Virus record (IMG/VR): IMGVR_UViG_3300047552_000486
Coordinates: 1 to 52,276 of that record
Reading direction: 5' to 3' (one strand)
Source: a virus
Length of the DNA: 52,276 bases
Position 1 is the first letter of the stretch. Every line of letters begins with the position of its first letter. Positions 1 through 52,276 of this stretch are shown one piece after another. A program made the position numbers and the translations under genes. The notes under the pieces are model-generated. The model saw only the letters and a program-made list of their open reading frames with translations. It made no database searches and was not told the DNA's origin.

Positions 1-1880
1 TTTGTTACTGTGTACTTACCTGGAGCAGCACCGTCACTGCCTTTGAGAATGAACTCAACAGCAGTACCACTACCAGCAGGAATAGCAGCAACTACAGTAG
101 CCGCAGTTGATGTGGTCGTAACCGTCGCACCACTGATAACGGCAGCACTGTTAGCGCCTACTGTTACCGTAGTGTTAGCAACAACAGCACCGCCAGTTAC
201 TGTACCAGCAGCAGTTACAGCGCCGTTAGCCGCATAGTTCTGCGCTCTCATACTTGCTAGAGTAGCAAAGTCAACTGTTGTACCGGGTTCAGTTGCTGTA
301 TCGTACAACTTCCATACACCGTCACTAGCGTCACGTGCGATACCAGCAAACATCTGTGTACTAGATCCATTGACGTATCTACCAACAATACCTAGGTCTT
401 GTAGGTCGGCTGGGTTGCCTTCGCCAAGCACTAATAACGGGTCACTTAGTTTTGTGTTCTCTACGTCCAGGTACACTAAGTTGCCACTAACAGTCAAGTT
501 ACCGTCAATGTTTGTGTCACCGGTGATGTTAGCACCTCCGGCTGCTACGTTTAAGAAGTTACCGACTAGCAAGTTAGCGCTGATATTAGCCCAGCCGCTA
601 GCAATAGTCAAGTTACCGGCCGTAATGTCTACGTTACCCGCTGTGACTTCTGCTCCGCCGCTAGACACTGTTAGTTTGTCGCCGACTGTTAGCGTGTTAG
701 AGATGTTGCCTAAACCAGTGACTAGTAGTGTGCCAGTGACATTAGCACCGCCACTTGTTACCGTCACGCCTGTGCCGACTACCAAGTTTGCTGTTACGTT
801 GCCGTCACCAGTGATAAGCACGTTACCAGTGATGTTAGCACCGCCGCTTGTTACCGTTACGATGTTACCGAATGTACCACTGCCAGTTACGTTACTATCG
901 CCGTCGATGAGCACGTTGCCAGTGATATTGGCGCCGTTTGCTAGAACTGTTAGCTGACCACCTAGACCTAGTGTTGATGTGATGTTAGCGATACCATCAA
1001 TCATTACACTACCAGTAATGTTAGCGCCGTTTGCTGTTACAGTTAGTTTGTCGCCCACGTCTAATGTTGATGTAACATTACCTGTGCCGGTGATGAGTAC
1101 GTTGCCAGTGATGTTAGCACCACCAGTTGTTACTGTTAGTGCGTTACCAACTGTTACTGAGTTAGTGATGTTAGCTACGTCAGCGGAGATGTTACCAACT
1201 AGAGTTAGACCTGTGCTGTCTAGTGTTGCTACGTTATTGCCGTTGACGTTAGAAGTAATCTGACCGTTTGCAGTAGCAATACCAATAAATGTTTCGCCGT
1301 TAGCAATACGAGAAGCGTCAACTTGTGCCCATGTGAGGTTGCCGTTGCCGTCTGTCTTCAAGAAGTCATTAGTGTTGCCGCCAGGAATGTGTATGTTAGC
1401 AATGTTTGAGAATGTAACGTTAGCACCAACAACAGATAAGTTTGAGATTTCTACGTTACCGTTGAAGTCAACGTTGCCGTTGTTTTGACTAATACCACCG
1501 TCGAAGTTTACACCTGTATCAGTAAAGATAGCAATGTTAGCATTGCCGCCTACACTTACTCGTACACTTGAGTTAGCATCGATAGATACGTTTGAGTTGC
1601 CGTTTGCTAATGAGTCGCTGCTTACTGTTGCCCAGCTTAGATTACCGTTACCATCTGTCTTCAAAAACTGAGCGTTTGTGCCGCCGTTGATGTAGATTTT
1701 TGAAATGTTGCCGAGACGAACATCTGGTCCGTTGAACAATACGTTACCGCTGCCAGTGAACTCAACGTTACCGTTAGCCGTAAGCGCCGCTGCCGTAATG
1801 TTTGCGTTGCTGTCGATTACGTCAGTAGCGATGGTCCCTACTGATAGTCCCTTAGCAACATTGAATGATTTTAATGCCAT
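1..1880 (-). CDS. Fibre-like virion structural protein, C-terminus off the left edge
   Basis: The reading frame is open from an ATG at 1880 to the window edge (626 codons, no stop). The start has a good ribosome site (AGGAAA, about 7 bases upstream). The N-terminus is MALKSFNVAKG. Two copies of a module with the signature FLKTDGNGNLxW follow, then about five 31-residue repeats of the form GANITGNVLITGxGNV..., then a region with LLVLGEGNPADLQDLGIVGRY. Repeats rich in Gly, Asn, Thr and Val with regular spacing are typical of beta-helical or beta-prism fibre shafts. The TDGNGN module also occurs in the next gene upstream (1894-2946), so the two are paralogous and probably co-transcribed. From family knowledge of T4-like phages I infer a virion surface or tail-fibre-type protein. 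The exact position in the particle is unknown. The C-terminal tip is not in the window. Confidence 0.8.
   Translation of the reverse strand, partial: MALKSFNVAKGLSVGTIATDVIDSNANITAAALTANGNVEFTGSGNVLFNGPDVRLGNISKIYINGGTNAQFLKTDGNGNLSWATVSSDSLANGNSNVSIDANSSVRVSVGGNANIAIFTDTGVNFDGGISQNNGNVDFNGNVEISNLSVVGANVTFSNIANIHIPGGNTNDFLKTDGNGNLTWAQVDASRIANGETFIGIATANGQITSNVNGNNVATLDSTGLTLVGNISADVANITNSVTVGNALTVTTGGANITGNVLITGTGNVTSTLDVGDKLTVTANGANITGSVMIDGIANITSTLGLGGQLTVLANGANITGNVLIDGDSNVTGSGTFGNIVTVTSGGANITGNVLITGDGNVTANLVVGTGVTVTSGGANVTGTLLVTGLGNISNTLTVGDKLTVSSGGAEVTAGNVDITAGNLTIASGWANISANLLVGNFLNVAAGGANITGDTNIDGNLTVSGNLVYLDVENTKLSDPLLVLGEGNPADLQDLGIVGRYVNGSSTQMFAGIARDASDGVWKLYDTATEPGTTVDFATLASMRAQNYAANGAVTAAGTVTGGAVVANTTVTVGANSAAVISGATVTTTSTAATVVAAIPAGSGTAVEFILKGSDGAAPGKYTVT
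735..1199. repeat. Five tandem 93-bp coding repeats
   Basis: On the plus strand the motif AGTGATGTTAGCACC or a close variant recurs at 735, 828, 921, 1014 and 1107, exactly 93 bp apart. Each unit encodes 31 residues of the leftward fibre-like protein. The flanking units are diverged and shorter. An exact in-frame period points to copy-number change by unequal recombination of a fibre-shaft module. Confidence 0.85.
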
Positions 1881-1893
1881 GATTTATTTCCTT

Positions 1894-2946
1894 TTATTGG
1901 TAGAGAGTCACTACTAGTCGGTAGTCCACCCGATTAGCAGAACTTGGTGTAGCGATTACTCTTACGAGACCGCCCGATTGGTCCATGTAGAATGAGGCCA
2001 TTTCTGTGCCGATAACAACATTTCCGTATTGACTATAGGATGTATTAGTGTCTTTTGTTACGCTCAACATCTTAGTAATCTGTTTTGATGTGCCGTCATC
2101 GGCCGTTATGTGAACATCAATACTACTAACTGTATTAGCAGCAGTGAATAACACTGTTGGGTTGGTAGTCATCGTTACTGCGTCTAACCATCTGTTAGTT
2201 GAGATAGTTGTAGTAGAGTTGCCTAGAATGAAGTTATTACTAGTGAATACGTTAGCAATAGCACCAGCATCAGTAACCGTCATCACGTTAGCGTTGCCGC
2301 CCACTGTGAAGTTTACGTTTGAATTAGTTTCGATTGATACCGTACTAGAACCGTCATTGATGTTGTTGCTGCCGCCAGCTACAGAAATCGATGTCCACGT
2401 TACGTTGCCGTTACCGTCAGTGCGCAGAATGTCGCCGCTAGTGCCGCCTAAGATGACCAAGTTAGCCACTTGACCGAGATTAGCAACGTTACCTACCTGT
2501 AGATTAGCCGTCTTTAGCCAACCATTGAGTTGTAGGGTATCGCTGTCACTCCAGTATTTGAAGTCACTATCAGCGCTGAACTTGCCATCTCTATAGAACT
2601 GCACATCACCTATGGCGCCAGCTACGTTATTGACTGATATATTTTGGGTAACTCGCTGAATTACCGGAGCTACGCTTGTATCTACAGTAGTGGTGGCCGC
2701 GCTTGGAGACACGGTGGCCGCCCGAGGAACTGCGATTGTAATGGGTGCTGACACCGGAGCAACTACCGCTGTGGTGGCGCTTCCTACGAGTCCCTGTGCG
2801 GATACTGTGGTACTAGCAACTGCGCGAACTGCTACTGTCGGCGTTAATGAGACTCCAGAATCTACGGCAACTTGACCACGCCCAGTTATTGGGGTAGTAG
2901 ACGCGATTTGAGGGCTATCGATTGCTGGTGCTTGGGGTCTTGCCAT
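1894..2946 (-). CDS. Fibre-like virion structural protein, paralogue of its neighbour
   Basis: A 350-residue protein. I choose the ATG at 2946 (MARPQAPAID) over the upstream in-frame ATG at 2988, because a late promoter (GATAAATA at 2966-2973, reading left) lies between them and would start RNA near 2959. Residues 1-100 or so are rich in Ala, Val and Thr and look disordered. A central part has IGDVQFYRDGKFSADSDFKYW and then the module ILRTDGNGNVTW shared with the 1-1880 protein. The last 120 residues form a compact domain ending in YRLVVTLYQ. It lies 13 bp upstream of the next leftward gene, so the two form one late unit. Virion protein by family resemblance; adsorption role is inference. Confidence 0.78.
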   Translation of the reverse strand: MARPQAPAIDSPQIASTTPITGRGQVAVDSGVSLTPTVAVRAVASTTVSAQGLVGSATTAVVAPVSAPITIAVPRAATVSPSAATTTVDTSVAPVIQRVTQNISVNNVAGAIGDVQFYRDGKFSADSDFKYWSDSDTLQLNGWLKTANLQVGNVANLGQVANLVILGGTSGDILRTDGNGNVTWTSISVAGGSNNINDGSSTVSIETNSNVNFTVGGNANVMTVTDAGAIANVFTSNNFILGNSTTTISTNRWLDAVTMTTNPTVLFTAANTVSSIDVHITADDGTSKQITKMLSVTKDTNTSYSQYGNVVIGTEMASFYMDQSGGLVRVIATPSSANRVDYRLVVTLYQ

Positions 2947-2965
2947 ATTATATTTCTTATTATTG

Positions 2966-2973
2966 TATTTATC
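2966..2973 (-). promoter_or_regulatory. Late promoter (GATAAATA)
   Basis: Read leftward, this is one mismatch from the T4 late consensus TATAAATA. The predicted RNA start is about 13 bases before the ATG at 2946. Confidence 0.6.
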
Positions 2974-3004
2974 TTGCTGGCGATCCATTTTGCTTGTGTG
3001 CCAC

Positions 3005-3033
3005 TTGACAAAAGTGTAGACATGTGATATACT
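3005..3033 (+). promoter_or_regulatory. Consensus sigma70-type early promoter
   Basis: TTGACA at 3005-3010, a 17-bp spacer and TATACT at 3028-3033. It points at the gene starting at 3064. A short inverted repeat, CACTT/AAGTG (3002-3006 and 3012-3016), overlaps the -35 box and could be an operator. Confidence 0.85.
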
Positions 3034-3063
3034 GTGAGCTTATTAACTATATAGGAAAGCCGC

Positions 3064-3597
3064 GTGGTCAAATCTAGATACAATAACTTCGCTGAATACG
3101 AACTCAAGGATGCTAACTTCCTAATCAAGGTACTCAAAGATGAGTTATACAAGACTCAGGCAAAGATTGAGTTCAAGGATGGCAGTACCTACCATGTAAC
3201 TAAATCAGGTAGTAGATATTGGGAGAAGAATAAACAGATGCATCGCGAGGATGGACCATCAAGCTCATATATGTGGAGCGGCGAGGTCCGCAATAGATAC
3301 TATTTGTTCTCAGTTCACTTTGAAGATGTCGAGGATCACACGAATGCTGTTGTTCGACTCAATGAACTTAGAACTCTGACTGATGGCAAGATTGAAGGCA
3401 TCGTGGAAGAGATTACTAAGAATATCAGTTACGACCAAAGAGGTGCCATTTGGCGCACTCTTCTCAGTGGCAAAAACGATGATCAGGTATTACTCGACAT
3501 CACTGCCCTGTCTCAGGAGTACGTCAGACTAACTAAGTTGTCCACTGATTTTGTGTCTAAGTACTCTACATTGCCCGAGTCTGTCGATCAGCCTTAA
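3064..3597 (+). CDS. Small early protein of unknown function
   Basis: A 177-residue protein with a GTG start behind AGGAAA at 3053 and 30 bp downstream of a consensus early promoter. The reading frame is clean, and the promoter makes it a likely early gene. The only recognisable piece is around residues 35-70 (FKDGSTYHVTKSGSRYWEKN followed by MHREDGPS). Such Trp/Tyr plus HREDGP segments recur in many phage proteins of unknown function. The rest is charged, probably helical, with no membrane segment or signal peptide. It stands alone between the divergent fibre gene and the homing endonuclease, which begins 13 bp after its stop. I do not recognise a function. Host-directed early roles are common for such genes, but nothing here shows one. 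Confidence 0.75.
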   Translation: MVKSRYNNFAEYELKDANFLIKVLKDELYKTQAKIEFKDGSTYHVTKSGSRYWEKNKQMHREDGPSSSYMWSGEVRNRYYLFSVHFEDVEDHTNAVVRLNELRTLTDGKIEGIVEEITKNISYDQRGAIWRTLLSGKNDDQVLLDITALSQEYVRLTKLSTDFVSKYSTLPESVDQP

Positions 3598-3610
3598 TAA
3601 ATATCCGACA

Positions 3611-5311
3611 ATGAAGCAAAAAATATTAGATATTATCTCCCAGAAGCCAAAGCGATTCACATTCATCATTGCGCGTGATGCGTCTCTACTAGACTGGGTA
3701 ATGAATAACTCAATCATTGACCCAGCGTCTCCGCTTGTGCAACACGTATACAGTGCTCTACATAACAGCACTAATGTATGTCCCCACGGCGGGGTCAAAG
3801 GACTACGTAATATTACTCTAGGATGGTCTACTGGTTGTGGTCCAGCTGGCAAATGCAAATGTACTCGTGCCGCGGTAAGTGCATCGGTAAGTGCCAATAA
3901 ACAGGCTAGGTCCAAAGAGGACATCAAAGCAGAGAACAAAAAACGTGAAGCTACTAATCTAAAGACGCATGGCGTCAAGAATACTGGACAAACTAAACAG
4001 GCCAAAGCTAATCACGCTGCGTTCTACGCTGATCCCACTAGTGCGGCAGCAGCTGTAGTAAAGCAGCAGGCAACAATGACTCTGTTATACGGACAAGATA
4101 ACCCAATGAAGGTTACTCAGTTTAAAGATGCCGCCATCGCGACAAGTATACAACGCTATGGCGTAGCTAACCCTATGCAGAATAGCACAATATCGGCGCT
4201 GTCTGCTACAAACCGTAGTATCAACTTTAATAGCAGCGAGTCGATCAAAAAGAACTTCCCCAGCTTCGTCGAGATGTTAAAGAGTTCGTATAACGTTGAG
4301 CCGCTGATGACCGCTGACGAATATATCGGTGTTGGCACCCGGCCGTTCATCAACTTCAAGTGTTGTGATTGTGGTCACACGTTCGTAAAGCGTATGGACT
4401 ATAACGAGACCACTGCACCTTATTGTAAAGTATGTAATCCCTCTGAGAAGTCTTTTTGCTCTAAAGAAGAACAATCTGTGGCAGAATTCATCAAAGAGCA
4501 CTACACTGGCAAGATGGTGATTGGTGACAGAAGTGTGATTAATCCGTTCCAGCTAGATATCTATTTACCAGATTTGAATCTAGCTATCGAATATTGTGGG
4601 TTGTACTGGCACAGTGAGAATGGCGGGGCATCAAAGAAGTTCAGCTATCATCGCATCAAGTACGAGTTAGCGGCCAGCAAAGGCATCCGTTTGATTACGC
4701 TATACAGTGATGAATGGTTACAAAAGCAGGACATTGTTAAAGATAAGCTACTGGCGATTATTGGTGTCACCAAATTAGCGAATATCGGTGCAAGACAGTG
4801 TACAGTCGCCAAAGTTGAACGTGGGGTCGCACGAGCCTTCTACGATGCGCATCACATTCAAGGGTCGTCGATGACAATTGGAGACACTTATGGGCTACAC
4901 CATAATGGTGAATTGGTCGCCGCCATGAGCTTTAAGCGCATTGATGTCGCGAACAATGTATACGAACTATCTAGATTTGCTACTAGATTAAATGTGCGAG
5001 GTGGTGCTAGTAAATTACTTAAACACTTTATCACGGTGTCTGATGCCAACAGTATCGTTAGTTTTGCTGACCTTCGTTGGAGCACGGGTGATATGTACTA
5101 TAAGTTAGGATTCACCAACGTCGGTGAAGTTCCACCAATGCAGTACTACGTTGAGAACTATACTACCAGATACCATAAGTTGAAGTTCAAAAACATCGTT
5201 AATGAGGGCGAAGATATCACCGAGTGGGGTAAGTTACAAAGTCTTGGTTATGACCGTATATGGGACTGCGGTAAGATCAAGTTTGCGTTAGATATCTCTC
5301 GTGATATTTAA
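3611..5311 (+). CDS. Composite homing endonuclease: NUMOD-like repeats, zinc finger, Vsr-like nuclease and GNAT-like C-terminus
   Basis: A 566-residue protein starting at ATG 3611. Order of parts: an N-terminal region with CPH and CGPAGKCKC clusters (residues 57-84); three short repeats of the 'YGxxNPM' type (about 116-195), as found in DNA-binding parts of free-standing homing endonucleases; a Cys4 zinc-finger-like element (C251, C254, C272, C275); and a Vsr/PD-(D/E)XK-like core with E287, D316 in LDIYLPD, E327 in IEYCG and H334 in WHSE. The C-terminal domain (about 395-560) contains GELVAAMSF, ELSRFATR, DLRWSTGDMYYKLGF and RIWDCGKIKF, resembling an acetyltransferase (GNAT) fold. Vsr-like homing endonucleases are an established family. 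The gene sits at a junction beside the capsid gene, as mobile endonucleases often do. Function of the C-terminal domain is unknown. Confidence 0.8.
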   Translation: MKQKILDIISQKPKRFTFIIARDASLLDWVMNNSIIDPASPLVQHVYSALHNSTNVCPHGGVKGLRNITLGWSTGCGPAGKCKCTRAAVSASVSANKQARSKEDIKAENKKREATNLKTHGVKNTGQTKQAKANHAAFYADPTSAAAAVVKQQATMTLLYGQDNPMKVTQFKDAAIATSIQRYGVANPMQNSTISALSATNRSINFNSSESIKKNFPSFVEMLKSSYNVEPLMTADEYIGVGTRPFINFKCCDCGHTFVKRMDYNETTAPYCKVCNPSEKSFCSKEEQSVAEFIKEHYTGKMVIGDRSVINPFQLDIYLPDLNLAIEYCGLYWHSENGGASKKFSYHRIKYELAASKGIRLITLYSDEWLQKQDIVKDKLLAIIGVTKLANIGARQCTVAKVERGVARAFYDAHHIQGSSMTIGDTYGLHHNGELVAAMSFKRIDVANNVYELSRFATRLNVRGGASKLLKHFITVSDANSIVSFADLRWSTGDMYYKLGFTNVGEVPPMQYYVENYTTRYHKLKFKNIVNEGEDITEWGKLQSLGYDRIWDCGKIKFALDISRDI

Positions 5312-5324
5312 ATAGCACAGCAAC

Positions 5325-5350
5325 AAAAAGGGAACCCGAAGGTTCCCTTT
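5325..5350 (-). terminator. Rho-independent terminator of the capsid transcript
   Basis: Read leftward, the arms AAAGGGAACC and GGTTCCCTTT enclose a TTCG tetraloop and run into a T-tract. A cUUCGg loop on the minus strand makes it primarily the terminator of the head cassette. A T-rich stretch on the plus side may also stop the endonuclease transcript. Confidence 0.85.
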
Positions 5351-5357
5351 TATTTTT

Positions 5358-5375
5358 GAGAGACCGAAGTCTCTC
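5358..5375 (-). terminator. Second TTCG hairpin in tandem
   Basis: The arms GAGAGAC and GTCTCTC enclose TTCG on the minus strand, 7 bp upstream of the main terminator in the direction of transcription. It probably strengthens termination or protects the 3' end of the abundant capsid mRNA. Confidence 0.6.
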
Positions 5376-5412
5376 GTTCTTCCCATCCCTTTTGAGAATG
5401 AATACTTTAGTA

Positions 5413-6609
5413 TTACTGAAAAGTCACATTTTGAATTGCTACTTCGCCCAAGTAATCTGCTGCATTTCCGAAAGAAGATGCAGTGTTGGTCAATTCCAGG
5501 TAACCATATCGTGTCATGAAACTTACGACTGGTTCGAATGTAGCTGGATCTAATACAACACCACTACTCATCAATGGAATGTATGGGCAGTAGAACGCAG
5601 CAGCGTCAGTTTCGCTTGTGCCCTTGTAACCAACTAGCACTGATGTGCCAGTAGGAGCATAAGAGTCAACGAACACGCGCATGGCCGAATTGAGTGTTCC
5701 TACGAATTTAGTATTAGTTGGAGCCTCGAAGGTACCTTCTGTAGTACGAGCAAAAGCTGAAGTAGTTGCGGATTGCAGTACTGTTAGAGCCTCAGCAGAT
5801 ACAACAGCCCAGTTACCTGCGCCGCGACGAGTGCGTTGAGCGATCAAGTTAGCTGTACGGTTGATTAGAACTGCTAGAGCAGCGTGTTCGTCACCAACGA
5901 AAGTAGCTGTACCAGATACAGTAGCTTGGTTGTATGTGAACTCGGTTGCTGCTAGTGAACGTAGACTCAAGAGGATTTCTTGGTCGATTTCAGCAGTGAT
6001 TTCTTGGGCTAGAGCGGCCATGATTTCTGCTTCAACGTCAATACCATGTTGAGATTGTGCGTCTTGAGCAGCTTCGAATGTCCAACGAGCTTGCAACTTA
6101 CGTGACTTAGCTTCTACGGCTTGACGTAGGATCTGGACAGAGATAGCCTTACCGCCGTTGCCTTCTAGCTTAGCAGTGTTAGCACCTGTGTAACTACTAG
6201 TAGTTGTGTCACCACTTGCAGCTGTAGAGTATGCTTGAGCAATCTTGAATGGTGATAGTGCTTCTTCACCAGCTGTTACAGGAGTAGCAGCAGCAGAAGT
6301 GTCACCTAGTGTGTTAGCGTAACGCACACGTAGAGTGTGGATTTGGCCAACTGGGCCGGTCATTGGCTGAACGCCTACCAATTCGTTAGCGATAACGGTT
6401 GGCATGACACGACGGATAACTGGTAGAATTACGCGGTTTAGCGTAGCGATGTTACCAGCTGTAGTAGTACCGGCTGAACTTTCAGCTAGTAACTGCTTTT
6501 TAGTGTTTTCTAAAATAACACCCATTGATGAGCGCTTGGTGCCCTTGAGACCTTCTAGGAGGGCTTCTTTGGTTTCACCCCAACGGCTCTCTAATAGTAC
6601 TTTTGACAT
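5413..6609 (-). CDS. gp23: Major capsid protein gp23
   Basis: A 398-residue T4-type major head protein, shorter than T4 gp23 (521). The ATG at 6609 has a strong AGGAGA site. The segment VILPVIRRVMPTVIANELVG followed by VQPMTGPVGQI aligns with T4 gp23 (AVMGMVRRAIPNLIA...GVQPMNSPTGQV). VEAKSRKLQARWTFEAAQD, HGIDVEAEIMAALAQEI, VLVGYKGTSETDAAAFY and VVSFMTRYGY are further family blocks. T4 prohead protease cuts after (I/L)xE. Here QLLAE followed by SSAGTTTAGN lies at the position equivalent to T4's FLTE/AEIGG, so removal of about the first 44 residues is expected. It is last in the head cassette, directly before two terminator hairpins. It forms the hexamers of the head shell. No separate gp24-like vertex gene is seen in the window. 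Confidence 0.97.
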   Translation of the reverse strand: MSKVLLESRWGETKEALLEGLKGTKRSSMGVILENTKKQLLAESSAGTTTAGNIATLNRVILPVIRRVMPTVIANELVGVQPMTGPVGQIHTLRVRYANTLGDTSAAATPVTAGEEALSPFKIAQAYSTAASGDTTTSSYTGANTAKLEGNGGKAISVQILRQAVEAKSRKLQARWTFEAAQDAQSQHGIDVEAEIMAALAQEITAEIDQEILLSLRSLAATEFTYNQATVSGTATFVGDEHAALAVLINRTANLIAQRTRRGAGNWAVVSAEALTVLQSATTSAFARTTEGTFEAPTNTKFVGTLNSAMRVFVDSYAPTGTSVLVGYKGTSETDAAAFYCPYIPLMSSGVVLDPATFEPVVSFMTRYGYLELTNTASSFGNAADYLGEVAIQNVTFQ

Positions 6610-6636
6610 GTGTTTCTCCTATAGTAGTATGTCGAT

Positions 6637-7737
6637 TTAAAGCCCTGCCAGACGTTTGATATCGATAACGTTATCACGTTCTTCGGTATCAACTTCAGTC
6701 TTAGTGGCAGATTTATCCCCAGTGATTGCAACACTCTCAGTAATTACAGCTTTTTTTGCTGGCGTTACTTGAGCTTGATTCAACACTGCTGGTAGATATT
6801 TATCAAAAGCGCCCTTTAGCTTTGGTGTCTGGACGCTCTCTAGTAAGTCCTTCATTACAGTTGCCTTCTCTTCGTTGAGGGTACCTAGCAATTCAGATAG
6901 GGTCTTCTCACGGAGATTAGATTCTTTAATGATGCGAACTTCACGTTCTTTACTTTCAACCAAGGTTCGAGCTTGACTGATTTGTTTCTTGGATTCGGCT
7001 AACTGCACTTCTTTGGCTGCTAGTTGAGCCATTAATTTGCGAGTTTCTGCTTTTTCGTTCAAGTGGGTTGCACTGAACTCTGCTGCAAATGCTTCAAATA
7101 GACGGGCACCAAATGCGTTTTGACGACTTGATTGAATGTCTTCTTTGAGAGCTACGATTTCACCCTTGAGTTGTTTAGTTACGATAGTGTTGATACGCTT
7201 AGCACTCTCAGTGATGAAGTTTTGCTTTAACTTTTCGAGTTGAGCTTTACCTTCAGCAACTAATTTTACTTTTGCTTCTACAACTGCGCGTTTATCAGTT
7301 TCAAACTCTTTGATTTCACGTGCTAATGCTTGTACAACGAATTGTTCTAGCTTGTCACGGGATTCATTTTGAATTTGGCGTTCTTTGCGCAGTTCTTTGA
7401 TTTCTTCGGATAATTTACTAACCATGAAGTCATTGAATTTTGCTGCACTCTCACGAAGTTTTTGCTTTGCTTGAACACGATCTTCACTCATTGCTACGCG
7501 CTCACTTTGGAACTCAGCGAGTTCTTCTGCGAGACCTTCAGTAACCATTTTATCCAACGCTTCCACGATTACGTTTTTATCGTGATCGTATTTACGTGAG
7601 AATTCTTCACGTAATTCAGCGCGGACGCTTTCTCGGGCTTCGTTTAGCTTGGTTTCCCAGGCTTCATTGATGGCTTGTGCAGTCTCGGTATTAACGATAC
7701 CACTTTCAAGCAACGTCTTAATGAATTTATCACTCAT
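6637..7737 (-). CDS. gp22: Prohead core scaffold protein gp22
   Basis: A 366-residue protein at the gp22 position, between protease and capsid genes. It is almost wholly helical and charged, with long heptad-like stretches of Glu, Lys, Ala and Leu. The N-terminus is MSDKFIKTLLESGIVNTETA, and the C-terminal block LKGAFDKYLPAVL resembles the conserved end of T4-like gp22. Many (I/L)xE sites are present, as expected for a scaffold digested by gp21 during maturation. The start at 7737 has AGGGGA as ribosome site and overlaps the stop of the 29-codon gene before it (TAATG). It forms the assembly core on which gp23 polymerises. Confidence 0.92.
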   Translation of the reverse strand: MSDKFIKTLLESGIVNTETAQAINEAWETKLNEARESVRAELREEFSRKYDHDKNVIVEALDKMVTEGLAEELAEFQSERVAMSEDRVQAKQKLRESAAKFNDFMVSKLSEEIKELRKERQIQNESRDKLEQFVVQALAREIKEFETDKRAVVEAKVKLVAEGKAQLEKLKQNFITESAKRINTIVTKQLKGEIVALKEDIQSSRQNAFGARLFEAFAAEFSATHLNEKAETRKLMAQLAAKEVQLAESKKQISQARTLVESKEREVRIIKESNLREKTLSELLGTLNEEKATVMKDLLESVQTPKLKGAFDKYLPAVLNQAQVTPAKKAVITESVAITGDKSATKTEVDTEERDNVIDIKRLAGL

Positions 7738-7826
7738 TAGATTTCCCCTTTATTTAATTGCTCGTTTGACTCCGATGCGCCGAGTATTACGGACAAGTTC
7801 TTGTCCACCAATTTGGTCGAGTTCAT
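7737..7826 (-). CDS. Predicted 29-residue protein nested between gp21 and gp22
   Basis: The ATG at 7826 overlaps the gp21 stop as ATGA, and the TAA at 7739-7737 overlaps the gp22 start as TAATG. The 90 bases are thus an exact, in-register reading frame with no untranslated base on either side. The product starts MNSTKLVDKN and ends QLNKGEI; it is soluble and rich in Asn, Ser and Lys. A possible ribosome site, AGGAG, lies about 11 bases upstream. A perfect 7-bp hairpin (GGACAAG/CTTGTCC, 7791-7806) lies inside it. Its overlaps suggest translational coupling of gp21 to gp22 through this frame. Whether the peptide itself has a function, or the frame only carries ribosomes across, cannot be told from sequence. 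Confidence 0.5.
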   Translation of the reverse strand: MNSTKLVDKNLSVILGASESNEQLNKGEI

Positions 7827-8464
7827 TTGATTCTGAGCTCCTGAATCAAACGAGTTACTTCATCTTTTAAATATTTTTGAACTGCTGGTGATTTGCGGTC
7901 GCCTTTGAGTGCTTCGATTAGGTTATGGCCGTGCGGCATATTGATCAAGCCCTCGTAGATCGCCTTAGGATAGGCATTTGGTGCGCTTGGCTGCGCAACG
8001 ATGTCTACCGTCACAATCTCGAAGTCACTGACTTTGCCAGACATCTCATCAACATTGCCACTACCACGACTAGATACACCTAGCTTTACACCGGCGCCTA
8101 ACATCTTAGCGATAACGTCACCCATAGGTGTTGGCAAGATTTTTAATTTGCCCTGACCGGTTGAGCCGTCCATCCACATATCGGTAATTACATGACTAAC
8201 GCGATCTAAATTAATCTTTAGGTCTTCGGGGTGATCAATTTCGCCGAGCACAGAGTTGCCGTTTTTAATTTGCTCTCTGATTGTATTAACTGCTCGTTCA
8301 ATTTCATCCACTGGATAGACACGCTCATTAGCATTGCGAACACCGCCCTCGATAAAGATGCCCCTCATATAGAAGTTTTTACCCCCATCAGAATTTGATT
8401 CTGATTCAGTCACCATCCGACTCATGGATGGTGCTAGGTATTCTTGGAGTAGACGCTTATTCAT
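7823..8464 (-). CDS. gp21: Prohead maturation protease gp21
   Basis: A 213-residue serine protease of the T4 gp21 family, about T4 length (212). I choose the ATG at 8464 (MNKRLLQEYLAP); a TTG at 8479 in the same frame is possible but has no better ribosome site. Catalytic parts visible are His78 in GEIDHPE, the Ser in GVSSRGSG (131-132) and Asp154 in VDIVAQPSAPNAYP. It lies inside the prohead core, is activated after shell assembly, and cuts the scaffold and the capsid N-terminus after (I/L)xE. It begins 15 bp after the end of the acidic core protein gene, in the T4 order. Confidence 0.95.
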   Translation of the reverse strand: MNKRLLQEYLAPSMSRMVTESESNSDGGKNFYMRGIFIEGGVRNANERVYPVDEIERAVNTIREQIKNGNSVLGEIDHPEDLKINLDRVSHVITDMWMDGSTGQGKLKILPTPMGDVIAKMLGAGVKLGVSSRGSGNVDEMSGKVSDFEIVTVDIVAQPSAPNAYPKAIYEGLINMPHGHNLIEALKGDRKSPAVQKYLKDEVTRLIQELRIK

Positions 8465-8479
8465 TCTAGGGCTGTCCAA

Positions 8480-9358
8480 TTAGATACGGCGCTTAACTGT
8501 CTTGCGAGACTCAGCTACTGGACTCTTTGACTTGCCTGGATCTTCGTTCTTCGGTGCTGGTGCTTTTGTTTTGAAAGCAGTCTTGCCGGCATTGCCACCA
8601 ACTTTGTTGATGTTACCGAAGTCTTCTTCGCCTTGGCCTTTAGTAGCATAGTTACTTGGCTTCTTAGCACTTGTAGGAACACTTTCTGCGCCATCGAATT
8701 GTACTGGCTTGCCGCCTGTTTCTAGACGCTTAGGGTTTTGTAGGGTTGGACTCTTTGTTTGATCGCCGTTGTCACCCATCTTGCCAAACTTGTCGTATGT
8801 CTTACCACCGACTTGCTTTAGCTGAACAGATTCCATCATCTCGTCGCCTAGGTCTTCTTCACCTTCTTCGTCGCCGAATTCGTCGCCTAGGTCTTCTTCA
8901 CCACCAAAGTCAGCTTCGTCGTCGCCACCGAATTCTTCTTCACTGTCAGCGTTAGTTGACATTTCAGATTCGAATTCAGCCATTAATTGTTCTAGCTTGT
9001 CTTCTAGATCGACAACGCGGTCTTCTAGGTCTTCTTCATCCATACCTTCACCAGCGTCAACTGCATCTAGGTCTTCGTCGCCGAATCCTTCTACGCCTTC
9101 TTCGTCTTCAGCACCGAATTCTTCTTCGCCGCCAAAGTCTTCGCCTTCTTCTTCGAATTCTTCTGTCATGCCAGATTCTTCTTCGCTACTGATGGTATCG
9201 ATCTCGTCGAATAGGTTACCAACGGCGTCTTCACCGATGATAGATTCATAGATTTCACGTGATTTCTCAACAATGATATCGTGGAACAACTGGTCTGCTG
9301 TTGCGTGGTCTTCGTTTACGATCAGATCGATCAAACGGTCAAATTTTGCTGCACTCAT
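8480..9358 (-). CDS. Acidic prohead core protein (gp68-like)
   Basis: A 292-residue protein in the position of T4 gene 68 (between 67 and 21), about twice the T4 length (141). The N-terminus MSAAKFDRLIDLIVNEDHAT then FHDIIVEKSREIYES resembles gp68-type core proteins of cyanophage-like phages. Residues about 55-175 are a low-complexity acidic tract of Glu, Asp, Gly and Phe (EEFGAEDEEGVEGFGDED and similar). The C-terminal 110 residues are basic and proline-rich, ending SRKTVKRRI. The DNA of the acidic tract is repetitive and prone to length change. It has its own perfect late promoter (9393-9400) and a strong AGGAGA site. A role as internal head core protein is inferred from position and charge. 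Confidence 0.8.
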   Translation of the reverse strand: MSAAKFDRLIDLIVNEDHATADQLFHDIIVEKSREIYESIIGEDAVGNLFDEIDTISSEEESGMTEEFEEEGEDFGGEEEFGAEDEEGVEGFGDEDLDAVDAGEGMDEEDLEDRVVDLEDKLEQLMAEFESEMSTNADSEEEFGGDDEADFGGEEDLGDEFGDEEGEEDLGDEMMESVQLKQVGGKTYDKFGKMGDNGDQTKSPTLQNPKRLETGGKPVQFDGAESVPTSAKKPSNYATKGQGEEDFGNINKVGGNAGKTAFKTKAPAPKNEDPGKSKSPVAESRKTVKRRI

Positions 9359-9392
9359 TTAAGTCTCCTATAGGTTAATGACTGTGTTATTT

Positions 9393-9400
9393 TATTTATA
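9393..9400 (-). promoter_or_regulatory. Perfect T4-type late promoter (TATAAATA)
   Basis: Exact consensus read leftward. The predicted RNA start, near 9386, gives a 28-base leader containing AGGAGA before the ATG at 9358. Confidence 0.85.
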
Positions 9401-9414
9401 GCGTAATGATAAAT

Positions 9415-9438
9415 TCGACTCAAAATAGTCGATTTTTT
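9415..9438. terminator. Hairpin between the two small core-protein genes
   Basis: TCGACT, a 6-base loop and AGTCGA, followed on the plus strand by six T. On the minus strand it follows the stop of the 75-residue gene at 9453 and precedes the late promoter of the next gene, but the T-tract on that side is weak. It may attenuate leftward read-through or block antisense rightward RNA. Confidence 0.5.
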
Positions 9439-9452
9439 AGCATTTTGTGGTG

Positions 9453-9680
9453 TTATAGTCCTGGGACGGCTGGTTCTGCCGGTGGTTGATATTGTTTTCT
9501 GAGTTTTTCACGCTCAATTGCTCGTTCAAAAGATTCCACTTCCTTCATTTTGCGAAGTTTATTAATCATGCTCAGAGTCAATTTTGACTTACGAACTTCG
9601 CCCCACTTAGGACGAGAGTTGTCTTCCTCGGTGTCGTGGTATGAATTGTCTTTTGGTTCAGTAAATTCTCTTATTAACAT
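9453..9680 (-). CDS. Small prohead core protein (gp67 position)
   Basis: A 75-residue protein directly after the portal gene, where T4 has gene 67 (80 residues). It has MLIREFTEPKDN, then a charged helical middle (KLTLSMINKLRKMKEVESFE) and a proline-rich tail ending AEPAVPGL. Sequence resemblance to T4 gp67 is not obvious by eye, so the assignment rests on size, charge and order. The start is preceded within 5 bases by GATAAATA and has no clear Shine-Dalgarno site, so it is probably read mainly by ribosomes coming from the portal gene 14 bp upstream. Confidence 0.65.
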   Translation of the reverse strand: MLIREFTEPKDNSYHDTEEDNSRPKWGEVRKSKLTLSMINKLRKMKEVESFERAIEREKLRKQYQPPAEPAVPGL

Positions 9681-9694
9681 CTTTTATTTATCGC

Positions 9695-11473
9695 TTATAG
9701 TCCGCCTGGAGCTGGCGGTTGCCCAGCCATGTTCTGAACTGGAGGCATCATGCCAGGAGCATCAGGTTGAGCACCAGGCTCGGTACCAGGTTGTCCGTTG
9801 AGATCACCATTGGCTTCCATTTCGTCGCCCATCTCAAGATCACCTTCAACATCAGCTGAAGACAATCCGATGCCACGAAGGTCACTGCCTTTTGGCTTTT
9901 CTTCTGTTGGCTCAATTCGCTCTTCTTCCCACAACTTCTGATTCTCTTTGATCTCTTCTTGTGACAGACCTAGGAAGCGTTCCATACAAAAGCGAGTAGA
10001 CATATAAGGCAGAGCCGCTAGTGTGGTGAATGTACCAACACGCGCGGTGTCGATCTCAGCTTGACGGTAGCTGGCAAAGTTTTGTGGTGGATTAAACTTG
10101 ATGTCAAAGATAGATGCATCAATGTTGAAGCCTCTCCATCGCATAAACAATTTGAATTCTTCATTTAGTTTACGAGAGATATATTTTTGCAGGCGCTCAC
10201 AGTATTGATTGAAGCGGAATTCTTGAATCATGGCAGTGCCAACACGACCATCGCTCATTGGTGTTGGTTGATCATCTGGGCCAGTTGGTAAATAAGAACT
10301 AGGGATTCTGAGACCACGAGCTAGACGGTTGTTGAACCAACGAAGATCACTGATTTCGTTTATATTTTGACCGCCTGGTAATACTTCCACAGAAGAGCCA
10401 CGGCCATCGCTGTTAACAGGGAAGAAGAAGTCTTCGTTTGTTGACATTGGCGAATAAGTGGCGTCGATATTACTGCCACCGCCAGATGTTGTTGGAATTC
10501 TGCGTTGATGAATCTCATCTTTGATTCTGTTTACAAAACTCATTGCCATATGGCTTGGCATATTACCAACGTCAATCTTAAACACTCTGCGTTCTGGGGC
10601 ACGAGCGATACGATAAATGAGCACCGCGTCTTCTAGTAGTTCTTTTTGTTTGAATACTTTGAAGATGTTTTCTAATATAGATTGTCCAAACGGCCAGTGT
10701 TGATCAAGACCTTCTGTTAATGACAAGTGAACTACGTGACGCGCATCGATAGCAGCTTCATTGATGTTAGATGCAAAGCGTGAGCCAGATGTACTTGATG
10801 ACGATGGAGCTTGATAACCTTGAGGTGAACCGCCGCCGCCAACTCCGCCTAAGCCGGTACTACCTTGAGAGAAGTCGGAAGTTGTTTTTGTTGCTACAGT
10901 TAAGTTTTGCAGATTGAAGTTAAGGTCACGAACTACGTATTGCTCAGGCTCTTTACCTTCGCTCTCGTTCACAATTACTTTAACAACTTTTACCATGTCC
11001 ACCCAGTAGAGCTTGAATGTTTCTGGGTCACGAATGAATACTTGATCGCCGTACTTCATTGTGTTACGGAACAATTTGAAGGCGCGAGTGTCGAATTCAT
11101 TTAACTTGCACCACTGGTACAATTGTTTGCCAACTAACTCAACTTCAGTTTGTGTTGGGTTACCATTAAACTTAATGTCGAATGGTGTGCCGTTGTATTC
11201 GTTTTCTTGAGTACTGAATTCTGATAAGATATCCAGACACGCATTGACTTCTGGGTCAGCGTCCATCATCTCGTAGGCATTGTATCTTTCGACACGGTTA
11301 GGATGGCCCGCATAAATTTCAGGTAGACGAGACTGGTAATTGCGGAATGCAAAGTCGTTTGTGTTTGATGGTGGGGTGCCTGACGATTGATTGTTCCAAT
11401 TCCCTGGCGCAGCTGCACCTGAGATTGGGCTCATGTTGCCAGTGTGGTTGGTGAATCTTTTTTTGAGTGTCAT
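9695..11473 (-). CDS. gp20: Portal vertex protein gp20
   Basis: A 592-residue portal protein (T4 gp20 has 524). Family blocks include YNAYEMMDADPEVNACLDIL, ALLIYRIARAPERRVF-like text (here VLIYRIARAPERRVFKIDVG, then NMPSHMA), LPGGQNINEISDLRWFNNRL and LPTGPDDQPTPMSDGRVG. The N-terminal 40 residues are Gly/Ser/Asn-rich, and the C-terminal 70 are acidic then Pro/Gly-rich (GQPPAPGGL), both probably disordered. Twelve copies form the head's DNA entry ring, the docking site of terminase and neck, and the nucleus for head assembly. An AATAAATA motif lies just before the start, but the gene follows the tape-measure gene by only 14 bp, so co-transcription is likely. Confidence 0.96.
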   Translation of the reverse strand: MTLKKRFTNHTGNMSPISGAAAPGNWNNQSSGTPPSNTNDFAFRNYQSRLPEIYAGHPNRVERYNAYEMMDADPEVNACLDILSEFSTQENEYNGTPFDIKFNGNPTQTEVELVGKQLYQWCKLNEFDTRAFKLFRNTMKYGDQVFIRDPETFKLYWVDMVKVVKVIVNESEGKEPEQYVVRDLNFNLQNLTVATKTTSDFSQGSTGLGGVGGGGSPQGYQAPSSSSTSGSRFASNINEAAIDARHVVHLSLTEGLDQHWPFGQSILENIFKVFKQKELLEDAVLIYRIARAPERRVFKIDVGNMPSHMAMSFVNRIKDEIHQRRIPTTSGGGSNIDATYSPMSTNEDFFFPVNSDGRGSSVEVLPGGQNINEISDLRWFNNRLARGLRIPSSYLPTGPDDQPTPMSDGRVGTAMIQEFRFNQYCERLQKYISRKLNEEFKLFMRWRGFNIDASIFDIKFNPPQNFASYRQAEIDTARVGTFTTLAALPYMSTRFCMERFLGLSQEEIKENQKLWEEERIEPTEEKPKGSDLRGIGLSSADVEGDLEMGDEMEANGDLNGQPGTEPGAQPDAPGMMPPVQNMAGQPPAPGGL

Positions 11474-11487
11474 GGTTGTCTTATTTA

Positions 11488-14400
11488 TTAGGAGAGGGCG
11501 TTGACTAGTTTTTTGTTGTAGTTGTTGCCGTCATCAAGTAGATTGATTACTTCATCCAATCTAGATATCATCTGACCAAACATAGTCATCATCGCATCGT
11601 ATGATTTGTCATTGTCGTTGCTGGCAGTTCCTAGTGGCGACTTAGTTACTTCAGTGCTGTTAACTGGTTTAACCTCTTCTTCACCGTGCATCTCTACCAG
11701 ATAGCCAGAAGAAGGACCTTTGAAGATACCGCCAGTACGCGCTTGTTCAAAGTGAACTGGGTCTTTGTCAGGGAATGGCTGCTTGAGACCAGCTGCTTTA
11801 AGAGCAGTCAACGCATCACTATCGCCCTTGCCTTGCTGAATGTCTACTGCGTTACCCAATTCATGTTTACTGGTCCCTGGCTTAGCCACCAACATACCAG
11901 TTGGACCTATGCCCTCACGGCCAGCTTTAACAGTTTCATCCCACAGACGCTGTTGGTCTTCAGAATCACGCACCGCGCTATTGACTTTTAATTTCTTATT
12001 GGTCTTTTTAAAGTAATCATTTGCTGCTACTAGCACGCGCTCACGCAATCCTAGATCCAGTTTAGCAAAGTGTTCTCTATCACCGCTCTTGTCACCAAAG
12101 TCCAAAACTTTTTCTGGAGTGATTACTTCTCTGTCAGCAGTCTTACTACTGATAGCTGATGCAGCACCAGCTTCGATAGCAACAGATGCGAACTCTTGTT
12201 GAGCAGCTTTAGTCGCGCTTGCCGATGCCGACTTCAGTTTAATTTCTTTTTGTTCTTTGCTTAGAGATTTATCATCATTGATTTTGGCATGCGACTCTTT
12301 GATTAGCGCTTCTTTTCTAGCGGTGTACGCCGCGTGTTGCGTTGCATCTTTCTTTTTAAACGCTTCTTCGTTCCATGAGGAAGATACATTGGTCAATGCC
12401 GCTTCTTTAGACGCAGCTTTTTCTTTTTCGTTTTTCTCTTTTAGATATTTGTCAGCGCCTATACCATACCATCTGGCCATTAACGGCGCATTCTCTAATT
12501 CTTTTCTGCGTTGCGCGTATGCAGATTGACGATCTTCAGGACTCAATTCGGCCATAGATGACATATCATCAGCTGACTTAGTTGATTCGTTGTTTACACC
12601 ATCAACTTTAATATCACCGCCAGTAACGCCTTTTGCACCAACAACTTTAGAGAATGTATCAACAGCGTTAGTAAATGCTTTTGCCGCCTTCTCGTGTAGT
12701 TGCGCAGCGCCGTTGAATGTCTTTACAACAGCGTCCATCTTTTGACCTGCTGCCTGCTGTGCGCGATTGGCATCTACCATCAAACCAGTGTCTTTGTCAC
12801 CACTGTACATCTTCTGACCTTGCTCGGTCTTTAGGAAGTCTTCTATTGCGTTTTTACCAGTAAAGCCAGCTTTAGAGGCGCCTTCTGCTAATGCCTTTTG
12901 TCTTAGTTGGAAGTCATCTGCTTTAGCAATGCTAGTTTGCATCGAGTCGATCTTACCAATATACTTGTTTAGACCCGCAAATGTTTTTTGATTATCACGT
13001 GTTGCATTCGCAGCAGCATCGAACATCTCACCCATTGATTCTTTACTGAGCGTGTTGTCGAGGTCATACTGGCGCATCGCCGCTTGTGATTGTTTTGTAT
13101 ATGCGCCACCCGCAGCGTATTGAAGAACACCAGCTGCGCCTTCTTCGTCGCCAGATGCCTTCAACATACCAGCTAACTTTTGTGCCTTCTCTAGACGCTT
13201 AATTTCTTTTTCATCGTTGTTGTTACGAGCTTCAATGAGCGCGGCGCGATGACGATCATCTGCCATAGCTATCTCACGAGCTTCCATTTGCTCTTTGCGA
13301 GTTGTGCCAGTCATCTGAGCAGCTAAGTCTAATTCTTTGACGAACTCAGCGCTGCCTTCCATGAGCTTCTTTGTGTTGTTTAATTGAAGCTGACCTGTAC
13401 GCGCTTGTAGACTCATGTACTCAAGTGCACTGTCACGTTGCTCTTCAGCCGTAACACCAAGCATCTCAAGACTTCTACCAACATCACTCTTGTATAATCC
13501 ACCAGCAACTTCAGCAAATGCCTTACTGCCTTGAGCGGCAGTCGCACCAAACATCTTCAACGTCTTGGCGTTTGTCGATAGTAACTTGTTATACTCATCG
13601 ATCTGATCCATTGTCATGCCGAGAGTTTGCACACCCTCGAACACGTCGGTCATACCACGAACACCAGATACACCAGCCTTACTCAAGTCATTGAATGTTT
13701 TAAATAGTTTATCAGATTGTTCAGCCGCAAGTTTGTTAAACTTCAGCGCCAGTTCACCAGCAGCACTAGCGCCTTTGATAAGCATACCAGCTAATGCGAC
13801 ACCAGCTTTGACTAAGATGCCTCCTGGAACAAACATCGACGCAAACGTGATGATGTTACCGATCATGTCGCCAAATTCCAACACCGGCTTAGCCAGGGAT
13901 TCAATCGCGTTCGCTGATGCTACAGCACCGCGTTCACCTTTGTAGATGGCAGCGCTGTATTGAGTCAGAGACTTTGTAACACCCTCAGCCGCAGCGCCGA
14001 GACCACGTAGCGTTAACTGCGCTGCGTTTGAGTTACCAGCTAAGTCGTAGAGTTTGTCCTTTAGGAACGACCCGTTGCCACTCAGCTGCTTCATCGAATC
14101 AAACCACTCAGCGCTACTAGACTTAGAAGCCGCCTGATGATCACGCATCGCTTTTGATAGGTTGCGAGTGTTTTCTAAGCGCTCTTTATTGGCTTTGTAG
14201 TATTCCTCGTCCTGCCCAGTAATCTTCTTGCGTAAGTCGTGATACGCCTGCTCACGCTTCTGGTATTCGTCCATGGCCGTTGTATGGGCCTTGGTAGACT
14301 TTGTATCAGCTTCAGTCGCGTCAGTAGCTGCCTTGGTGGACTTGGTGCTCTCCTCCTGGCGCTTCATCGACTTTTCAATCGCAGCGTTAAAGTCGTCCAG

Positions 14401-14580
14401 CGATTTGTCTTGTTTCTTGGCACTCCGTTCCGATTTGTCCAGTTTAGTGCCCAGAACTCCAAGAGCAGCGACAACCTTCTCTGTCCCAGAATTGAACGCG
14501 CCACCAGATCTCATGGTATCGTTAAATATCTTGAACTGTTCAACTAATTGTCTAAACTCTGCTTCGCTAATGTTGTCCAT
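11488..14580 (-). CDS. Tail tape-measure-like protein with an M15 D,D-peptidase domain
   Basis: A 1,030-residue protein. Residues 1-170 are charged coiled coil. About 215-285 are hydrophobic and glycine-rich (MFVPGGILVKAGVALAGMLI). A long helical body follows. Near 865-945 lies a D,D-carboxypeptidase-like (M15/VanY) domain: SAVRDSEDQQRLWDE, the zinc motif SKHELGNAVD (904-913) and the last ligand in DPVHFE (H943). Next comes GGIFKGPSSGYLVEMHG (about 950-966), a motif common near the end of tape-measure proteins, and a helical tail. In known phages such proteins set tail length and can carry peptidoglycan-cutting domains. Position beside the portal gene differs from T4, where the tape measure gp29 lies in the hub cluster. 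The start has GGAGGA very close to the ATG. It could instead be a separate tail-associated protein; tape-measure role is inference. Confidence 0.8.
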   Translation of the reverse strand: MDNISEAEFRQLVEQFKIFNDTMRSGGAFNSGTEKVVAALGVLGTKLDKSERSAKKQDKSLDDFNAAIEKSMKRQEESTKSTKAATDATEADTKSTKAHTTAMDEYQKREQAYHDLRKKITGQDEEYYKANKERLENTRNLSKAMRDHQAASKSSSAEWFDSMKQLSGNGSFLKDKLYDLAGNSNAAQLTLRGLGAAAEGVTKSLTQYSAAIYKGERGAVASANAIESLAKPVLEFGDMIGNIITFASMFVPGGILVKAGVALAGMLIKGASAAGELALKFNKLAAEQSDKLFKTFNDLSKAGVSGVRGMTDVFEGVQTLGMTMDQIDEYNKLLSTNAKTLKMFGATAAQGSKAFAEVAGGLYKSDVGRSLEMLGVTAEEQRDSALEYMSLQARTGQLQLNNTKKLMEGSAEFVKELDLAAQMTGTTRKEQMEAREIAMADDRHRAALIEARNNNDEKEIKRLEKAQKLAGMLKASGDEEGAAGVLQYAAGGAYTKQSQAAMRQYDLDNTLSKESMGEMFDAAANATRDNQKTFAGLNKYIGKIDSMQTSIAKADDFQLRQKALAEGASKAGFTGKNAIEDFLKTEQGQKMYSGDKDTGLMVDANRAQQAAGQKMDAVVKTFNGAAQLHEKAAKAFTNAVDTFSKVVGAKGVTGGDIKVDGVNNESTKSADDMSSMAELSPEDRQSAYAQRRKELENAPLMARWYGIGADKYLKEKNEKEKAASKEAALTNVSSSWNEEAFKKKDATQHAAYTARKEALIKESHAKINDDKSLSKEQKEIKLKSASASATKAAQQEFASVAIEAGAASAISSKTADREVITPEKVLDFGDKSGDREHFAKLDLGLRERVLVAANDYFKKTNKKLKVNSAVRDSEDQQRLWDETVKAGREGIGPTGMLVAKPGTSKHELGNAVDIQQGKGDSDALTALKAAGLKQPFPDKDPVHFEQARTGGIFKGPSSGYLVEMHGEEEVKPVNSTEVTKSPLGTASNDNDKSYDAMMTMFGQMISRLDEVINLLDDGNNYNKKLVNALS

Positions 14581-14594
14581 CGGTCCTCCGCCGT

Positions 14595-14602
14595 GCTAAA
14601 TA
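14595..14602 (+). promoter_or_regulatory. Late promoter for the hub genes (GCTAAATA)
   Basis: A TAAATA-type element reading right; predicted RNA start near 14609, giving a leader with AAGGAG before the ATG at 14657. It forms an inverted pair with the element at 14619-14626. Confidence 0.5.
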
Positions 14603-14618
14603 TGCACATGTGACACTA

Positions 14619-14626
14619 TATTTAGT
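14619..14626 (-). promoter_or_regulatory. Late promoter for the tape-measure/portal unit (ACTAAATA)
   Basis: A TAAATA-type element reading left; predicted RNA start near 14612, before the ATG at 14580. It faces and crosses the rightward element at 14595-14602. Confidence 0.5.
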
Positions 14627-14656
14627 CACCCAAAACTCAACAAGGAGATCCTCAAC

Positions 14657-15487
14657 ATGAGTAACGACAATAACCCACTTAAAGCGTATTTCAGACGCCC
14701 TGCTATCTACTTCAAGCTACCATCAGGTTCGAAGTACTATGCTGACGGCGTAGTAGATACACCACCAAACGGTGAACTACCAGTCTATCCAATGACTTCA
14801 ATAGACGAATTGACTATCAGAACACCAGACGCCCTATTTAACGGCGCCGCCGTAGTAGACGTAATCAAAAGCTGTATCCCAGCTATCAAAGACCCGTGGA
14901 AGCTCAATGATATCGACTTAGAAGCTATCATTATTGCGATCAGAGCAGCTTCCGTAGATGGTAAGATTGAAATTGCATCAACATGCCCATCTTGTAAAGA
15001 AGATGCTACGTATGACATCGACCTTATGCGTCTACTGGTTACCAAGCGTGACGTAGACTACACTACACCACTCAATCTTGATGAATTAGTATTCCAATTC
15101 CGTCCACTCACGTTTGCCCAAAGCAACGCTAACGCAATGAAGCAGTTCGAAGTTCAACGAATGCTAGCCCAAGTTGATGGTGCGCCCGAAGGAGACGATA
15201 AACAGCAACTTATGAAGGAATGTGTGTCCCAACTCAATTCGATGCTCCTAGACGTTATAGCCGAGACCATTGAGAGTATCGCTACACCAGAAACAGTCGT
15301 CACTGATCCAGTATTCATCCGCGAGTTCTTAGCCGAATGTGACACAAAGACGAACACCAAGATTAAAGAGTTCAGTGCCAAGCTCAAAACAGCTAACGAC
15401 ACACCTCCTATTAAGATTGAATGTATCCACTGTCACCATGAGTATGAGCAACAACTGATCCTGAACTTCACAAGTTTTTTCGCCTAA
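14657..15487 (+). CDS. gp26: Baseplate hub assembly protein (gp26-like)
   Basis: A 276-residue protein with a strong AAGGAG site. The opening NPLKAYFRRPAIYFKLPSGS then KYY is characteristic of the T4 gp26-type baseplate family. Two CxxC pairs (C110-x2-C113 and C256-x2-C259) probably form one zinc site. The middle is helical. In T4, gp26 takes part in assembly of the central hub. The next gene starts 11 bp after its stop with no clear ribosome site, so the two are translationally linked and end at one terminator. T4 gp26 is 208 residues, so this one is longer. The zinc site and the opening motif are seen directly; the hub role comes from family knowledge. Confidence 0.78.
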   Translation: MSNDNNPLKAYFRRPAIYFKLPSGSKYYADGVVDTPPNGELPVYPMTSIDELTIRTPDALFNGAAVVDVIKSCIPAIKDPWKLNDIDLEAIIIAIRAASVDGKIEIASTCPSCKEDATYDIDLMRLLVTKRDVDYTTPLNLDELVFQFRPLTFAQSNANAMKQFEVQRMLAQVDGAPEGDDKQQLMKECVSQLNSMLLDVIAETIESIATPETVVTDPVFIREFLAECDTKTNTKIKEFSAKLKTANDTPPIKIECIHCHHEYEQQLILNFTSFFA

Positions 15488-15498
15488 GACTTCTCTAT

Positions 15499-15711
15499 AT
15501 GAGCGATGAAGAGATAGAGAAGTTTCTTGAATGGCATGTCGCTCAGCAAGGCATAGTAAGAGCTAACGCAGCAAAGATAAGTTGGTACATGCGTGGTGGT
15601 TTAAGTTACACGGATGCACTGAACATGAGTTCAAGTGAGATTGATAACATCAACGCCCTTATCGATGACAACTTAGAGACTACTAAGAAGTCGGGCTTGC
15701 CATTCTTCTGA
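15499..15711 (+). CDS. Small hub-operon protein (gp51-like candidate)
   Basis: A 70-residue protein, MSDEEIEKFLEWHVAQQGIV onwards, with the central text SWYMRGGLSYTDALNMS and the ending ETTKKSGLPFF. This pattern (a YxxAL(N/Y)MS turn, then a helix ending TKKTGLPFF) fits small proteins found after gp26-like genes in T4-like phages, often named gp51-like hub assembly catalysts. T4 gp51 itself is longer (249 residues), so the name is tentative. It depends on coupling to the preceding gene and is followed by a strong terminator. Confidence 0.7.
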   Translation: MSDEEIEKFLEWHVAQQGIVRANAAKISWYMRGGLSYTDALNMSSSEIDNINALIDDNLETTKKSGLPFF

Positions 15712-15727
15712 TTTAACTCAGAACTAC

Positions 15728-15750
15728 AAGAGCACCTTCGGGTGCTTTTT
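15728..15750 (+). terminator. Rho-independent terminator after the hub genes
   Basis: AGCACC, a TTCG loop, GGTGCT and a run of T (15746-15750), extended by A-T pairs at the base of the stem. It separates the hub pair from the non-coding region. Confidence 0.9.
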
Positions 15751-15772
15751 GTTGGTCTATACATGGAGTACA

Positions 15773-15835
15773 TGGTGCTACGCACGTGTGTATTTTATAG
15801 ATTCTTCATCCGCTCTTGGTGCTACGCACGTGTGT
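15773..15835. repeat. Two 19-bp direct repeats
   Basis: TGGTGCTACGCACGTGTGT is found identically at 15773-15791 and 15817-15835, 44 bp apart start to start (about four helical turns). Each contains the near-palindrome ACGCACGTGTGT. Confidence 0.85.
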
Positions 15836-15852
15836 CATTCAGTGTCCATTAC

Positions 15853-15929
15853 GTGTGGTACCCGTCTTCGACGAGTACACACAATTTACTTCGTTTGCTC
15901 CGGCTATCGCCTACGCATACTCGTAAATT
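15853..15929. other. Two adjacent hairpins
   Basis: Hairpin 1 (15853-15882): GTGTGgTACcCGTC, loop TTC, GACGaGTACACAC. Hairpin 2 (15883-15929): AATTTAC pairs with GTAAATT, inner short stems GT-TGC/GCA-AC and GGC/GCC, loop TATC. They abut exactly, suggesting a folded RNA or a recognition structure in DNA. Confidence 0.55.
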
Positions 15930-16007
15930 ACTTCTTTTTCAGTTCCATAGCAGTCAATTTATCCATTTTATAACTAGTAAATCAGCAAGATATATGAGTT
16001 CACCTTA

Positions 16008-16029
16008 ATACACACCATATACACACCAT
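16008..16029. repeat. Tandem 11-bp repeat (ATACACACCAT x2)
   Basis: Perfect head-to-tail copies at 16008-16018 and 16019-16029, running directly into the first 18-bp repeat. Confidence 0.8.
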
Positions 16030-16132
16030 AGTGCTATACTTCCGAGAATGATTTCGCAATATAGTAGATTACTTTACGCAAAAATGTGAATAATTCGTCA
16101 AAAACCGTGTACTTATAGTGCGATACTTCCGA
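16028..16132. repeat. Two 18-bp iteron-like repeats
   Basis: ATAGTGCTATACTTCCGA (16028-16045) and ATAGTGCGATACTTCCGA (16115-16132) differ at one base and are 87 bp apart. Both are followed within a few bases by GATTTC, with a 3-base length difference. They could be protein-binding iterons or operators; TATACT inside the first also resembles a -10 box without a -35. Confidence 0.7.
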
Positions 16133-16178
16133 CGATTTCTGTGTATAACTTTGTGACTTTTCGGTTGATCCAAAATGC

Positions 16179-16208
16179 TTGATTTTTTTGATATTTTTAG
16201 TTTAAAAT
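16179..16208 (+). promoter_or_regulatory. Weak candidate promoter for the polymerase-like gene
   Basis: TTGATT (16179-16184), an 18-bp spacer and TAAAAT (16203-16208). It overlaps AATGCTTGA (16174-16182), which resembles a T4 middle-promoter MotA box. The region is so A/T-rich that chance matches are likely. Confidence 0.3.
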
Positions 16209-16240
16209 AGCGAGACTATAACTCCGATTTAACAATTTAA

Positions 16241-17371
16241 ATGACAAAAAAACAATATATTCCAAATTTCAAAGACAAACGAGTAGTTGCCAGAATCCGC
16301 CGCGCTCATGGTTTCGCCAAAGCCATGCTGCGTGAAGCAAAGTGGGTACCATGTAGCCGAACTATGTTAGACAAGCACCTTGGGTTACACAATAGTGACT
16401 TGGGTCGCTATCTTCGTTGGTTACTGTTGATTGGATCGGCTGAACCATATTCAATGCACGATGGTGTTGTAAAGCGATACAAACTAAACAAACCTGGTTT
16501 AGACTTCCTCCGTTATCAGATCAATACACCGAACAACGACTATACATACCACGACCATCTTGAAGGTAAAGTATGGATCGATACTACTTCTGAACAGGCG
16601 CTCGAATATGAACATAAACTATCGCATGAGACTGTCTCAGAAGCCTACCACGCGACACACGGTGAAGAACTCACGTCATTGAACTTTATCTACAATGACA
16701 AGTCCAGCCGTCTCTGGCACCCTATCCAGAACATCAAGCGCGAGTACAAGACTAAACTACTCGAAGATGCTGGTTTGAAGTACCACTATGACATTGTTTG
16801 CTGTGCACCGACATTGATTGCAGGTCACGCTAAGAATTTAGGAATGGAAACGTATCCCGAGTACATCTATGGTTATATCGAGTGTCGTGACGCGGTGCGT
16901 GAATCAATGGCTATTGATTTGGGAGTTGATGAAGAGTCAGTCAAACGAGCAATCTTGGCTCTCTTTTGTGGCGCACGGTGTGGTACTAATGAGCGATTTG
17001 CTATCTTCAATCTACTGGGAAGTGTCAAAGCGGTCACTGAGTTCAGAGAGCACTTCTTTGTCAAAGGTGTGCGCGAAGAGATTAAAGACTGTTGGGAAGC
17101 AATCAGACCGACTATTGGTAAACGCACTATTGAAGATAAGAATGGTATTGAGCGGGTATTACCAATCAGTAGCAGACAGAAGTGGGGCGTTTACTTTGAT
17201 ATCGAGCGCACGGTGCTGAACGCGGTCTCTGATTACTTGGACAGCTACGATAATGGTCACTTCTTAGAGCATGACGGTTGGTCATGTGAAGATGTGGTTG
17301 ATACTGTAGCAGCAAGCGCGTATATCAAAGCTGCTACTGGATTCGAGATTGAGATTGTTGAATCTGATTAA
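16241..17371 (+). CDS. Putative small polymerase-like replication protein
   Basis: A 376-residue protein; ATG at 16241 without a clear Shine-Dalgarno site. Residues about 38-92 look like a winged helix (CSRTMLDKHLGLHNSDLGRY, then YKLNKPGLDFLRY). After SRLWHPIQNIKREYKTKLL (156-174) comes YHYDIVCCAPTLI (181-193), comparable to polymerase motif A with D184. VKRAILALFCGARCG (234-248) is comparable to motif B (Lys/Arg helix ending in a Gly loop). FLEHDGW (341-347) is comparable to motif C (HDE/HDS in family A DNA polymerases and T7-type RNA polymerases), with D345. The order and spacing fit a minimal palm domain. I infer a DNA or RNA polymerase or primase-like enzyme, perhaps for origin-linked initiation. 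It shares a TTAA stop overlap with the convergent nuclease gene. No enzyme name is certain. Confidence 0.6.
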   Translation: MTKKQYIPNFKDKRVVARIRRAHGFAKAMLREAKWVPCSRTMLDKHLGLHNSDLGRYLRWLLLIGSAEPYSMHDGVVKRYKLNKPGLDFLRYQINTPNNDYTYHDHLEGKVWIDTTSEQALEYEHKLSHETVSEAYHATHGEELTSLNFIYNDKSSRLWHPIQNIKREYKTKLLEDAGLKYHYDIVCCAPTLIAGHAKNLGMETYPEYIYGYIECRDAVRESMAIDLGVDEESVKRAILALFCGARCGTNERFAIFNLLGSVKAVTEFREHFFVKGVREEIKDCWEAIRPTIGKRTIEDKNGIERVLPISSRQKWGVYFDIERTVLNAVSDYLDSYDNGHFLEHDGWSCEDVVDTVAASAYIKAATGFEIEIVESD

Positions 17372-17871
17372 GTACTTAACTTTTTAATCAGTTCTTTGTT
17401 CCGCGCAAAGAAGTCATCAAAGTCGGTAATCACCCAGCGTCCATGTTTATTTGTGTACACTGTGTGATTACCAAGAGACAACTCCTCATGTTCTTGAACA
17501 GCGACATACTTGCCCTTGCGAGTAATCTTAAACATTAAGATATTAAAGTCGCCATCATCAGCTACAGTCATCAGCTGATCGAGCCAACCATCTAATTGTT
17601 TGCTACCAGTATATAGATTGTGAAAGTCTATATCAGCGTAGTTCTTAGCTTCTGCGTTGAAGTGTGTCCAATCATCTGGCGCAGTGATGTCGCCTTTTGT
17701 GCTTTGAATCTGACCAGCACTCATTGTGCCTTTACGATGAACATTGCGTCCACCAATATACGCCCCACTCCCGGTGATATTCCGCAGGAATGATTCGTTA
17801 TAGAGTTCAGAGAGATATTTTGCAATATCTCTTTCAAATGAACTCCCCTTTTGTTTTGATTTGCTTGCCAT
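17368..17871 (-). CDS. PD-(D/E)XK nuclease, Holliday-junction-resolvase-like
   Basis: A 167-residue protein. KGSSFERDIAKYL (E13), GSGAYIGG (34-41), GDITAP (D61) and FNAEAKNY (E74, K76) give the E...D...ExK order of the PD-(D/E)XK fold, as in archaeal Hjc-type resolvases. T4 uses an unrelated enzyme, gp49, for this step, and none is seen here. The gene follows gp46 on the same strand by 26 bp, which fits a role in processing recombination intermediates before packaging. Substrate is inferred, not shown. AATAAATA precedes the start at 17876-17883, but too close to act as a standard leader-giving promoter. Confidence 0.72.
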   Translation of the reverse strand: MASKSKQKGSSFERDIAKYLSELYNESFLRNITGSGAYIGGRNVHRKGTMSAGQIQSTKGDITAPDDWTHFNAEAKNYADIDFHNLYTGSKQLDGWLDQLMTVADDGDFNILMFKITRKGKYVAVQEHEELSLGNHTVYTNKHGRWVITDFDDFFARNKELIKKLST

Positions 17872-17897
17872 GTTTTATTTATTATGGCAAGCGCACA

Positions 17898-19982
17898 TCA
17901 TTCTTCTTCTGCGTGTCTGAATGATGAGAAGCCATTCTCTTTAACTACTGTTAAGATGTTGTCGATTCGACTTACCAGTTCTTCCTTATGGGACACTAAC
18001 CATACACTCTTGTTACGAGTGCGCGAGAAGTCTTTAAGAATTGCCAGTGCGCTATCAACGCCAGCTGCATCCATACCCGAGTCGATCAGTTCATCAATCA
18101 TCAACAAGTTAACCGGTTGGTACAAGTTTTCCCATACATCTCTGAATGCGAATGACAGACCTAAGATAACACGATTGCGTTCACCGCGACTGAATGAGTC
18201 AAAGTCAGTATCACGACCAAAGTCTGTAATCTCAACACTTAAATCGTTCAAGAATGTCACGCGGTGTGGCAATCCCAACTTATCTAGATAGTAGCTCAAG
18301 CGTGTGTTCAAGTAACCTAAGTTTTGCTCGATGATTCGCTTACGCACAAATGACTTTTTGTTGGTCAATAGGTCCAACAGGTAATCTTGATGTTTGAGTA
18401 CGCGATTCAACTCATCGATGATTGTGTAATCGACTTCTTGTAGTGCGTCACGTTGCATCTCCGTGATTTGTTCACTGTATGGGTCCAACTCGGCGTGTTT
18501 CTCAAGAATCTGTGCTTCTAAGTGCGCTACGTTTGCTTTATGGGAGACAGCTTCGTTCTCAGTGCGATAAATGGTAGTTGGCGGAACACCAAGGGTAATC
18601 GGTGTCAATTCTGCTAGTTGAGCAGCGTATGGATCAGTTTCTCCCAACTTGTCGGCTACAGCGCGACACATGTTTGCGTCTTCGGTCATGGCACGTACAG
18701 CTTCGGCTTCAGTTTTATAATGGGTCGTGGGGCGCTCAGGAAGCGGCAGGAGCGCTTGAAGCGCGGTAGTGTGCTCTAGATACTGTGTATTAGTTGACAA
18801 CGCTTGGAGAGCTGCCTCCTGTAACGCAGTGCGTTTTTGTTCCAATACTGCGCCATGCTTCTCATCGTGGAATTCTTGACCACATGCGTAACACTTATGC
18901 GCTTCTAAATCAGCAATCTCAGATTTGAGGGCATCGATAACTTTTTGTTCACGTGCTTCTGCTACTTCACACGCAGAGATCCAACGCTTCAACTCAGTTA
19001 CTTTAGCACTCTGCTCCAACCATGCAGCTAATGCCACATGCGCCGCCGCTTCAGCTTCGTAGTCGAAGTCACCATTAGCTTTGATCGCTGCCTCTAGCGC
19101 CGCAACTTCAGCTGCGTGTTTTTTAGCCCATGCAGCCTGACGATCAACCACTGATTGATATACGTCAGCTTGTTTGCGCTGTTCGTTGTAAATTGCTAAA
19201 TCCTTGTGTGCCAGCAATTCAGCATCAATGTCGATAGTATTTAAGTTGTCATACTTGCCAATCAAAAACGCCAAGTCACTGTCATACTTCTTTTGCCACA
19301 ACACCTGTCGGCGCTTTAACGACTCGATTTGTTCAGTGATACGCTTATTGGCATCTTCTACGCCACGAATTCTGAATTCTTCAGCTGTGATAGAGCCTTT
19401 AGTTGCCTTAATCAATTCTTTGACTGCTGTTGCCTTCTCAGACAACAGCGTAATTCCCAACAACTGTTCGATTACTTCACGCTGCTCACTTACTTTGAGT
19501 GACAGGAATGGAGTTGTGTAGCTGTTTAAACAAACAATGTGATTAAACATGGTGTTTGACATTCCAAGTACACGTTCAATCGCTTCTTGAGTCTCACGGC
19601 TATCACCTTGTGCGTCATCGGTAACTTCTTGTTCTTTGTTGTCGATGAAAAACTTTAAAGAGTTGGGCTTCCGCGCACGTGTAATCTTATAGTCGATAGT
19701 ACCAACAGAGAAATCGATAGTTACCGACATGTTCTTCTCGTTAGTTCTATTAATTAAATTATCACGTTTAATACTGTTGATGGCAGTGCCAAACAGCGCA
19801 TAGCTAATCATTTGAAATAGTGATGATTTACCACAACCGTTCTTAGCGCCTTCAGCAGCGCCGCCTAAGTCGATGTTCTCGCCTAAGATAAGTGTGAGTT
19901 GTTCGTTGTCCAATTCAAGAGTCTGCTCTACTGCGCCAAAACTCAGGAAGTTTTTTGCTTTGATGTTATTAATCTTAATCAT
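17898..19982 (-). CDS. gp46: Recombination nuclease ATPase subunit gp46 (SbcC/Rad50-like)
   Basis: A 694-residue protein (T4 gp46 has 560). The N-terminal ATPase half has GENIDLGG then the P-loop region AKNGCGKSS (46-54); the C-terminal half has the signature FSRGE (597-601), Walker B LLMIDE (626-631) and SHKEE (664-668). The coiled coil between them has a zinc hook CYAC (364-367). Each coil arm contains a tandem duplication of roughly 50-57 residues (PTTHYKTEAEAV against PTTIYRTENEAV in the second arm; DIDAELLAHKDLA against DYEAEAAAHVALA in the first). With gp47 it forms the end-processing nuclease that starts recombination-dependent replication. It is translated 7 bp after gp47. Confidence 0.95.
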   Translation of the reverse strand: MIKINNIKAKNFLSFGAVEQTLELDNEQLTLILGENIDLGGAAEGAKNGCGKSSLFQMISYALFGTAINSIKRDNLINRTNEKNMSVTIDFSVGTIDYKITRARKPNSLKFFIDNKEQEVTDDAQGDSRETQEAIERVLGMSNTMFNHIVCLNSYTTPFLSLKVSEQREVIEQLLGITLLSEKATAVKELIKATKGSITAEEFRIRGVEDANKRITEQIESLKRRQVLWQKKYDSDLAFLIGKYDNLNTIDIDAELLAHKDLAIYNEQRKQADVYQSVVDRQAAWAKKHAAEVAALEAAIKANGDFDYEAEAAAHVALAAWLEQSAKVTELKRWISACEVAEAREQKVIDALKSEIADLEAHKCYACGQEFHDEKHGAVLEQKRTALQEAALQALSTNTQYLEHTTALQALLPLPERPTTHYKTEAEAVRAMTEDANMCRAVADKLGETDPYAAQLAELTPITLGVPPTTIYRTENEAVSHKANVAHLEAQILEKHAELDPYSEQITEMQRDALQEVDYTIIDELNRVLKHQDYLLDLLTNKKSFVRKRIIEQNLGYLNTRLSYYLDKLGLPHRVTFLNDLSVEITDFGRDTDFDSFSRGERNRVILGLSFAFRDVWENLYQPVNLLMIDELIDSGMDAAGVDSALAILKDFSRTRNKSVWLVSHKEELVSRIDNILTVVKENGFSSFRHAEEE

Positions 19983-19989
19983 TTGAATC

Positions 19990-21009
19990 TCACAGGTTAC
20001 GGTAAATATCTAGTAATAGTTTTTTGTCAAAGGCGGTGCCTTCTTCCAATTCTTCAATTTGTGTTTGAATGATATGGTCAACACTTTCGAATTCGGTATT
20101 GGAGTAATCGGTGTTGTCAGTTTCAATATCAGACTTCTGGGCAATCAACGACATCTCTCGCAAGCTATATTGTTGGACAAGTGTCTCTTTAAGGAAGGCA
20201 CTCTCTTCGTAGCTCAAGTCGATATCAAGATTTACTTTGACATAACTGTTCCGAACCAAAAGTTTATCTGGGTCTTCAATTAATTCACTCAAATTGTGAA
20301 TTCGATATTTTGGACCATCTTCCCAGTTATGGTAAACTGGTTCGCAATCCCATTCTAATGTCATCATACCGCGTTCGTCATCACCAGCATCACTGTAGTT
20401 ATGCGCGAATGCGTTACCGATATACGATACGTTGCCCTTGTGTTGGCGTTTGTGGAAGTGACCGGTAAACACTCGCTTGAATTGTGTTAGATGTTCGGTC
20501 TGTAATTCACCATGATCAGGCATCTCAATCATTGCATTTAAGATAAAGTGTGGCAGCTCAAAGTGGCCGGCCAAATATTTCGATTTGATGTCCTTTATTG
20601 CCTTGTACTCATCGCCGACCAAAAACGGACATATGGTCATGTTACCCTTAGTCGTGATTTTGTCGATTAAATGAACATTCGGTAAGTGCTTCGCCCACTC
20701 TACCGAATGAATATCTCGTTTATTTCTATGGAACATGTCATGATTACCTACCACGAAATACACATCTTTAAAATTTGCACTGAGTTTTTCCAAACCTCTT
20801 AGTGAATACTGTAGAGTTTGGATATTAATAGATGCCCGGTGATGGTTGTAGTCACCTAAGAAGAAGCATGTTTCACAATCTTCCTTCTTGGCGGTAGCAA
20901 TGAACCAGTCGATGAAATTTGAACAATCTTCGTTGTGTTGTTCGCTGTTGCCTTTTGCACCGAAGTGAAGATCAGTAAAGAATGCGGCTTTTTGAAATAG
21001 ATTTGACAT
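19990..21009 (-). CDS. gp47: Recombination nuclease subunit gp47 (SbcD/Mre11-like)
   Basis: A 339-residue metallophosphoesterase, the same size as T4 gp47. Metal motifs in order are DLHFG (13-17), GDYNHHR (52-58), GNHD (88-91), AGHF (147-150) and GHFHKRQ (183-189). It is the nuclease partner of gp46. No clear ribosome site stands before the ATG at 21009, and I see no strong promoter in the 68 bp between it and the rightward late promoter at 21077. In T4, genes 46, 47 and 55 also lie near each other, although here gp55 is on the opposite strand. Confidence 0.95.
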   Translation of the reverse strand: MSNLFQKAAFFTDLHFGAKGNSEQHNEDCSNFIDWFIATAKKEDCETCFFLGDYNHHRASINIQTLQYSLRGLEKLSANFKDVYFVVGNHDMFHRNKRDIHSVEWAKHLPNVHLIDKITTKGNMTICPFLVGDEYKAIKDIKSKYLAGHFELPHFILNAMIEMPDHGELQTEHLTQFKRVFTGHFHKRQHKGNVSYIGNAFAHNYSDAGDDERGMMTLEWDCEPVYHNWEDGPKYRIHNLSELIEDPDKLLVRNSYVKVNLDIDLSYEESAFLKETLVQQYSLREMSLIAQKSDIETDNTDYSNTEFESVDHIIQTQIEELEEGTAFDKKLLLDIYRNL

Positions 21010-21076
21010 TGTATTGGTGGATAAAAGTTTACATAACTGATTCTACACCACAAAAAACAAAACGCAAGTAGGTTTG

Positions 21077-21084
21077 GATAAATA
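21077..21084 (+). promoter_or_regulatory. Late promoter (GATAAATA)
   Basis: Predicted RNA start near 21090. The leader then carries AAGGAG (21133-21138) before the ATG at 21148, so this spacing picks the start of the downstream gene. Confidence 0.6.
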
Positions 21085-21147
21085 AAGATGAAGGTCACGA
21101 GATTGCCGTCTCTACCCTCTCTAACTGCTAAGAAGGAGCAAGTCAGC

Positions 21148-21899
21148 ATGACTATTTATTATTTAATGGTGAAGACCCACCGTAAAACAGGTCTAAAATA
21201 TCTGTGTCAGACTAGACAAAAAAATCCCTACACATACCCTGGTTCTGGAGTAGACTGGTCAAAGCATTTGAAGGAATTCGGTGAAGATATCCATACCGAG
21301 ATACTGTTTAAAACCACTACCAAAAGCGAGTTGAATGCTCAGGGAAGATATTATAGTACATTATTTCGTGTAGTAACTGCTGCCGATGATTATGGTAATA
21401 AAATATGGGCAAATTTAATCCCAGAGACTGGTGGTGGCCCAGGCTGGACCAGTGAACAGTGTGATCGACGCATGGTGAAAATAGTTTCGGAAGGTAAACA
21501 TCATTGGCAAAAGAGGGCCGATGGGACATCCCGCGCGTCTGATTCAGTGATAGATGGTACCAATGCTTGGCTCAAACGTTCAGATGGTTCATCGGTTGCC
21601 GGTGATAGAGTAAAGAATGGTACTCATAATTTTTAAAAAGACAAGATGGTACATCGATTCAGACTGACAGAGTTAAGAATGGCACTCATAATTTACTCGG
21701 TGCCAACAAGGGGAAAGATAATCCTCGCTATTCAGAACTGACTTACAATTTTGCCCATATTGATGGTAGATTAGAATCCAACGTGACGCAGTTTTATATG
21801 AAGATGAAGTATGATAATTTACATTCATCTAAGATGTCTTTGTTGGTTAAAGGACATAGAAATTCACATATGGGATGGCGAATAGTTCATCGTTATTAG
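21148..21899 (+). pseudogene. GIY-YIG-like homing endonuclease with a frameshift
   Basis: The frame from ATG 21148 (AAGGAG, 9-base spacing) stops at 21636 after NGTHNF. Reading resumed one base back, at 21633, continues without a stop to 21899 with matching sequence (LKRQDGTS...NGTHNL), so one T is missing from the run at 21630-21634. The joined product is about 250 residues. The N-terminus IYYLMVKTHRKTGLKYLCQT resembles a GIY-YIG core, with Cys in place of the YIG glycine. DGTS...DRV..GTHNF repeats follow, and a C-terminal segment ending GHRNSHMGWRIV resembles a NUMOD1 DNA-binding element. It is a free-standing mobile gene between gp47 and gp55. The shift may be a real lesion, a sequencing error, or less likely a -1 recoding site. 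Confidence 0.65.
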
Positions 21900-21978
21900 T
21901 CTATCAGACATCTATACCAGTAACAATGAGATTGGATCAATCAACTAAATAAATCACAAAAAAGTACTACTAACCGCT

Positions 21979-22007
21979 TGACATATTGAATACTTTTTGT
22001 TATACTG
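21979..22007 (+). promoter_or_regulatory. Consensus sigma70-type early promoter for gp55
   Basis: TTGACA at 21979-21984, a 17-bp spacer and TATACT at 22002-22007. Predicted RNA start near 22014 gives a leader of about 16 bases without a Shine-Dalgarno site. A TAAATA element (ACTAAATA, 21944-21951) lies just upstream and may add late expression. Confidence 0.85.
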
Positions 22008-22029
22008 GTACTCTGATTAACTACTACTT

Positions 22030-22971
22030 ATGAGCACACAACAAACACTAATACCAACAGCAAAGAAGCCCGTCAATTACTTGGCCAATAAAGATATCTT
22101 AGTTCAGATTCATCTTAGCAAAAACACCTACTGCCAATTCACACAGCCAGAATATCATCAATACGACTTTATTGTTGACTATTTGGACAATTCTAGTTTA
22201 GAGGCAAACTTAGAATATGCCTGCAGGGAAGAGACTATCTTACAAGCAAAGACAAACCGCGCCCTGCGTTTAGATGCGGTTGCTGGGAATCCTAAAGGCA
22301 CTACTCCTCCAGAATCCATAGATAAAGAAGACTTAATTATTCGCGTCATGACCTGGGCACATATTCCACTTGCACCAAAAGCTCCAAAGAAGGTCACCAA
22401 GAAGAAGAGTGCTAAAGAGATATTTGACTTTGGAGATGAAGATGACTCATTCGCGGATCTGGAAGTAGACGCGCCAGTTAAACTAGATGACTTGGTTCAT
22501 GTCAGAGTAAACTTCCCACCATTCCAACATTACAAGTTTGATGGAGCTGGCAGCTTAATCTGTGTTGGTAAGTCACACTGGGAAGGCGATATGGTGACTG
22601 GTGAATTCGCCCGAGATAAAGGTCAAATCACCAATACGCTGGCTAAGATGTATTTGAAGTTGTGTGAGCGTTATGGTACCAAGTGGAATTGGCGCGGCTA
22701 TTCCTACAATGACGAGATGGTGTCATCCGCACTGTTACAATTAACATATGTTGGACTGCGCTTCAATGAAGCCAAGGGTAGTAACCCATTCGCGTATTTA
22801 AGTGCAGTATTAGGTAACGCATTCTGCCGAGTATTGAATACTGAAAAGCGCTCACAGAGTATCCGAGACGACTTAATGGAAGCTAATGGTATTGCACCCT
22901 CATTTACGCGCCAATTTCAAGAAGAGTACGCTCGTGAGATGAAACGGATGGAAGACACTGCTGGTGAATGA
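22030..22971 (+). CDS. gp55: Late-transcription sigma factor gp55
   Basis: A 313-residue protein, against 185 for T4 gp55. Residues 15-31 (VNYLANKDILVQIHLSK) match the T4 N-terminus (YVNNKELLQAIIDWK). The core region follows at about 199-300: ITNTLAKMYLKLCERYG, WNWRGYSYNDEM, NPFAYLSAVLGNAFCRVLN and EKRSQSIRDDLM, comparable to T4 FSGYTQSWKQEM...NPHAYITQACFNAFVQRI. Between them lie about 165 residues with no T4 counterpart, including FRVMTW-like text (IIRVMTWAHIPL) and a Lys-rich then acidic stretch. It directs host RNA polymerase core to TAAATA promoters. Its own promoter is a consensus host-type promoter, so it is made before late genes. Confidence 0.92.
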   Translation: MSTQQTLIPTAKKPVNYLANKDILVQIHLSKNTYCQFTQPEYHQYDFIVDYLDNSSLEANLEYACREETILQAKTNRALRLDAVAGNPKGTTPPESIDKEDLIIRVMTWAHIPLAPKAPKKVTKKKSAKEIFDFGDEDDSFADLEVDAPVKLDDLVHVRVNFPPFQHYKFDGAGSLICVGKSHWEGDMVTGEFARDKGQITNTLAKMYLKLCERYGTKWNWRGYSYNDEMVSSALLQLTYVGLRFNEAKGSNPFAYLSAVLGNAFCRVLNTEKRSQSIRDDLMEANGIAPSFTRQFQEEYAREMKRMEDTAGE

Positions 22972-22996
22972 TGCTGGAAATGCTGGTTTTTGCATC

Positions 22997-23004
22997 GCTA
23001 AATA
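22997..23004 (+). promoter_or_regulatory. Late promoter of the baseplate operon (GCTAAATA)
   Basis: Predicted RNA start near 23011, giving a leader with AAGGA before the ATG at 23025. The text GCTAAATAGTAGATA is nearly the same as that before gp6 (GATAAATAGTAGATA). Confidence 0.55.
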
Positions 23005-23024
23005 GTAGATAAGGACAACATACT

Positions 23025-24290
23025 ATGGCAGATGATACAACAGTCGATGAAGAACCAAGTTCGCAAGGCACACCATATGACGATGATGGCAATCTGAACA
23101 ATGGCTGGTCGACCGATGAAAACGGCGACCCTGTTTGGATCGGTGCCGGCTACGATGACTCCAGTGGTAAGAATATCGAAGATGTCAACGAGGAGGACCC
23201 GTTTGAAGCTGCCAGAATTGCTGCAATCGCGGCAGAAGAAGAAGAGTCGTCTCCCACTGAGCAAGCAGTTATTGACAGTGATCCATTAGGATATTGGGCA
23301 GACCGAGCTGTTAATCTTGCCAGTGGAGCTGCTGATACTGTTGTCGGCGGTCTAAAGAGTTTATTTGGCGCAGATACAAAGACCGGCGGCGCGGGTGCCG
23401 CTCCTGGCAAAACAGCTGCGGTTAACTATTCACAACCACCAGATTGGCGATTCAGAATTACACTTGCCCCTGGCGCAAAGTATCTGTACAACGCTCCTGG
23501 TAACGCTGGTATCTTAGAGCCACTTCGCGGTCGTGGAGTTATCTTCCCGTATACTCCATCAGTGAGTGTCGCGTACAGCGCTGCTTATGAATCGCTACAA
23601 CCAACACATAGTAACTATAAGATCCATCAATATCAAGGTAGTTCAGTTGATACTGTTACTGTTACTGGTGAATTCACGGCACAAGATGTGACTGAAGCAA
23701 ACTATATGTTAGCTGTGATTCACTTCTTACGCTCTTCTACCAAAATGTTCTATGGACAAGATACTTCACCAAGAGCAGGCACACCACCACCACTCCTATA
23801 CTTGAGTGGCTTTGGTCAATTCCAATTTGATAATCATCCAGTGGTGCTGCAAAACTTTACCTATTCATTGCCGACTGACGTTGATTATATTAATGCGTAT
23901 CCTAGTGGTGGTACTGTTGGTGTTACTGGTGCAGATTTGTCGCCTTATTTGAAGAACTCACCACTTGGTCGCATGAGCGCTAGTGGTTTGATTAACTCAA
24001 TTGCTGGCGCTGGTATCTCGCGTTTAAAAGGTGCATTCGGTGACAGTAAACTAGGCAAGATGGCCGGTGATAAAGTTGGTGGTATGTTGGGAGGCGCAAT
24101 TAGTGGCGCTGTTGGTGGTGGCGGAGGCGGCGCAGCTATACTAACTCGTGTTCCTACAAAGATGAGCATTACTCTGACGTTCTTGCCAATTGCCACCCGT
24201 CGAGCAGTTAGTAATGAATTCAGTTTGCAAAAGTATGCTAAGGGTGAATTGCTCAATAGTAAAGGCAGAAGTGGTGGAGGTATGTGGTAA
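23025..24290 (+). CDS. Baseplate/tail structural protein of the cyanophage-type family
   Basis: A 421-residue protein. Residues 1-130 are acidic and low-complexity. The conserved core (about 138-305) carries PDWRFRITLAPGAKYLYNAP, GVIFPYTPSVSVAYSAAYES, NYKIHQYQGSSVD, EANYMLAVIHFLRSSTKMFY, GTPPPLLYLSGFGQFQFDNH and FTYSLPTDVDYI. I recognise this as a virion protein conserved next to baseplate genes in T4-like cyanophages and relatives; a tube-cap-like (gp48/gp54) role is possible but unproven. A Gly/Ala-rich stretch (about 350-370) precedes a C-terminal strand domain. The stop shares a base with the start of gp53 (TAATG), so the two are translationally coupled. Confidence 0.82.
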   Translation: MADDTTVDEEPSSQGTPYDDDGNLNNGWSTDENGDPVWIGAGYDDSSGKNIEDVNEEDPFEAARIAAIAAEEEESSPTEQAVIDSDPLGYWADRAVNLASGAADTVVGGLKSLFGADTKTGGAGAAPGKTAAVNYSQPPDWRFRITLAPGAKYLYNAPGNAGILEPLRGRGVIFPYTPSVSVAYSAAYESLQPTHSNYKIHQYQGSSVDTVTVTGEFTAQDVTEANYMLAVIHFLRSSTKMFYGQDTSPRAGTPPPLLYLSGFGQFQFDNHPVVLQNFTYSLPTDVDYINAYPSGGTVGVTGADLSPYLKNSPLGRMSASGLINSIAGAGISRLKGAFGDSKLGKMAGDKVGGMLGGAISGAVGGGGGGAAILTRVPTKMSITLTFLPIATRRAVSNEFSLQKYAKGELLNSKGRSGGGMW

Positions 24291-24589
24291 TGGCTTATTC
24301 AGTTACTAGTCCGTATTACGGAACTCGTGTTGTTGACAACAAGTATCTTGATGTGATGCGTAATCGTCCGATTACTGGTGAGGTCACTGACCAGCACTGG
24401 GCAATCACAACCGTGTACAATCTTCGCCCTGACTTATTAGCAAGTGATCTTTATGGTGATAGTAGATTGTGGTGGGTATTTGCTCAGCGTAATCCTAATA
24501 CCCTTCAAGACCCGTTGTTTGACTTTGTAACTGGTACTTACATTTATGTGCCAACTGCTGATGCTGTTAAACGTGCACTAGGAATTTAA
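24290..24589 (+). CDS. gp53: Baseplate wedge protein gp53
   Basis: A 99-residue protein using the ATG at 24290 that overlaps the previous stop. The text VYNLRPDLLASDLYGDSRLW then WVFAQRNPN and DPLFDFVTGTYIYVP is the hallmark of T4-type gp53. It is about half the length of T4 gp53 (196) and keeps only the core that links wedge to hub. The next gene's ribosome site (AGGAA) lies inside its last codons. Confidence 0.88.
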   Translation: MAYSVTSPYYGTRVVDNKYLDVMRNRPITGEVTDQHWAITTVYNLRPDLLASDLYGDSRLWWVFAQRNPNTLQDPLFDFVTGTYIYVPTADAVKRALGI

Positions 24590-24592
24590 AGT

Positions 24593-27388
24593 ATGGCTAC
24601 GGCAGCAGAATCAACATTAGCAAGTTTAACAGCGCAATATGATAGCGCAGTAGCAGCAGCAAGTGCGGCAGAAGCAGCTGCTGAATCACGCAGAGCTTCG
24701 GTCATTGCTTCTGGTGGTGAACCGTCTGAAGATGCTGAGTATCAAGCACTGGCAACTAAGTCTAGCGAATTAAACAAGGAAGTTGCGTCACTACAGGCGC
24801 AAGTCTATCAAGCGACCAATGATGTAAAAGCCGAAGCAGAAGCCGCGCAACGCGAGGCTGAGACTAAAGCAAAAGAATCAGAAGATGCAAAGAACGCAGC
24901 ACCAGCAGAGACAAAAAAGACTGCTGAGAACAAAGAAGATGAAGACAAGAAGCCAGAGAGTGACCAAGATAATCCTACGCAACAGTCATTAGCTTCTGGT
25001 ACCACACCAGCTAACGAATCAAAGAACGCAGATGTAAAGAGTGGACAAAAAGCAGGCAGTGGTACAACTGACGATAAAGAATCAGCAGACACGATTAAAC
25101 CTAAGATTAATCCACTTAGTGTACTGAGTAGTTACACATACGCAATCTCGCTCTATATGGTAACTCCTGAAACTATGAACAAGTTTACAGTAACTGGTAG
25201 CTTGAATGGTCTCAAGGGCAAGAATAAAGGCGACAGCGGTGATGGTGTTTATGTTGTTGCGCAGAGTGGCGGTATCAATAATAGTGTTGAAGATCGCTTG
25301 CTTACTATCGACCACAAATTAGGTGGCGGTCGCGAAGGTTACGATTACTACATTGACAACCTGCAGCTACAAACCCTCTTACCAGGTGGCGAAAACCGCG
25401 CGTCTGTTTCTACTTCAATTAAATTCAAAATCATTGAACCAAATAGTTTTGTATTCTTACAAGACATTGCCCGTGGCGCTGCTGAATTAAATGCGCGAAG
25501 TATACTCTTAAAGAGTCTACCAGATGGCCGTAAACCAAACGGGTTTAATCAACACTTTATTCTCGGCATCAAGTTCTATGGTTACGATGTCAATGGTGAG
25601 ATGATTACCAGCGCGAGTCCTGGATTCTCAGAATACAGTAACGGTGACAAAACTGATCCTGCTAGTGTTATTAATCGATACTTCGCAATCAAGTTTAGTG
25701 ATATGAAGTTTAAGATTGATGGTAAGACTGTTGTTTATGATTGTGAAGCACTGGTAATTGCTGAGCAAGCGGCTTATGGTAAAATTAACGCAACAATCAA
25801 AAAAGACTTTACGATATCTGGATCAACTGTTGGTGACGTAATTAATGGTGATGGTTCTGGTATTACCAGTCTTGCTACGGTTCTTAACAACGAAAAAGAT
25901 GCGCTATTGGATCGCAAACTGGTCGAAGCGCCTGGTAAAGTTGCTTTTGAATTCATCAATGATGCTGGCAAAGTATTAACTAACAGTGAGATTGCGGCAG
26001 CTGGTCTTATTAACGATGCTACATACACGGCAGCTACTAGTGCAATCTCAGTTGCAAAAACTACTAACGAAGTCACAATTGCTGACTCGGTTAAATCAAA
26101 CGGCATCGACAAATCAAAAAAGACAATCTCTGTTGCTCATGGACAAAACATATTAAACGTACTAGACAACATCATTGTTAAAAGTAATTATATCACCGAC
26201 GCACTCAAAGCAATCGCGGATGAAAACGTCGAGACTACCACTATTGCAAAAGCAGTGACTAAGAAATTAAAGTGGTATACGGTGAATCCGGTCGTTGAAG
26301 TTGGCACTGTTGATAAAGTTACTGGTTTGTGGAAGTATGATATCACGTATCAAATCAAGCCGTTTATGATTCCATATATCAGAACAAACAAAGCTGGTCT
26401 CACCAGTAAATATCCTGGCCCGTATAAACAATACAAATATTGGTTCACTGGTGAAAACAGTGAAGTGACTTCTTATACTCAGCAGTACGACAACTTGTTC
26501 TATACGGTTAATAGTATGAGTACCGACACTAGTAATTCTGCTAAAGCAGAAGGTGGTGCACCAGCGGCACCAAGTAACGGCTCTGCTAGCGATCAAAGTA
26601 GTGGCGCACAAAACAAAGGCAGTATGTTGAACGATGAAGTTCGTGCGCAGCTGTATAGTCCTAGTGACCAAAGTTCTGCAAAGATCACTATTCTTGGTGA
26701 CCCAGATTACATCATGACTGGTGTTGGTGTGCGTAATGGATACCTAAACAAATTCCATAGTAAAGATGGTAGCATATCGCCATTCGGCACACAGGTCTTT
26801 ATCGAGATGTCATTTAATATGTCAACTGACTATACCGACAACGGCGTACTAGATGTCACAGACCAACTTCAATTCTACAAAACTGATCGCACAAAGAAGG
26901 CCGGTATTCAGGGTATTGTTTACATGGTTAATAGTGTTGAGAGTACGTTTAACAAAGGCGCGTTCACACAAGTATTGGATTGCTTGTTGGTAATGGAAGA
27001 TAAATTAGTAACTGGTGATGCAAGTGTCGGCGCAGATCAACGAGCAACTGATGGCAATAACAGTGATGGTACTGGAACTATTAAAGGTGCTGGTGATACT
27101 AAGTCTGCTAAGAATCAAGTGCAGAGTGGAAGAGCCACAACAAATAGTAGCGGTAAGCCTAGTGCGCCCGCTGAGTCTAGTACCGAAGTGCGTGACAGTA
27201 ATGTTGAAGTGCCGCCGCCAGATCGCAGTGAAGAAGAAACTTCACCAACTGAAAAAGATGTACTTGCGGCTATGGACACACCAAACAACACGCTTACTAC
27301 AACTAATGGCGTCTCTGGTGTAGACGATGACGCTAAAGTGTATACAGGCGCCACCGACTACTATGACGCAGGCGATGAGACTGCTTAA
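24593..27388 (+). CDS. Large baseplate-region structural protein
   Basis: A 931-residue protein. Residues 1-160 are an Ala/Glu/Lys-rich coiled coil and then a disordered linker. The folded part begins at about residue 170 with PLSVLSSYTYAISLYMVTPE, followed by IDHKLGGGREGYDYYIDNLQ and GGENRASVSTSIKFKIIEPN, text I recognise from virion proteins next to gene 5 in T4-like cyanophages. Later blocks include WYTVNPVVEVG, SKYPGPYKQYKYWFTGENSE and ARITILGDPDYIMTG-like text (here AKITILGDPDYIMTGVG). The last 100 residues are Ser/Asp-rich. No exact function is known to me; location between gp53 and gp5 argues for hub or wedge. Ribosome site AGGAA; the following gene starts 8 bp after its stop. Confidence 0.8.
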   Translation: MATAAESTLASLTAQYDSAVAAASAAEAAAESRRASVIASGGEPSEDAEYQALATKSSELNKEVASLQAQVYQATNDVKAEAEAAQREAETKAKESEDAKNAAPAETKKTAENKEDEDKKPESDQDNPTQQSLASGTTPANESKNADVKSGQKAGSGTTDDKESADTIKPKINPLSVLSSYTYAISLYMVTPETMNKFTVTGSLNGLKGKNKGDSGDGVYVVAQSGGINNSVEDRLLTIDHKLGGGREGYDYYIDNLQLQTLLPGGENRASVSTSIKFKIIEPNSFVFLQDIARGAAELNARSILLKSLPDGRKPNGFNQHFILGIKFYGYDVNGEMITSASPGFSEYSNGDKTDPASVINRYFAIKFSDMKFKIDGKTVVYDCEALVIAEQAAYGKINATIKKDFTISGSTVGDVINGDGSGITSLATVLNNEKDALLDRKLVEAPGKVAFEFINDAGKVLTNSEIAAAGLINDATYTAATSAISVAKTTNEVTIADSVKSNGIDKSKKTISVAHGQNILNVLDNIIVKSNYITDALKAIADENVETTTIAKAVTKKLKWYTVNPVVEVGTVDKVTGLWKYDITYQIKPFMIPYIRTNKAGLTSKYPGPYKQYKYWFTGENSEVTSYTQQYDNLFYTVNSMSTDTSNSAKAEGGAPAAPSNGSASDQSSGAQNKGSMLNDEVRAQLYSPSDQSSAKITILGDPDYIMTGVGVRNGYLNKFHSKDGSISPFGTQVFIEMSFNMSTDYTDNGVLDVTDQLQFYKTDRTKKAGIQGIVYMVNSVESTFNKGAFTQVLDCLLVMEDKLVTGDASVGADQRATDGNNSDGTGTIKGAGDTKSAKNQVQSGRATTNSSGKPSAPAESSTEVRDSNVEVPPPDRSEEETSPTEKDVLAAMDTPNNTLTTTNGVSGVDDDAKVYTGATDYYDAGDETA

Positions 27389-27396
27389 GGAAAACA

Positions 27397-30300
27397 ATGG
27401 CAACACGTGACGATATTAAAAAGAATGGCACAGACAATCTGTATAAGAATGACAGAGGCAAGTCTACGCTTATTACAGAACCAGTCATTGGTGTCGTGAA
27501 GAACAACGTAGACCCAACTCGCAGTGGTCAAATATTTGTGTACATCGGTTCATTCGGTGGAAGTAATCCTGACAGTAAAGAAAACTGGATTCCAGTTCGT
27601 TACATGAGTCCGTTCATGGGACTAGTTGGTCCAAACAATGATTACAAAGACGGTCCTGATAAGAGTGGTTATGGTAAGTTTACTGGTAATCCACAGAGTT
27701 ATGGATTCTGGGCTAGTGCGCCAGACTTAGGCACTGAAGTAGTTTGTATATTTGTAAACGGTCGTATCGATCAGGGATTCTACATCGGTTGTATTCCAAA
27801 GCCTGGACTGTTGTCAATGACACCAGCAATCGGAGCTACTACTAATGTGGTGCCAAATGGTGAAGAAGCCACTAGTTATGGTGGCGCTGACAGATTGCCT
27901 ACTAGTGAAGTCAACTATAGTAATCCAAGTATCAGAAAGAGTGCACAGGTGTTCAATGAACCAAAGCCTGTACATTCGTACCAAGCAAGTGTCTTATCGA
28001 ACCAAGGATTGATTCGTGATAACACTCGTGGTGTAATCTCTAGTAGTGCTCAGCGTGAGTCACCAAGTCGCGTATTTGGTATCAGTACTCCTGGTGGTCC
28101 AATTTTTGAAGGTGGCTATACTGCATCAACAATTGTGTCTGCCGTTAAAAAGGGTACCGATACTAATAAATTAAAGATCATCGGCCGTACTGGCGGTCAT
28201 TCATTGGTGATGGATGATGGTACCATAAGCGGTGCTGATCAATTAATGAGATTACGTACTTCAGGCGGACATCAGATTATGATGAATGATAGTGGTCAGG
28301 CGCTATTCATCATTCACTCTAATGGTCAAACTTGGATTGAATTGGGCAAAGAAGGCACCATTGATATGTATGCCACAAACTCATTCAACGTTCGCTCTCA
28401 AGGTGACTTGAATTTACACGCTGATAAGAACGTCAACATCAACGCTGGTGTTAGTTTGAATTTATATGGGGGCGGAGTCAAAATCGAGAGTGGTAAAGAT
28501 ATGTCATTCAGAGCAGGCGCAAACTTCATTGGCTACGCTGCTACTAACTACACAATCAAAGCTGGCTCTAACTTAGGACTGAGCGCTAGTGGTGAAGGCG
28601 GATTCGTGGCAGGCGGTACTGCATTCGTCAAAGGTGCTAAACTAGATTTAAACGGCGGTGACCCATCAACGTCACCAGGTGAAGCACCGGCGATTGCTCG
28701 TAAGAGTCACGTTGATACTACGTTTAGTAAGAAGGCTGGTTGGATGAATCCTGCGCCGCAACCTCTGTCTAGTATTACCAGCAGAGCACCAGCTCACCAA
28801 CCCTGGGTAGGCGCGAGTGTTGGCGCCCCAGTTAAAGTCGATCCAGTTGCACCACCATTAGCTCCAGCGAGTTCAGTTGACACAGCTAATAGCGAGACAC
28901 CAGCTACACCAACAGAGACGGTCTCTCCTGCGGAAATCAAAGCCGCACCCGCTGCTTCTAACTTGAGTGATGCAGTGAACCCATCTGCTGTAACAGCGAT
29001 GACTGGTCAAGTAGCGTTGGCAGCACAAGGAGCATCGGCAGCTGATGCTGCTAAAGCTGGTGTGTTAGATTCAAGTAGTGGTTTAACTGCTAAGATGGCA
29101 GAAGCTGGTAAAGCACTGTTACCAGGCGCATCTAAATTGGCAACTGACTTGATGGCTAAAGGCATGCCTGCTGGTAAAGCATTAAGTGGTTTGATGTCCG
29201 GTGGTGGCACACCAAGTACACCTTCGTCACTGTTGGGCAATAACCGTTCACAAGCTGGTATCGTACAATCAGTTATAAGTAGTGGTGCTGATATGCTAAA
29301 ACGTGCGGGATTATTAACTGGTAAAGAAAGTTCAGCACAAAGCGGTGGTTCAATCATGGCAGCTGCAACAGCTGGTGCTGGTTACGTAACTGGTCTGTTG
29401 AAGAAGGGACCAGGCGCACTGAAGGATGCATTCTCTAAGGGCGCTGGTGCAGTCTCTGGCATGGTAGGTTCACTAGGCAATATGTTTGCTGGCGGCAAAG
29501 CTGCTGGCGGTGCTTCTGATAGTATGAGTTTTGCTGGCTTGAAGTCTAGCTTGAGCGGACTTGGTGATAAAGCGTTAGGTGGTCTATCGTCACTAGGTGG
29601 TAGTCTAATGAGTGGCATGCAAACTGCGTTTGCTGCGGTTGAAACTTCATTTGCTGGCTTAACTGGTGGTAAACCAAACTCTCTTGGTGCTAAGACTAGT
29701 GTTGCTGTTGATAGCGCTGCATCAAAGTCAGGTAAATCTTATGATGCTGCGATTGCTGAACGCGAGTCTGCTGAAGTTGCTTACTTGGCAGCTAAGCAAG
29801 CGCACAGAAACAGCGGTAGTGCTGAAGACTATGCTACTCTACAGGCGGCAGAACGCAGATATAATTTAGCGCAACAGGCTGTTGCACAATTAGGTACTAC
29901 CTACATTGCCACAGCTGGTTCTAAGACAACTACGACAAAGAAATCAAGTACAGCTTCAAGTGGAACATCTATGCTTCCAGGTGGATTAAAAAGTTTGATG
30001 GCTACTGTTACAGGTGCTGCAAGTTCAATCACGTCCTTGTTTAAGAAGGTAGGTGACATTGACCCAAGTACGGCCTTGGCTGATGCACAATCATTAGCTG
30101 GCGACATGATGGGCAAAGCGTCTGACGCTATTAGTTCAGCAAGTAATTCGGTGAGTGGTGCACTTGATTCAGCAACTAGTTCTGCTAGTGGTATGATGGC
30201 AGAACTTGAGACTGGTATTGGCAGTCTAGGTGGTCTCTTTGGTGATGACCCTCCTGTTGCTGCTACCAATACATTTGATAAAGCGTCTATGACAGCTAAG

Positions 30301-30603
30301 ATGGGCAGTTTGCTTGGTGATCCTAAGATTCCGGTGCCGGTATTTGGTGACGCTCCAGTTGCCTCCGCTGATGCTGATGAGATCGCCAGTAAATCTGCCG
30401 ATGCGATTGTTGCGCTTGATGAAGCACGAAGTCAGCTTAATTTGGAAGAAGTACAATTAGCAGCTATATTCCAAAAGGTGGTGAATGGTGTTCTAACTGA
30501 AGACGAGGCTTATCCGCTGATTACCTCCCAGCAGGCTAAAGTAGACTCTGCTAAAGAGTCACTGGCAAGTGCGGAAGACGCTTACTCACAGACGCTAGCT
30601 TAA
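27397..30603 (+). CDS. gp5: Baseplate hub/needle protein gp5, without a lysozyme domain
   Basis: A 1,068-residue protein with AAGGAAAA overlapping the preceding stop. Residues 20-150 form an OB-fold typical of gp5/VgrG (PVIGVVKNNVDPTRSGQIFV, WIPVRYMSPF, GTEVVCIFVNGRIDQGFYIG). Around 260-440 lies a beta-helix-like needle (GHSLVMDDG, GGHQIMMNDSG, NLHADKNVNINAG, YGGGVKIESGKDMSFRAG). T4 gp5 has a lysozyme domain between these parts; here the text runs from one to the other without one. Residues about 480-990 are Ala/Gly/Ser-rich with glycine-spaced hydrophobic stretches, and the last 70 residues are a coiled coil. It is expected to form the trimeric central spike. The M15 peptidase in the tape-measure protein may supply the missing wall-cutting activity. 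Confidence 0.88.
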   Translation: MATRDDIKKNGTDNLYKNDRGKSTLITEPVIGVVKNNVDPTRSGQIFVYIGSFGGSNPDSKENWIPVRYMSPFMGLVGPNNDYKDGPDKSGYGKFTGNPQSYGFWASAPDLGTEVVCIFVNGRIDQGFYIGCIPKPGLLSMTPAIGATTNVVPNGEEATSYGGADRLPTSEVNYSNPSIRKSAQVFNEPKPVHSYQASVLSNQGLIRDNTRGVISSSAQRESPSRVFGISTPGGPIFEGGYTASTIVSAVKKGTDTNKLKIIGRTGGHSLVMDDGTISGADQLMRLRTSGGHQIMMNDSGQALFIIHSNGQTWIELGKEGTIDMYATNSFNVRSQGDLNLHADKNVNINAGVSLNLYGGGVKIESGKDMSFRAGANFIGYAATNYTIKAGSNLGLSASGEGGFVAGGTAFVKGAKLDLNGGDPSTSPGEAPAIARKSHVDTTFSKKAGWMNPAPQPLSSITSRAPAHQPWVGASVGAPVKVDPVAPPLAPASSVDTANSETPATPTETVSPAEIKAAPAASNLSDAVNPSAVTAMTGQVALAAQGASAADAAKAGVLDSSSGLTAKMAEAGKALLPGASKLATDLMAKGMPAGKALSGLMSGGGTPSTPSSLLGNNRSQAGIVQSVISSGADMLKRAGLLTGKESSAQSGGSIMAAATAGAGYVTGLLKKGPGALKDAFSKGAGAVSGMVGSLGNMFAGGKAAGGASDSMSFAGLKSSLSGLGDKALGGLSSLGGSLMSGMQTAFAAVETSFAGLTGGKPNSLGAKTSVAVDSAASKSGKSYDAAIAERESAEVAYLAAKQAHRNSGSAEDYATLQAAERRYNLAQQAVAQLGTTYIATAGSKTTTTKKSSTASSGTSMLPGGLKSLMATVTGAASSITSLFKKVGDIDPSTALADAQSLAGDMMGKASDAISSASNSVSGALDSATSSASGMMAELETGIGSLGGLFGDDPPVAATNTFDKASMTAKMGSLLGDPKIPVPVFGDAPVASADADEIASKSADAIVALDEARSQLNLEEVQLAAIFQKVVNGVLTEDEAYPLITSQQAKVDSAKESLASAEDAYSQTLA

Positions 30604-30610
30604 CTAAATA
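30603..30610 (+). promoter_or_regulatory. Possible late promoter before gp25 (ACTAAATA)
   Basis: It ends 4 bases before the ATG at 30615, so RNA would begin at or inside the start codon. It may be only a by-product of a TAA stop and nearby A/T. Confidence 0.25.
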
Positions 30611-30614
30611 TAGT

Positions 30615-31070
30615 ATGCCTACCTACTTTGGATTCTCAACTATTAATGCGCTGAAGTCAAATGCTATTAAAAGTAGCACTGACTCAGCGTTTGTGCCTGG
30701 TGCCATTAATGGTGTTCCTAAGCCGCGCACCACACGCAAATTCAGATTAACAGATGAAGAGTTGATTATTCGTGACTTTACAAATGCGCTGTTAATCAAA
30801 CAGGGTGAAAAGCCAGGTAACCCGACTTATGGCACCACTATTTGGAATCTGGTTTTTGAGCCATCTAATTCAGACACTCAAGCTGCCATAGAGGAAGAGA
30901 TTCGCCGAGTTGCTAGCTTGGACCCTCGCCTAAATATCGAATCCCTGCTGGTGTATATGTCAGATGACACAGTGTTGCTCCAGCTGGAAGTCTCTTACAA
31001 CCCAGGTGGCGGTGGTCAGACTCTTAGTTTGACAATGAGTAAGAGTTCTGGGACTATCACGCAGAGTTAA
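30615..31070 (+). CDS. gp25: Baseplate wedge protein gp25
   Basis: A 151-residue protein of the gp25/GpW family, close to T4 length (132). LTDEELIIRDFTNALLIKQG, NPTYGTTIWNLVFEPSN, IEEEIRRVASLDPRLNIESL and LLQLEVSYNPGG cover the whole family fold. It joins the inner wedge to gp6 and the sheath. No clear ribosome site precedes the ATG; it follows gp5 by 11 bp and is probably read by coupling. Its stop codon lies in the loop of a small terminator hairpin. Confidence 0.93.
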   Translation: MPTYFGFSTINALKSNAIKSSTDSAFVPGAINGVPKPRTTRKFRLTDEELIIRDFTNALLIKQGEKPGNPTYGTTIWNLVFEPSNSDTQAAIEEEIRRVASLDPRLNIESLLVYMSDDTVLLQLEVSYNPGGGGQTLSLTMSKSSGTITQS

Positions 31071-31082
31071 AGTCTGCTTTTT
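31061..31082 (+). terminator. Weak terminator overlapping the gp25 stop
   Basis: GCAGA, a 7-base loop containing the TAA stop, TCTGC, then TTTTT. A 5-bp stem suggests partial termination; gp6 has its own late promoter just downstream. Confidence 0.5.
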
Positions 31083-31087
31083 GGCGC

Positions 31088-31095
31088 GATAAATA
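31088..31095 (+). promoter_or_regulatory. Late promoter of gp6 (GATAAATA)
   Basis: Predicted RNA start near 31102. It lies between the gp25 terminator and the gp6 start at 31117. Confidence 0.6.
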
Positions 31096-31113
31096 GTAGA
31101 TATTAGGATCTAC
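31096..31113 (+). promoter_or_regulatory. Small hairpin in read-through RNA at the gp6 ribosome site
   Basis: GTAGAT and ATCTAC pair around the loop ATTAGG, which holds the likely Shine-Dalgarno bases. RNA starting at the late promoter lacks the 5' arm. Confidence 0.4.
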
Positions 31114-31116
31114 ACT

Positions 31117-34100
31117 ATGGCATCAACATCTCGTCAATCAAGTCTCTTCGGTACCACCGACTGGAAAAAGGCCTATCAGGCTTATAGTGCGGCCGATTTG
31201 CAGTCATATGATTACGAATCTCTACGTGCAGGCTTCATTGCTTATTTGACCCAACAATATCCCGAGGCATACAATGATTATGTGGAGTCGTCGGAATTCG
31301 TAGCACTCATGGACGTCATGGCTTATATGGGTCAGGCACTGGCATTCCGTTCAGACTTAAACGCCCGTGAATCATTTATTGACACTGCTCAGCGTAGAGA
31401 TTCCGTCATTAAATTGGCAAATTTAGTTGGTTACAATCCGAAGAGAAACATCGCGGGTCAGGGGCTGGTAAAAGTCACCGCTATCTCCACAACTGAAAAC
31501 ATCTCTGACATCAACGGCGTTAATCTATCAAACCAAACAATCTTATGGAATGACGCCGCCAACAGCAGCTGGCAAGAGCAGTTCAACACTATCTTAAACG
31601 CAGCACTACTAAACAATCAACGCATTGGTAAACCAGGGAATTCCCAGACGCTGCTCGATATCAAAACTGATGAGTACACAATGAACATTCCATCTGGCAT
31701 CTTGCCAGTGATGCCATATCAGGCCCAAGTAGACGGCCAGATCATGAACTTTGAATTAGTATCTACCACTAGTTTGAATCAGACTTATTTGTATGAAGTG
31801 CCACCAGCGCCGAACGGCCAGTTTAATATCTTGTATCGCAATGACAAGCTGGGTTATGGAAGTATCAACACAGGATTCTTCTTCTACTTTAAACAAGGTC
31901 AGTTACAGACCAGTAACTTCTCATTCAAAGAAAAGATTCAAAACAACTTACAACAAATTAATGTGCAGGGTGTTAATAACGAAGACACTTGGTTATACTC
32001 AGTTGATAATCAGGGAACTGTTGACAAGCTATGGACTCAGGTTGAAAGTATCTATGCTGGTACTACCAGTACCACTGGTGTGAAGACGCTATACAGTGTT
32101 GCTAGTAGAGCAAACGACGAAGTATCTTATGTGTTTGGTGACGGCGTTTTTGGTCAGATTCCTATTGGTAGCTATCGTGCTTATCTGCGCAGTAGTAATG
32201 CGCTAAAGTACACAATTGACACTAGTGAAATGTCTGGCTTAACTGCTACCATCAACTATGTAAGTCGTACAAAACGCACTGAGCAATTAACATTTACATT
32301 CTCGTTACAAGTACCATGCAGTACCAGTCAGAATCGTGAGACTTTGACTAATATCAAAGAACGAGCACCGGCTAAGTTCTACTCTCAGAACCGTATGGTA
32401 AATGGTGAAGATTATACTAGCTTCCCATTCACCTTGTACAACTCAATCATCAAGTCGAAAGCGTTAAACCGCACAAGTATTGGCGTGTCTCGTAATCTTG
32501 ACTTGTTAGACCCTACTGGTAAATACTCGTCAACTAATATCTTCTCTGATGACGGCGCGTTGACATTCTCCGACACGTCTACAGTAACTACCTTCTCAAC
32601 AAGCTCCTCTAATTATGCAACTGAGTTTTTGACCAGTACATTACCCGCGCTGTTGAATCGCGCTGAGTGTGTACAATATTATCACACGTATTATGGTAAA
32701 CAAAAAGGTACGGTTGGTGTCGAACATGCTAAGAAGCGAGTATTCTGGCAGTTGGTTACTATTAGTGGTAGTCAAGTCACTGGTTACTTCTATACAACTG
32801 CTGATAATCTACCAACAACTGTGCTTACTAATCAAACGCCACAAGCTCTTGGTTCGTTTAGTAGTGACAATTTAAAGTTTATCTCAACTGGTGCCTTGAT
32901 TAAGTTGCAGCCAGTAAATAAGGACTATCGTTTTGATTCTAACAATCGACTAGTGGCAAATACAACAGATAAAGAATATCTATGGGTAGGTGTTGACAAC
33001 GTTAGTGGTGACGGCTACAACTATGGTACTGGTAAATTGGCAAACGGTCATGGTCCAGTTACGTTAAGCGCGTATATTCCAAACGGCACTATGTTGTTTA
33101 ACGATATAGTGATTGATTCTACTACTGGTAATGATGATGATACATCTACTGGTGCGATTATTCCATCATTTGACAACACACTGAGTAGTACAATTGCCGG
33201 CTCAGCACTTGGTTACATCAGATTACAAAAAGACTTTGTGTTACAGTATAATAATACTCTGTCACCAACCTCTGAACGCTGGAGTGTTATCGCAGCAGCG
33301 AGTGCTGGTACTACACCGGCCTCTTATCTTGTTAAGTTTACCTACAGTTCAAGTGACTCAAAATATACAGTGACTGTTCGCAACGTAACTTATTCATTTG
33401 CAAGCGTGAGTGGTGTACGATTCTTATTTGATTCTAATAAGCGAGTGTATGACCCAAAGACTGGCGCCGTGTTGAGTGACTTTGTTAAGCTAACTGAGAC
33501 TGACATTGTTCTTAACGTAACAGATCAACCAGTACAGAGTGATGGATTTAAAAACGACTTTGAAGTATCAGTGAGTCCTATTAACGCTACAACTGGCTAT
33601 AGTAGTAACCCAGACTTCTTTACCGCTAAGCTGAATGGCAATACTGTTGTGGAACCAAATTCAGCTGTGTTCTTCTCACGCGATACTGAGACTTCTGGTA
33701 TCGAAACGCTACAATTGCTAACAGCTGGTAAAGTTATCTATACTACTGAATTGAGTACATTTGACTTGGTGAACAATAAGAAGGAAGAGTATCCAGTTGA
33801 TACTGTGTTCTATTGCGTTGATGCGTTGACTGCTAATCTGGTTGTATCTAAGCCTAACGCGGCACCGGCCAATACGCAATACACGGTCACTGCGACTACG
33901 AGTATGAATCATAAGATTCCTACTGGTAACGTCACTATTCAAATAACTGGTGCTAGTAATAGTTACACGTATTTGGATGCTAGTAGCAATTCAAACATTA
34001 CTGTTGATTACAGCGTATTGAATGGTACACATCAGGGTACGGTAGGAGCATCAACTGTTGCGAACTCTGCCAATACTATAACGTTTACAGTGACCAATTC

Positions 34101-34884
34101 ATCTAATGCGATAATTACCGGCACCACTATTACTGGTGAACCAAAGCCTGTACCAGTGACAATCATCAACCGATTCTACAAGTCTAGTGAAGACGCAACT
34201 GTGATTCCACCAGTAACTGTTATGACAGACGTTACACCTAATTACCTGGTAAAGCCTGGTAAAGGTAGTTCAATCAAGTTCCAGTATCGCCATAACTCTG
34301 GTCAGACTAGCAGAATCGACCCTGCTACTACAAACATCATTGACTTGTATTTGGTGACACAAAGTTACTATACTCAGTACACTAACTGGATTACGGATAC
34401 TACTGGTGGAGTGGCAGAACCATCTGTGCCTACCATTAACGAGCTCCAGCAGTCCTATGCTGAGATTAACAGCTATAAGATGATCAGTGACGCGGTTGTG
34501 TTAAACAGTGTTCGCTTTAAGCCGCTCTTTGGTAGTAAAGCAGAAGCTAAATTACGTGCTACTATCAAGGTAGTAAAGAACTCTAAGTCAACTGCCAGTG
34601 ACAGCCAGATTCGCAGTAGCGTCTTATCGGCGTTAAACTCGTACTTTGCTATCGAAAACTGGGACTTCGGTGACGTAATGTACTTTACGGAATTATCAGC
34701 TTATCTCCATGCACAGCTGGGCAGTTTAATTAGTTCGGTTATCTTGGTGCCAACTGATCCTACGCTCCAATTCGGTGACATGTATGAGGTGCGTTGTGAG
34801 CCAGACCAAATCTTCGTGAATGGTGCCACTGCGTCTGACATCTCTGTGATTACTAGCTTGACCGCAGCAAATATGGGCCGTTAA
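31117..34884 (+). CDS. gp6: Baseplate wedge protein gp6, enlarged
   Basis: A 1,255-residue protein, nearly twice T4 gp6 (660). The N-terminus is classic gp6: FIAYLTQQYPEAYNDYVESS, EFVALMDVMAYMGQALAFRS, DLNARESFIDTAQRRDSVIK and LANLVGYNP. Residues to about 480 continue the wedge core (ENRETLTNIKERAPAKFYSQ-like text). About 490-1,060 are beta-rich, low in Cys and unlike T4. The C-terminus (about 1,130-1,255) returns to the family (VLNSVRFKPLFGSKAEAKLR, ENWDFGDVMYFTELSAYLHA, LIPTD-like VPTDPTLQFGDMYEV). In T4, gp6 dimers form the ring that holds the wedges together. The extra middle region probably points outward. Own late promoter at 31088. Confidence 0.94.
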   Translation: MASTSRQSSLFGTTDWKKAYQAYSAADLQSYDYESLRAGFIAYLTQQYPEAYNDYVESSEFVALMDVMAYMGQALAFRSDLNARESFIDTAQRRDSVIKLANLVGYNPKRNIAGQGLVKVTAISTTENISDINGVNLSNQTILWNDAANSSWQEQFNTILNAALLNNQRIGKPGNSQTLLDIKTDEYTMNIPSGILPVMPYQAQVDGQIMNFELVSTTSLNQTYLYEVPPAPNGQFNILYRNDKLGYGSINTGFFFYFKQGQLQTSNFSFKEKIQNNLQQINVQGVNNEDTWLYSVDNQGTVDKLWTQVESIYAGTTSTTGVKTLYSVASRANDEVSYVFGDGVFGQIPIGSYRAYLRSSNALKYTIDTSEMSGLTATINYVSRTKRTEQLTFTFSLQVPCSTSQNRETLTNIKERAPAKFYSQNRMVNGEDYTSFPFTLYNSIIKSKALNRTSIGVSRNLDLLDPTGKYSSTNIFSDDGALTFSDTSTVTTFSTSSSNYATEFLTSTLPALLNRAECVQYYHTYYGKQKGTVGVEHAKKRVFWQLVTISGSQVTGYFYTTADNLPTTVLTNQTPQALGSFSSDNLKFISTGALIKLQPVNKDYRFDSNNRLVANTTDKEYLWVGVDNVSGDGYNYGTGKLANGHGPVTLSAYIPNGTMLFNDIVIDSTTGNDDDTSTGAIIPSFDNTLSSTIAGSALGYIRLQKDFVLQYNNTLSPTSERWSVIAAASAGTTPASYLVKFTYSSSDSKYTVTVRNVTYSFASVSGVRFLFDSNKRVYDPKTGAVLSDFVKLTETDIVLNVTDQPVQSDGFKNDFEVSVSPINATTGYSSNPDFFTAKLNGNTVVEPNSAVFFSRDTETSGIETLQLLTAGKVIYTTELSTFDLVNNKKEEYPVDTVFYCVDALTANLVVSKPNAAPANTQYTVTATTSMNHKIPTGNVTIQITGASNSYTYLDASSNSNITVDYSVLNGTHQGTVGASTVANSANTITFTVTNSSNAIITGTTITGEPKPVPVTIINRFYKSSEDATVIPPVTVMTDVTPNYLVKPGKGSSIKFQYRHNSGQTSRIDPATTNIIDLYLVTQSYYTQYTNWITDTTGGVAEPSVPTINELQQSYAEINSYKMISDAVVLNSVRFKPLFGSKAEAKLRATIKVVKNSKSTASDSQIRSSVLSALNSYFAIENWDFGDVMYFTELSAYLHAQLGSLISSVILVPTDPTLQFGDMYEVRCEPDQIFVNGATASDISVITSLTAANMGR

Positions 34885-34891
34885 TTCAGAA

Positions 34892-34934
34892 ATCACCTGT
34901 TTTTGTATAGATAAATACAGTAATAACAGGTGAT
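34892..34934 (+). promoter_or_regulatory. Inverted repeat flanking a late promoter and covering the ribosome site of the giant gene
   Basis: Perfect 10-bp arms: ATCACCTGTT (34892-34901) and AACAGGTGAT (34925-34934). The right arm contains the Shine-Dalgarno bases AGGTGA for the ATG at 34943. Read-through RNA from gp6 carries both arms and should fold, hiding the site. RNA from the promoter between the arms should start near 34924 and carry only the right arm. Confidence 0.7.
34910..34917 (+). promoter_or_regulatory. Late promoter of the giant gene (GATAAATA)
   Basis: It lies between the two arms of the inverted repeat; predicted RNA start at about 34923-34924, just before the right arm. Confidence 0.65.
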
Positions 34935-34942
34935 CAAAGAAC

Positions 34943-37900
34943 ATGGCACAAGTCCGAACCCTACAATTTCTACCAGAAGTCTTCCAAACGGAGACCAATG
35001 AACAATTCTTAGCGGCTACGCTAGATGTTCTAACAAGTCAACCCGACATGCTTAAAGTGCAGGGTTTAATTGGTTCGAAATATGGTTATGGAGTTACTCA
35101 GAATGACAAATACGTTGTGGAGTCCACAGACGTCCGCAATAACTACCAGCTAGATCCAGCGGTCACCTTCTTAAAGACCGACACACAGGAAGCGGTTGAC
35201 TTTATTGACTATCCTGGCATCATCGACGCTATCGCCCGTGAAGGCGGCATCAATAAGAACCACAATAAACTATTCTCTAGTGAATTCTACAGCTGGGACA
35301 GCTTTATCGACTTAGATAAGATTGTAAACTACGCACAATATCACTGGTTGCCACTTGGCCCTGATGCTATCTTAATCGACAGTGATACAGACTTCTCAGC
35401 AATCATTGGTGCTAAGACATACCCTAGTGCTGCTGCCATCACAGCGGGCGCAGCTACATTCGTAAACGGCCTAAAGGTAATGTTTACTGGTAACGTAACC
35501 GCTACGGCAGATGGATTCGGTGCTAAATTCGTTGAATACTACGTTGAAGGTGTTGGTACAAGTATTGAATTGATTCCAGTTGACGACTTGCTATGCGTTG
35601 AGACATGCGCTGGCGGTATCTACAACCCTTGGGACATTGGCCGTTGGGACAGTGGTTCATGGTCTATTCGCTTGAATGTTCCAGTTAACCCAGACTATAT
35701 TGTGTCTAATCGCCGCAGTCGCGAACGCAATGCGTGGGCTCGTGGTAATCGCTGGTTCCATCAATCAGTAATCGACACCGTAATCAAGTACAATGGCGTT
35801 GCGACTACTAACGATTATAACACACAAACTCGTGCGCAACGACCAATCATTGAATTCGAACGCGACTTAGCACTGTTTGACAGTGGTACTAAATTCGGCA
35901 CTATCGTTGACTTCGTAAACGATACGGAAACTAATGCGATGTCTAACGTTGTTGGTAGCGATGCTTGTACATTTACTACTACAATTAAAACAGCTGGTAG
36001 TACACTTGGTCAGACCGTTACAACTACTGTACTAGACGGCGGCACTATCATGTTCCCCCATGATAGTAACTCAACAGTTAAAAAGACTGTGTACACAGTG
36101 CGTATGATACCAGCAGGCCCAAATGGCGCAAAAATTGTATCATTGGTGCCAAAAGTCGGTGTCACTATTGAAACAGGCAGTGCCGTATATGTTGCTAAAG
36201 GACCAAGCGTTGACTATTTGGGCAAAGCTCTACAGTGGACGGGTAGTTCATGGGATGAGTCTCAAACGAAAGTCTCTATCAATCAACCACCTATGTTTGA
36301 TGTGTTTGATAGCAGTGAGTATAAATTAAGCAACGACACCAAGTACATCGCCTCTACGTTCAAAGGCACAAAACTATTTGGCTACACTGTTGGTACTGGT
36401 GACAATGACGCTGTTCTTGGCTTCCCAGTTAAGTACAGTTCTGGCGCCTCTACTGGTGACTTTGTGTTCACTGTTTACTTAAACGAAGACACGTTCACTT
36501 ACAAAACAACTAGCGCTGCTACTACGGCTACTATCGCACGAGTTAACTCAGGATTCATTCACACTAACTACGCTGATGGTACATTCAAGGCGCGTAATGG
36601 CTGGGTCAAAGCTGCGTCTGATAGTAAACAGTATCAAGTATTCGTCTTTGATATCACTGCTACTAATCAATATCTACTTGAGTGTGATGTTGTTGCTGGT
36701 GAAGAAGCGGTTACTCTTTGGAATCCTGTTCAAATTTATTTAAACGGTGACTATGTTGACAGCAGTAAGTACAGGGTAATTCGTGACACGGTTGCAAACA
36801 AGACTACTATCATCTTTAAAACGAATCCACCAAGTATCGGTGATCAAGTATCGGTGTCTCTGCTAAGTGATAGTGTTAGCTCAAAGGCATTCTATGCGAT
36901 TCCTACTAACTTGCAGAACAATCCATTCAATACAGAAATTAAGTCCGTATCTGCTGGTGATATCAAGCACTTCTATACAAGTATCTATAGCAATGCACCA
37001 GGCGCTTCTGGTAATATCTATGGTAGTAACAACTTAAACACACTTGGTGAAATCTCCAAGTACGGTACCACAATCATTCAGAACAGTGCTAGCTTGGTAC
37101 TACCTGGTGTATTCTTGCGCAAGACTAAAGCTAATTTAGGCAGTGCTCTTCAATATGCGTCCGATGAGTACATGGATTACAAAAACAGCATCATTGAATT
37201 AGCACAAAAAGGTGACTACTCAGTGTACCAAACACCAGCTCAGATTCTGGATGACATCATCTATCAAATCAGTTCTACTAAAAACGAAGCTGATTCATTC
37301 TTCTGGAGCGATATGCTTCCAAGTGGCAGTCCTTATAAGACTTCTACCTACACATTTAATGCAACTGTGTCTAACACCGTGTTCCCGTTATCAGAAATCT
37401 ACTTTTTTGACCGAGCAAACTACAAAGGCATTGCTGTATATCACAAGAAGATTGTGGACGGTAATGCTGTAACAAAACAATTGATTCGTGGTGTTGACTA
37501 CACCGTTAGTACCACTGAAAAAAGTTTGATGGTAAGTGCTACACTAACAAAGACTGATACCATCATCGTTAATGAATATCAACAAACATATGGTAGTTAT
37601 GTACCAGCTACACCAACAAGCATGGGTCTATTCCCAGCTTCTAAACCAGGTGTAGTCTTAGATGAAACTGCGCAAAGCCCAGTTTATATGTTGGTCGGTC
37701 ACGATGGTAGCTACACTCGTTTATATGGTGAGTATGATGCTACTAATGACACATTGGTAGACTTCCGCGATATCGCCCTACTTGAGTACGAGACACGTGT
37801 GTTCAACAACATCAAAGGTACCAAGAAGCCACCGATGACACGTGCTAGTTTGTTCCCTGGACAATGGCGCACTACCGACTATACTTTTGAAGAGATTCTA

Positions 37901-40900
37901 CCAGCTTATACAACGTCATTTATGCGTTGGGTTGGTAAAAACAGAATCAACTATCGTGAGCAATTCTACGCTGTTGGTAATCCATTCTCTTATAACTACA
38001 ATCGAGTATTCAATAAATTTGACAAGTCACAATTGAAGAGTGGTGGCTGGCGCGGTGTATACTTATGGTTGTACGACACAGTTAATCCAGCTGGTGCGCC
38101 ATGGGAGATGTTAGGACTAACGGTTAAACCAGAATGGTGGGACAAACGTTACGGAGTCGCTCCATATACAAGTGGTAATCTTCGCATGTGGGAAGATATC
38201 GCTGCTGGTTATATCTGGAATGACGCTGATGCTGATTCCTATGTTGACTCTACACGAGTGCGCCCTGGTCTATTGAACGCCTTACCAGTTGACGAAGCTG
38301 GCCGTTTAATGGATCCACTTAAATCAATCGTCGGTAACTATGATTCTAACACGTTTAAGCGTGAATGGGTAGCTGGTGACGTGGGCCCAGCAGAAGCATC
38401 GTACTTGCGCAGTTCATCATGGCCATTTGACCTAATGCGCCTATTAAGCATCTTTGAACCAGCGCAGTTCTATAACTACTGCGTTGATACTGATGATTAC
38501 AAATACGACAGCATCACTGGACAATACTTGTTCAACGAGCGCTATCACTTGGACCCAGCCTCTGTTGTTCTCTACGGTGCTGGCACATCAAAAAACAGTT
38601 ATGTAAACTGGATCATTGACTACATCAATCAAACAGGCGAAGACGGTCACAGCTATGTATCGGATCTATTAAAGAACTTAGATGTTCGCTTAACTTATAA
38701 AGTTGCTGGCTTCTCTGATAAAGATTACCTACGCTTCTTAACTGAAAACAGTTCACCAAACAGTACAGCTGCGTCTCTGTTAATTCCAGATGACAACTTC
38801 GCAGTGCTCTTATACGACAACGTGGCATCTGATAAGATTACCTACAGTAGTGTAGTGATTCAAAAGACAGAACGTGGATATACCGTATGGGGTAATTCAA
38901 TTACTAACCCGTACTTTACTGTGGTGACACCATCTTCTGGTCCGCTAGAGACAATTAAAATCGGTACAGTGTCAGTTCAATTAAGCACCGTATACGACTC
39001 ACTTAACACAGTTACTATCGCTTATGGCACTGAGTTCTATTCACTACAAGGTGTCGCTGAATTCTTACGTAACTACGGCCGTTACTTAGGTGATCGCGGT
39101 GTACAATTCGTAAACACACGCAACGGCGTTACCATGGACTGGACAGCAATGATTGCTGAGTACTTGAACTGGGCACAACAAAGTTGGAGTGTTGGTAGTA
39201 CCATTAGCTTGAACCCAAATGCTACAGAATTTGTAGCTGGTAAAGCTGGTCTAATTGTTCAACCATTGACAATTCGTGAACGCAACTTTGTCTTGAATCA
39301 AAACTTAGTTCCGTTACAACCAGAAGACATCGCAGTACTGCGTAAAAACGAACAGTTTACAATCAGAGTAATGAACGAAGGTGATACTGTTGCTTATGCT
39401 AACATGGATCTCAGTTGCGTTGAACATGCAGTTGTGTTTGACAATCAAACAATCTTTGGCGATACTCTGTACGACAAGACTACTGGCTTGCGTCAAGGCC
39501 GATTGATTCTACAAGGCAAAAAGTCGGCAAGTTGGACTGGCTCAGTTGATGCTAGTGGCTTTATCTTGAATCAAGGTGATATCGCTGAATGGTCAAGCAA
39601 CGGCAAGTATGCCAAGGGTACTATTGTCACTTATAAGAATTTATACTGGTCTGCTAAAACAGGTATTCAACCATCAGTGGACTTTGACTACACCCTATGG
39701 AATCAAAGTAGCTATGACAACATCAAGCGCGGCTTGTTGCCAAACCCATCAACTATGGCGTATGAAATCTCTCAGCTATATGACATCAACACTGCTAACT
39801 TAGAGCAAGATCAAGACTTGCTGGCATTTGGTTTGATTGGCTTTAGACCACGTGATTACATGGTAAATGCTGCTCTTACTGACACTACACAAATTAACGT
39901 GTATCAAACTCTTATTAAAAATAAGGGTACTAATCAAGCAAGTGGCATCTTTAAAAATGCTACACCGCTCCAAGGCGCGCTTGAGTATGACGTATTCGAA
40001 AACTGGGCAATTAAGAATGGTGAATTCGGCAGTGTCTTAAACAGTAACTTCGTTGAGATTCAATTACGTCAAGACCTGTTAACTGGTAATCCTAGTTTGA
40101 TTGGTATTGGCACCGATACTGGTACTGTTGATCAAACTGTTACTCGTGCCGAGTTAATTAACTATGGTGTTAAGCCATCGACTGATGCGTTCCTACCAGC
40201 TTATACTAGCTCGTATATCGAACAACGTGGTTTACCAACTGCAGGTTATGTCAACATTGACGACACTAAGTTCAGTGTGTTTAACTTGATGGACTTAAAC
40301 TACTCTGCTGAGAGTTTGTCTAGCTTATATCGTGGTGACATCATTTGGGTGGCAAGTCACGCTGGTAGCTGGGATATCTTTACACCAGTAAGTGTTGGCA
40401 CTGTTGCTACTACTGTAAAGAACAACCTGAATGGTACGATCACACTAACATTTGATTCTGCTCACGGATTAGTGGCGGATGATTACTTCTACATGACTGG
40501 CTTTGGAACGCTGGTAGATGGCTATTACAAGGTAAAGACGGTAGGAAGCGCTACCACCCTAACTGTAGCAAGTGCATTGACCAAGAGTAAACAAACGCTG
40601 GTGGGTACTGGTATCGTGTTTAAACTGGTGTCTAGACGCCATTCTTCACCTTCTGATATCACCAATGACACTTATAGTGCTTTTGTTAAGCGTCTACACT
40701 GGGTAGATTCTGATTATGGTGATAACTGGAAGGTCATGGCCGGACAGGTGGCATTCACTGCTAGTTCTGACTTACAACAAAGTAGTGGATACGGTTGCGC
40801 GATAGCGCATAGTGCCGTTCTTGGTACTGTTGTGGCTGATGATACTGCTGTCCATATTAGTGGATACACTGTACCGTTAACAGGTGTGCACTCACTCTCC

Positions 40901-43900
40901 GTCGTTAATGATAGCGCTGTTGTGTTTGCTGGTACGAGCACTGGTGTGTATAAGATTGTGAAGACTGTTGTTGATGGGTCAGTCACTTGGTCAACGACAC
41001 AGACACCAACAGTGCCAGTAGCTGGAACTTCACACTTCGCAGTTAGTGACAACGGCCTATGGTTGTATGTTGCTGCTGGTACTGTCGTTAAGACTTACAT
41101 GTGGAACGAAACTGGGTATGCGAATACAAATGAGACTATCATTGGTCACGAAATCACAAGTCTAGCTACCACACGTGATGGTTCTAAATTGGTTGTTGGT
41201 TCTGCTTATGAAGATGCGGACAGTATCACTAACGACAGTGGCGCTGCGTACATCTACGCACGTGCAAGTCAGACATTCATTCAAAACATTGGCGCATCTG
41301 TTCCTAATGAGTACAACAATGCGTTCCCGTTGTATGATTGGAATGCTACTACGACGAACGTTAGAGTAACAGTTAATAGCCGCGCAGTCACTACTGGGTT
41401 CTCAATTTCAATTACCAATAACACATTGTCATTCACTACCGCACCAGATGACGGCGCCACCATTATTGTTGACTCCGGTACTCTCACGTTCAAGCAACGT
41501 GTAGTTAGTGCTAAGCCACATATCGGCGGCAACTTCGGCATCTCTGTAGATACTAACAGATATGGTGATGAAGTAGTAATTGGTGCACCATACGAATTGG
41601 GTGAAGTTGATGGAGTACGCAACGTTGAAGGCGCTGCTCACCGTTTTGTAAACGCTGGTCAACGCTATGGTATCGTCTCTGCGAAAGTAACAACTCTCAC
41701 TTCTGATGTGAGTATCTTTATTGATGGGTACTTAATCGCTCTGACTACTGGTATGACCGCGCAAGATGTTGTTGATACTATCAACGCACAAGAACCAACA
41801 AACGTAAATGCATCAACACCAAGTTCATCTGGTGCGTTTACCATAAGTTTAACAGACAGAACAATTCTAACAGTACATGACAAATTAGACATTACTGGTA
41901 GTGACACCGACCTAGCTCAATTAGGAATCACTACTTATACTCACGTGCAAAGTATCACTAATCCGGACTACGGTTCAAATACAGGCTTCGGCGCTGTGGT
42001 ATCACTTGGTAAAAGTGAAAAGTGGTGCAGTACGTTGGCAATCAGTGCGCCAACCGGCTTTGCTCTAAGTGAAGCGTCATTTGACGCACCTACTTACGAC
42101 AACGTAGATAACGATACCATCTTTGACAATGGCGCAACTACGTTCGTAGACAAGATCGCTGATTGTGGCGCTGTATATGTTTACACGCTGTTGGATTCTG
42201 AATCAGAATCATTGGACAATCCTGACAAATATGTATTCGGTCAATACTGTAGTATCACTGACAGCGCTGGTATGAAGGCGCGACCACACTACGGTAGCAC
42301 TCTAGTAGTTGGCGACGGTGCTATCATTGCTGGTACACGTGAGTGGAGTAACTCTGGTGACGGCCGTGTTGTAACATTCACATCTACTGTTGGTAGTACA
42401 TGGAGTGTTGATAAGAGTGCTAGTGCGCGGGTGGACGTAGCCAAACTCCGTGGCGCCACCATCTACAATACTAGTACAAACACTACTATTGAAACACTTG
42501 ACTATATCGACCCATCACAAGGCAAATTATTGAGTGCAGTTGAAACTAACATCGACTTTATCAGTCACGTTGACCCAGCTGTATATGGTGCAGGTCAGCG
42601 CTGGGGCCAAAATAAAATTGGTACTACCTGGCTAGACATTAGTAATCTACGCATGATGAATACAGCGCAACCAAGTGCTGTGTACAACGCAAAACACTGG
42701 GGCGAGGCGTTCCCTGGCAGTACTGCTGATATCTATACTTGGATCGAAAGTTTTGTAGCACCGATTGATTACGCAGGTTCTGGATTCCCAACCTCTTATG
42801 ATTCGTACACTACATCTGTTGTTATCGACAGGGCTTCTAACTCACTGGTAACAAAGTATTACTACTGGGTAAAGAATTACGACTTGGTACCAGTTGGCAA
42901 ACAACTGTCACCAGTGACTCTATCACAGTACATCTTAGACCCAGTTGGAAGTGGAATTCCGTTCATGGGCGCAATTGCACCAAGTGTCATTGCACTGTTC
43001 AATACTGGTGATGCGATTCATGGAAGTGACAGCGCCATTAACATTGGCTATGCTACAACTAGCAGCGATGACGGTGCACACTCTGACTGGACACTCATTA
43101 AAGACGGCGAAGAGACCGACTTCTTAGCTGGTGTTCCTGGCAGCATCTCTGAGCTGCCAACTGATATGTACATGAAGTACATCAACAGCTACATGGGCTA
43201 TGACATGGTGAGTAATACAGTGCCGGACACTGGGCTACCATCATTAAAGCAAACTGGTACAGCATTCCGTCCACGTCAGACTATGTTTACTGACAGATTC
43301 GTGGCGCTAAAGAACTTCATTCAATACGCAAACAGAATCATGGCAGAAAATACCATCTCTGAAACACGTAGCACATTCTTGTTGAATAAAAAGTTTGAGA
43401 GTGGTGACCTAGTCGCTAATGATATCTTAAAGAAGGAATACTTCAACACAACAGATTACTGGAGCACGGTTGATTGGTGGGCTACTGGCTTTACTGCCAA
43501 CACCAAGATTACAATTGAAGTACCAACTAAGTCGGATCTACTCCGCATTGGTACTACCAGTACTCTGAACATCGGCAGCGAAGGTATCATCTTAGGATTA
43601 AGCGAAGGCTTGGTAGCACGTGTTACCAAGAATGGTCAGGGAGTTAACGAAACTTACTGCTGGACATCAGCCGCTGGTTGGACTCGCATTGGTCTCCAAG
43701 GCGGCACAATTCAATTCTCGGCTAACGTTTATGATTCAGTGACACCGGCTAAATCAGCGGCAATCTACTGGATCATTCGCTGGATTACTGAGCAATTGTT
43801 TGTTGATGAACTCTTATCACACAATAACTCATCACTAATGATGATGTTTGCTCTGATTCAAAGTACAGCTCCACAACATCAAAACTATTTACCATGGTTG

Positions 43901-46900
43901 AATAAGACCAGTTTAGTAGACGTTAAGAACACTATTCGTAAATTGGTTCAGTACAAGAAATATCAGCGCGATAGTATCGACTTGGTAGCTGGTTACTTGA
44001 ACGAAATTAAACCATATCACGTTTACATTAAAGACTTCTCATTCCTGTATAAGGGAACTGACACGTATGAAGGTGCATTCACTGACTTTGACATCTCATC
44101 TCAGTACAACGCAACTTCTGGTAAATTCGAGAGCCCGCAGCTGGTTTATAGTAACCCTGGTGATGGTCAGTATTTACCAACAGATAGTATTTGGTCTAGC
44201 TCTGCTTATAGTGATTGGTTCAGTCACAATGGCTTGACATTCAACAACAGTCAGGTAGACATCGTTGAAATCAGTAAATTGGCAGCTCCAATCTCAACTA
44301 GTTCTGCGTCGATTGTACTAACAGAATCTGGTAATTTACCAGACACCGGCACCCTTCAAATTGGCGATGAGCAAATTGGCTACAAGCAAATTGACCGTTA
44401 CACAAATACTGTAACTGCGCTAGTACGTAACACAAATGGCACTGGTGCATCTAACTATGATGCAAATGAAATCGTATACTTAGTACCAGAAGCGGTTATG
44501 GTAATGAACAGTGCGCGTGGTTACACCAGTGCACCAACAATCACTGCTTATTATGACACGGTTGAGTATCCATATCCACCACGTTCAGTAGCATCATTCA
44601 TCCCAACAATCACTGATGGTAAGTTGACTTCAATTTACACAGTGACTCCTGGTGATGGTTACCCAACTAACGTATCATTACGTGTATCACCATCATCTAT
44701 TACCACTAAGTTTGTAACTGACCAAGTTGACTCTGAAATCAATCAGATTCAAATCAATAGTCACGAGTTCATCTCTGGTGATTCAGTTGTATTAACTGAC
44801 TTGTCTAATGATGGCACGGCCGATACGAATACCAACTTGAAGGAATATCAATATTACTACGTTGGTGTGGTAGACGCTAACAACATTGCTCTATACACAC
44901 ATTACCGTGATAGTATCGATACATTCACAACATCGATGACTAAGTACACATTCTTGGTTGCTGGAACACCGTATGTCAATTGTATCAAACTCGATCAACC
45001 AGTATCAATTGGTAACCAACCATTTAACACTGGTGCACGTGTTCGTATTGTACTAGATCAAAGTGCTGGTAAGTTTGCTTATTACTATATCAGCCGTGTT
45101 GGTATGGAATACTCTAATGACACTAGTGTAAACGGATTCGCAGTAGTTGCTCTACATGAGACACACGCTGAAGCGGTTGCTGGTCTAGAATCAACACGTG
45201 TGTTGGTATCTGGTAGTGGTAAGATATCACTAGTGGCTCGTACTGACAGTAAGCGAATTGTATTTAAGAATGGTACTGACGGCACTATCTCTGTGTCAGC
45301 ACAGGTGCGCGGATTCATGAACTTGGGCGCAATTCGCCAAATGAAGATTGGTCTGCGCTTTGACAGAACCGGTTACTTACCAAGTATCACGACTTATGCT
45401 AAAGACACCGTGTATGAAGCTGGTGACTTAGTTAAGTATACCAACACTGATATCAACGCTAGTTTTGTTTATGTCTGTGATGTGGAACACATCAGTGTGG
45501 CTGATGCGCCAGACTTGGCTAAATTCGTTGAAATCAACAGTAGTGGCATTCGCATGACTGGTGACAAGATGGGCAAGTCGGTCGACTTAAACGGTCTTGA
45601 TCGTATTGCTGGATGGTATGAGCCAAAAGCTACAATGCCTGGCTACACTCTTGGCACTAAAACAACTCGTAAGCAGACTTCAGACCTGTCACAAATTGTA
45701 GATGGTACTAAGTACCCACATGCAACGGTGATGGACATGCCGTTTGCTGGTCCTAATACCTATGTGTTTACCTCTAAAGACGTGAACACGTCAAACAATA
45801 CCATTAAGTTGAATTCTACAAAGTCATTGAGTACAACTTACAGTGAAGTGATATATGGTAGTTCAAATAACGGTTTGTATGTGACTACTACACCGATTGC
45901 TGTCAAGTCTACGGCTGGAAGTAATGTCATTACAATGACTTCTACTACTGGCATCTATCAGAATAGCGAGATTCGTTTTGTAGGATTGCCACTAAACGAG
46001 AGTATTAATACACTATCTAGCACTACATACTTTGTAACTTCAGTAACTGGTAACAATATCACAATTGCTAACACAGTTGGTGGTAGTAACATCGAAATGG
46101 GCAATGTAGTTTATGCTAATGGCACAAGCGCTAACGTATCAGAAGGTTATTCACCAGTTATCCTAAACGTTGCTACTACTATGCCTACTGCTAAAGTATT
46201 CGCCGCGTTTACATCTGTTACTAAGATTAATGGTGAGGCTAATGCTAACTCAACACTAGGCGGCCATCGTATTGAGTTAATCAGCGATGCTAACATCAAA
46301 CAGTTTGACAAGATTGCTAACGGTACTGTTGTAAAGTTCAACAACAGCGTCGGTAGTATTGTTGCTGGTCAACACTACTTCGTTGGTGACAAAGCCGACA
46401 GTATTGTAGTTACCACGCAAACTGACCCTGCGAATAATTCTCCAATCATTAATACAACTATAACTAATTCGATCCGTTTATACACTGCTGCTAACCTCGT
46501 ATCGACAAGTTTAGTTACATTTGCTAATGCGACACCGTTCTCAACTACTGCGGTATTTAACGAAGCATTTGCTAATATCTCAATTGTTGATAATACCATC
46601 ACCCTCAGCAACTCTACAGCAACTATCGCTCGTGCTAATGCTGCCAATATATACTCTAACGTTACTATACCAGCTGCCAATATCGCTAATAACGCACCAG
46701 TTACCATCAATGGCAATCACTACTATGTTGCTAACAAAAATGATTCTAATAACAGCTTCAAACTGGTAACAACTCCAGGCAATGCCACCACCGTGTCCAT
46801 TGCTGATACTACTGGTACTACATACGCAGTCTTCTCCGGTTACACACAACCACTAGCCACAGACTTTGTTACTGGTGATCGTGTATCTGCGGAATTCACT

Positions 46901-49900
46901 GAGCCAACAAATTCAACTTCTGGTTACATGTTTGCCAACGTTACTAATGGCATCGTCACACTACACACTGATTTAGCAGGCGCTAAAGCTGGTACTAATC
47001 CGTACACCGAAATCGGCACTGTTGGTCAAATTATCAGACCAAAAACATTATTGACATTGGTTGGTGCCAACACTGGTAACGCAACGTCATATACTGCCAC
47101 GTTCGACCACTCTACGGATTCCACATCATTTGGTCTTGTCAATGATAAGCAATACACACTGAAGATTATCTCTACTACTGGCGACATTGCTGTTTATAAC
47201 AACGTGGATGATGCTGATGCAGATAGAAATCGCGTGCCATTAATTACAGCAGCAGGTGGTCAGTTCACTATTACCGAACTCGATTCAATCATTCGCCCGC
47301 CAGCATTCTTTGACACTGTTGACAATTACAGATTGAATGGTTCTTCATTCATTGAAGGTTATGGTCCAGAAGAATTGGTAGCTGGTGTTCTAACAGACGG
47401 TCTCAACTTCACAGTCACAACTCGTCCTGGCGCCACTTGGGACCCGTTGATGAGTGTTGAAGGTGCAGTTGAAGATGTTGCGTTTGGTAATACTGCGTTC
47501 AATAAGGTTCGTATTACTAATGCACTAACACCAACAAATAAAGTAGTCAGCTTCAAAGACGTGGTAGCTAATCCTGTTACTGTGATGGTATATACTAACA
47601 CGACAACTGGCTCAGTTCGTCTAACATTAGATACCGATTATACCATTAACTGGGTGGATCAAACTATTACATTGACACCTGGTTCAACCATATTCCCGAC
47701 TCTAGTGCCAGTCGCCCTAGACATCTATGAGTTCGGTAACGGTAGTCAAATTGTTCGCTCAAATTCTAACCGTATACCATTCCGTAGCGTTCAAACACCA
47801 GGTTCTTCCACTAATCACTCTGAAATCTTGTTGAACGTCCCGTTCAGTGAACTAGAGTTGCCAAGTGCTTCTAACTCTTATTTGAGTGCGCTGGTGTTTG
47901 TTGGTACTAATAATACCGATACTACACGCCTAACTTATATCGACGACAAATTTAGTCCAGTGTATGGCACAACTGAACACTTCAGTATTGAGCCACAACG
48001 AAGCTATGACCCAGTGAATGACCCGTATAACCCAGCTAAGATTGTGTTCTCTAAAGAGTACACTGCTACTGATTATGTGGTGTTCGCCCTAAGTACCAAC
48101 GTAATTGGCTTCTACACTGCTAATTCTGATGATATGAATACCATCACTCTGGTAGAGGGTGACAATGTTAAAAAGGTATACCTGGCACACATTGTGGACT
48201 TGAGTACCACAGTCAACTTCAAAGATTCAATCTCACTATACTTCTATCTACAGGATCGAGTTAGAGTGTACGTTAATGACATGTGGATGAGTACGGACGA
48301 TTACGCATTTGATATGGTCGACCACGATCAACCAATCTATGATTCGGTTACTGGTAAAGTTGTTGGATACGAGGTAGTCAACGGCACTTCACTACGTGAT
48401 GTATTAACTCGCGGTCAAGCATTTGCTCAAATCACATTCTACGATGGTATTTTGGCAACTGGTGACACTGTAAAGATTACATATGGTAGCTCTGGTATTG
48501 GCGTACCAGAGACACAGTGGTTCGGTGCTCCTACAGCTACTGATGTCGCATCTAACAAGAAAATCTTCCCACTAGAAAACTACATCAAAGACGGTAACTA
48601 CACTGCTATCAGTGAAGTTGAAATTTTGGATAACAACGGCAAGTTCAAGTGTAACTCAACAATCTTGATGAAGGCTGGCGACAGAATCACCATCAGTGGT
48701 AAGTTGATATCACCGACAACATCTGGTAAAATCGTCGGGTACACAGATTCACCCACAACAAATGTCTGGGATAGTAAAACATATTACATCTCGGAGACTA
48801 ACGGCTTTACAGGCTTCACACTGACATCATACTATGGTGGTAATCCAGATATCGTTACTGAGATGGGCACAGTTGAAGGTCTAACATTCAGTATTGAAAA
48901 CAACATTGTTGTTGAGATCAACGGCGTCCGTCAAGACGGCCCAGCGCCAAAAGAAATCTTCTATAAGATTGTGTCTGTTGTTGGTGAAAAGATGCACTTG
49001 AGTTACCCTGCGCCTGTGTACGGCTTGACTGAATTCAACGTCAAGTATTTGACAGTACAAGTCAACGGTAAGACTATTCCGCAGATGAACACAGATGGCA
49101 TCAATGCTAACTGGAACGTCAACTTTGACCCACTAGCAAACGAGTTCTATCACTATGCTGCTGACTTTGTGAACGAGCGTATGCCTTCGCCTTGGATCGC
49201 AGCTGACACTTATGTTCTCGGTGAACGTGTGATATACAACAATGCTTATTATGTATGTACTACAGCTATTATTACAGCTACCAGTACGACACCAGCACTA
49301 GACACTGATCACTGGGCTACATTAGCATCATACCCGCTCGACCCAGAAAACCATCATTACGGCTTCTTCGATGACGGCACACCGTTCGACAACCAGTTCT
49401 CGTTCAACGTGGTGTTCAATGATACTATTGCGTCAACAGACTTCACTGGTTCATTAGCACAAAACGACATCGTATCAATCACATACGATGTGCCACCAGC
49501 TACCGGCATTAAACAACCAGACGTGTATGTAATCACTGAGCGCGTAGAGAATGGCGCACTAACTGGTAAGTACGATATGTATGTGACTTATCCGTTCGGC
49601 ACTGAAGATAAAATCTCAATCACCACGTTTAACAGAACTAATCAGTCTAATCTAAAGACTCAGCGTATCACCGATGCGTTTGTGAACGAGGTATCAACTG
49701 TTGACATAGTAGCAGGTGTAGCTCCTCTAGTAACCACAAATCAAAGTCACAACTTTGTCACTGGCTATAAAGTAATGTTGAGCGGTGGTGCATTAGGCGA
49801 ACTAGCGGACAGATCATACTGGGTGGAGCGCGTGACTGCCACTGCCTTCAGAATCTATAACGACAGCGGGCTATCAACATTTGATACTGACGCAACTATT

Positions 49901-51649
49901 AGTCCATTGAGCGCAGTCAAGGGCTATGCTCAAATCGTAAACAGTTATCGCAGTACGATTGATACCACGCTCCAGATTAACCCATTGGTAATCGACCAAT
50001 CAAGTCAGTTCATTTACGACGATGTGAATCGCTTCTTGGTCAGTATTGTCGACCAATCAACTGGATTATCAGTATATGTTCACCCAGACAATCTTCGTAT
50101 CATTCGTGTACTAGATGAATTCCGTGGCGAGTATGTCAATACAATGATCATCAAGTCAAAGGTCAAAGCTGGTGACAAAGTGCTAATCACATCTACAGTG
50201 CCTGGTAGTGACCCTGGTGAAACACGCTTCCGTATTAATCAGACATGGAACACTGTTGGCGATTATCCAAATCCTCCGACAATTTACCGTGAAAATGCCA
50301 TCTCCCGCACTTATGTGACAGCGGTGTCACCTTCTACAACTGAGTTCTGGTACGATAGTCAGGACGTCCAACATCCATATGCCGATACCATTACGGTTAA
50401 AGATGCGAGTGTTCTGGTCACTAAAACAGTTGATGGCGCAAAGACTCCGTTGGAGTTCACAGACAATCGTTACTACACAATCGTTCGCGGTGTCGTGAGT
50501 ACTCAGGTAGTCGGACACTTAGTTAAGTTCAATGGTGCTGATGTTAATGAGTATGCGCTGTCTAGTGTAGACAACAGTAATTCCGTACGTGTCGATTTGA
50601 CTAGCTTTACCGACGCGACTAAGAAGCCTATTGAGCTTACTGGTAGTATTACTGGTACCACACTAACAGTTACCAGTATTATTAAACCTGAAGTAGGCCA
50701 ACGCATCATCGGCCGTGGTGTACTAGACGGTACTTATATTACTGGTGGCACTTATCCTAACTACACGGTAAATATCAGTCAAACAGTTGCTAGCACCTCA
50801 ATGACCGCATATTATAACGTCGAAGTCACCTTATATACTGGTAATCAATTGCTGGTAAACGGCGGTCAGATTCAGTATGGTAAAATTGACGTGTCTACAG
50901 GCGTAATATCTAAGTTAACCTTCTCAAAGAACACGACTTATGCTCCAGTTATCTCCGAGTACGATGAAGTCCAGAGTATTCTGACTGAAAACATCATGAT
51001 GGGTTATACAGACAAGACCATGTACGACAGTGTAATCACTGCGAATATCGAGTCCGTGGCAAATACTAATATTCTGACATTTAACAATGCGGTTGTAGCT
51101 GATGATATTACTGGTAAAGTAACCTCAAAGGCGATTGGTTCTGTTCGTAAAGGAGACAAGCTATCATTTGCCGACTCAGTAAACGTCAAACTCATGAATA
51201 CGACCTCTAATCTGGATATTGCCAATACAACAGTGGCATTCTCTGGTCTTATCGACTTCACTGATACCGGTATTACTCAATATGCCAAGGAAGGTGATAC
51301 TCTCACATTTACCAAAGGCGGCACGAGCTACGACAAGTTCAGAAATAAACAGGGTAAGCTGGTGTCTGAATTCACCGTGATTAGAAACATCAACAGCGGC
51401 AAGACCCTACAAATTGCTGAGCTGGTTGATATTGATGGTAACTGTACTGCTAAACTCAACAAGAGCGAGTACACGGTACAAGAGGTAGTGGACGTCGGAG
51501 ACACGCGCACGATAACTGTGTCAACTAACGGTGGATTACCAACCATCACTGCTGGTACAGCCGTGAAAATCAACAAAAAGACGTATGACCTACCTCTCCA
51601 GTTGGACACCACAGTCGCTGCCTCGTTCTTAAACAAACAATCACGGTAA
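34943..51649 (+). CDS. Giant 5,568-residue tail/baseplate structural protein
   Basis: One uninterrupted frame of 16.7 kb. The N-terminus (RTLQFLPEVFQTETNEQFLA, DYPGIIDAIAREGG, VNYAQYHWLPLGPDAI) and text up to about residue 3,030 (YLNEIKPYHVYIKDF) match a conserved large virion protein that follows gp6 in T4-like cyanophages. Inside are an FG-GAP-like propeller region (about 2,080-2,490: NFGISVDTNRYGDEVVIGAP, GFGAVVSLG, YGSTLVVGDGAIIAGT) and three CBM5/12-like carbohydrate-binding modules (about 1,549, 3,486 and 4,750; for example WIAADTYVLGERVIYNNAYY). 'H(G/E/N)...GD.V' beta modules occur near 1,840, 3,270 and 4,934. Beyond 3,040 it is Thr/Asn/Val-rich and repetitive. In T4 this place is taken by genes 7 and onward (wedge and fibre attachment). 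I infer a wedge-anchored, fibre-like host-contact protein. Confidence 0.85.
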   Translation: MAQVRTLQFLPEVFQTETNEQFLAATLDVLTSQPDMLKVQGLIGSKYGYGVTQNDKYVVESTDVRNNYQLDPAVTFLKTDTQEAVDFIDYPGIIDAIAREGGINKNHNKLFSSEFYSWDSFIDLDKIVNYAQYHWLPLGPDAILIDSDTDFSAIIGAKTYPSAAAITAGAATFVNGLKVMFTGNVTATADGFGAKFVEYYVEGVGTSIELIPVDDLLCVETCAGGIYNPWDIGRWDSGSWSIRLNVPVNPDYIVSNRRSRERNAWARGNRWFHQSVIDTVIKYNGVATTNDYNTQTRAQRPIIEFERDLALFDSGTKFGTIVDFVNDTETNAMSNVVGSDACTFTTTIKTAGSTLGQTVTTTVLDGGTIMFPHDSNSTVKKTVYTVRMIPAGPNGAKIVSLVPKVGVTIETGSAVYVAKGPSVDYLGKALQWTGSSWDESQTKVSINQPPMFDVFDSSEYKLSNDTKYIASTFKGTKLFGYTVGTGDNDAVLGFPVKYSSGASTGDFVFTVYLNEDTFTYKTTSAATTATIARVNSGFIHTNYADGTFKARNGWVKAASDSKQYQVFVFDITATNQYLLECDVVAGEEAVTLWNPVQIYLNGDYVDSSKYRVIRDTVANKTTIIFKTNPPSIGDQVSVSLLSDSVSSKAFYAIPTNLQNNPFNTEIKSVSAGDIKHFYTSIYSNAPGASGNIYGSNNLNTLGEISKYGTTIIQNSASLVLPGVFLRKTKANLGSALQYASDEYMDYKNSIIELAQKGDYSVYQTPAQILDDIIYQISSTKNEADSFFWSDMLPSGSPYKTSTYTFNATVSNTVFPLSEIYFFDRANYKGIAVYHKKIVDGNAVTKQLIRGVDYTVSTTEKSLMVSATLTKTDTIIVNEYQQTYGSYVPATPTSMGLFPASKPGVVLDETAQSPVYMLVGHDGSYTRLYGEYDATNDTLVDFRDIALLEYETRVFNNIKGTKKPPMTRASLFPGQWRTTDYTFEEILPAYTTSFMRWVGKNRINYREQFYAVGNPFSYNYNRVFNKFDKSQLKSGGWRGVYLWLYDTVNPAGAPWEMLGLTVKPEWWDKRYGVAPYTSGNLRMWEDIAAGYIWNDADADSYVDSTRVRPGLLNALPVDEAGRLMDPLKSIVGNYDSNTFKREWVAGDVGPAEASYLRSSSWPFDLMRLLSIFEPAQFYNYCVDTDDYKYDSITGQYLFNERYHLDPASVVLYGAGTSKNSYVNWIIDYINQTGEDGHSYVSDLLKNLDVRLTYKVAGFSDKDYLRFLTENSSPNSTAASLLIPDDNFAVLLYDNVASDKITYSSVVIQKTERGYTVWGNSITNPYFTVVTPSSGPLETIKIGTVSVQLSTVYDSLNTVTIAYGTEFYSLQGVAEFLRNYGRYLGDRGVQFVNTRNGVTMDWTAMIAEYLNWAQQSWSVGSTISLNPNATEFVAGKAGLIVQPLTIRERNFVLNQNLVPLQPEDIAVLRKNEQFTIRVMNEGDTVAYANMDLSCVEHAVVFDNQTIFGDTLYDKTTGLRQGRLILQGKKSASWTGSVDASGFILNQGDIAEWSSNGKYAKGTIVTYKNLYWSAKTGIQPSVDFDYTLWNQSSYDNIKRGLLPNPSTMAYEISQLYDINTANLEQDQDLLAFGLIGFRPRDYMVNAALTDTTQINVYQTLIKNKGTNQASGIFKNATPLQGALEYDVFENWAIKNGEFGSVLNSNFVEIQLRQDLLTGNPSLIGIGTDTGTVDQTVTRAELINYGVKPSTDAFLPAYTSSYIEQRGLPTAGYVNIDDTKFSVFNLMDLNYSAESLSSLYRGDIIWVASHAGSWDIFTPVSVGTVATTVKNNLNGTITLTFDSAHGLVADDYFYMTGFGTLVDGYYKVKTVGSATTLTVASALTKSKQTLVGTGIVFKLVSRRHSSPSDITNDTYSAFVKRLHWVDSDYGDNWKVMAGQVAFTASSDLQQSSGYGCAIAHSAVLGTVVADDTAVHISGYTVPLTGVHSLSVVNDSAVVFAGTSTGVYKIVKTVVDGSVTWSTTQTPTVPVAGTSHFAVSDNGLWLYVAAGTVVKTYMWNETGYANTNETIIGHEITSLATTRDGSKLVVGSAYEDADSITNDSGAAYIYARASQTFIQNIGASVPNEYNNAFPLYDWNATTTNVRVTVNSRAVTTGFSISITNNTLSFTTAPDDGATIIVDSGTLTFKQRVVSAKPHIGGNFGISVDTNRYGDEVVIGAPYELGEVDGVRNVEGAAHRFVNAGQRYGIVSAKVTTLTSDVSIFIDGYLIALTTGMTAQDVVDTINAQEPTNVNASTPSSSGAFTISLTDRTILTVHDKLDITGSDTDLAQLGITTYTHVQSITNPDYGSNTGFGAVVSLGKSEKWCSTLAISAPTGFALSEASFDAPTYDNVDNDTIFDNGATTFVDKIADCGAVYVYTLLDSESESLDNPDKYVFGQYCSITDSAGMKARPHYGSTLVVGDGAIIAGTREWSNSGDGRVVTFTSTVGSTWSVDKSASARVDVAKLRGATIYNTSTNTTIETLDYIDPSQGKLLSAVETNIDFISHVDPAVYGAGQRWGQNKIGTTWLDISNLRMMNTAQPSAVYNAKHWGEAFPGSTADIYTWIESFVAPIDYAGSGFPTSYDSYTTSVVIDRASNSLVTKYYYWVKNYDLVPVGKQLSPVTLSQYILDPVGSGIPFMGAIAPSVIALFNTGDAIHGSDSAINIGYATTSSDDGAHSDWTLIKDGEETDFLAGVPGSISELPTDMYMKYINSYMGYDMVSNTVPDTGLPSLKQTGTAFRPRQTMFTDRFVALKNFIQYANRIMAENTISETRSTFLLNKKFESGDLVANDILKKEYFNTTDYWSTVDWWATGFTANTKITIEVPTKSDLLRIGTTSTLNIGSEGIILGLSEGLVARVTKNGQGVNETYCWTSAAGWTRIGLQGGTIQFSANVYDSVTPAKSAAIYWIIRWITEQLFVDELLSHNNSSLMMMFALIQSTAPQHQNYLPWLNKTSLVDVKNTIRKLVQYKKYQRDSIDLVAGYLNEIKPYHVYIKDFSFLYKGTDTYEGAFTDFDISSQYNATSGKFESPQLVYSNPGDGQYLPTDSIWSSSAYSDWFSHNGLTFNNSQVDIVEISKLAAPISTSSASIVLTESGNLPDTGTLQIGDEQIGYKQIDRYTNTVTALVRNTNGTGASNYDANEIVYLVPEAVMVMNSARGYTSAPTITAYYDTVEYPYPPRSVASFIPTITDGKLTSIYTVTPGDGYPTNVSLRVSPSSITTKFVTDQVDSEINQIQINSHEFISGDSVVLTDLSNDGTADTNTNLKEYQYYYVGVVDANNIALYTHYRDSIDTFTTSMTKYTFLVAGTPYVNCIKLDQPVSIGNQPFNTGARVRIVLDQSAGKFAYYYISRVGMEYSNDTSVNGFAVVALHETHAEAVAGLESTRVLVSGSGKISLVARTDSKRIVFKNGTDGTISVSAQVRGFMNLGAIRQMKIGLRFDRTGYLPSITTYAKDTVYEAGDLVKYTNTDINASFVYVCDVEHISVADAPDLAKFVEINSSGIRMTGDKMGKSVDLNGLDRIAGWYEPKATMPGYTLGTKTTRKQTSDLSQIVDGTKYPHATVMDMPFAGPNTYVFTSKDVNTSNNTIKLNSTKSLSTTYSEVIYGSSNNGLYVTTTPIAVKSTAGSNVITMTSTTGIYQNSEIRFVGLPLNESINTLSSTTYFVTSVTGNNITIANTVGGSNIEMGNVVYANGTSANVSEGYSPVILNVATTMPTAKVFAAFTSVTKINGEANANSTLGGHRIELISDANIKQFDKIANGTVVKFNNSVGSIVAGQHYFVGDKADSIVVTTQTDPANNSPIINTTITNSIRLYTAANLVSTSLVTFANATPFSTTAVFNEAFANISIVDNTITLSNSTATIARANAANIYSNVTIPAANIANNAPVTINGNHYYVANKNDSNNSFKLVTTPGNATTVSIADTTGTTYAVFSGYTQPLATDFVTGDRVSAEFTEPTNSTSGYMFANVTNGIVTLHTDLAGAKAGTNPYTEIGTVGQIIRPKTLLTLVGANTGNATSYTATFDHSTDSTSFGLVNDKQYTLKIISTTGDIAVYNNVDDADADRNRVPLITAAGGQFTITELDSIIRPPAFFDTVDNYRLNGSSFIEGYGPEELVAGVLTDGLNFTVTTRPGATWDPLMSVEGAVEDVAFGNTAFNKVRITNALTPTNKVVSFKDVVANPVTVMVYTNTTTGSVRLTLDTDYTINWVDQTITLTPGSTIFPTLVPVALDIYEFGNGSQIVRSNSNRIPFRSVQTPGSSTNHSEILLNVPFSELELPSASNSYLSALVFVGTNNTDTTRLTYIDDKFSPVYGTTEHFSIEPQRSYDPVNDPYNPAKIVFSKEYTATDYVVFALSTNVIGFYTANSDDMNTITLVEGDNVKKVYLAHIVDLSTTVNFKDSISLYFYLQDRVRVYVNDMWMSTDDYAFDMVDHDQPIYDSVTGKVVGYEVVNGTSLRDVLTRGQAFAQITFYDGILATGDTVKITYGSSGIGVPETQWFGAPTATDVASNKKIFPLENYIKDGNYTAISEVEILDNNGKFKCNSTILMKAGDRITISGKLISPTTSGKIVGYTDSPTTNVWDSKTYYISETNGFTGFTLTSYYGGNPDIVTEMGTVEGLTFSIENNIVVEINGVRQDGPAPKEIFYKIVSVVGEKMHLSYPAPVYGLTEFNVKYLTVQVNGKTIPQMNTDGINANWNVNFDPLANEFYHYAADFVNERMPSPWIAADTYVLGERVIYNNAYYVCTTAIITATSTTPALDTDHWATLASYPLDPENHHYGFFDDGTPFDNQFSFNVVFNDTIASTDFTGSLAQNDIVSITYDVPPATGIKQPDVYVITERVENGALTGKYDMYVTYPFGTEDKISITTFNRTNQSNLKTQRITDAFVNEVSTVDIVAGVAPLVTTNQSHNFVTGYKVMLSGGALGELADRSYWVERVTATAFRIYNDSGLSTFDTDATISPLSAVKGYAQIVNSYRSTIDTTLQINPLVIDQSSQFIYDDVNRFLVSIVDQSTGLSVYVHPDNLRIIRVLDEFRGEYVNTMIIKSKVKAGDKVLITSTVPGSDPGETRFRINQTWNTVGDYPNPPTIYRENAISRTYVTAVSPSTTEFWYDSQDVQHPYADTITVKDASVLVTKTVDGAKTPLEFTDNRYYTIVRGVVSTQVVGHLVKFNGADVNEYALSSVDNSNSVRVDLTSFTDATKKPIELTGSITGTTLTVTSIIKPEVGQRIIGRGVLDGTYITGGTYPNYTVNISQTVASTSMTAYYNVEVTLYTGNQLLVNGGQIQYGKIDVSTGVISKLTFSKNTTYAPVISEYDEVQSILTENIMMGYTDKTMYDSVITANIESVANTNILTFNNAVVADDITGKVTSKAIGSVRKGDKLSFADSVNVKLMNTTSNLDIANTTVAFSGLIDFTDTGITQYAKEGDTLTFTKGGTSYDKFRNKQGKLVSEFTVIRNINSGKTLQIAELVDIDGNCTAKLNKSEYTVQEVVDVGDTRTITVSTNGGLPTITAGTAVKINKKTYDLPLQLDTTVAASFLNKQSR

Positions 51650-51665
51650 ATATCAATGATAAATA
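51645..51665 (+). promoter_or_regulatory. Two late-promoter-like elements (GGTAAATA, GATAAATA)
   Basis: At 51645-51652 and 51658-51665. The first would start RNA near 51658, giving a 13-base leader for the ATG at 51671; the second would start at the codon itself. The first overlaps the stop of the giant gene. Confidence 0.4.
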
Positions 51666-51670
51666 CTCGT

Positions 51671-51805
51671 ATGACTAATGAAGTTAACCCACCAGAAGTT
51701 AAGGAAACCCAGCCACACGATACGGCTGGCTTCCACTTCTCTGGCGGCATCAAAATTACAGATCCTGAGACTAAAGAGGTCTTGGCTCATATTCGCACAG
51801 ATTAA
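51671..51805 (+). CDS. 44-residue protein, short paralogue of the next gene's N-terminus
   Basis: MTNEVNPPEVKETQ then FHFSGGIKITDPETKEVLAH and IRTD. The pattern G-x-I-x-I-x-D-x-x-T-x-EVL recurs at residues 9-25 of the following protein (IKGHITIRDYVTREVL), so it looks like a free-standing copy of that strand module. It sits between the giant gene and the next gene; AAGGAAA for the latter overlaps its stop. Short proteins of this kind are found in the same place in some T4-like cyanophages. Function unknown. Confidence 0.65.
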   Translation: MTNEVNPPEVKETQPHDTAGFHFSGGIKITDPETKEVLAHIRTD

Positions 51806-51816
51806 GGAAAAGCTCA

Positions 51817-52276
51817 GTGGACGCTACTATACAATATAACATTAAGGGACACATCACTATTCGAGATTACGTAACTCGTGAAGTCCTGGTAGACAAAGAC
51901 AATGGAATTAATTACGAAGTAATTTCCATGGCAATTGCGAATTCGTTAACAAACCGTGGCACTGGCCCAATTTACCAAATGGCATTCGGCAACGGCGGAG
52001 CTACTATTGATAGTACTGGTCTAATTACATATTTGCCATCAAATACCACTGGTTTAAATGCATCCCTGTACAATCAAACATATGCCAAGATTGTGGACGA
52101 TAACTTAATCTCCAACTTAGATCCAACTCGCAACAAAATGACCGTTAGTCATGTATCTGGTAAAACGTACAGCGATATCAAGATTCAGTGTCTACTAGAC
52201 TATGGTGAGCCAGCTGGACAGTATGCATATGATAACGCTACTGACAGTGAAGGTACATTCGTGTTTGACGAATTAG
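51817..52276 (+). CDS. Virion structural (fibre-type) protein, C-terminus off the right edge
   Basis: A GTG start at 51817 behind AAGGAAAAG; open to the window end (153 codons). After the strand module IKGHITIRDYVTREVLVDKD come ISMAIANSLTNRGTGPIYQM, AFGNGGATIDSTGLITYLPS and LYNQTYAKIVDD, then NLDPTRNKMTVSHVSGKTYS and IQCLLDYGEPAGQYAYDN. I recognise this combination from a conserved structural protein near baseplate genes of T4-like cyanophages. It is probably part of the same late operon as the giant protein. Its exact place in the virion is unknown. Confidence 0.75.
   Translation, partial: MDATIQYNIKGHITIRDYVTREVLVDKDNGINYEVISMAIANSLTNRGTGPIYQMAFGNGGATIDSTGLITYLPSNTTGLNASLYNQTYAKIVDDNLISNLDPTRNKMTVSHVSGKTYSDIKIQCLLDYGEPAGQYAYDNATDSEGTFVFDEL

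Follow-up and report, generated by a model that had tools for sequence, protein, structure and literature searches.

Comparable systems

A 2008 study predicted that TV-Pols combine primase and polymerase functions, and the polymerase of cyanophage Ma-LMM01 is a founding member of this family (Iyer, Abhiman and Aravind, 2008; PMC2579912). The demonstrated case, CcPol, requires a partner protein: this small A-family polymerase, encoded by the mobile element SCCmec, was shown to act as a primase when paired with MP (PMC10061031, PMC7581432). A further family-A enzyme, divPolA2, is known from barbaviruses and ICP1 (PMC11348598). Here, we describe a 376-aa protein encoded in a T4-like phage sequence of 52,276 nt (the window, meaning the whole stretch of DNA analysed), together with its relatives and the DNA in and around their genes. 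Like the TV-Pols (Ma-LMM01 protein, Sputnik/Zamilon polymerase-helicase), it has a minimal superfamily-A core with the Arg, the two palm Asp residues, the fingers Lys and the HDG motif; unlike them, the window family carries a winged helix of its own at the N-terminus and does not conserve the R of the RxxxK motif, and a D5 helicase was not found. CcPol, by its description, is likewise small, of the A family and carried by a mobile element, but it needs an SSB-like partner protein and belongs to Bacillota. The resemblance to divPolA2 lies in a phage family-A enzyme with an unrelated N-terminal domain and variable neighbourhoods; membership of divPolA2 itself was rejected by profile comparison (hhalign probability 0.2).

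Lambda O is a replication protein with recognition sites inside its own gene, between the DNA-binding and C-terminal parts. The layout of O and ori lambda resembles that of the relatives' gene with its internal element, described below, rather than that of the window. It differs from it in that O is not a polymerase, and in that lambda has tandem iterons whereas the relatives have single copies about 800 bp apart.

A minimal superfamily-A polymerase with a winged helix

The gene lies at 16241–17371 on the plus strand, and its product was assigned from the ORF, an AlphaFold2 model, Foldseek searches and hhalign comparisons. The initial annotation had recognized a winged-helix-like N-terminus and palm-type motifs in the right order, and both hold. 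The model (pLDDT 92.5, pTM 0.86, from an alignment of 34 sequences), together with the fold search, describes an N-terminal winged helix followed by a minimal superfamily-A palm/fingers domain. The winged helix occupies approximately residues 13–95 (16277–16525, plus strand), with helices at 13–29, 40–47 and 53–62 and strands at 63–65 and 79–82 according to DSSP. One long helix (118–146) precedes a hairpin, a two-helix antiparallel thumb being the TV-Pol trait. The palm-order motifs are YDIVCCAPTL with D184, KRAILALFCGA with K235, and HDG with D345; in the model, D184 sits on strand 181–185 and D345 in the turn between strands 340–342 and 346–349, which are the palm positions.

Conservation across 60 family members follows the same residues. 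The template-contacting Arg, R157 (16703–16717), stands where TV-Pols have a beta-hairpin. Motif A (Y183-D184-I-V-C-C-A189, 16787–16819) carries the metal ligand D184 and an Ala at the steric-gate position (D+5), motif B of the fingers spans K235 to G244 (16931–16978), and motif C is H344-D345-G346 (17270–17278), all on the plus strand. R157, D184, A189, R220, K235 and H344-D345-G346 are invariant in 60/60 members, and G244 is present in 59/60. The steric gate is thus Ala throughout, and Tyr is never seen at K+8; with both residues that usually select between dNTPs and NTPs replaced, the enzyme might make DNA, RNA or a mixture of the two.

Foldseek against the PDB returned family-A polymerases and mitochondrial RNA polymerases, T7 DNA polymerase among them with a probability of 1.00, none of them at E ≤ 0.001. 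Against BFVD, the 376-aa protein matched Zamilon and Qinghai Lake virophage proteins, which are virophage polymerase-helicases or replication proteins. Neither Pfam (E ≤ 1) nor PHROGs nor 50,697 phage records gave a match to the protein, and the whole family matched PHROGs, Pfam and NCBIfam at chance level only.

Relatives and their affiliation with TV-Pols

Scans of IMG/VR and of genomes yielded approximately 70 relatives, which reside on uncultured phage contigs save for two bacterial contigs (a Legionella MAG contig and Caballeronia udeis). A remote relative (E 3e-8) is located on a Polaromonas plasmid. Compared with an alignment of the Polaromonas protein, Ma-LMM01 gp030 and the Vibrio GR11A protein, the family gave an hhalign probability of 99.1 (E 1.9e-18), and R157, D184, K235 and HDG line up in the comparison. 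We take gp030 to be the founding Ma-LMM01 TV-Pol because of its place beside transposase genes. The annotated palm polymerase or primase therefore finds its counterparts in superfamily-A polymerases by fold and in TV-Pol-containing proteins by profile.

The invariant Arg that TV-Pols carry on a beta-hairpin ahead of the palm corresponds to R157, which is flanked by short strands in the model, and their two metal-binding palm Asp residues correspond to D184 and D345. The fingers motif RxxxK is incomplete: the position four residues before the invariant K235 holds E, V, P or L in the 60 members, and the invariant R220 lies further upstream. Since only the K of RxxxK is retained, we use the name TV-Pol-like. 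D5_N, the D5 helicase domain, was found neither in the window nor on nine related contigs; the link of TV-Pols to D5 or a recombinase is frequent, not obligatory. Nothing in the literature and databases searched appears to describe the family, the fold assigned to it or the conserved element discussed below; the kind of enzyme (TV-Pol-like) is already known.

Phage setting

The gene was initially attributed to a T4-like phage, and the window does encode a gp23-type major head protein, gp46, a gp55-type late sigma factor, a RusA-type nuclease and a T4 baseplate protein. By head protein, the nearest phages are the jumbo phages Phosso, 2.275.O and PA5oct. The gene order gp47, gp46, RusA-type gene or small ORF, a variable slot and then the baseplate hub is common to PA5oct and 2.275.O and similar in Phosso. 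In these jumbo T4-like phages, the slot between the RusA-type resolvase and the baseplate hub (L077 5667–7857, L078 5759–8169, L079 7905–9936) contains small ORFs (PA5oct), RNase HI and small ORFs (Phosso) or a helicase-like protein (2.275.O), and in the window it contains the polymerase. Because other genes fill the slot in the nearest T4-like relatives, the polymerase gene is variable-slot cargo.

T4-like phages normally encode their own PolB and primase. No PolB was found in the window, which is a genome fragment. On nine phage contigs of approximately 28–40 kb that carry this gene and may be incomplete, PolA, PolB and DnaB had no match, which fits a replication role of the enzyme in those phages. 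In Vibrio phage GR11A (L015 3951–6720), a 617-aa remote TV-Pol relative is directly followed by RNase HI, a kind of gene that also occupies the Phosso slot.

Repeats and DnaA-type boxes upstream of the gene

The gene is preceded by a 529-nt intergenic stretch (15712–16240) with a G+C content of 37%, compared with 44% for the window, in agreement with the annotated A/T-rich stretch. The annotated direct repeats are likewise present. The 19-nt repeat TGGTGCTACGCACGTGTGT occurs in two exact copies (15773–15791 and 15817–15835), the 11-nt repeat ATACACACCAT occurs twice in tandem (16008–16029), and the 18-nt repeat ATAGTGC[T/G]ATACTTCCGA occurs at 16028–16045 and, with 17/18 identity, at 16115–16132, all on the plus strand. 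They exceed chance, as the longest exact direct repeat in the stretch is 19 nt versus at most 13 nt in 2000 dinucleotide shuffles. With up to 3 mismatches allowed, the 18-nt and 19-nt repeats have no further copies in the window. Of the two hairpins annotated, one (AAGAGCACCTTCGGGTGCTTTTT, 15728–15749, plus strand) is of the terminator type and lies behind the upstream gene, and the stretch 15755–15960 (plus strand) has more RNA structure than its shuffles (fold z −2.8).

Two DnaA-box-like sequences on the minus strand, TTATTCACA (16085–16093) and TTATACACA (16140–16148), bracket the second 18-nt repeat. They are two of the three TTATNCACA sites in the 52-kb window and fall within 64 nt, a post hoc observation. 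We call the layout origin-like because of these boxes, the paired repeats and the A+T-rich stretch. The relatives show no enrichment of DnaA boxes in front of the gene, nor are such boxes a family feature, and the cumulative GC skew of the window has its minimum at 20.8 kb, with none at 16 kb.

The winged-helix gene, repeats, DnaA boxes and A+T-rich stretch are also what the window has in common with the rep/ori regions of iteron plasmids. Unlike those, it has two copies of each repeat rather than an array of at least three iterons next to rep, and no plasmid Rep domain was matched in Pfam at E ≤ 1; the Polaromonas plasmid that carries the distant relative encodes a separate RepA. The description of the locus as a plasmid-like replicon therefore goes too far.

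A conserved element in the genes of relatives

In most close relatives, a repeat of about 40 nt with the core TACCCTAKTGT occurs twice per locus. Near-identical pairs (14–45 nt matched) were found in 21 loci, with one copy at about codons 90–127 (in L036, upstream of the gene instead) and the other at the stop codon, and the gene-internal copy falls between the DNA-binding and catalytic parts of the protein. The consensus is TACCCTA[G/T]TGT-NNNNN-[A/T][A/T][G/C]T[C/T], and the flank to its left is poor in G. The K and N5 positions match at 95–100% within a locus versus 29–56% between loci, the excess of within-locus over between-locus match extends through the left flank to approximately −31, and to the right of position +10 the match between copies falls to near background. 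Different loci have their copies in different reading frames, so the element belongs to the DNA or RNA level, and a protein-level repeat was rejected.

Within IMG/VR, the motif was confined to the polymerase gene. A pattern scan across IMG/VR retrieved 20 of 2.9 million contigs, each with the polymerase gene or cut at its edge, the contigs that lack the full gene being those that end at the repeat with the gene edge present. A matrix trained on the pattern loci showed that other members have drifted sites in the corresponding positions, some of them inverted (L038, L042), and in held-out loci all sites above 10 bits lay within the gene or at most 150 nt from its stop, except in L087, where the ORF call is truncated. 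In L127, the two usual places are occupied by an exact 40-nt pair whose core is changed. Alternative layouts include inverted copies (L038, at the stop; L042), upstream copies (L036, L042) and tandem copies after the stop (L086, L104, L122). Nothing comparable to the repeat pair was found near the Ma-LMM01, Polaromonas and GR11A genes, members lacking the motif show no significant excess of repeats near the gene over the rest of the contig, and a literature search for the core sequence returned unrelated papers only, among the matches listed.

Several individual loci deserve mention. On the contig shared with L016, a 75-nt tandem duplication (L007 1028–1183) includes the repeat and the gene end and results in three element copies. 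Long direct repeats of their own around or after the stop occur in L050 (3831–3950), L132 (stop +36/+124), L046 (stop −21/+70) and L104 (stop −12/+49), and some members of this type have a drifted core motif or none. Two contigs end at a repeat copy or within about 55 nt of one (L067 1–42, L063 12975–13028), which could represent alternative junctions or assembly breaks. A T7-like promoter reading of the reverse complement (...ACAMTA-GGG) was dropped, as the variable 5 nt had no link to protein similarity in a weak test. Co-variation of winged helix and site beyond overall divergence gave partial correlations of 0.35 and 0.33, with no discrimination.

In the tree, the window protein has a long branch and is nested in the clade that bears the element. 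Scored with the strict matrix, the top site around the window gene reaches −0.2, versus 12–35 in members carrying the element. With the refined matrix, which includes drifted sites, the first 18-nt copy (as the 21-mer from 16024) scores 5.7 bits, rank 30 of 104,512 positions and in the tail of the background, and the second copy ranks 517; both score well below real element sites. By eye, the 21-mer is identical to the L040 site at 15/21 positions. The resemblance of the 18-nt repeat to the family element is thus not significant, and no more than suggestive of a drifted form of it.

A proposed start site for the polymerase

We favour, with a probability of about 0.5, a TV-Pol-like primase-polymerase whose upstream repeats and DnaA-type boxes are its cognate start site, the two forming one travelling cassette. 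The N-terminal winged helix would bind DNA at the nearby repeats, the minimal superfamily-A palm/fingers domain would start and extend strands, the upstream repeats and DnaA-type boxes would serve as an origin or priming site, and enzyme and start site would move together as a cassette in the variable slot of a T4-like phage. We infer the enzymatic activity and priming ability of the protein, its binding to the repeats and their use as an origin. That most close relatives keep the element in or around the same gene suggests that enzyme and start site travel together. The proposal in the initial annotation that the enzyme is tied to its own origin is accordingly plausible though unproven: the DnaA-type boxes among the repeats and the gene-linked repeat of the relatives speak for it, whereas that repeat lies elsewhere (in the gene and at the stop), is mostly of other sequence and is matched weakly in the window. 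In this diverse phage clade, a very small TV-Pol-like core comes with a DNA-binding domain of its own and with a candidate target that can be seen in the sequence, which makes start-site choice by a minimal family-A enzyme testable in a simple assay.

It is unlikely, though worth weighing, that the polymerase is real but accessory, with a role in repair, RNA synthesis or defence/counter-defence, and that the repeats in front of it serve ordinary gene regulation. The slot that elsewhere holds RNase HI, a helicase-like protein or small ORFs would suit such a role, as would divPolA2, another odd phage family-A group, which is thought to serve in repair or transcription. The 18-nt repeats contain a TGnTATACT-like sequence, and their TGC[T/G]ATACT would then represent two extended −10-like promoters driving the gene. 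However, a promoter scan yielded sites no commoner than in shuffles, and promoters would leave the 19-nt repeats, the DnaA boxes and the conserved element of the relatives unexplained.

Returning to the polymerase with a cognate start, we consider it improbable that the element is a site-specific start from which the enzyme copies leftward for about 20–40 nt from a fixed right edge, giving a product usable at the other copy. Such copying would explain why the element has a sharp right and a graded left boundary and why copies are identical within a phage and change between phages; if true, it would amount to a polymerase with self-matched priming sites inside its own gene. The identity of the two copies may stem from excision or strand transfer, from gene conversion or from a binding specificity that both share.

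Excision or recombination at the relatives' paired repeats, which would render the catalytic segment removable or exchangeable, appears decidedly improbable. In about 20 loci the catalytic part has a direct copy on either side, copies are identical within a locus even in the variable 5-nt stretch, and the ends of L063 and L067 at or near a copy would fit. Against this, the inverted, upstream and post-stop tandem layouts listed above depart from a direct flanking pair, N- and C-terminal distances correlate (r 0.63) without clear swaps, and neither a recombinase nor an empty site was identified. Action on RNA, in which either the protein or a small RNA would bind the mRNA at two sites to control expression, is very improbable: copies within the coding sequence and immediately ahead of the next gene's ribosome site, agreeing with each other and varying between phages, would suit it, but the inverted stop copy in L038 would give a different RNA, the upstream copies in L036 and L042 lie outside the coding region, and Rfam has no family matching the window.

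Other features of the window

Beside the major head protein gene, on the opposite strand to it, lies a homing-endonuclease-like gene (3551–5311, plus strand; phrog_3339, E 1e-95), and in PA5oct the equivalent position is taken by a Hef-like homing endonuclease. After the baseplate genes, a single ORF of 5568 aa (34943–51649, plus strand) takes up about a third of the contig.
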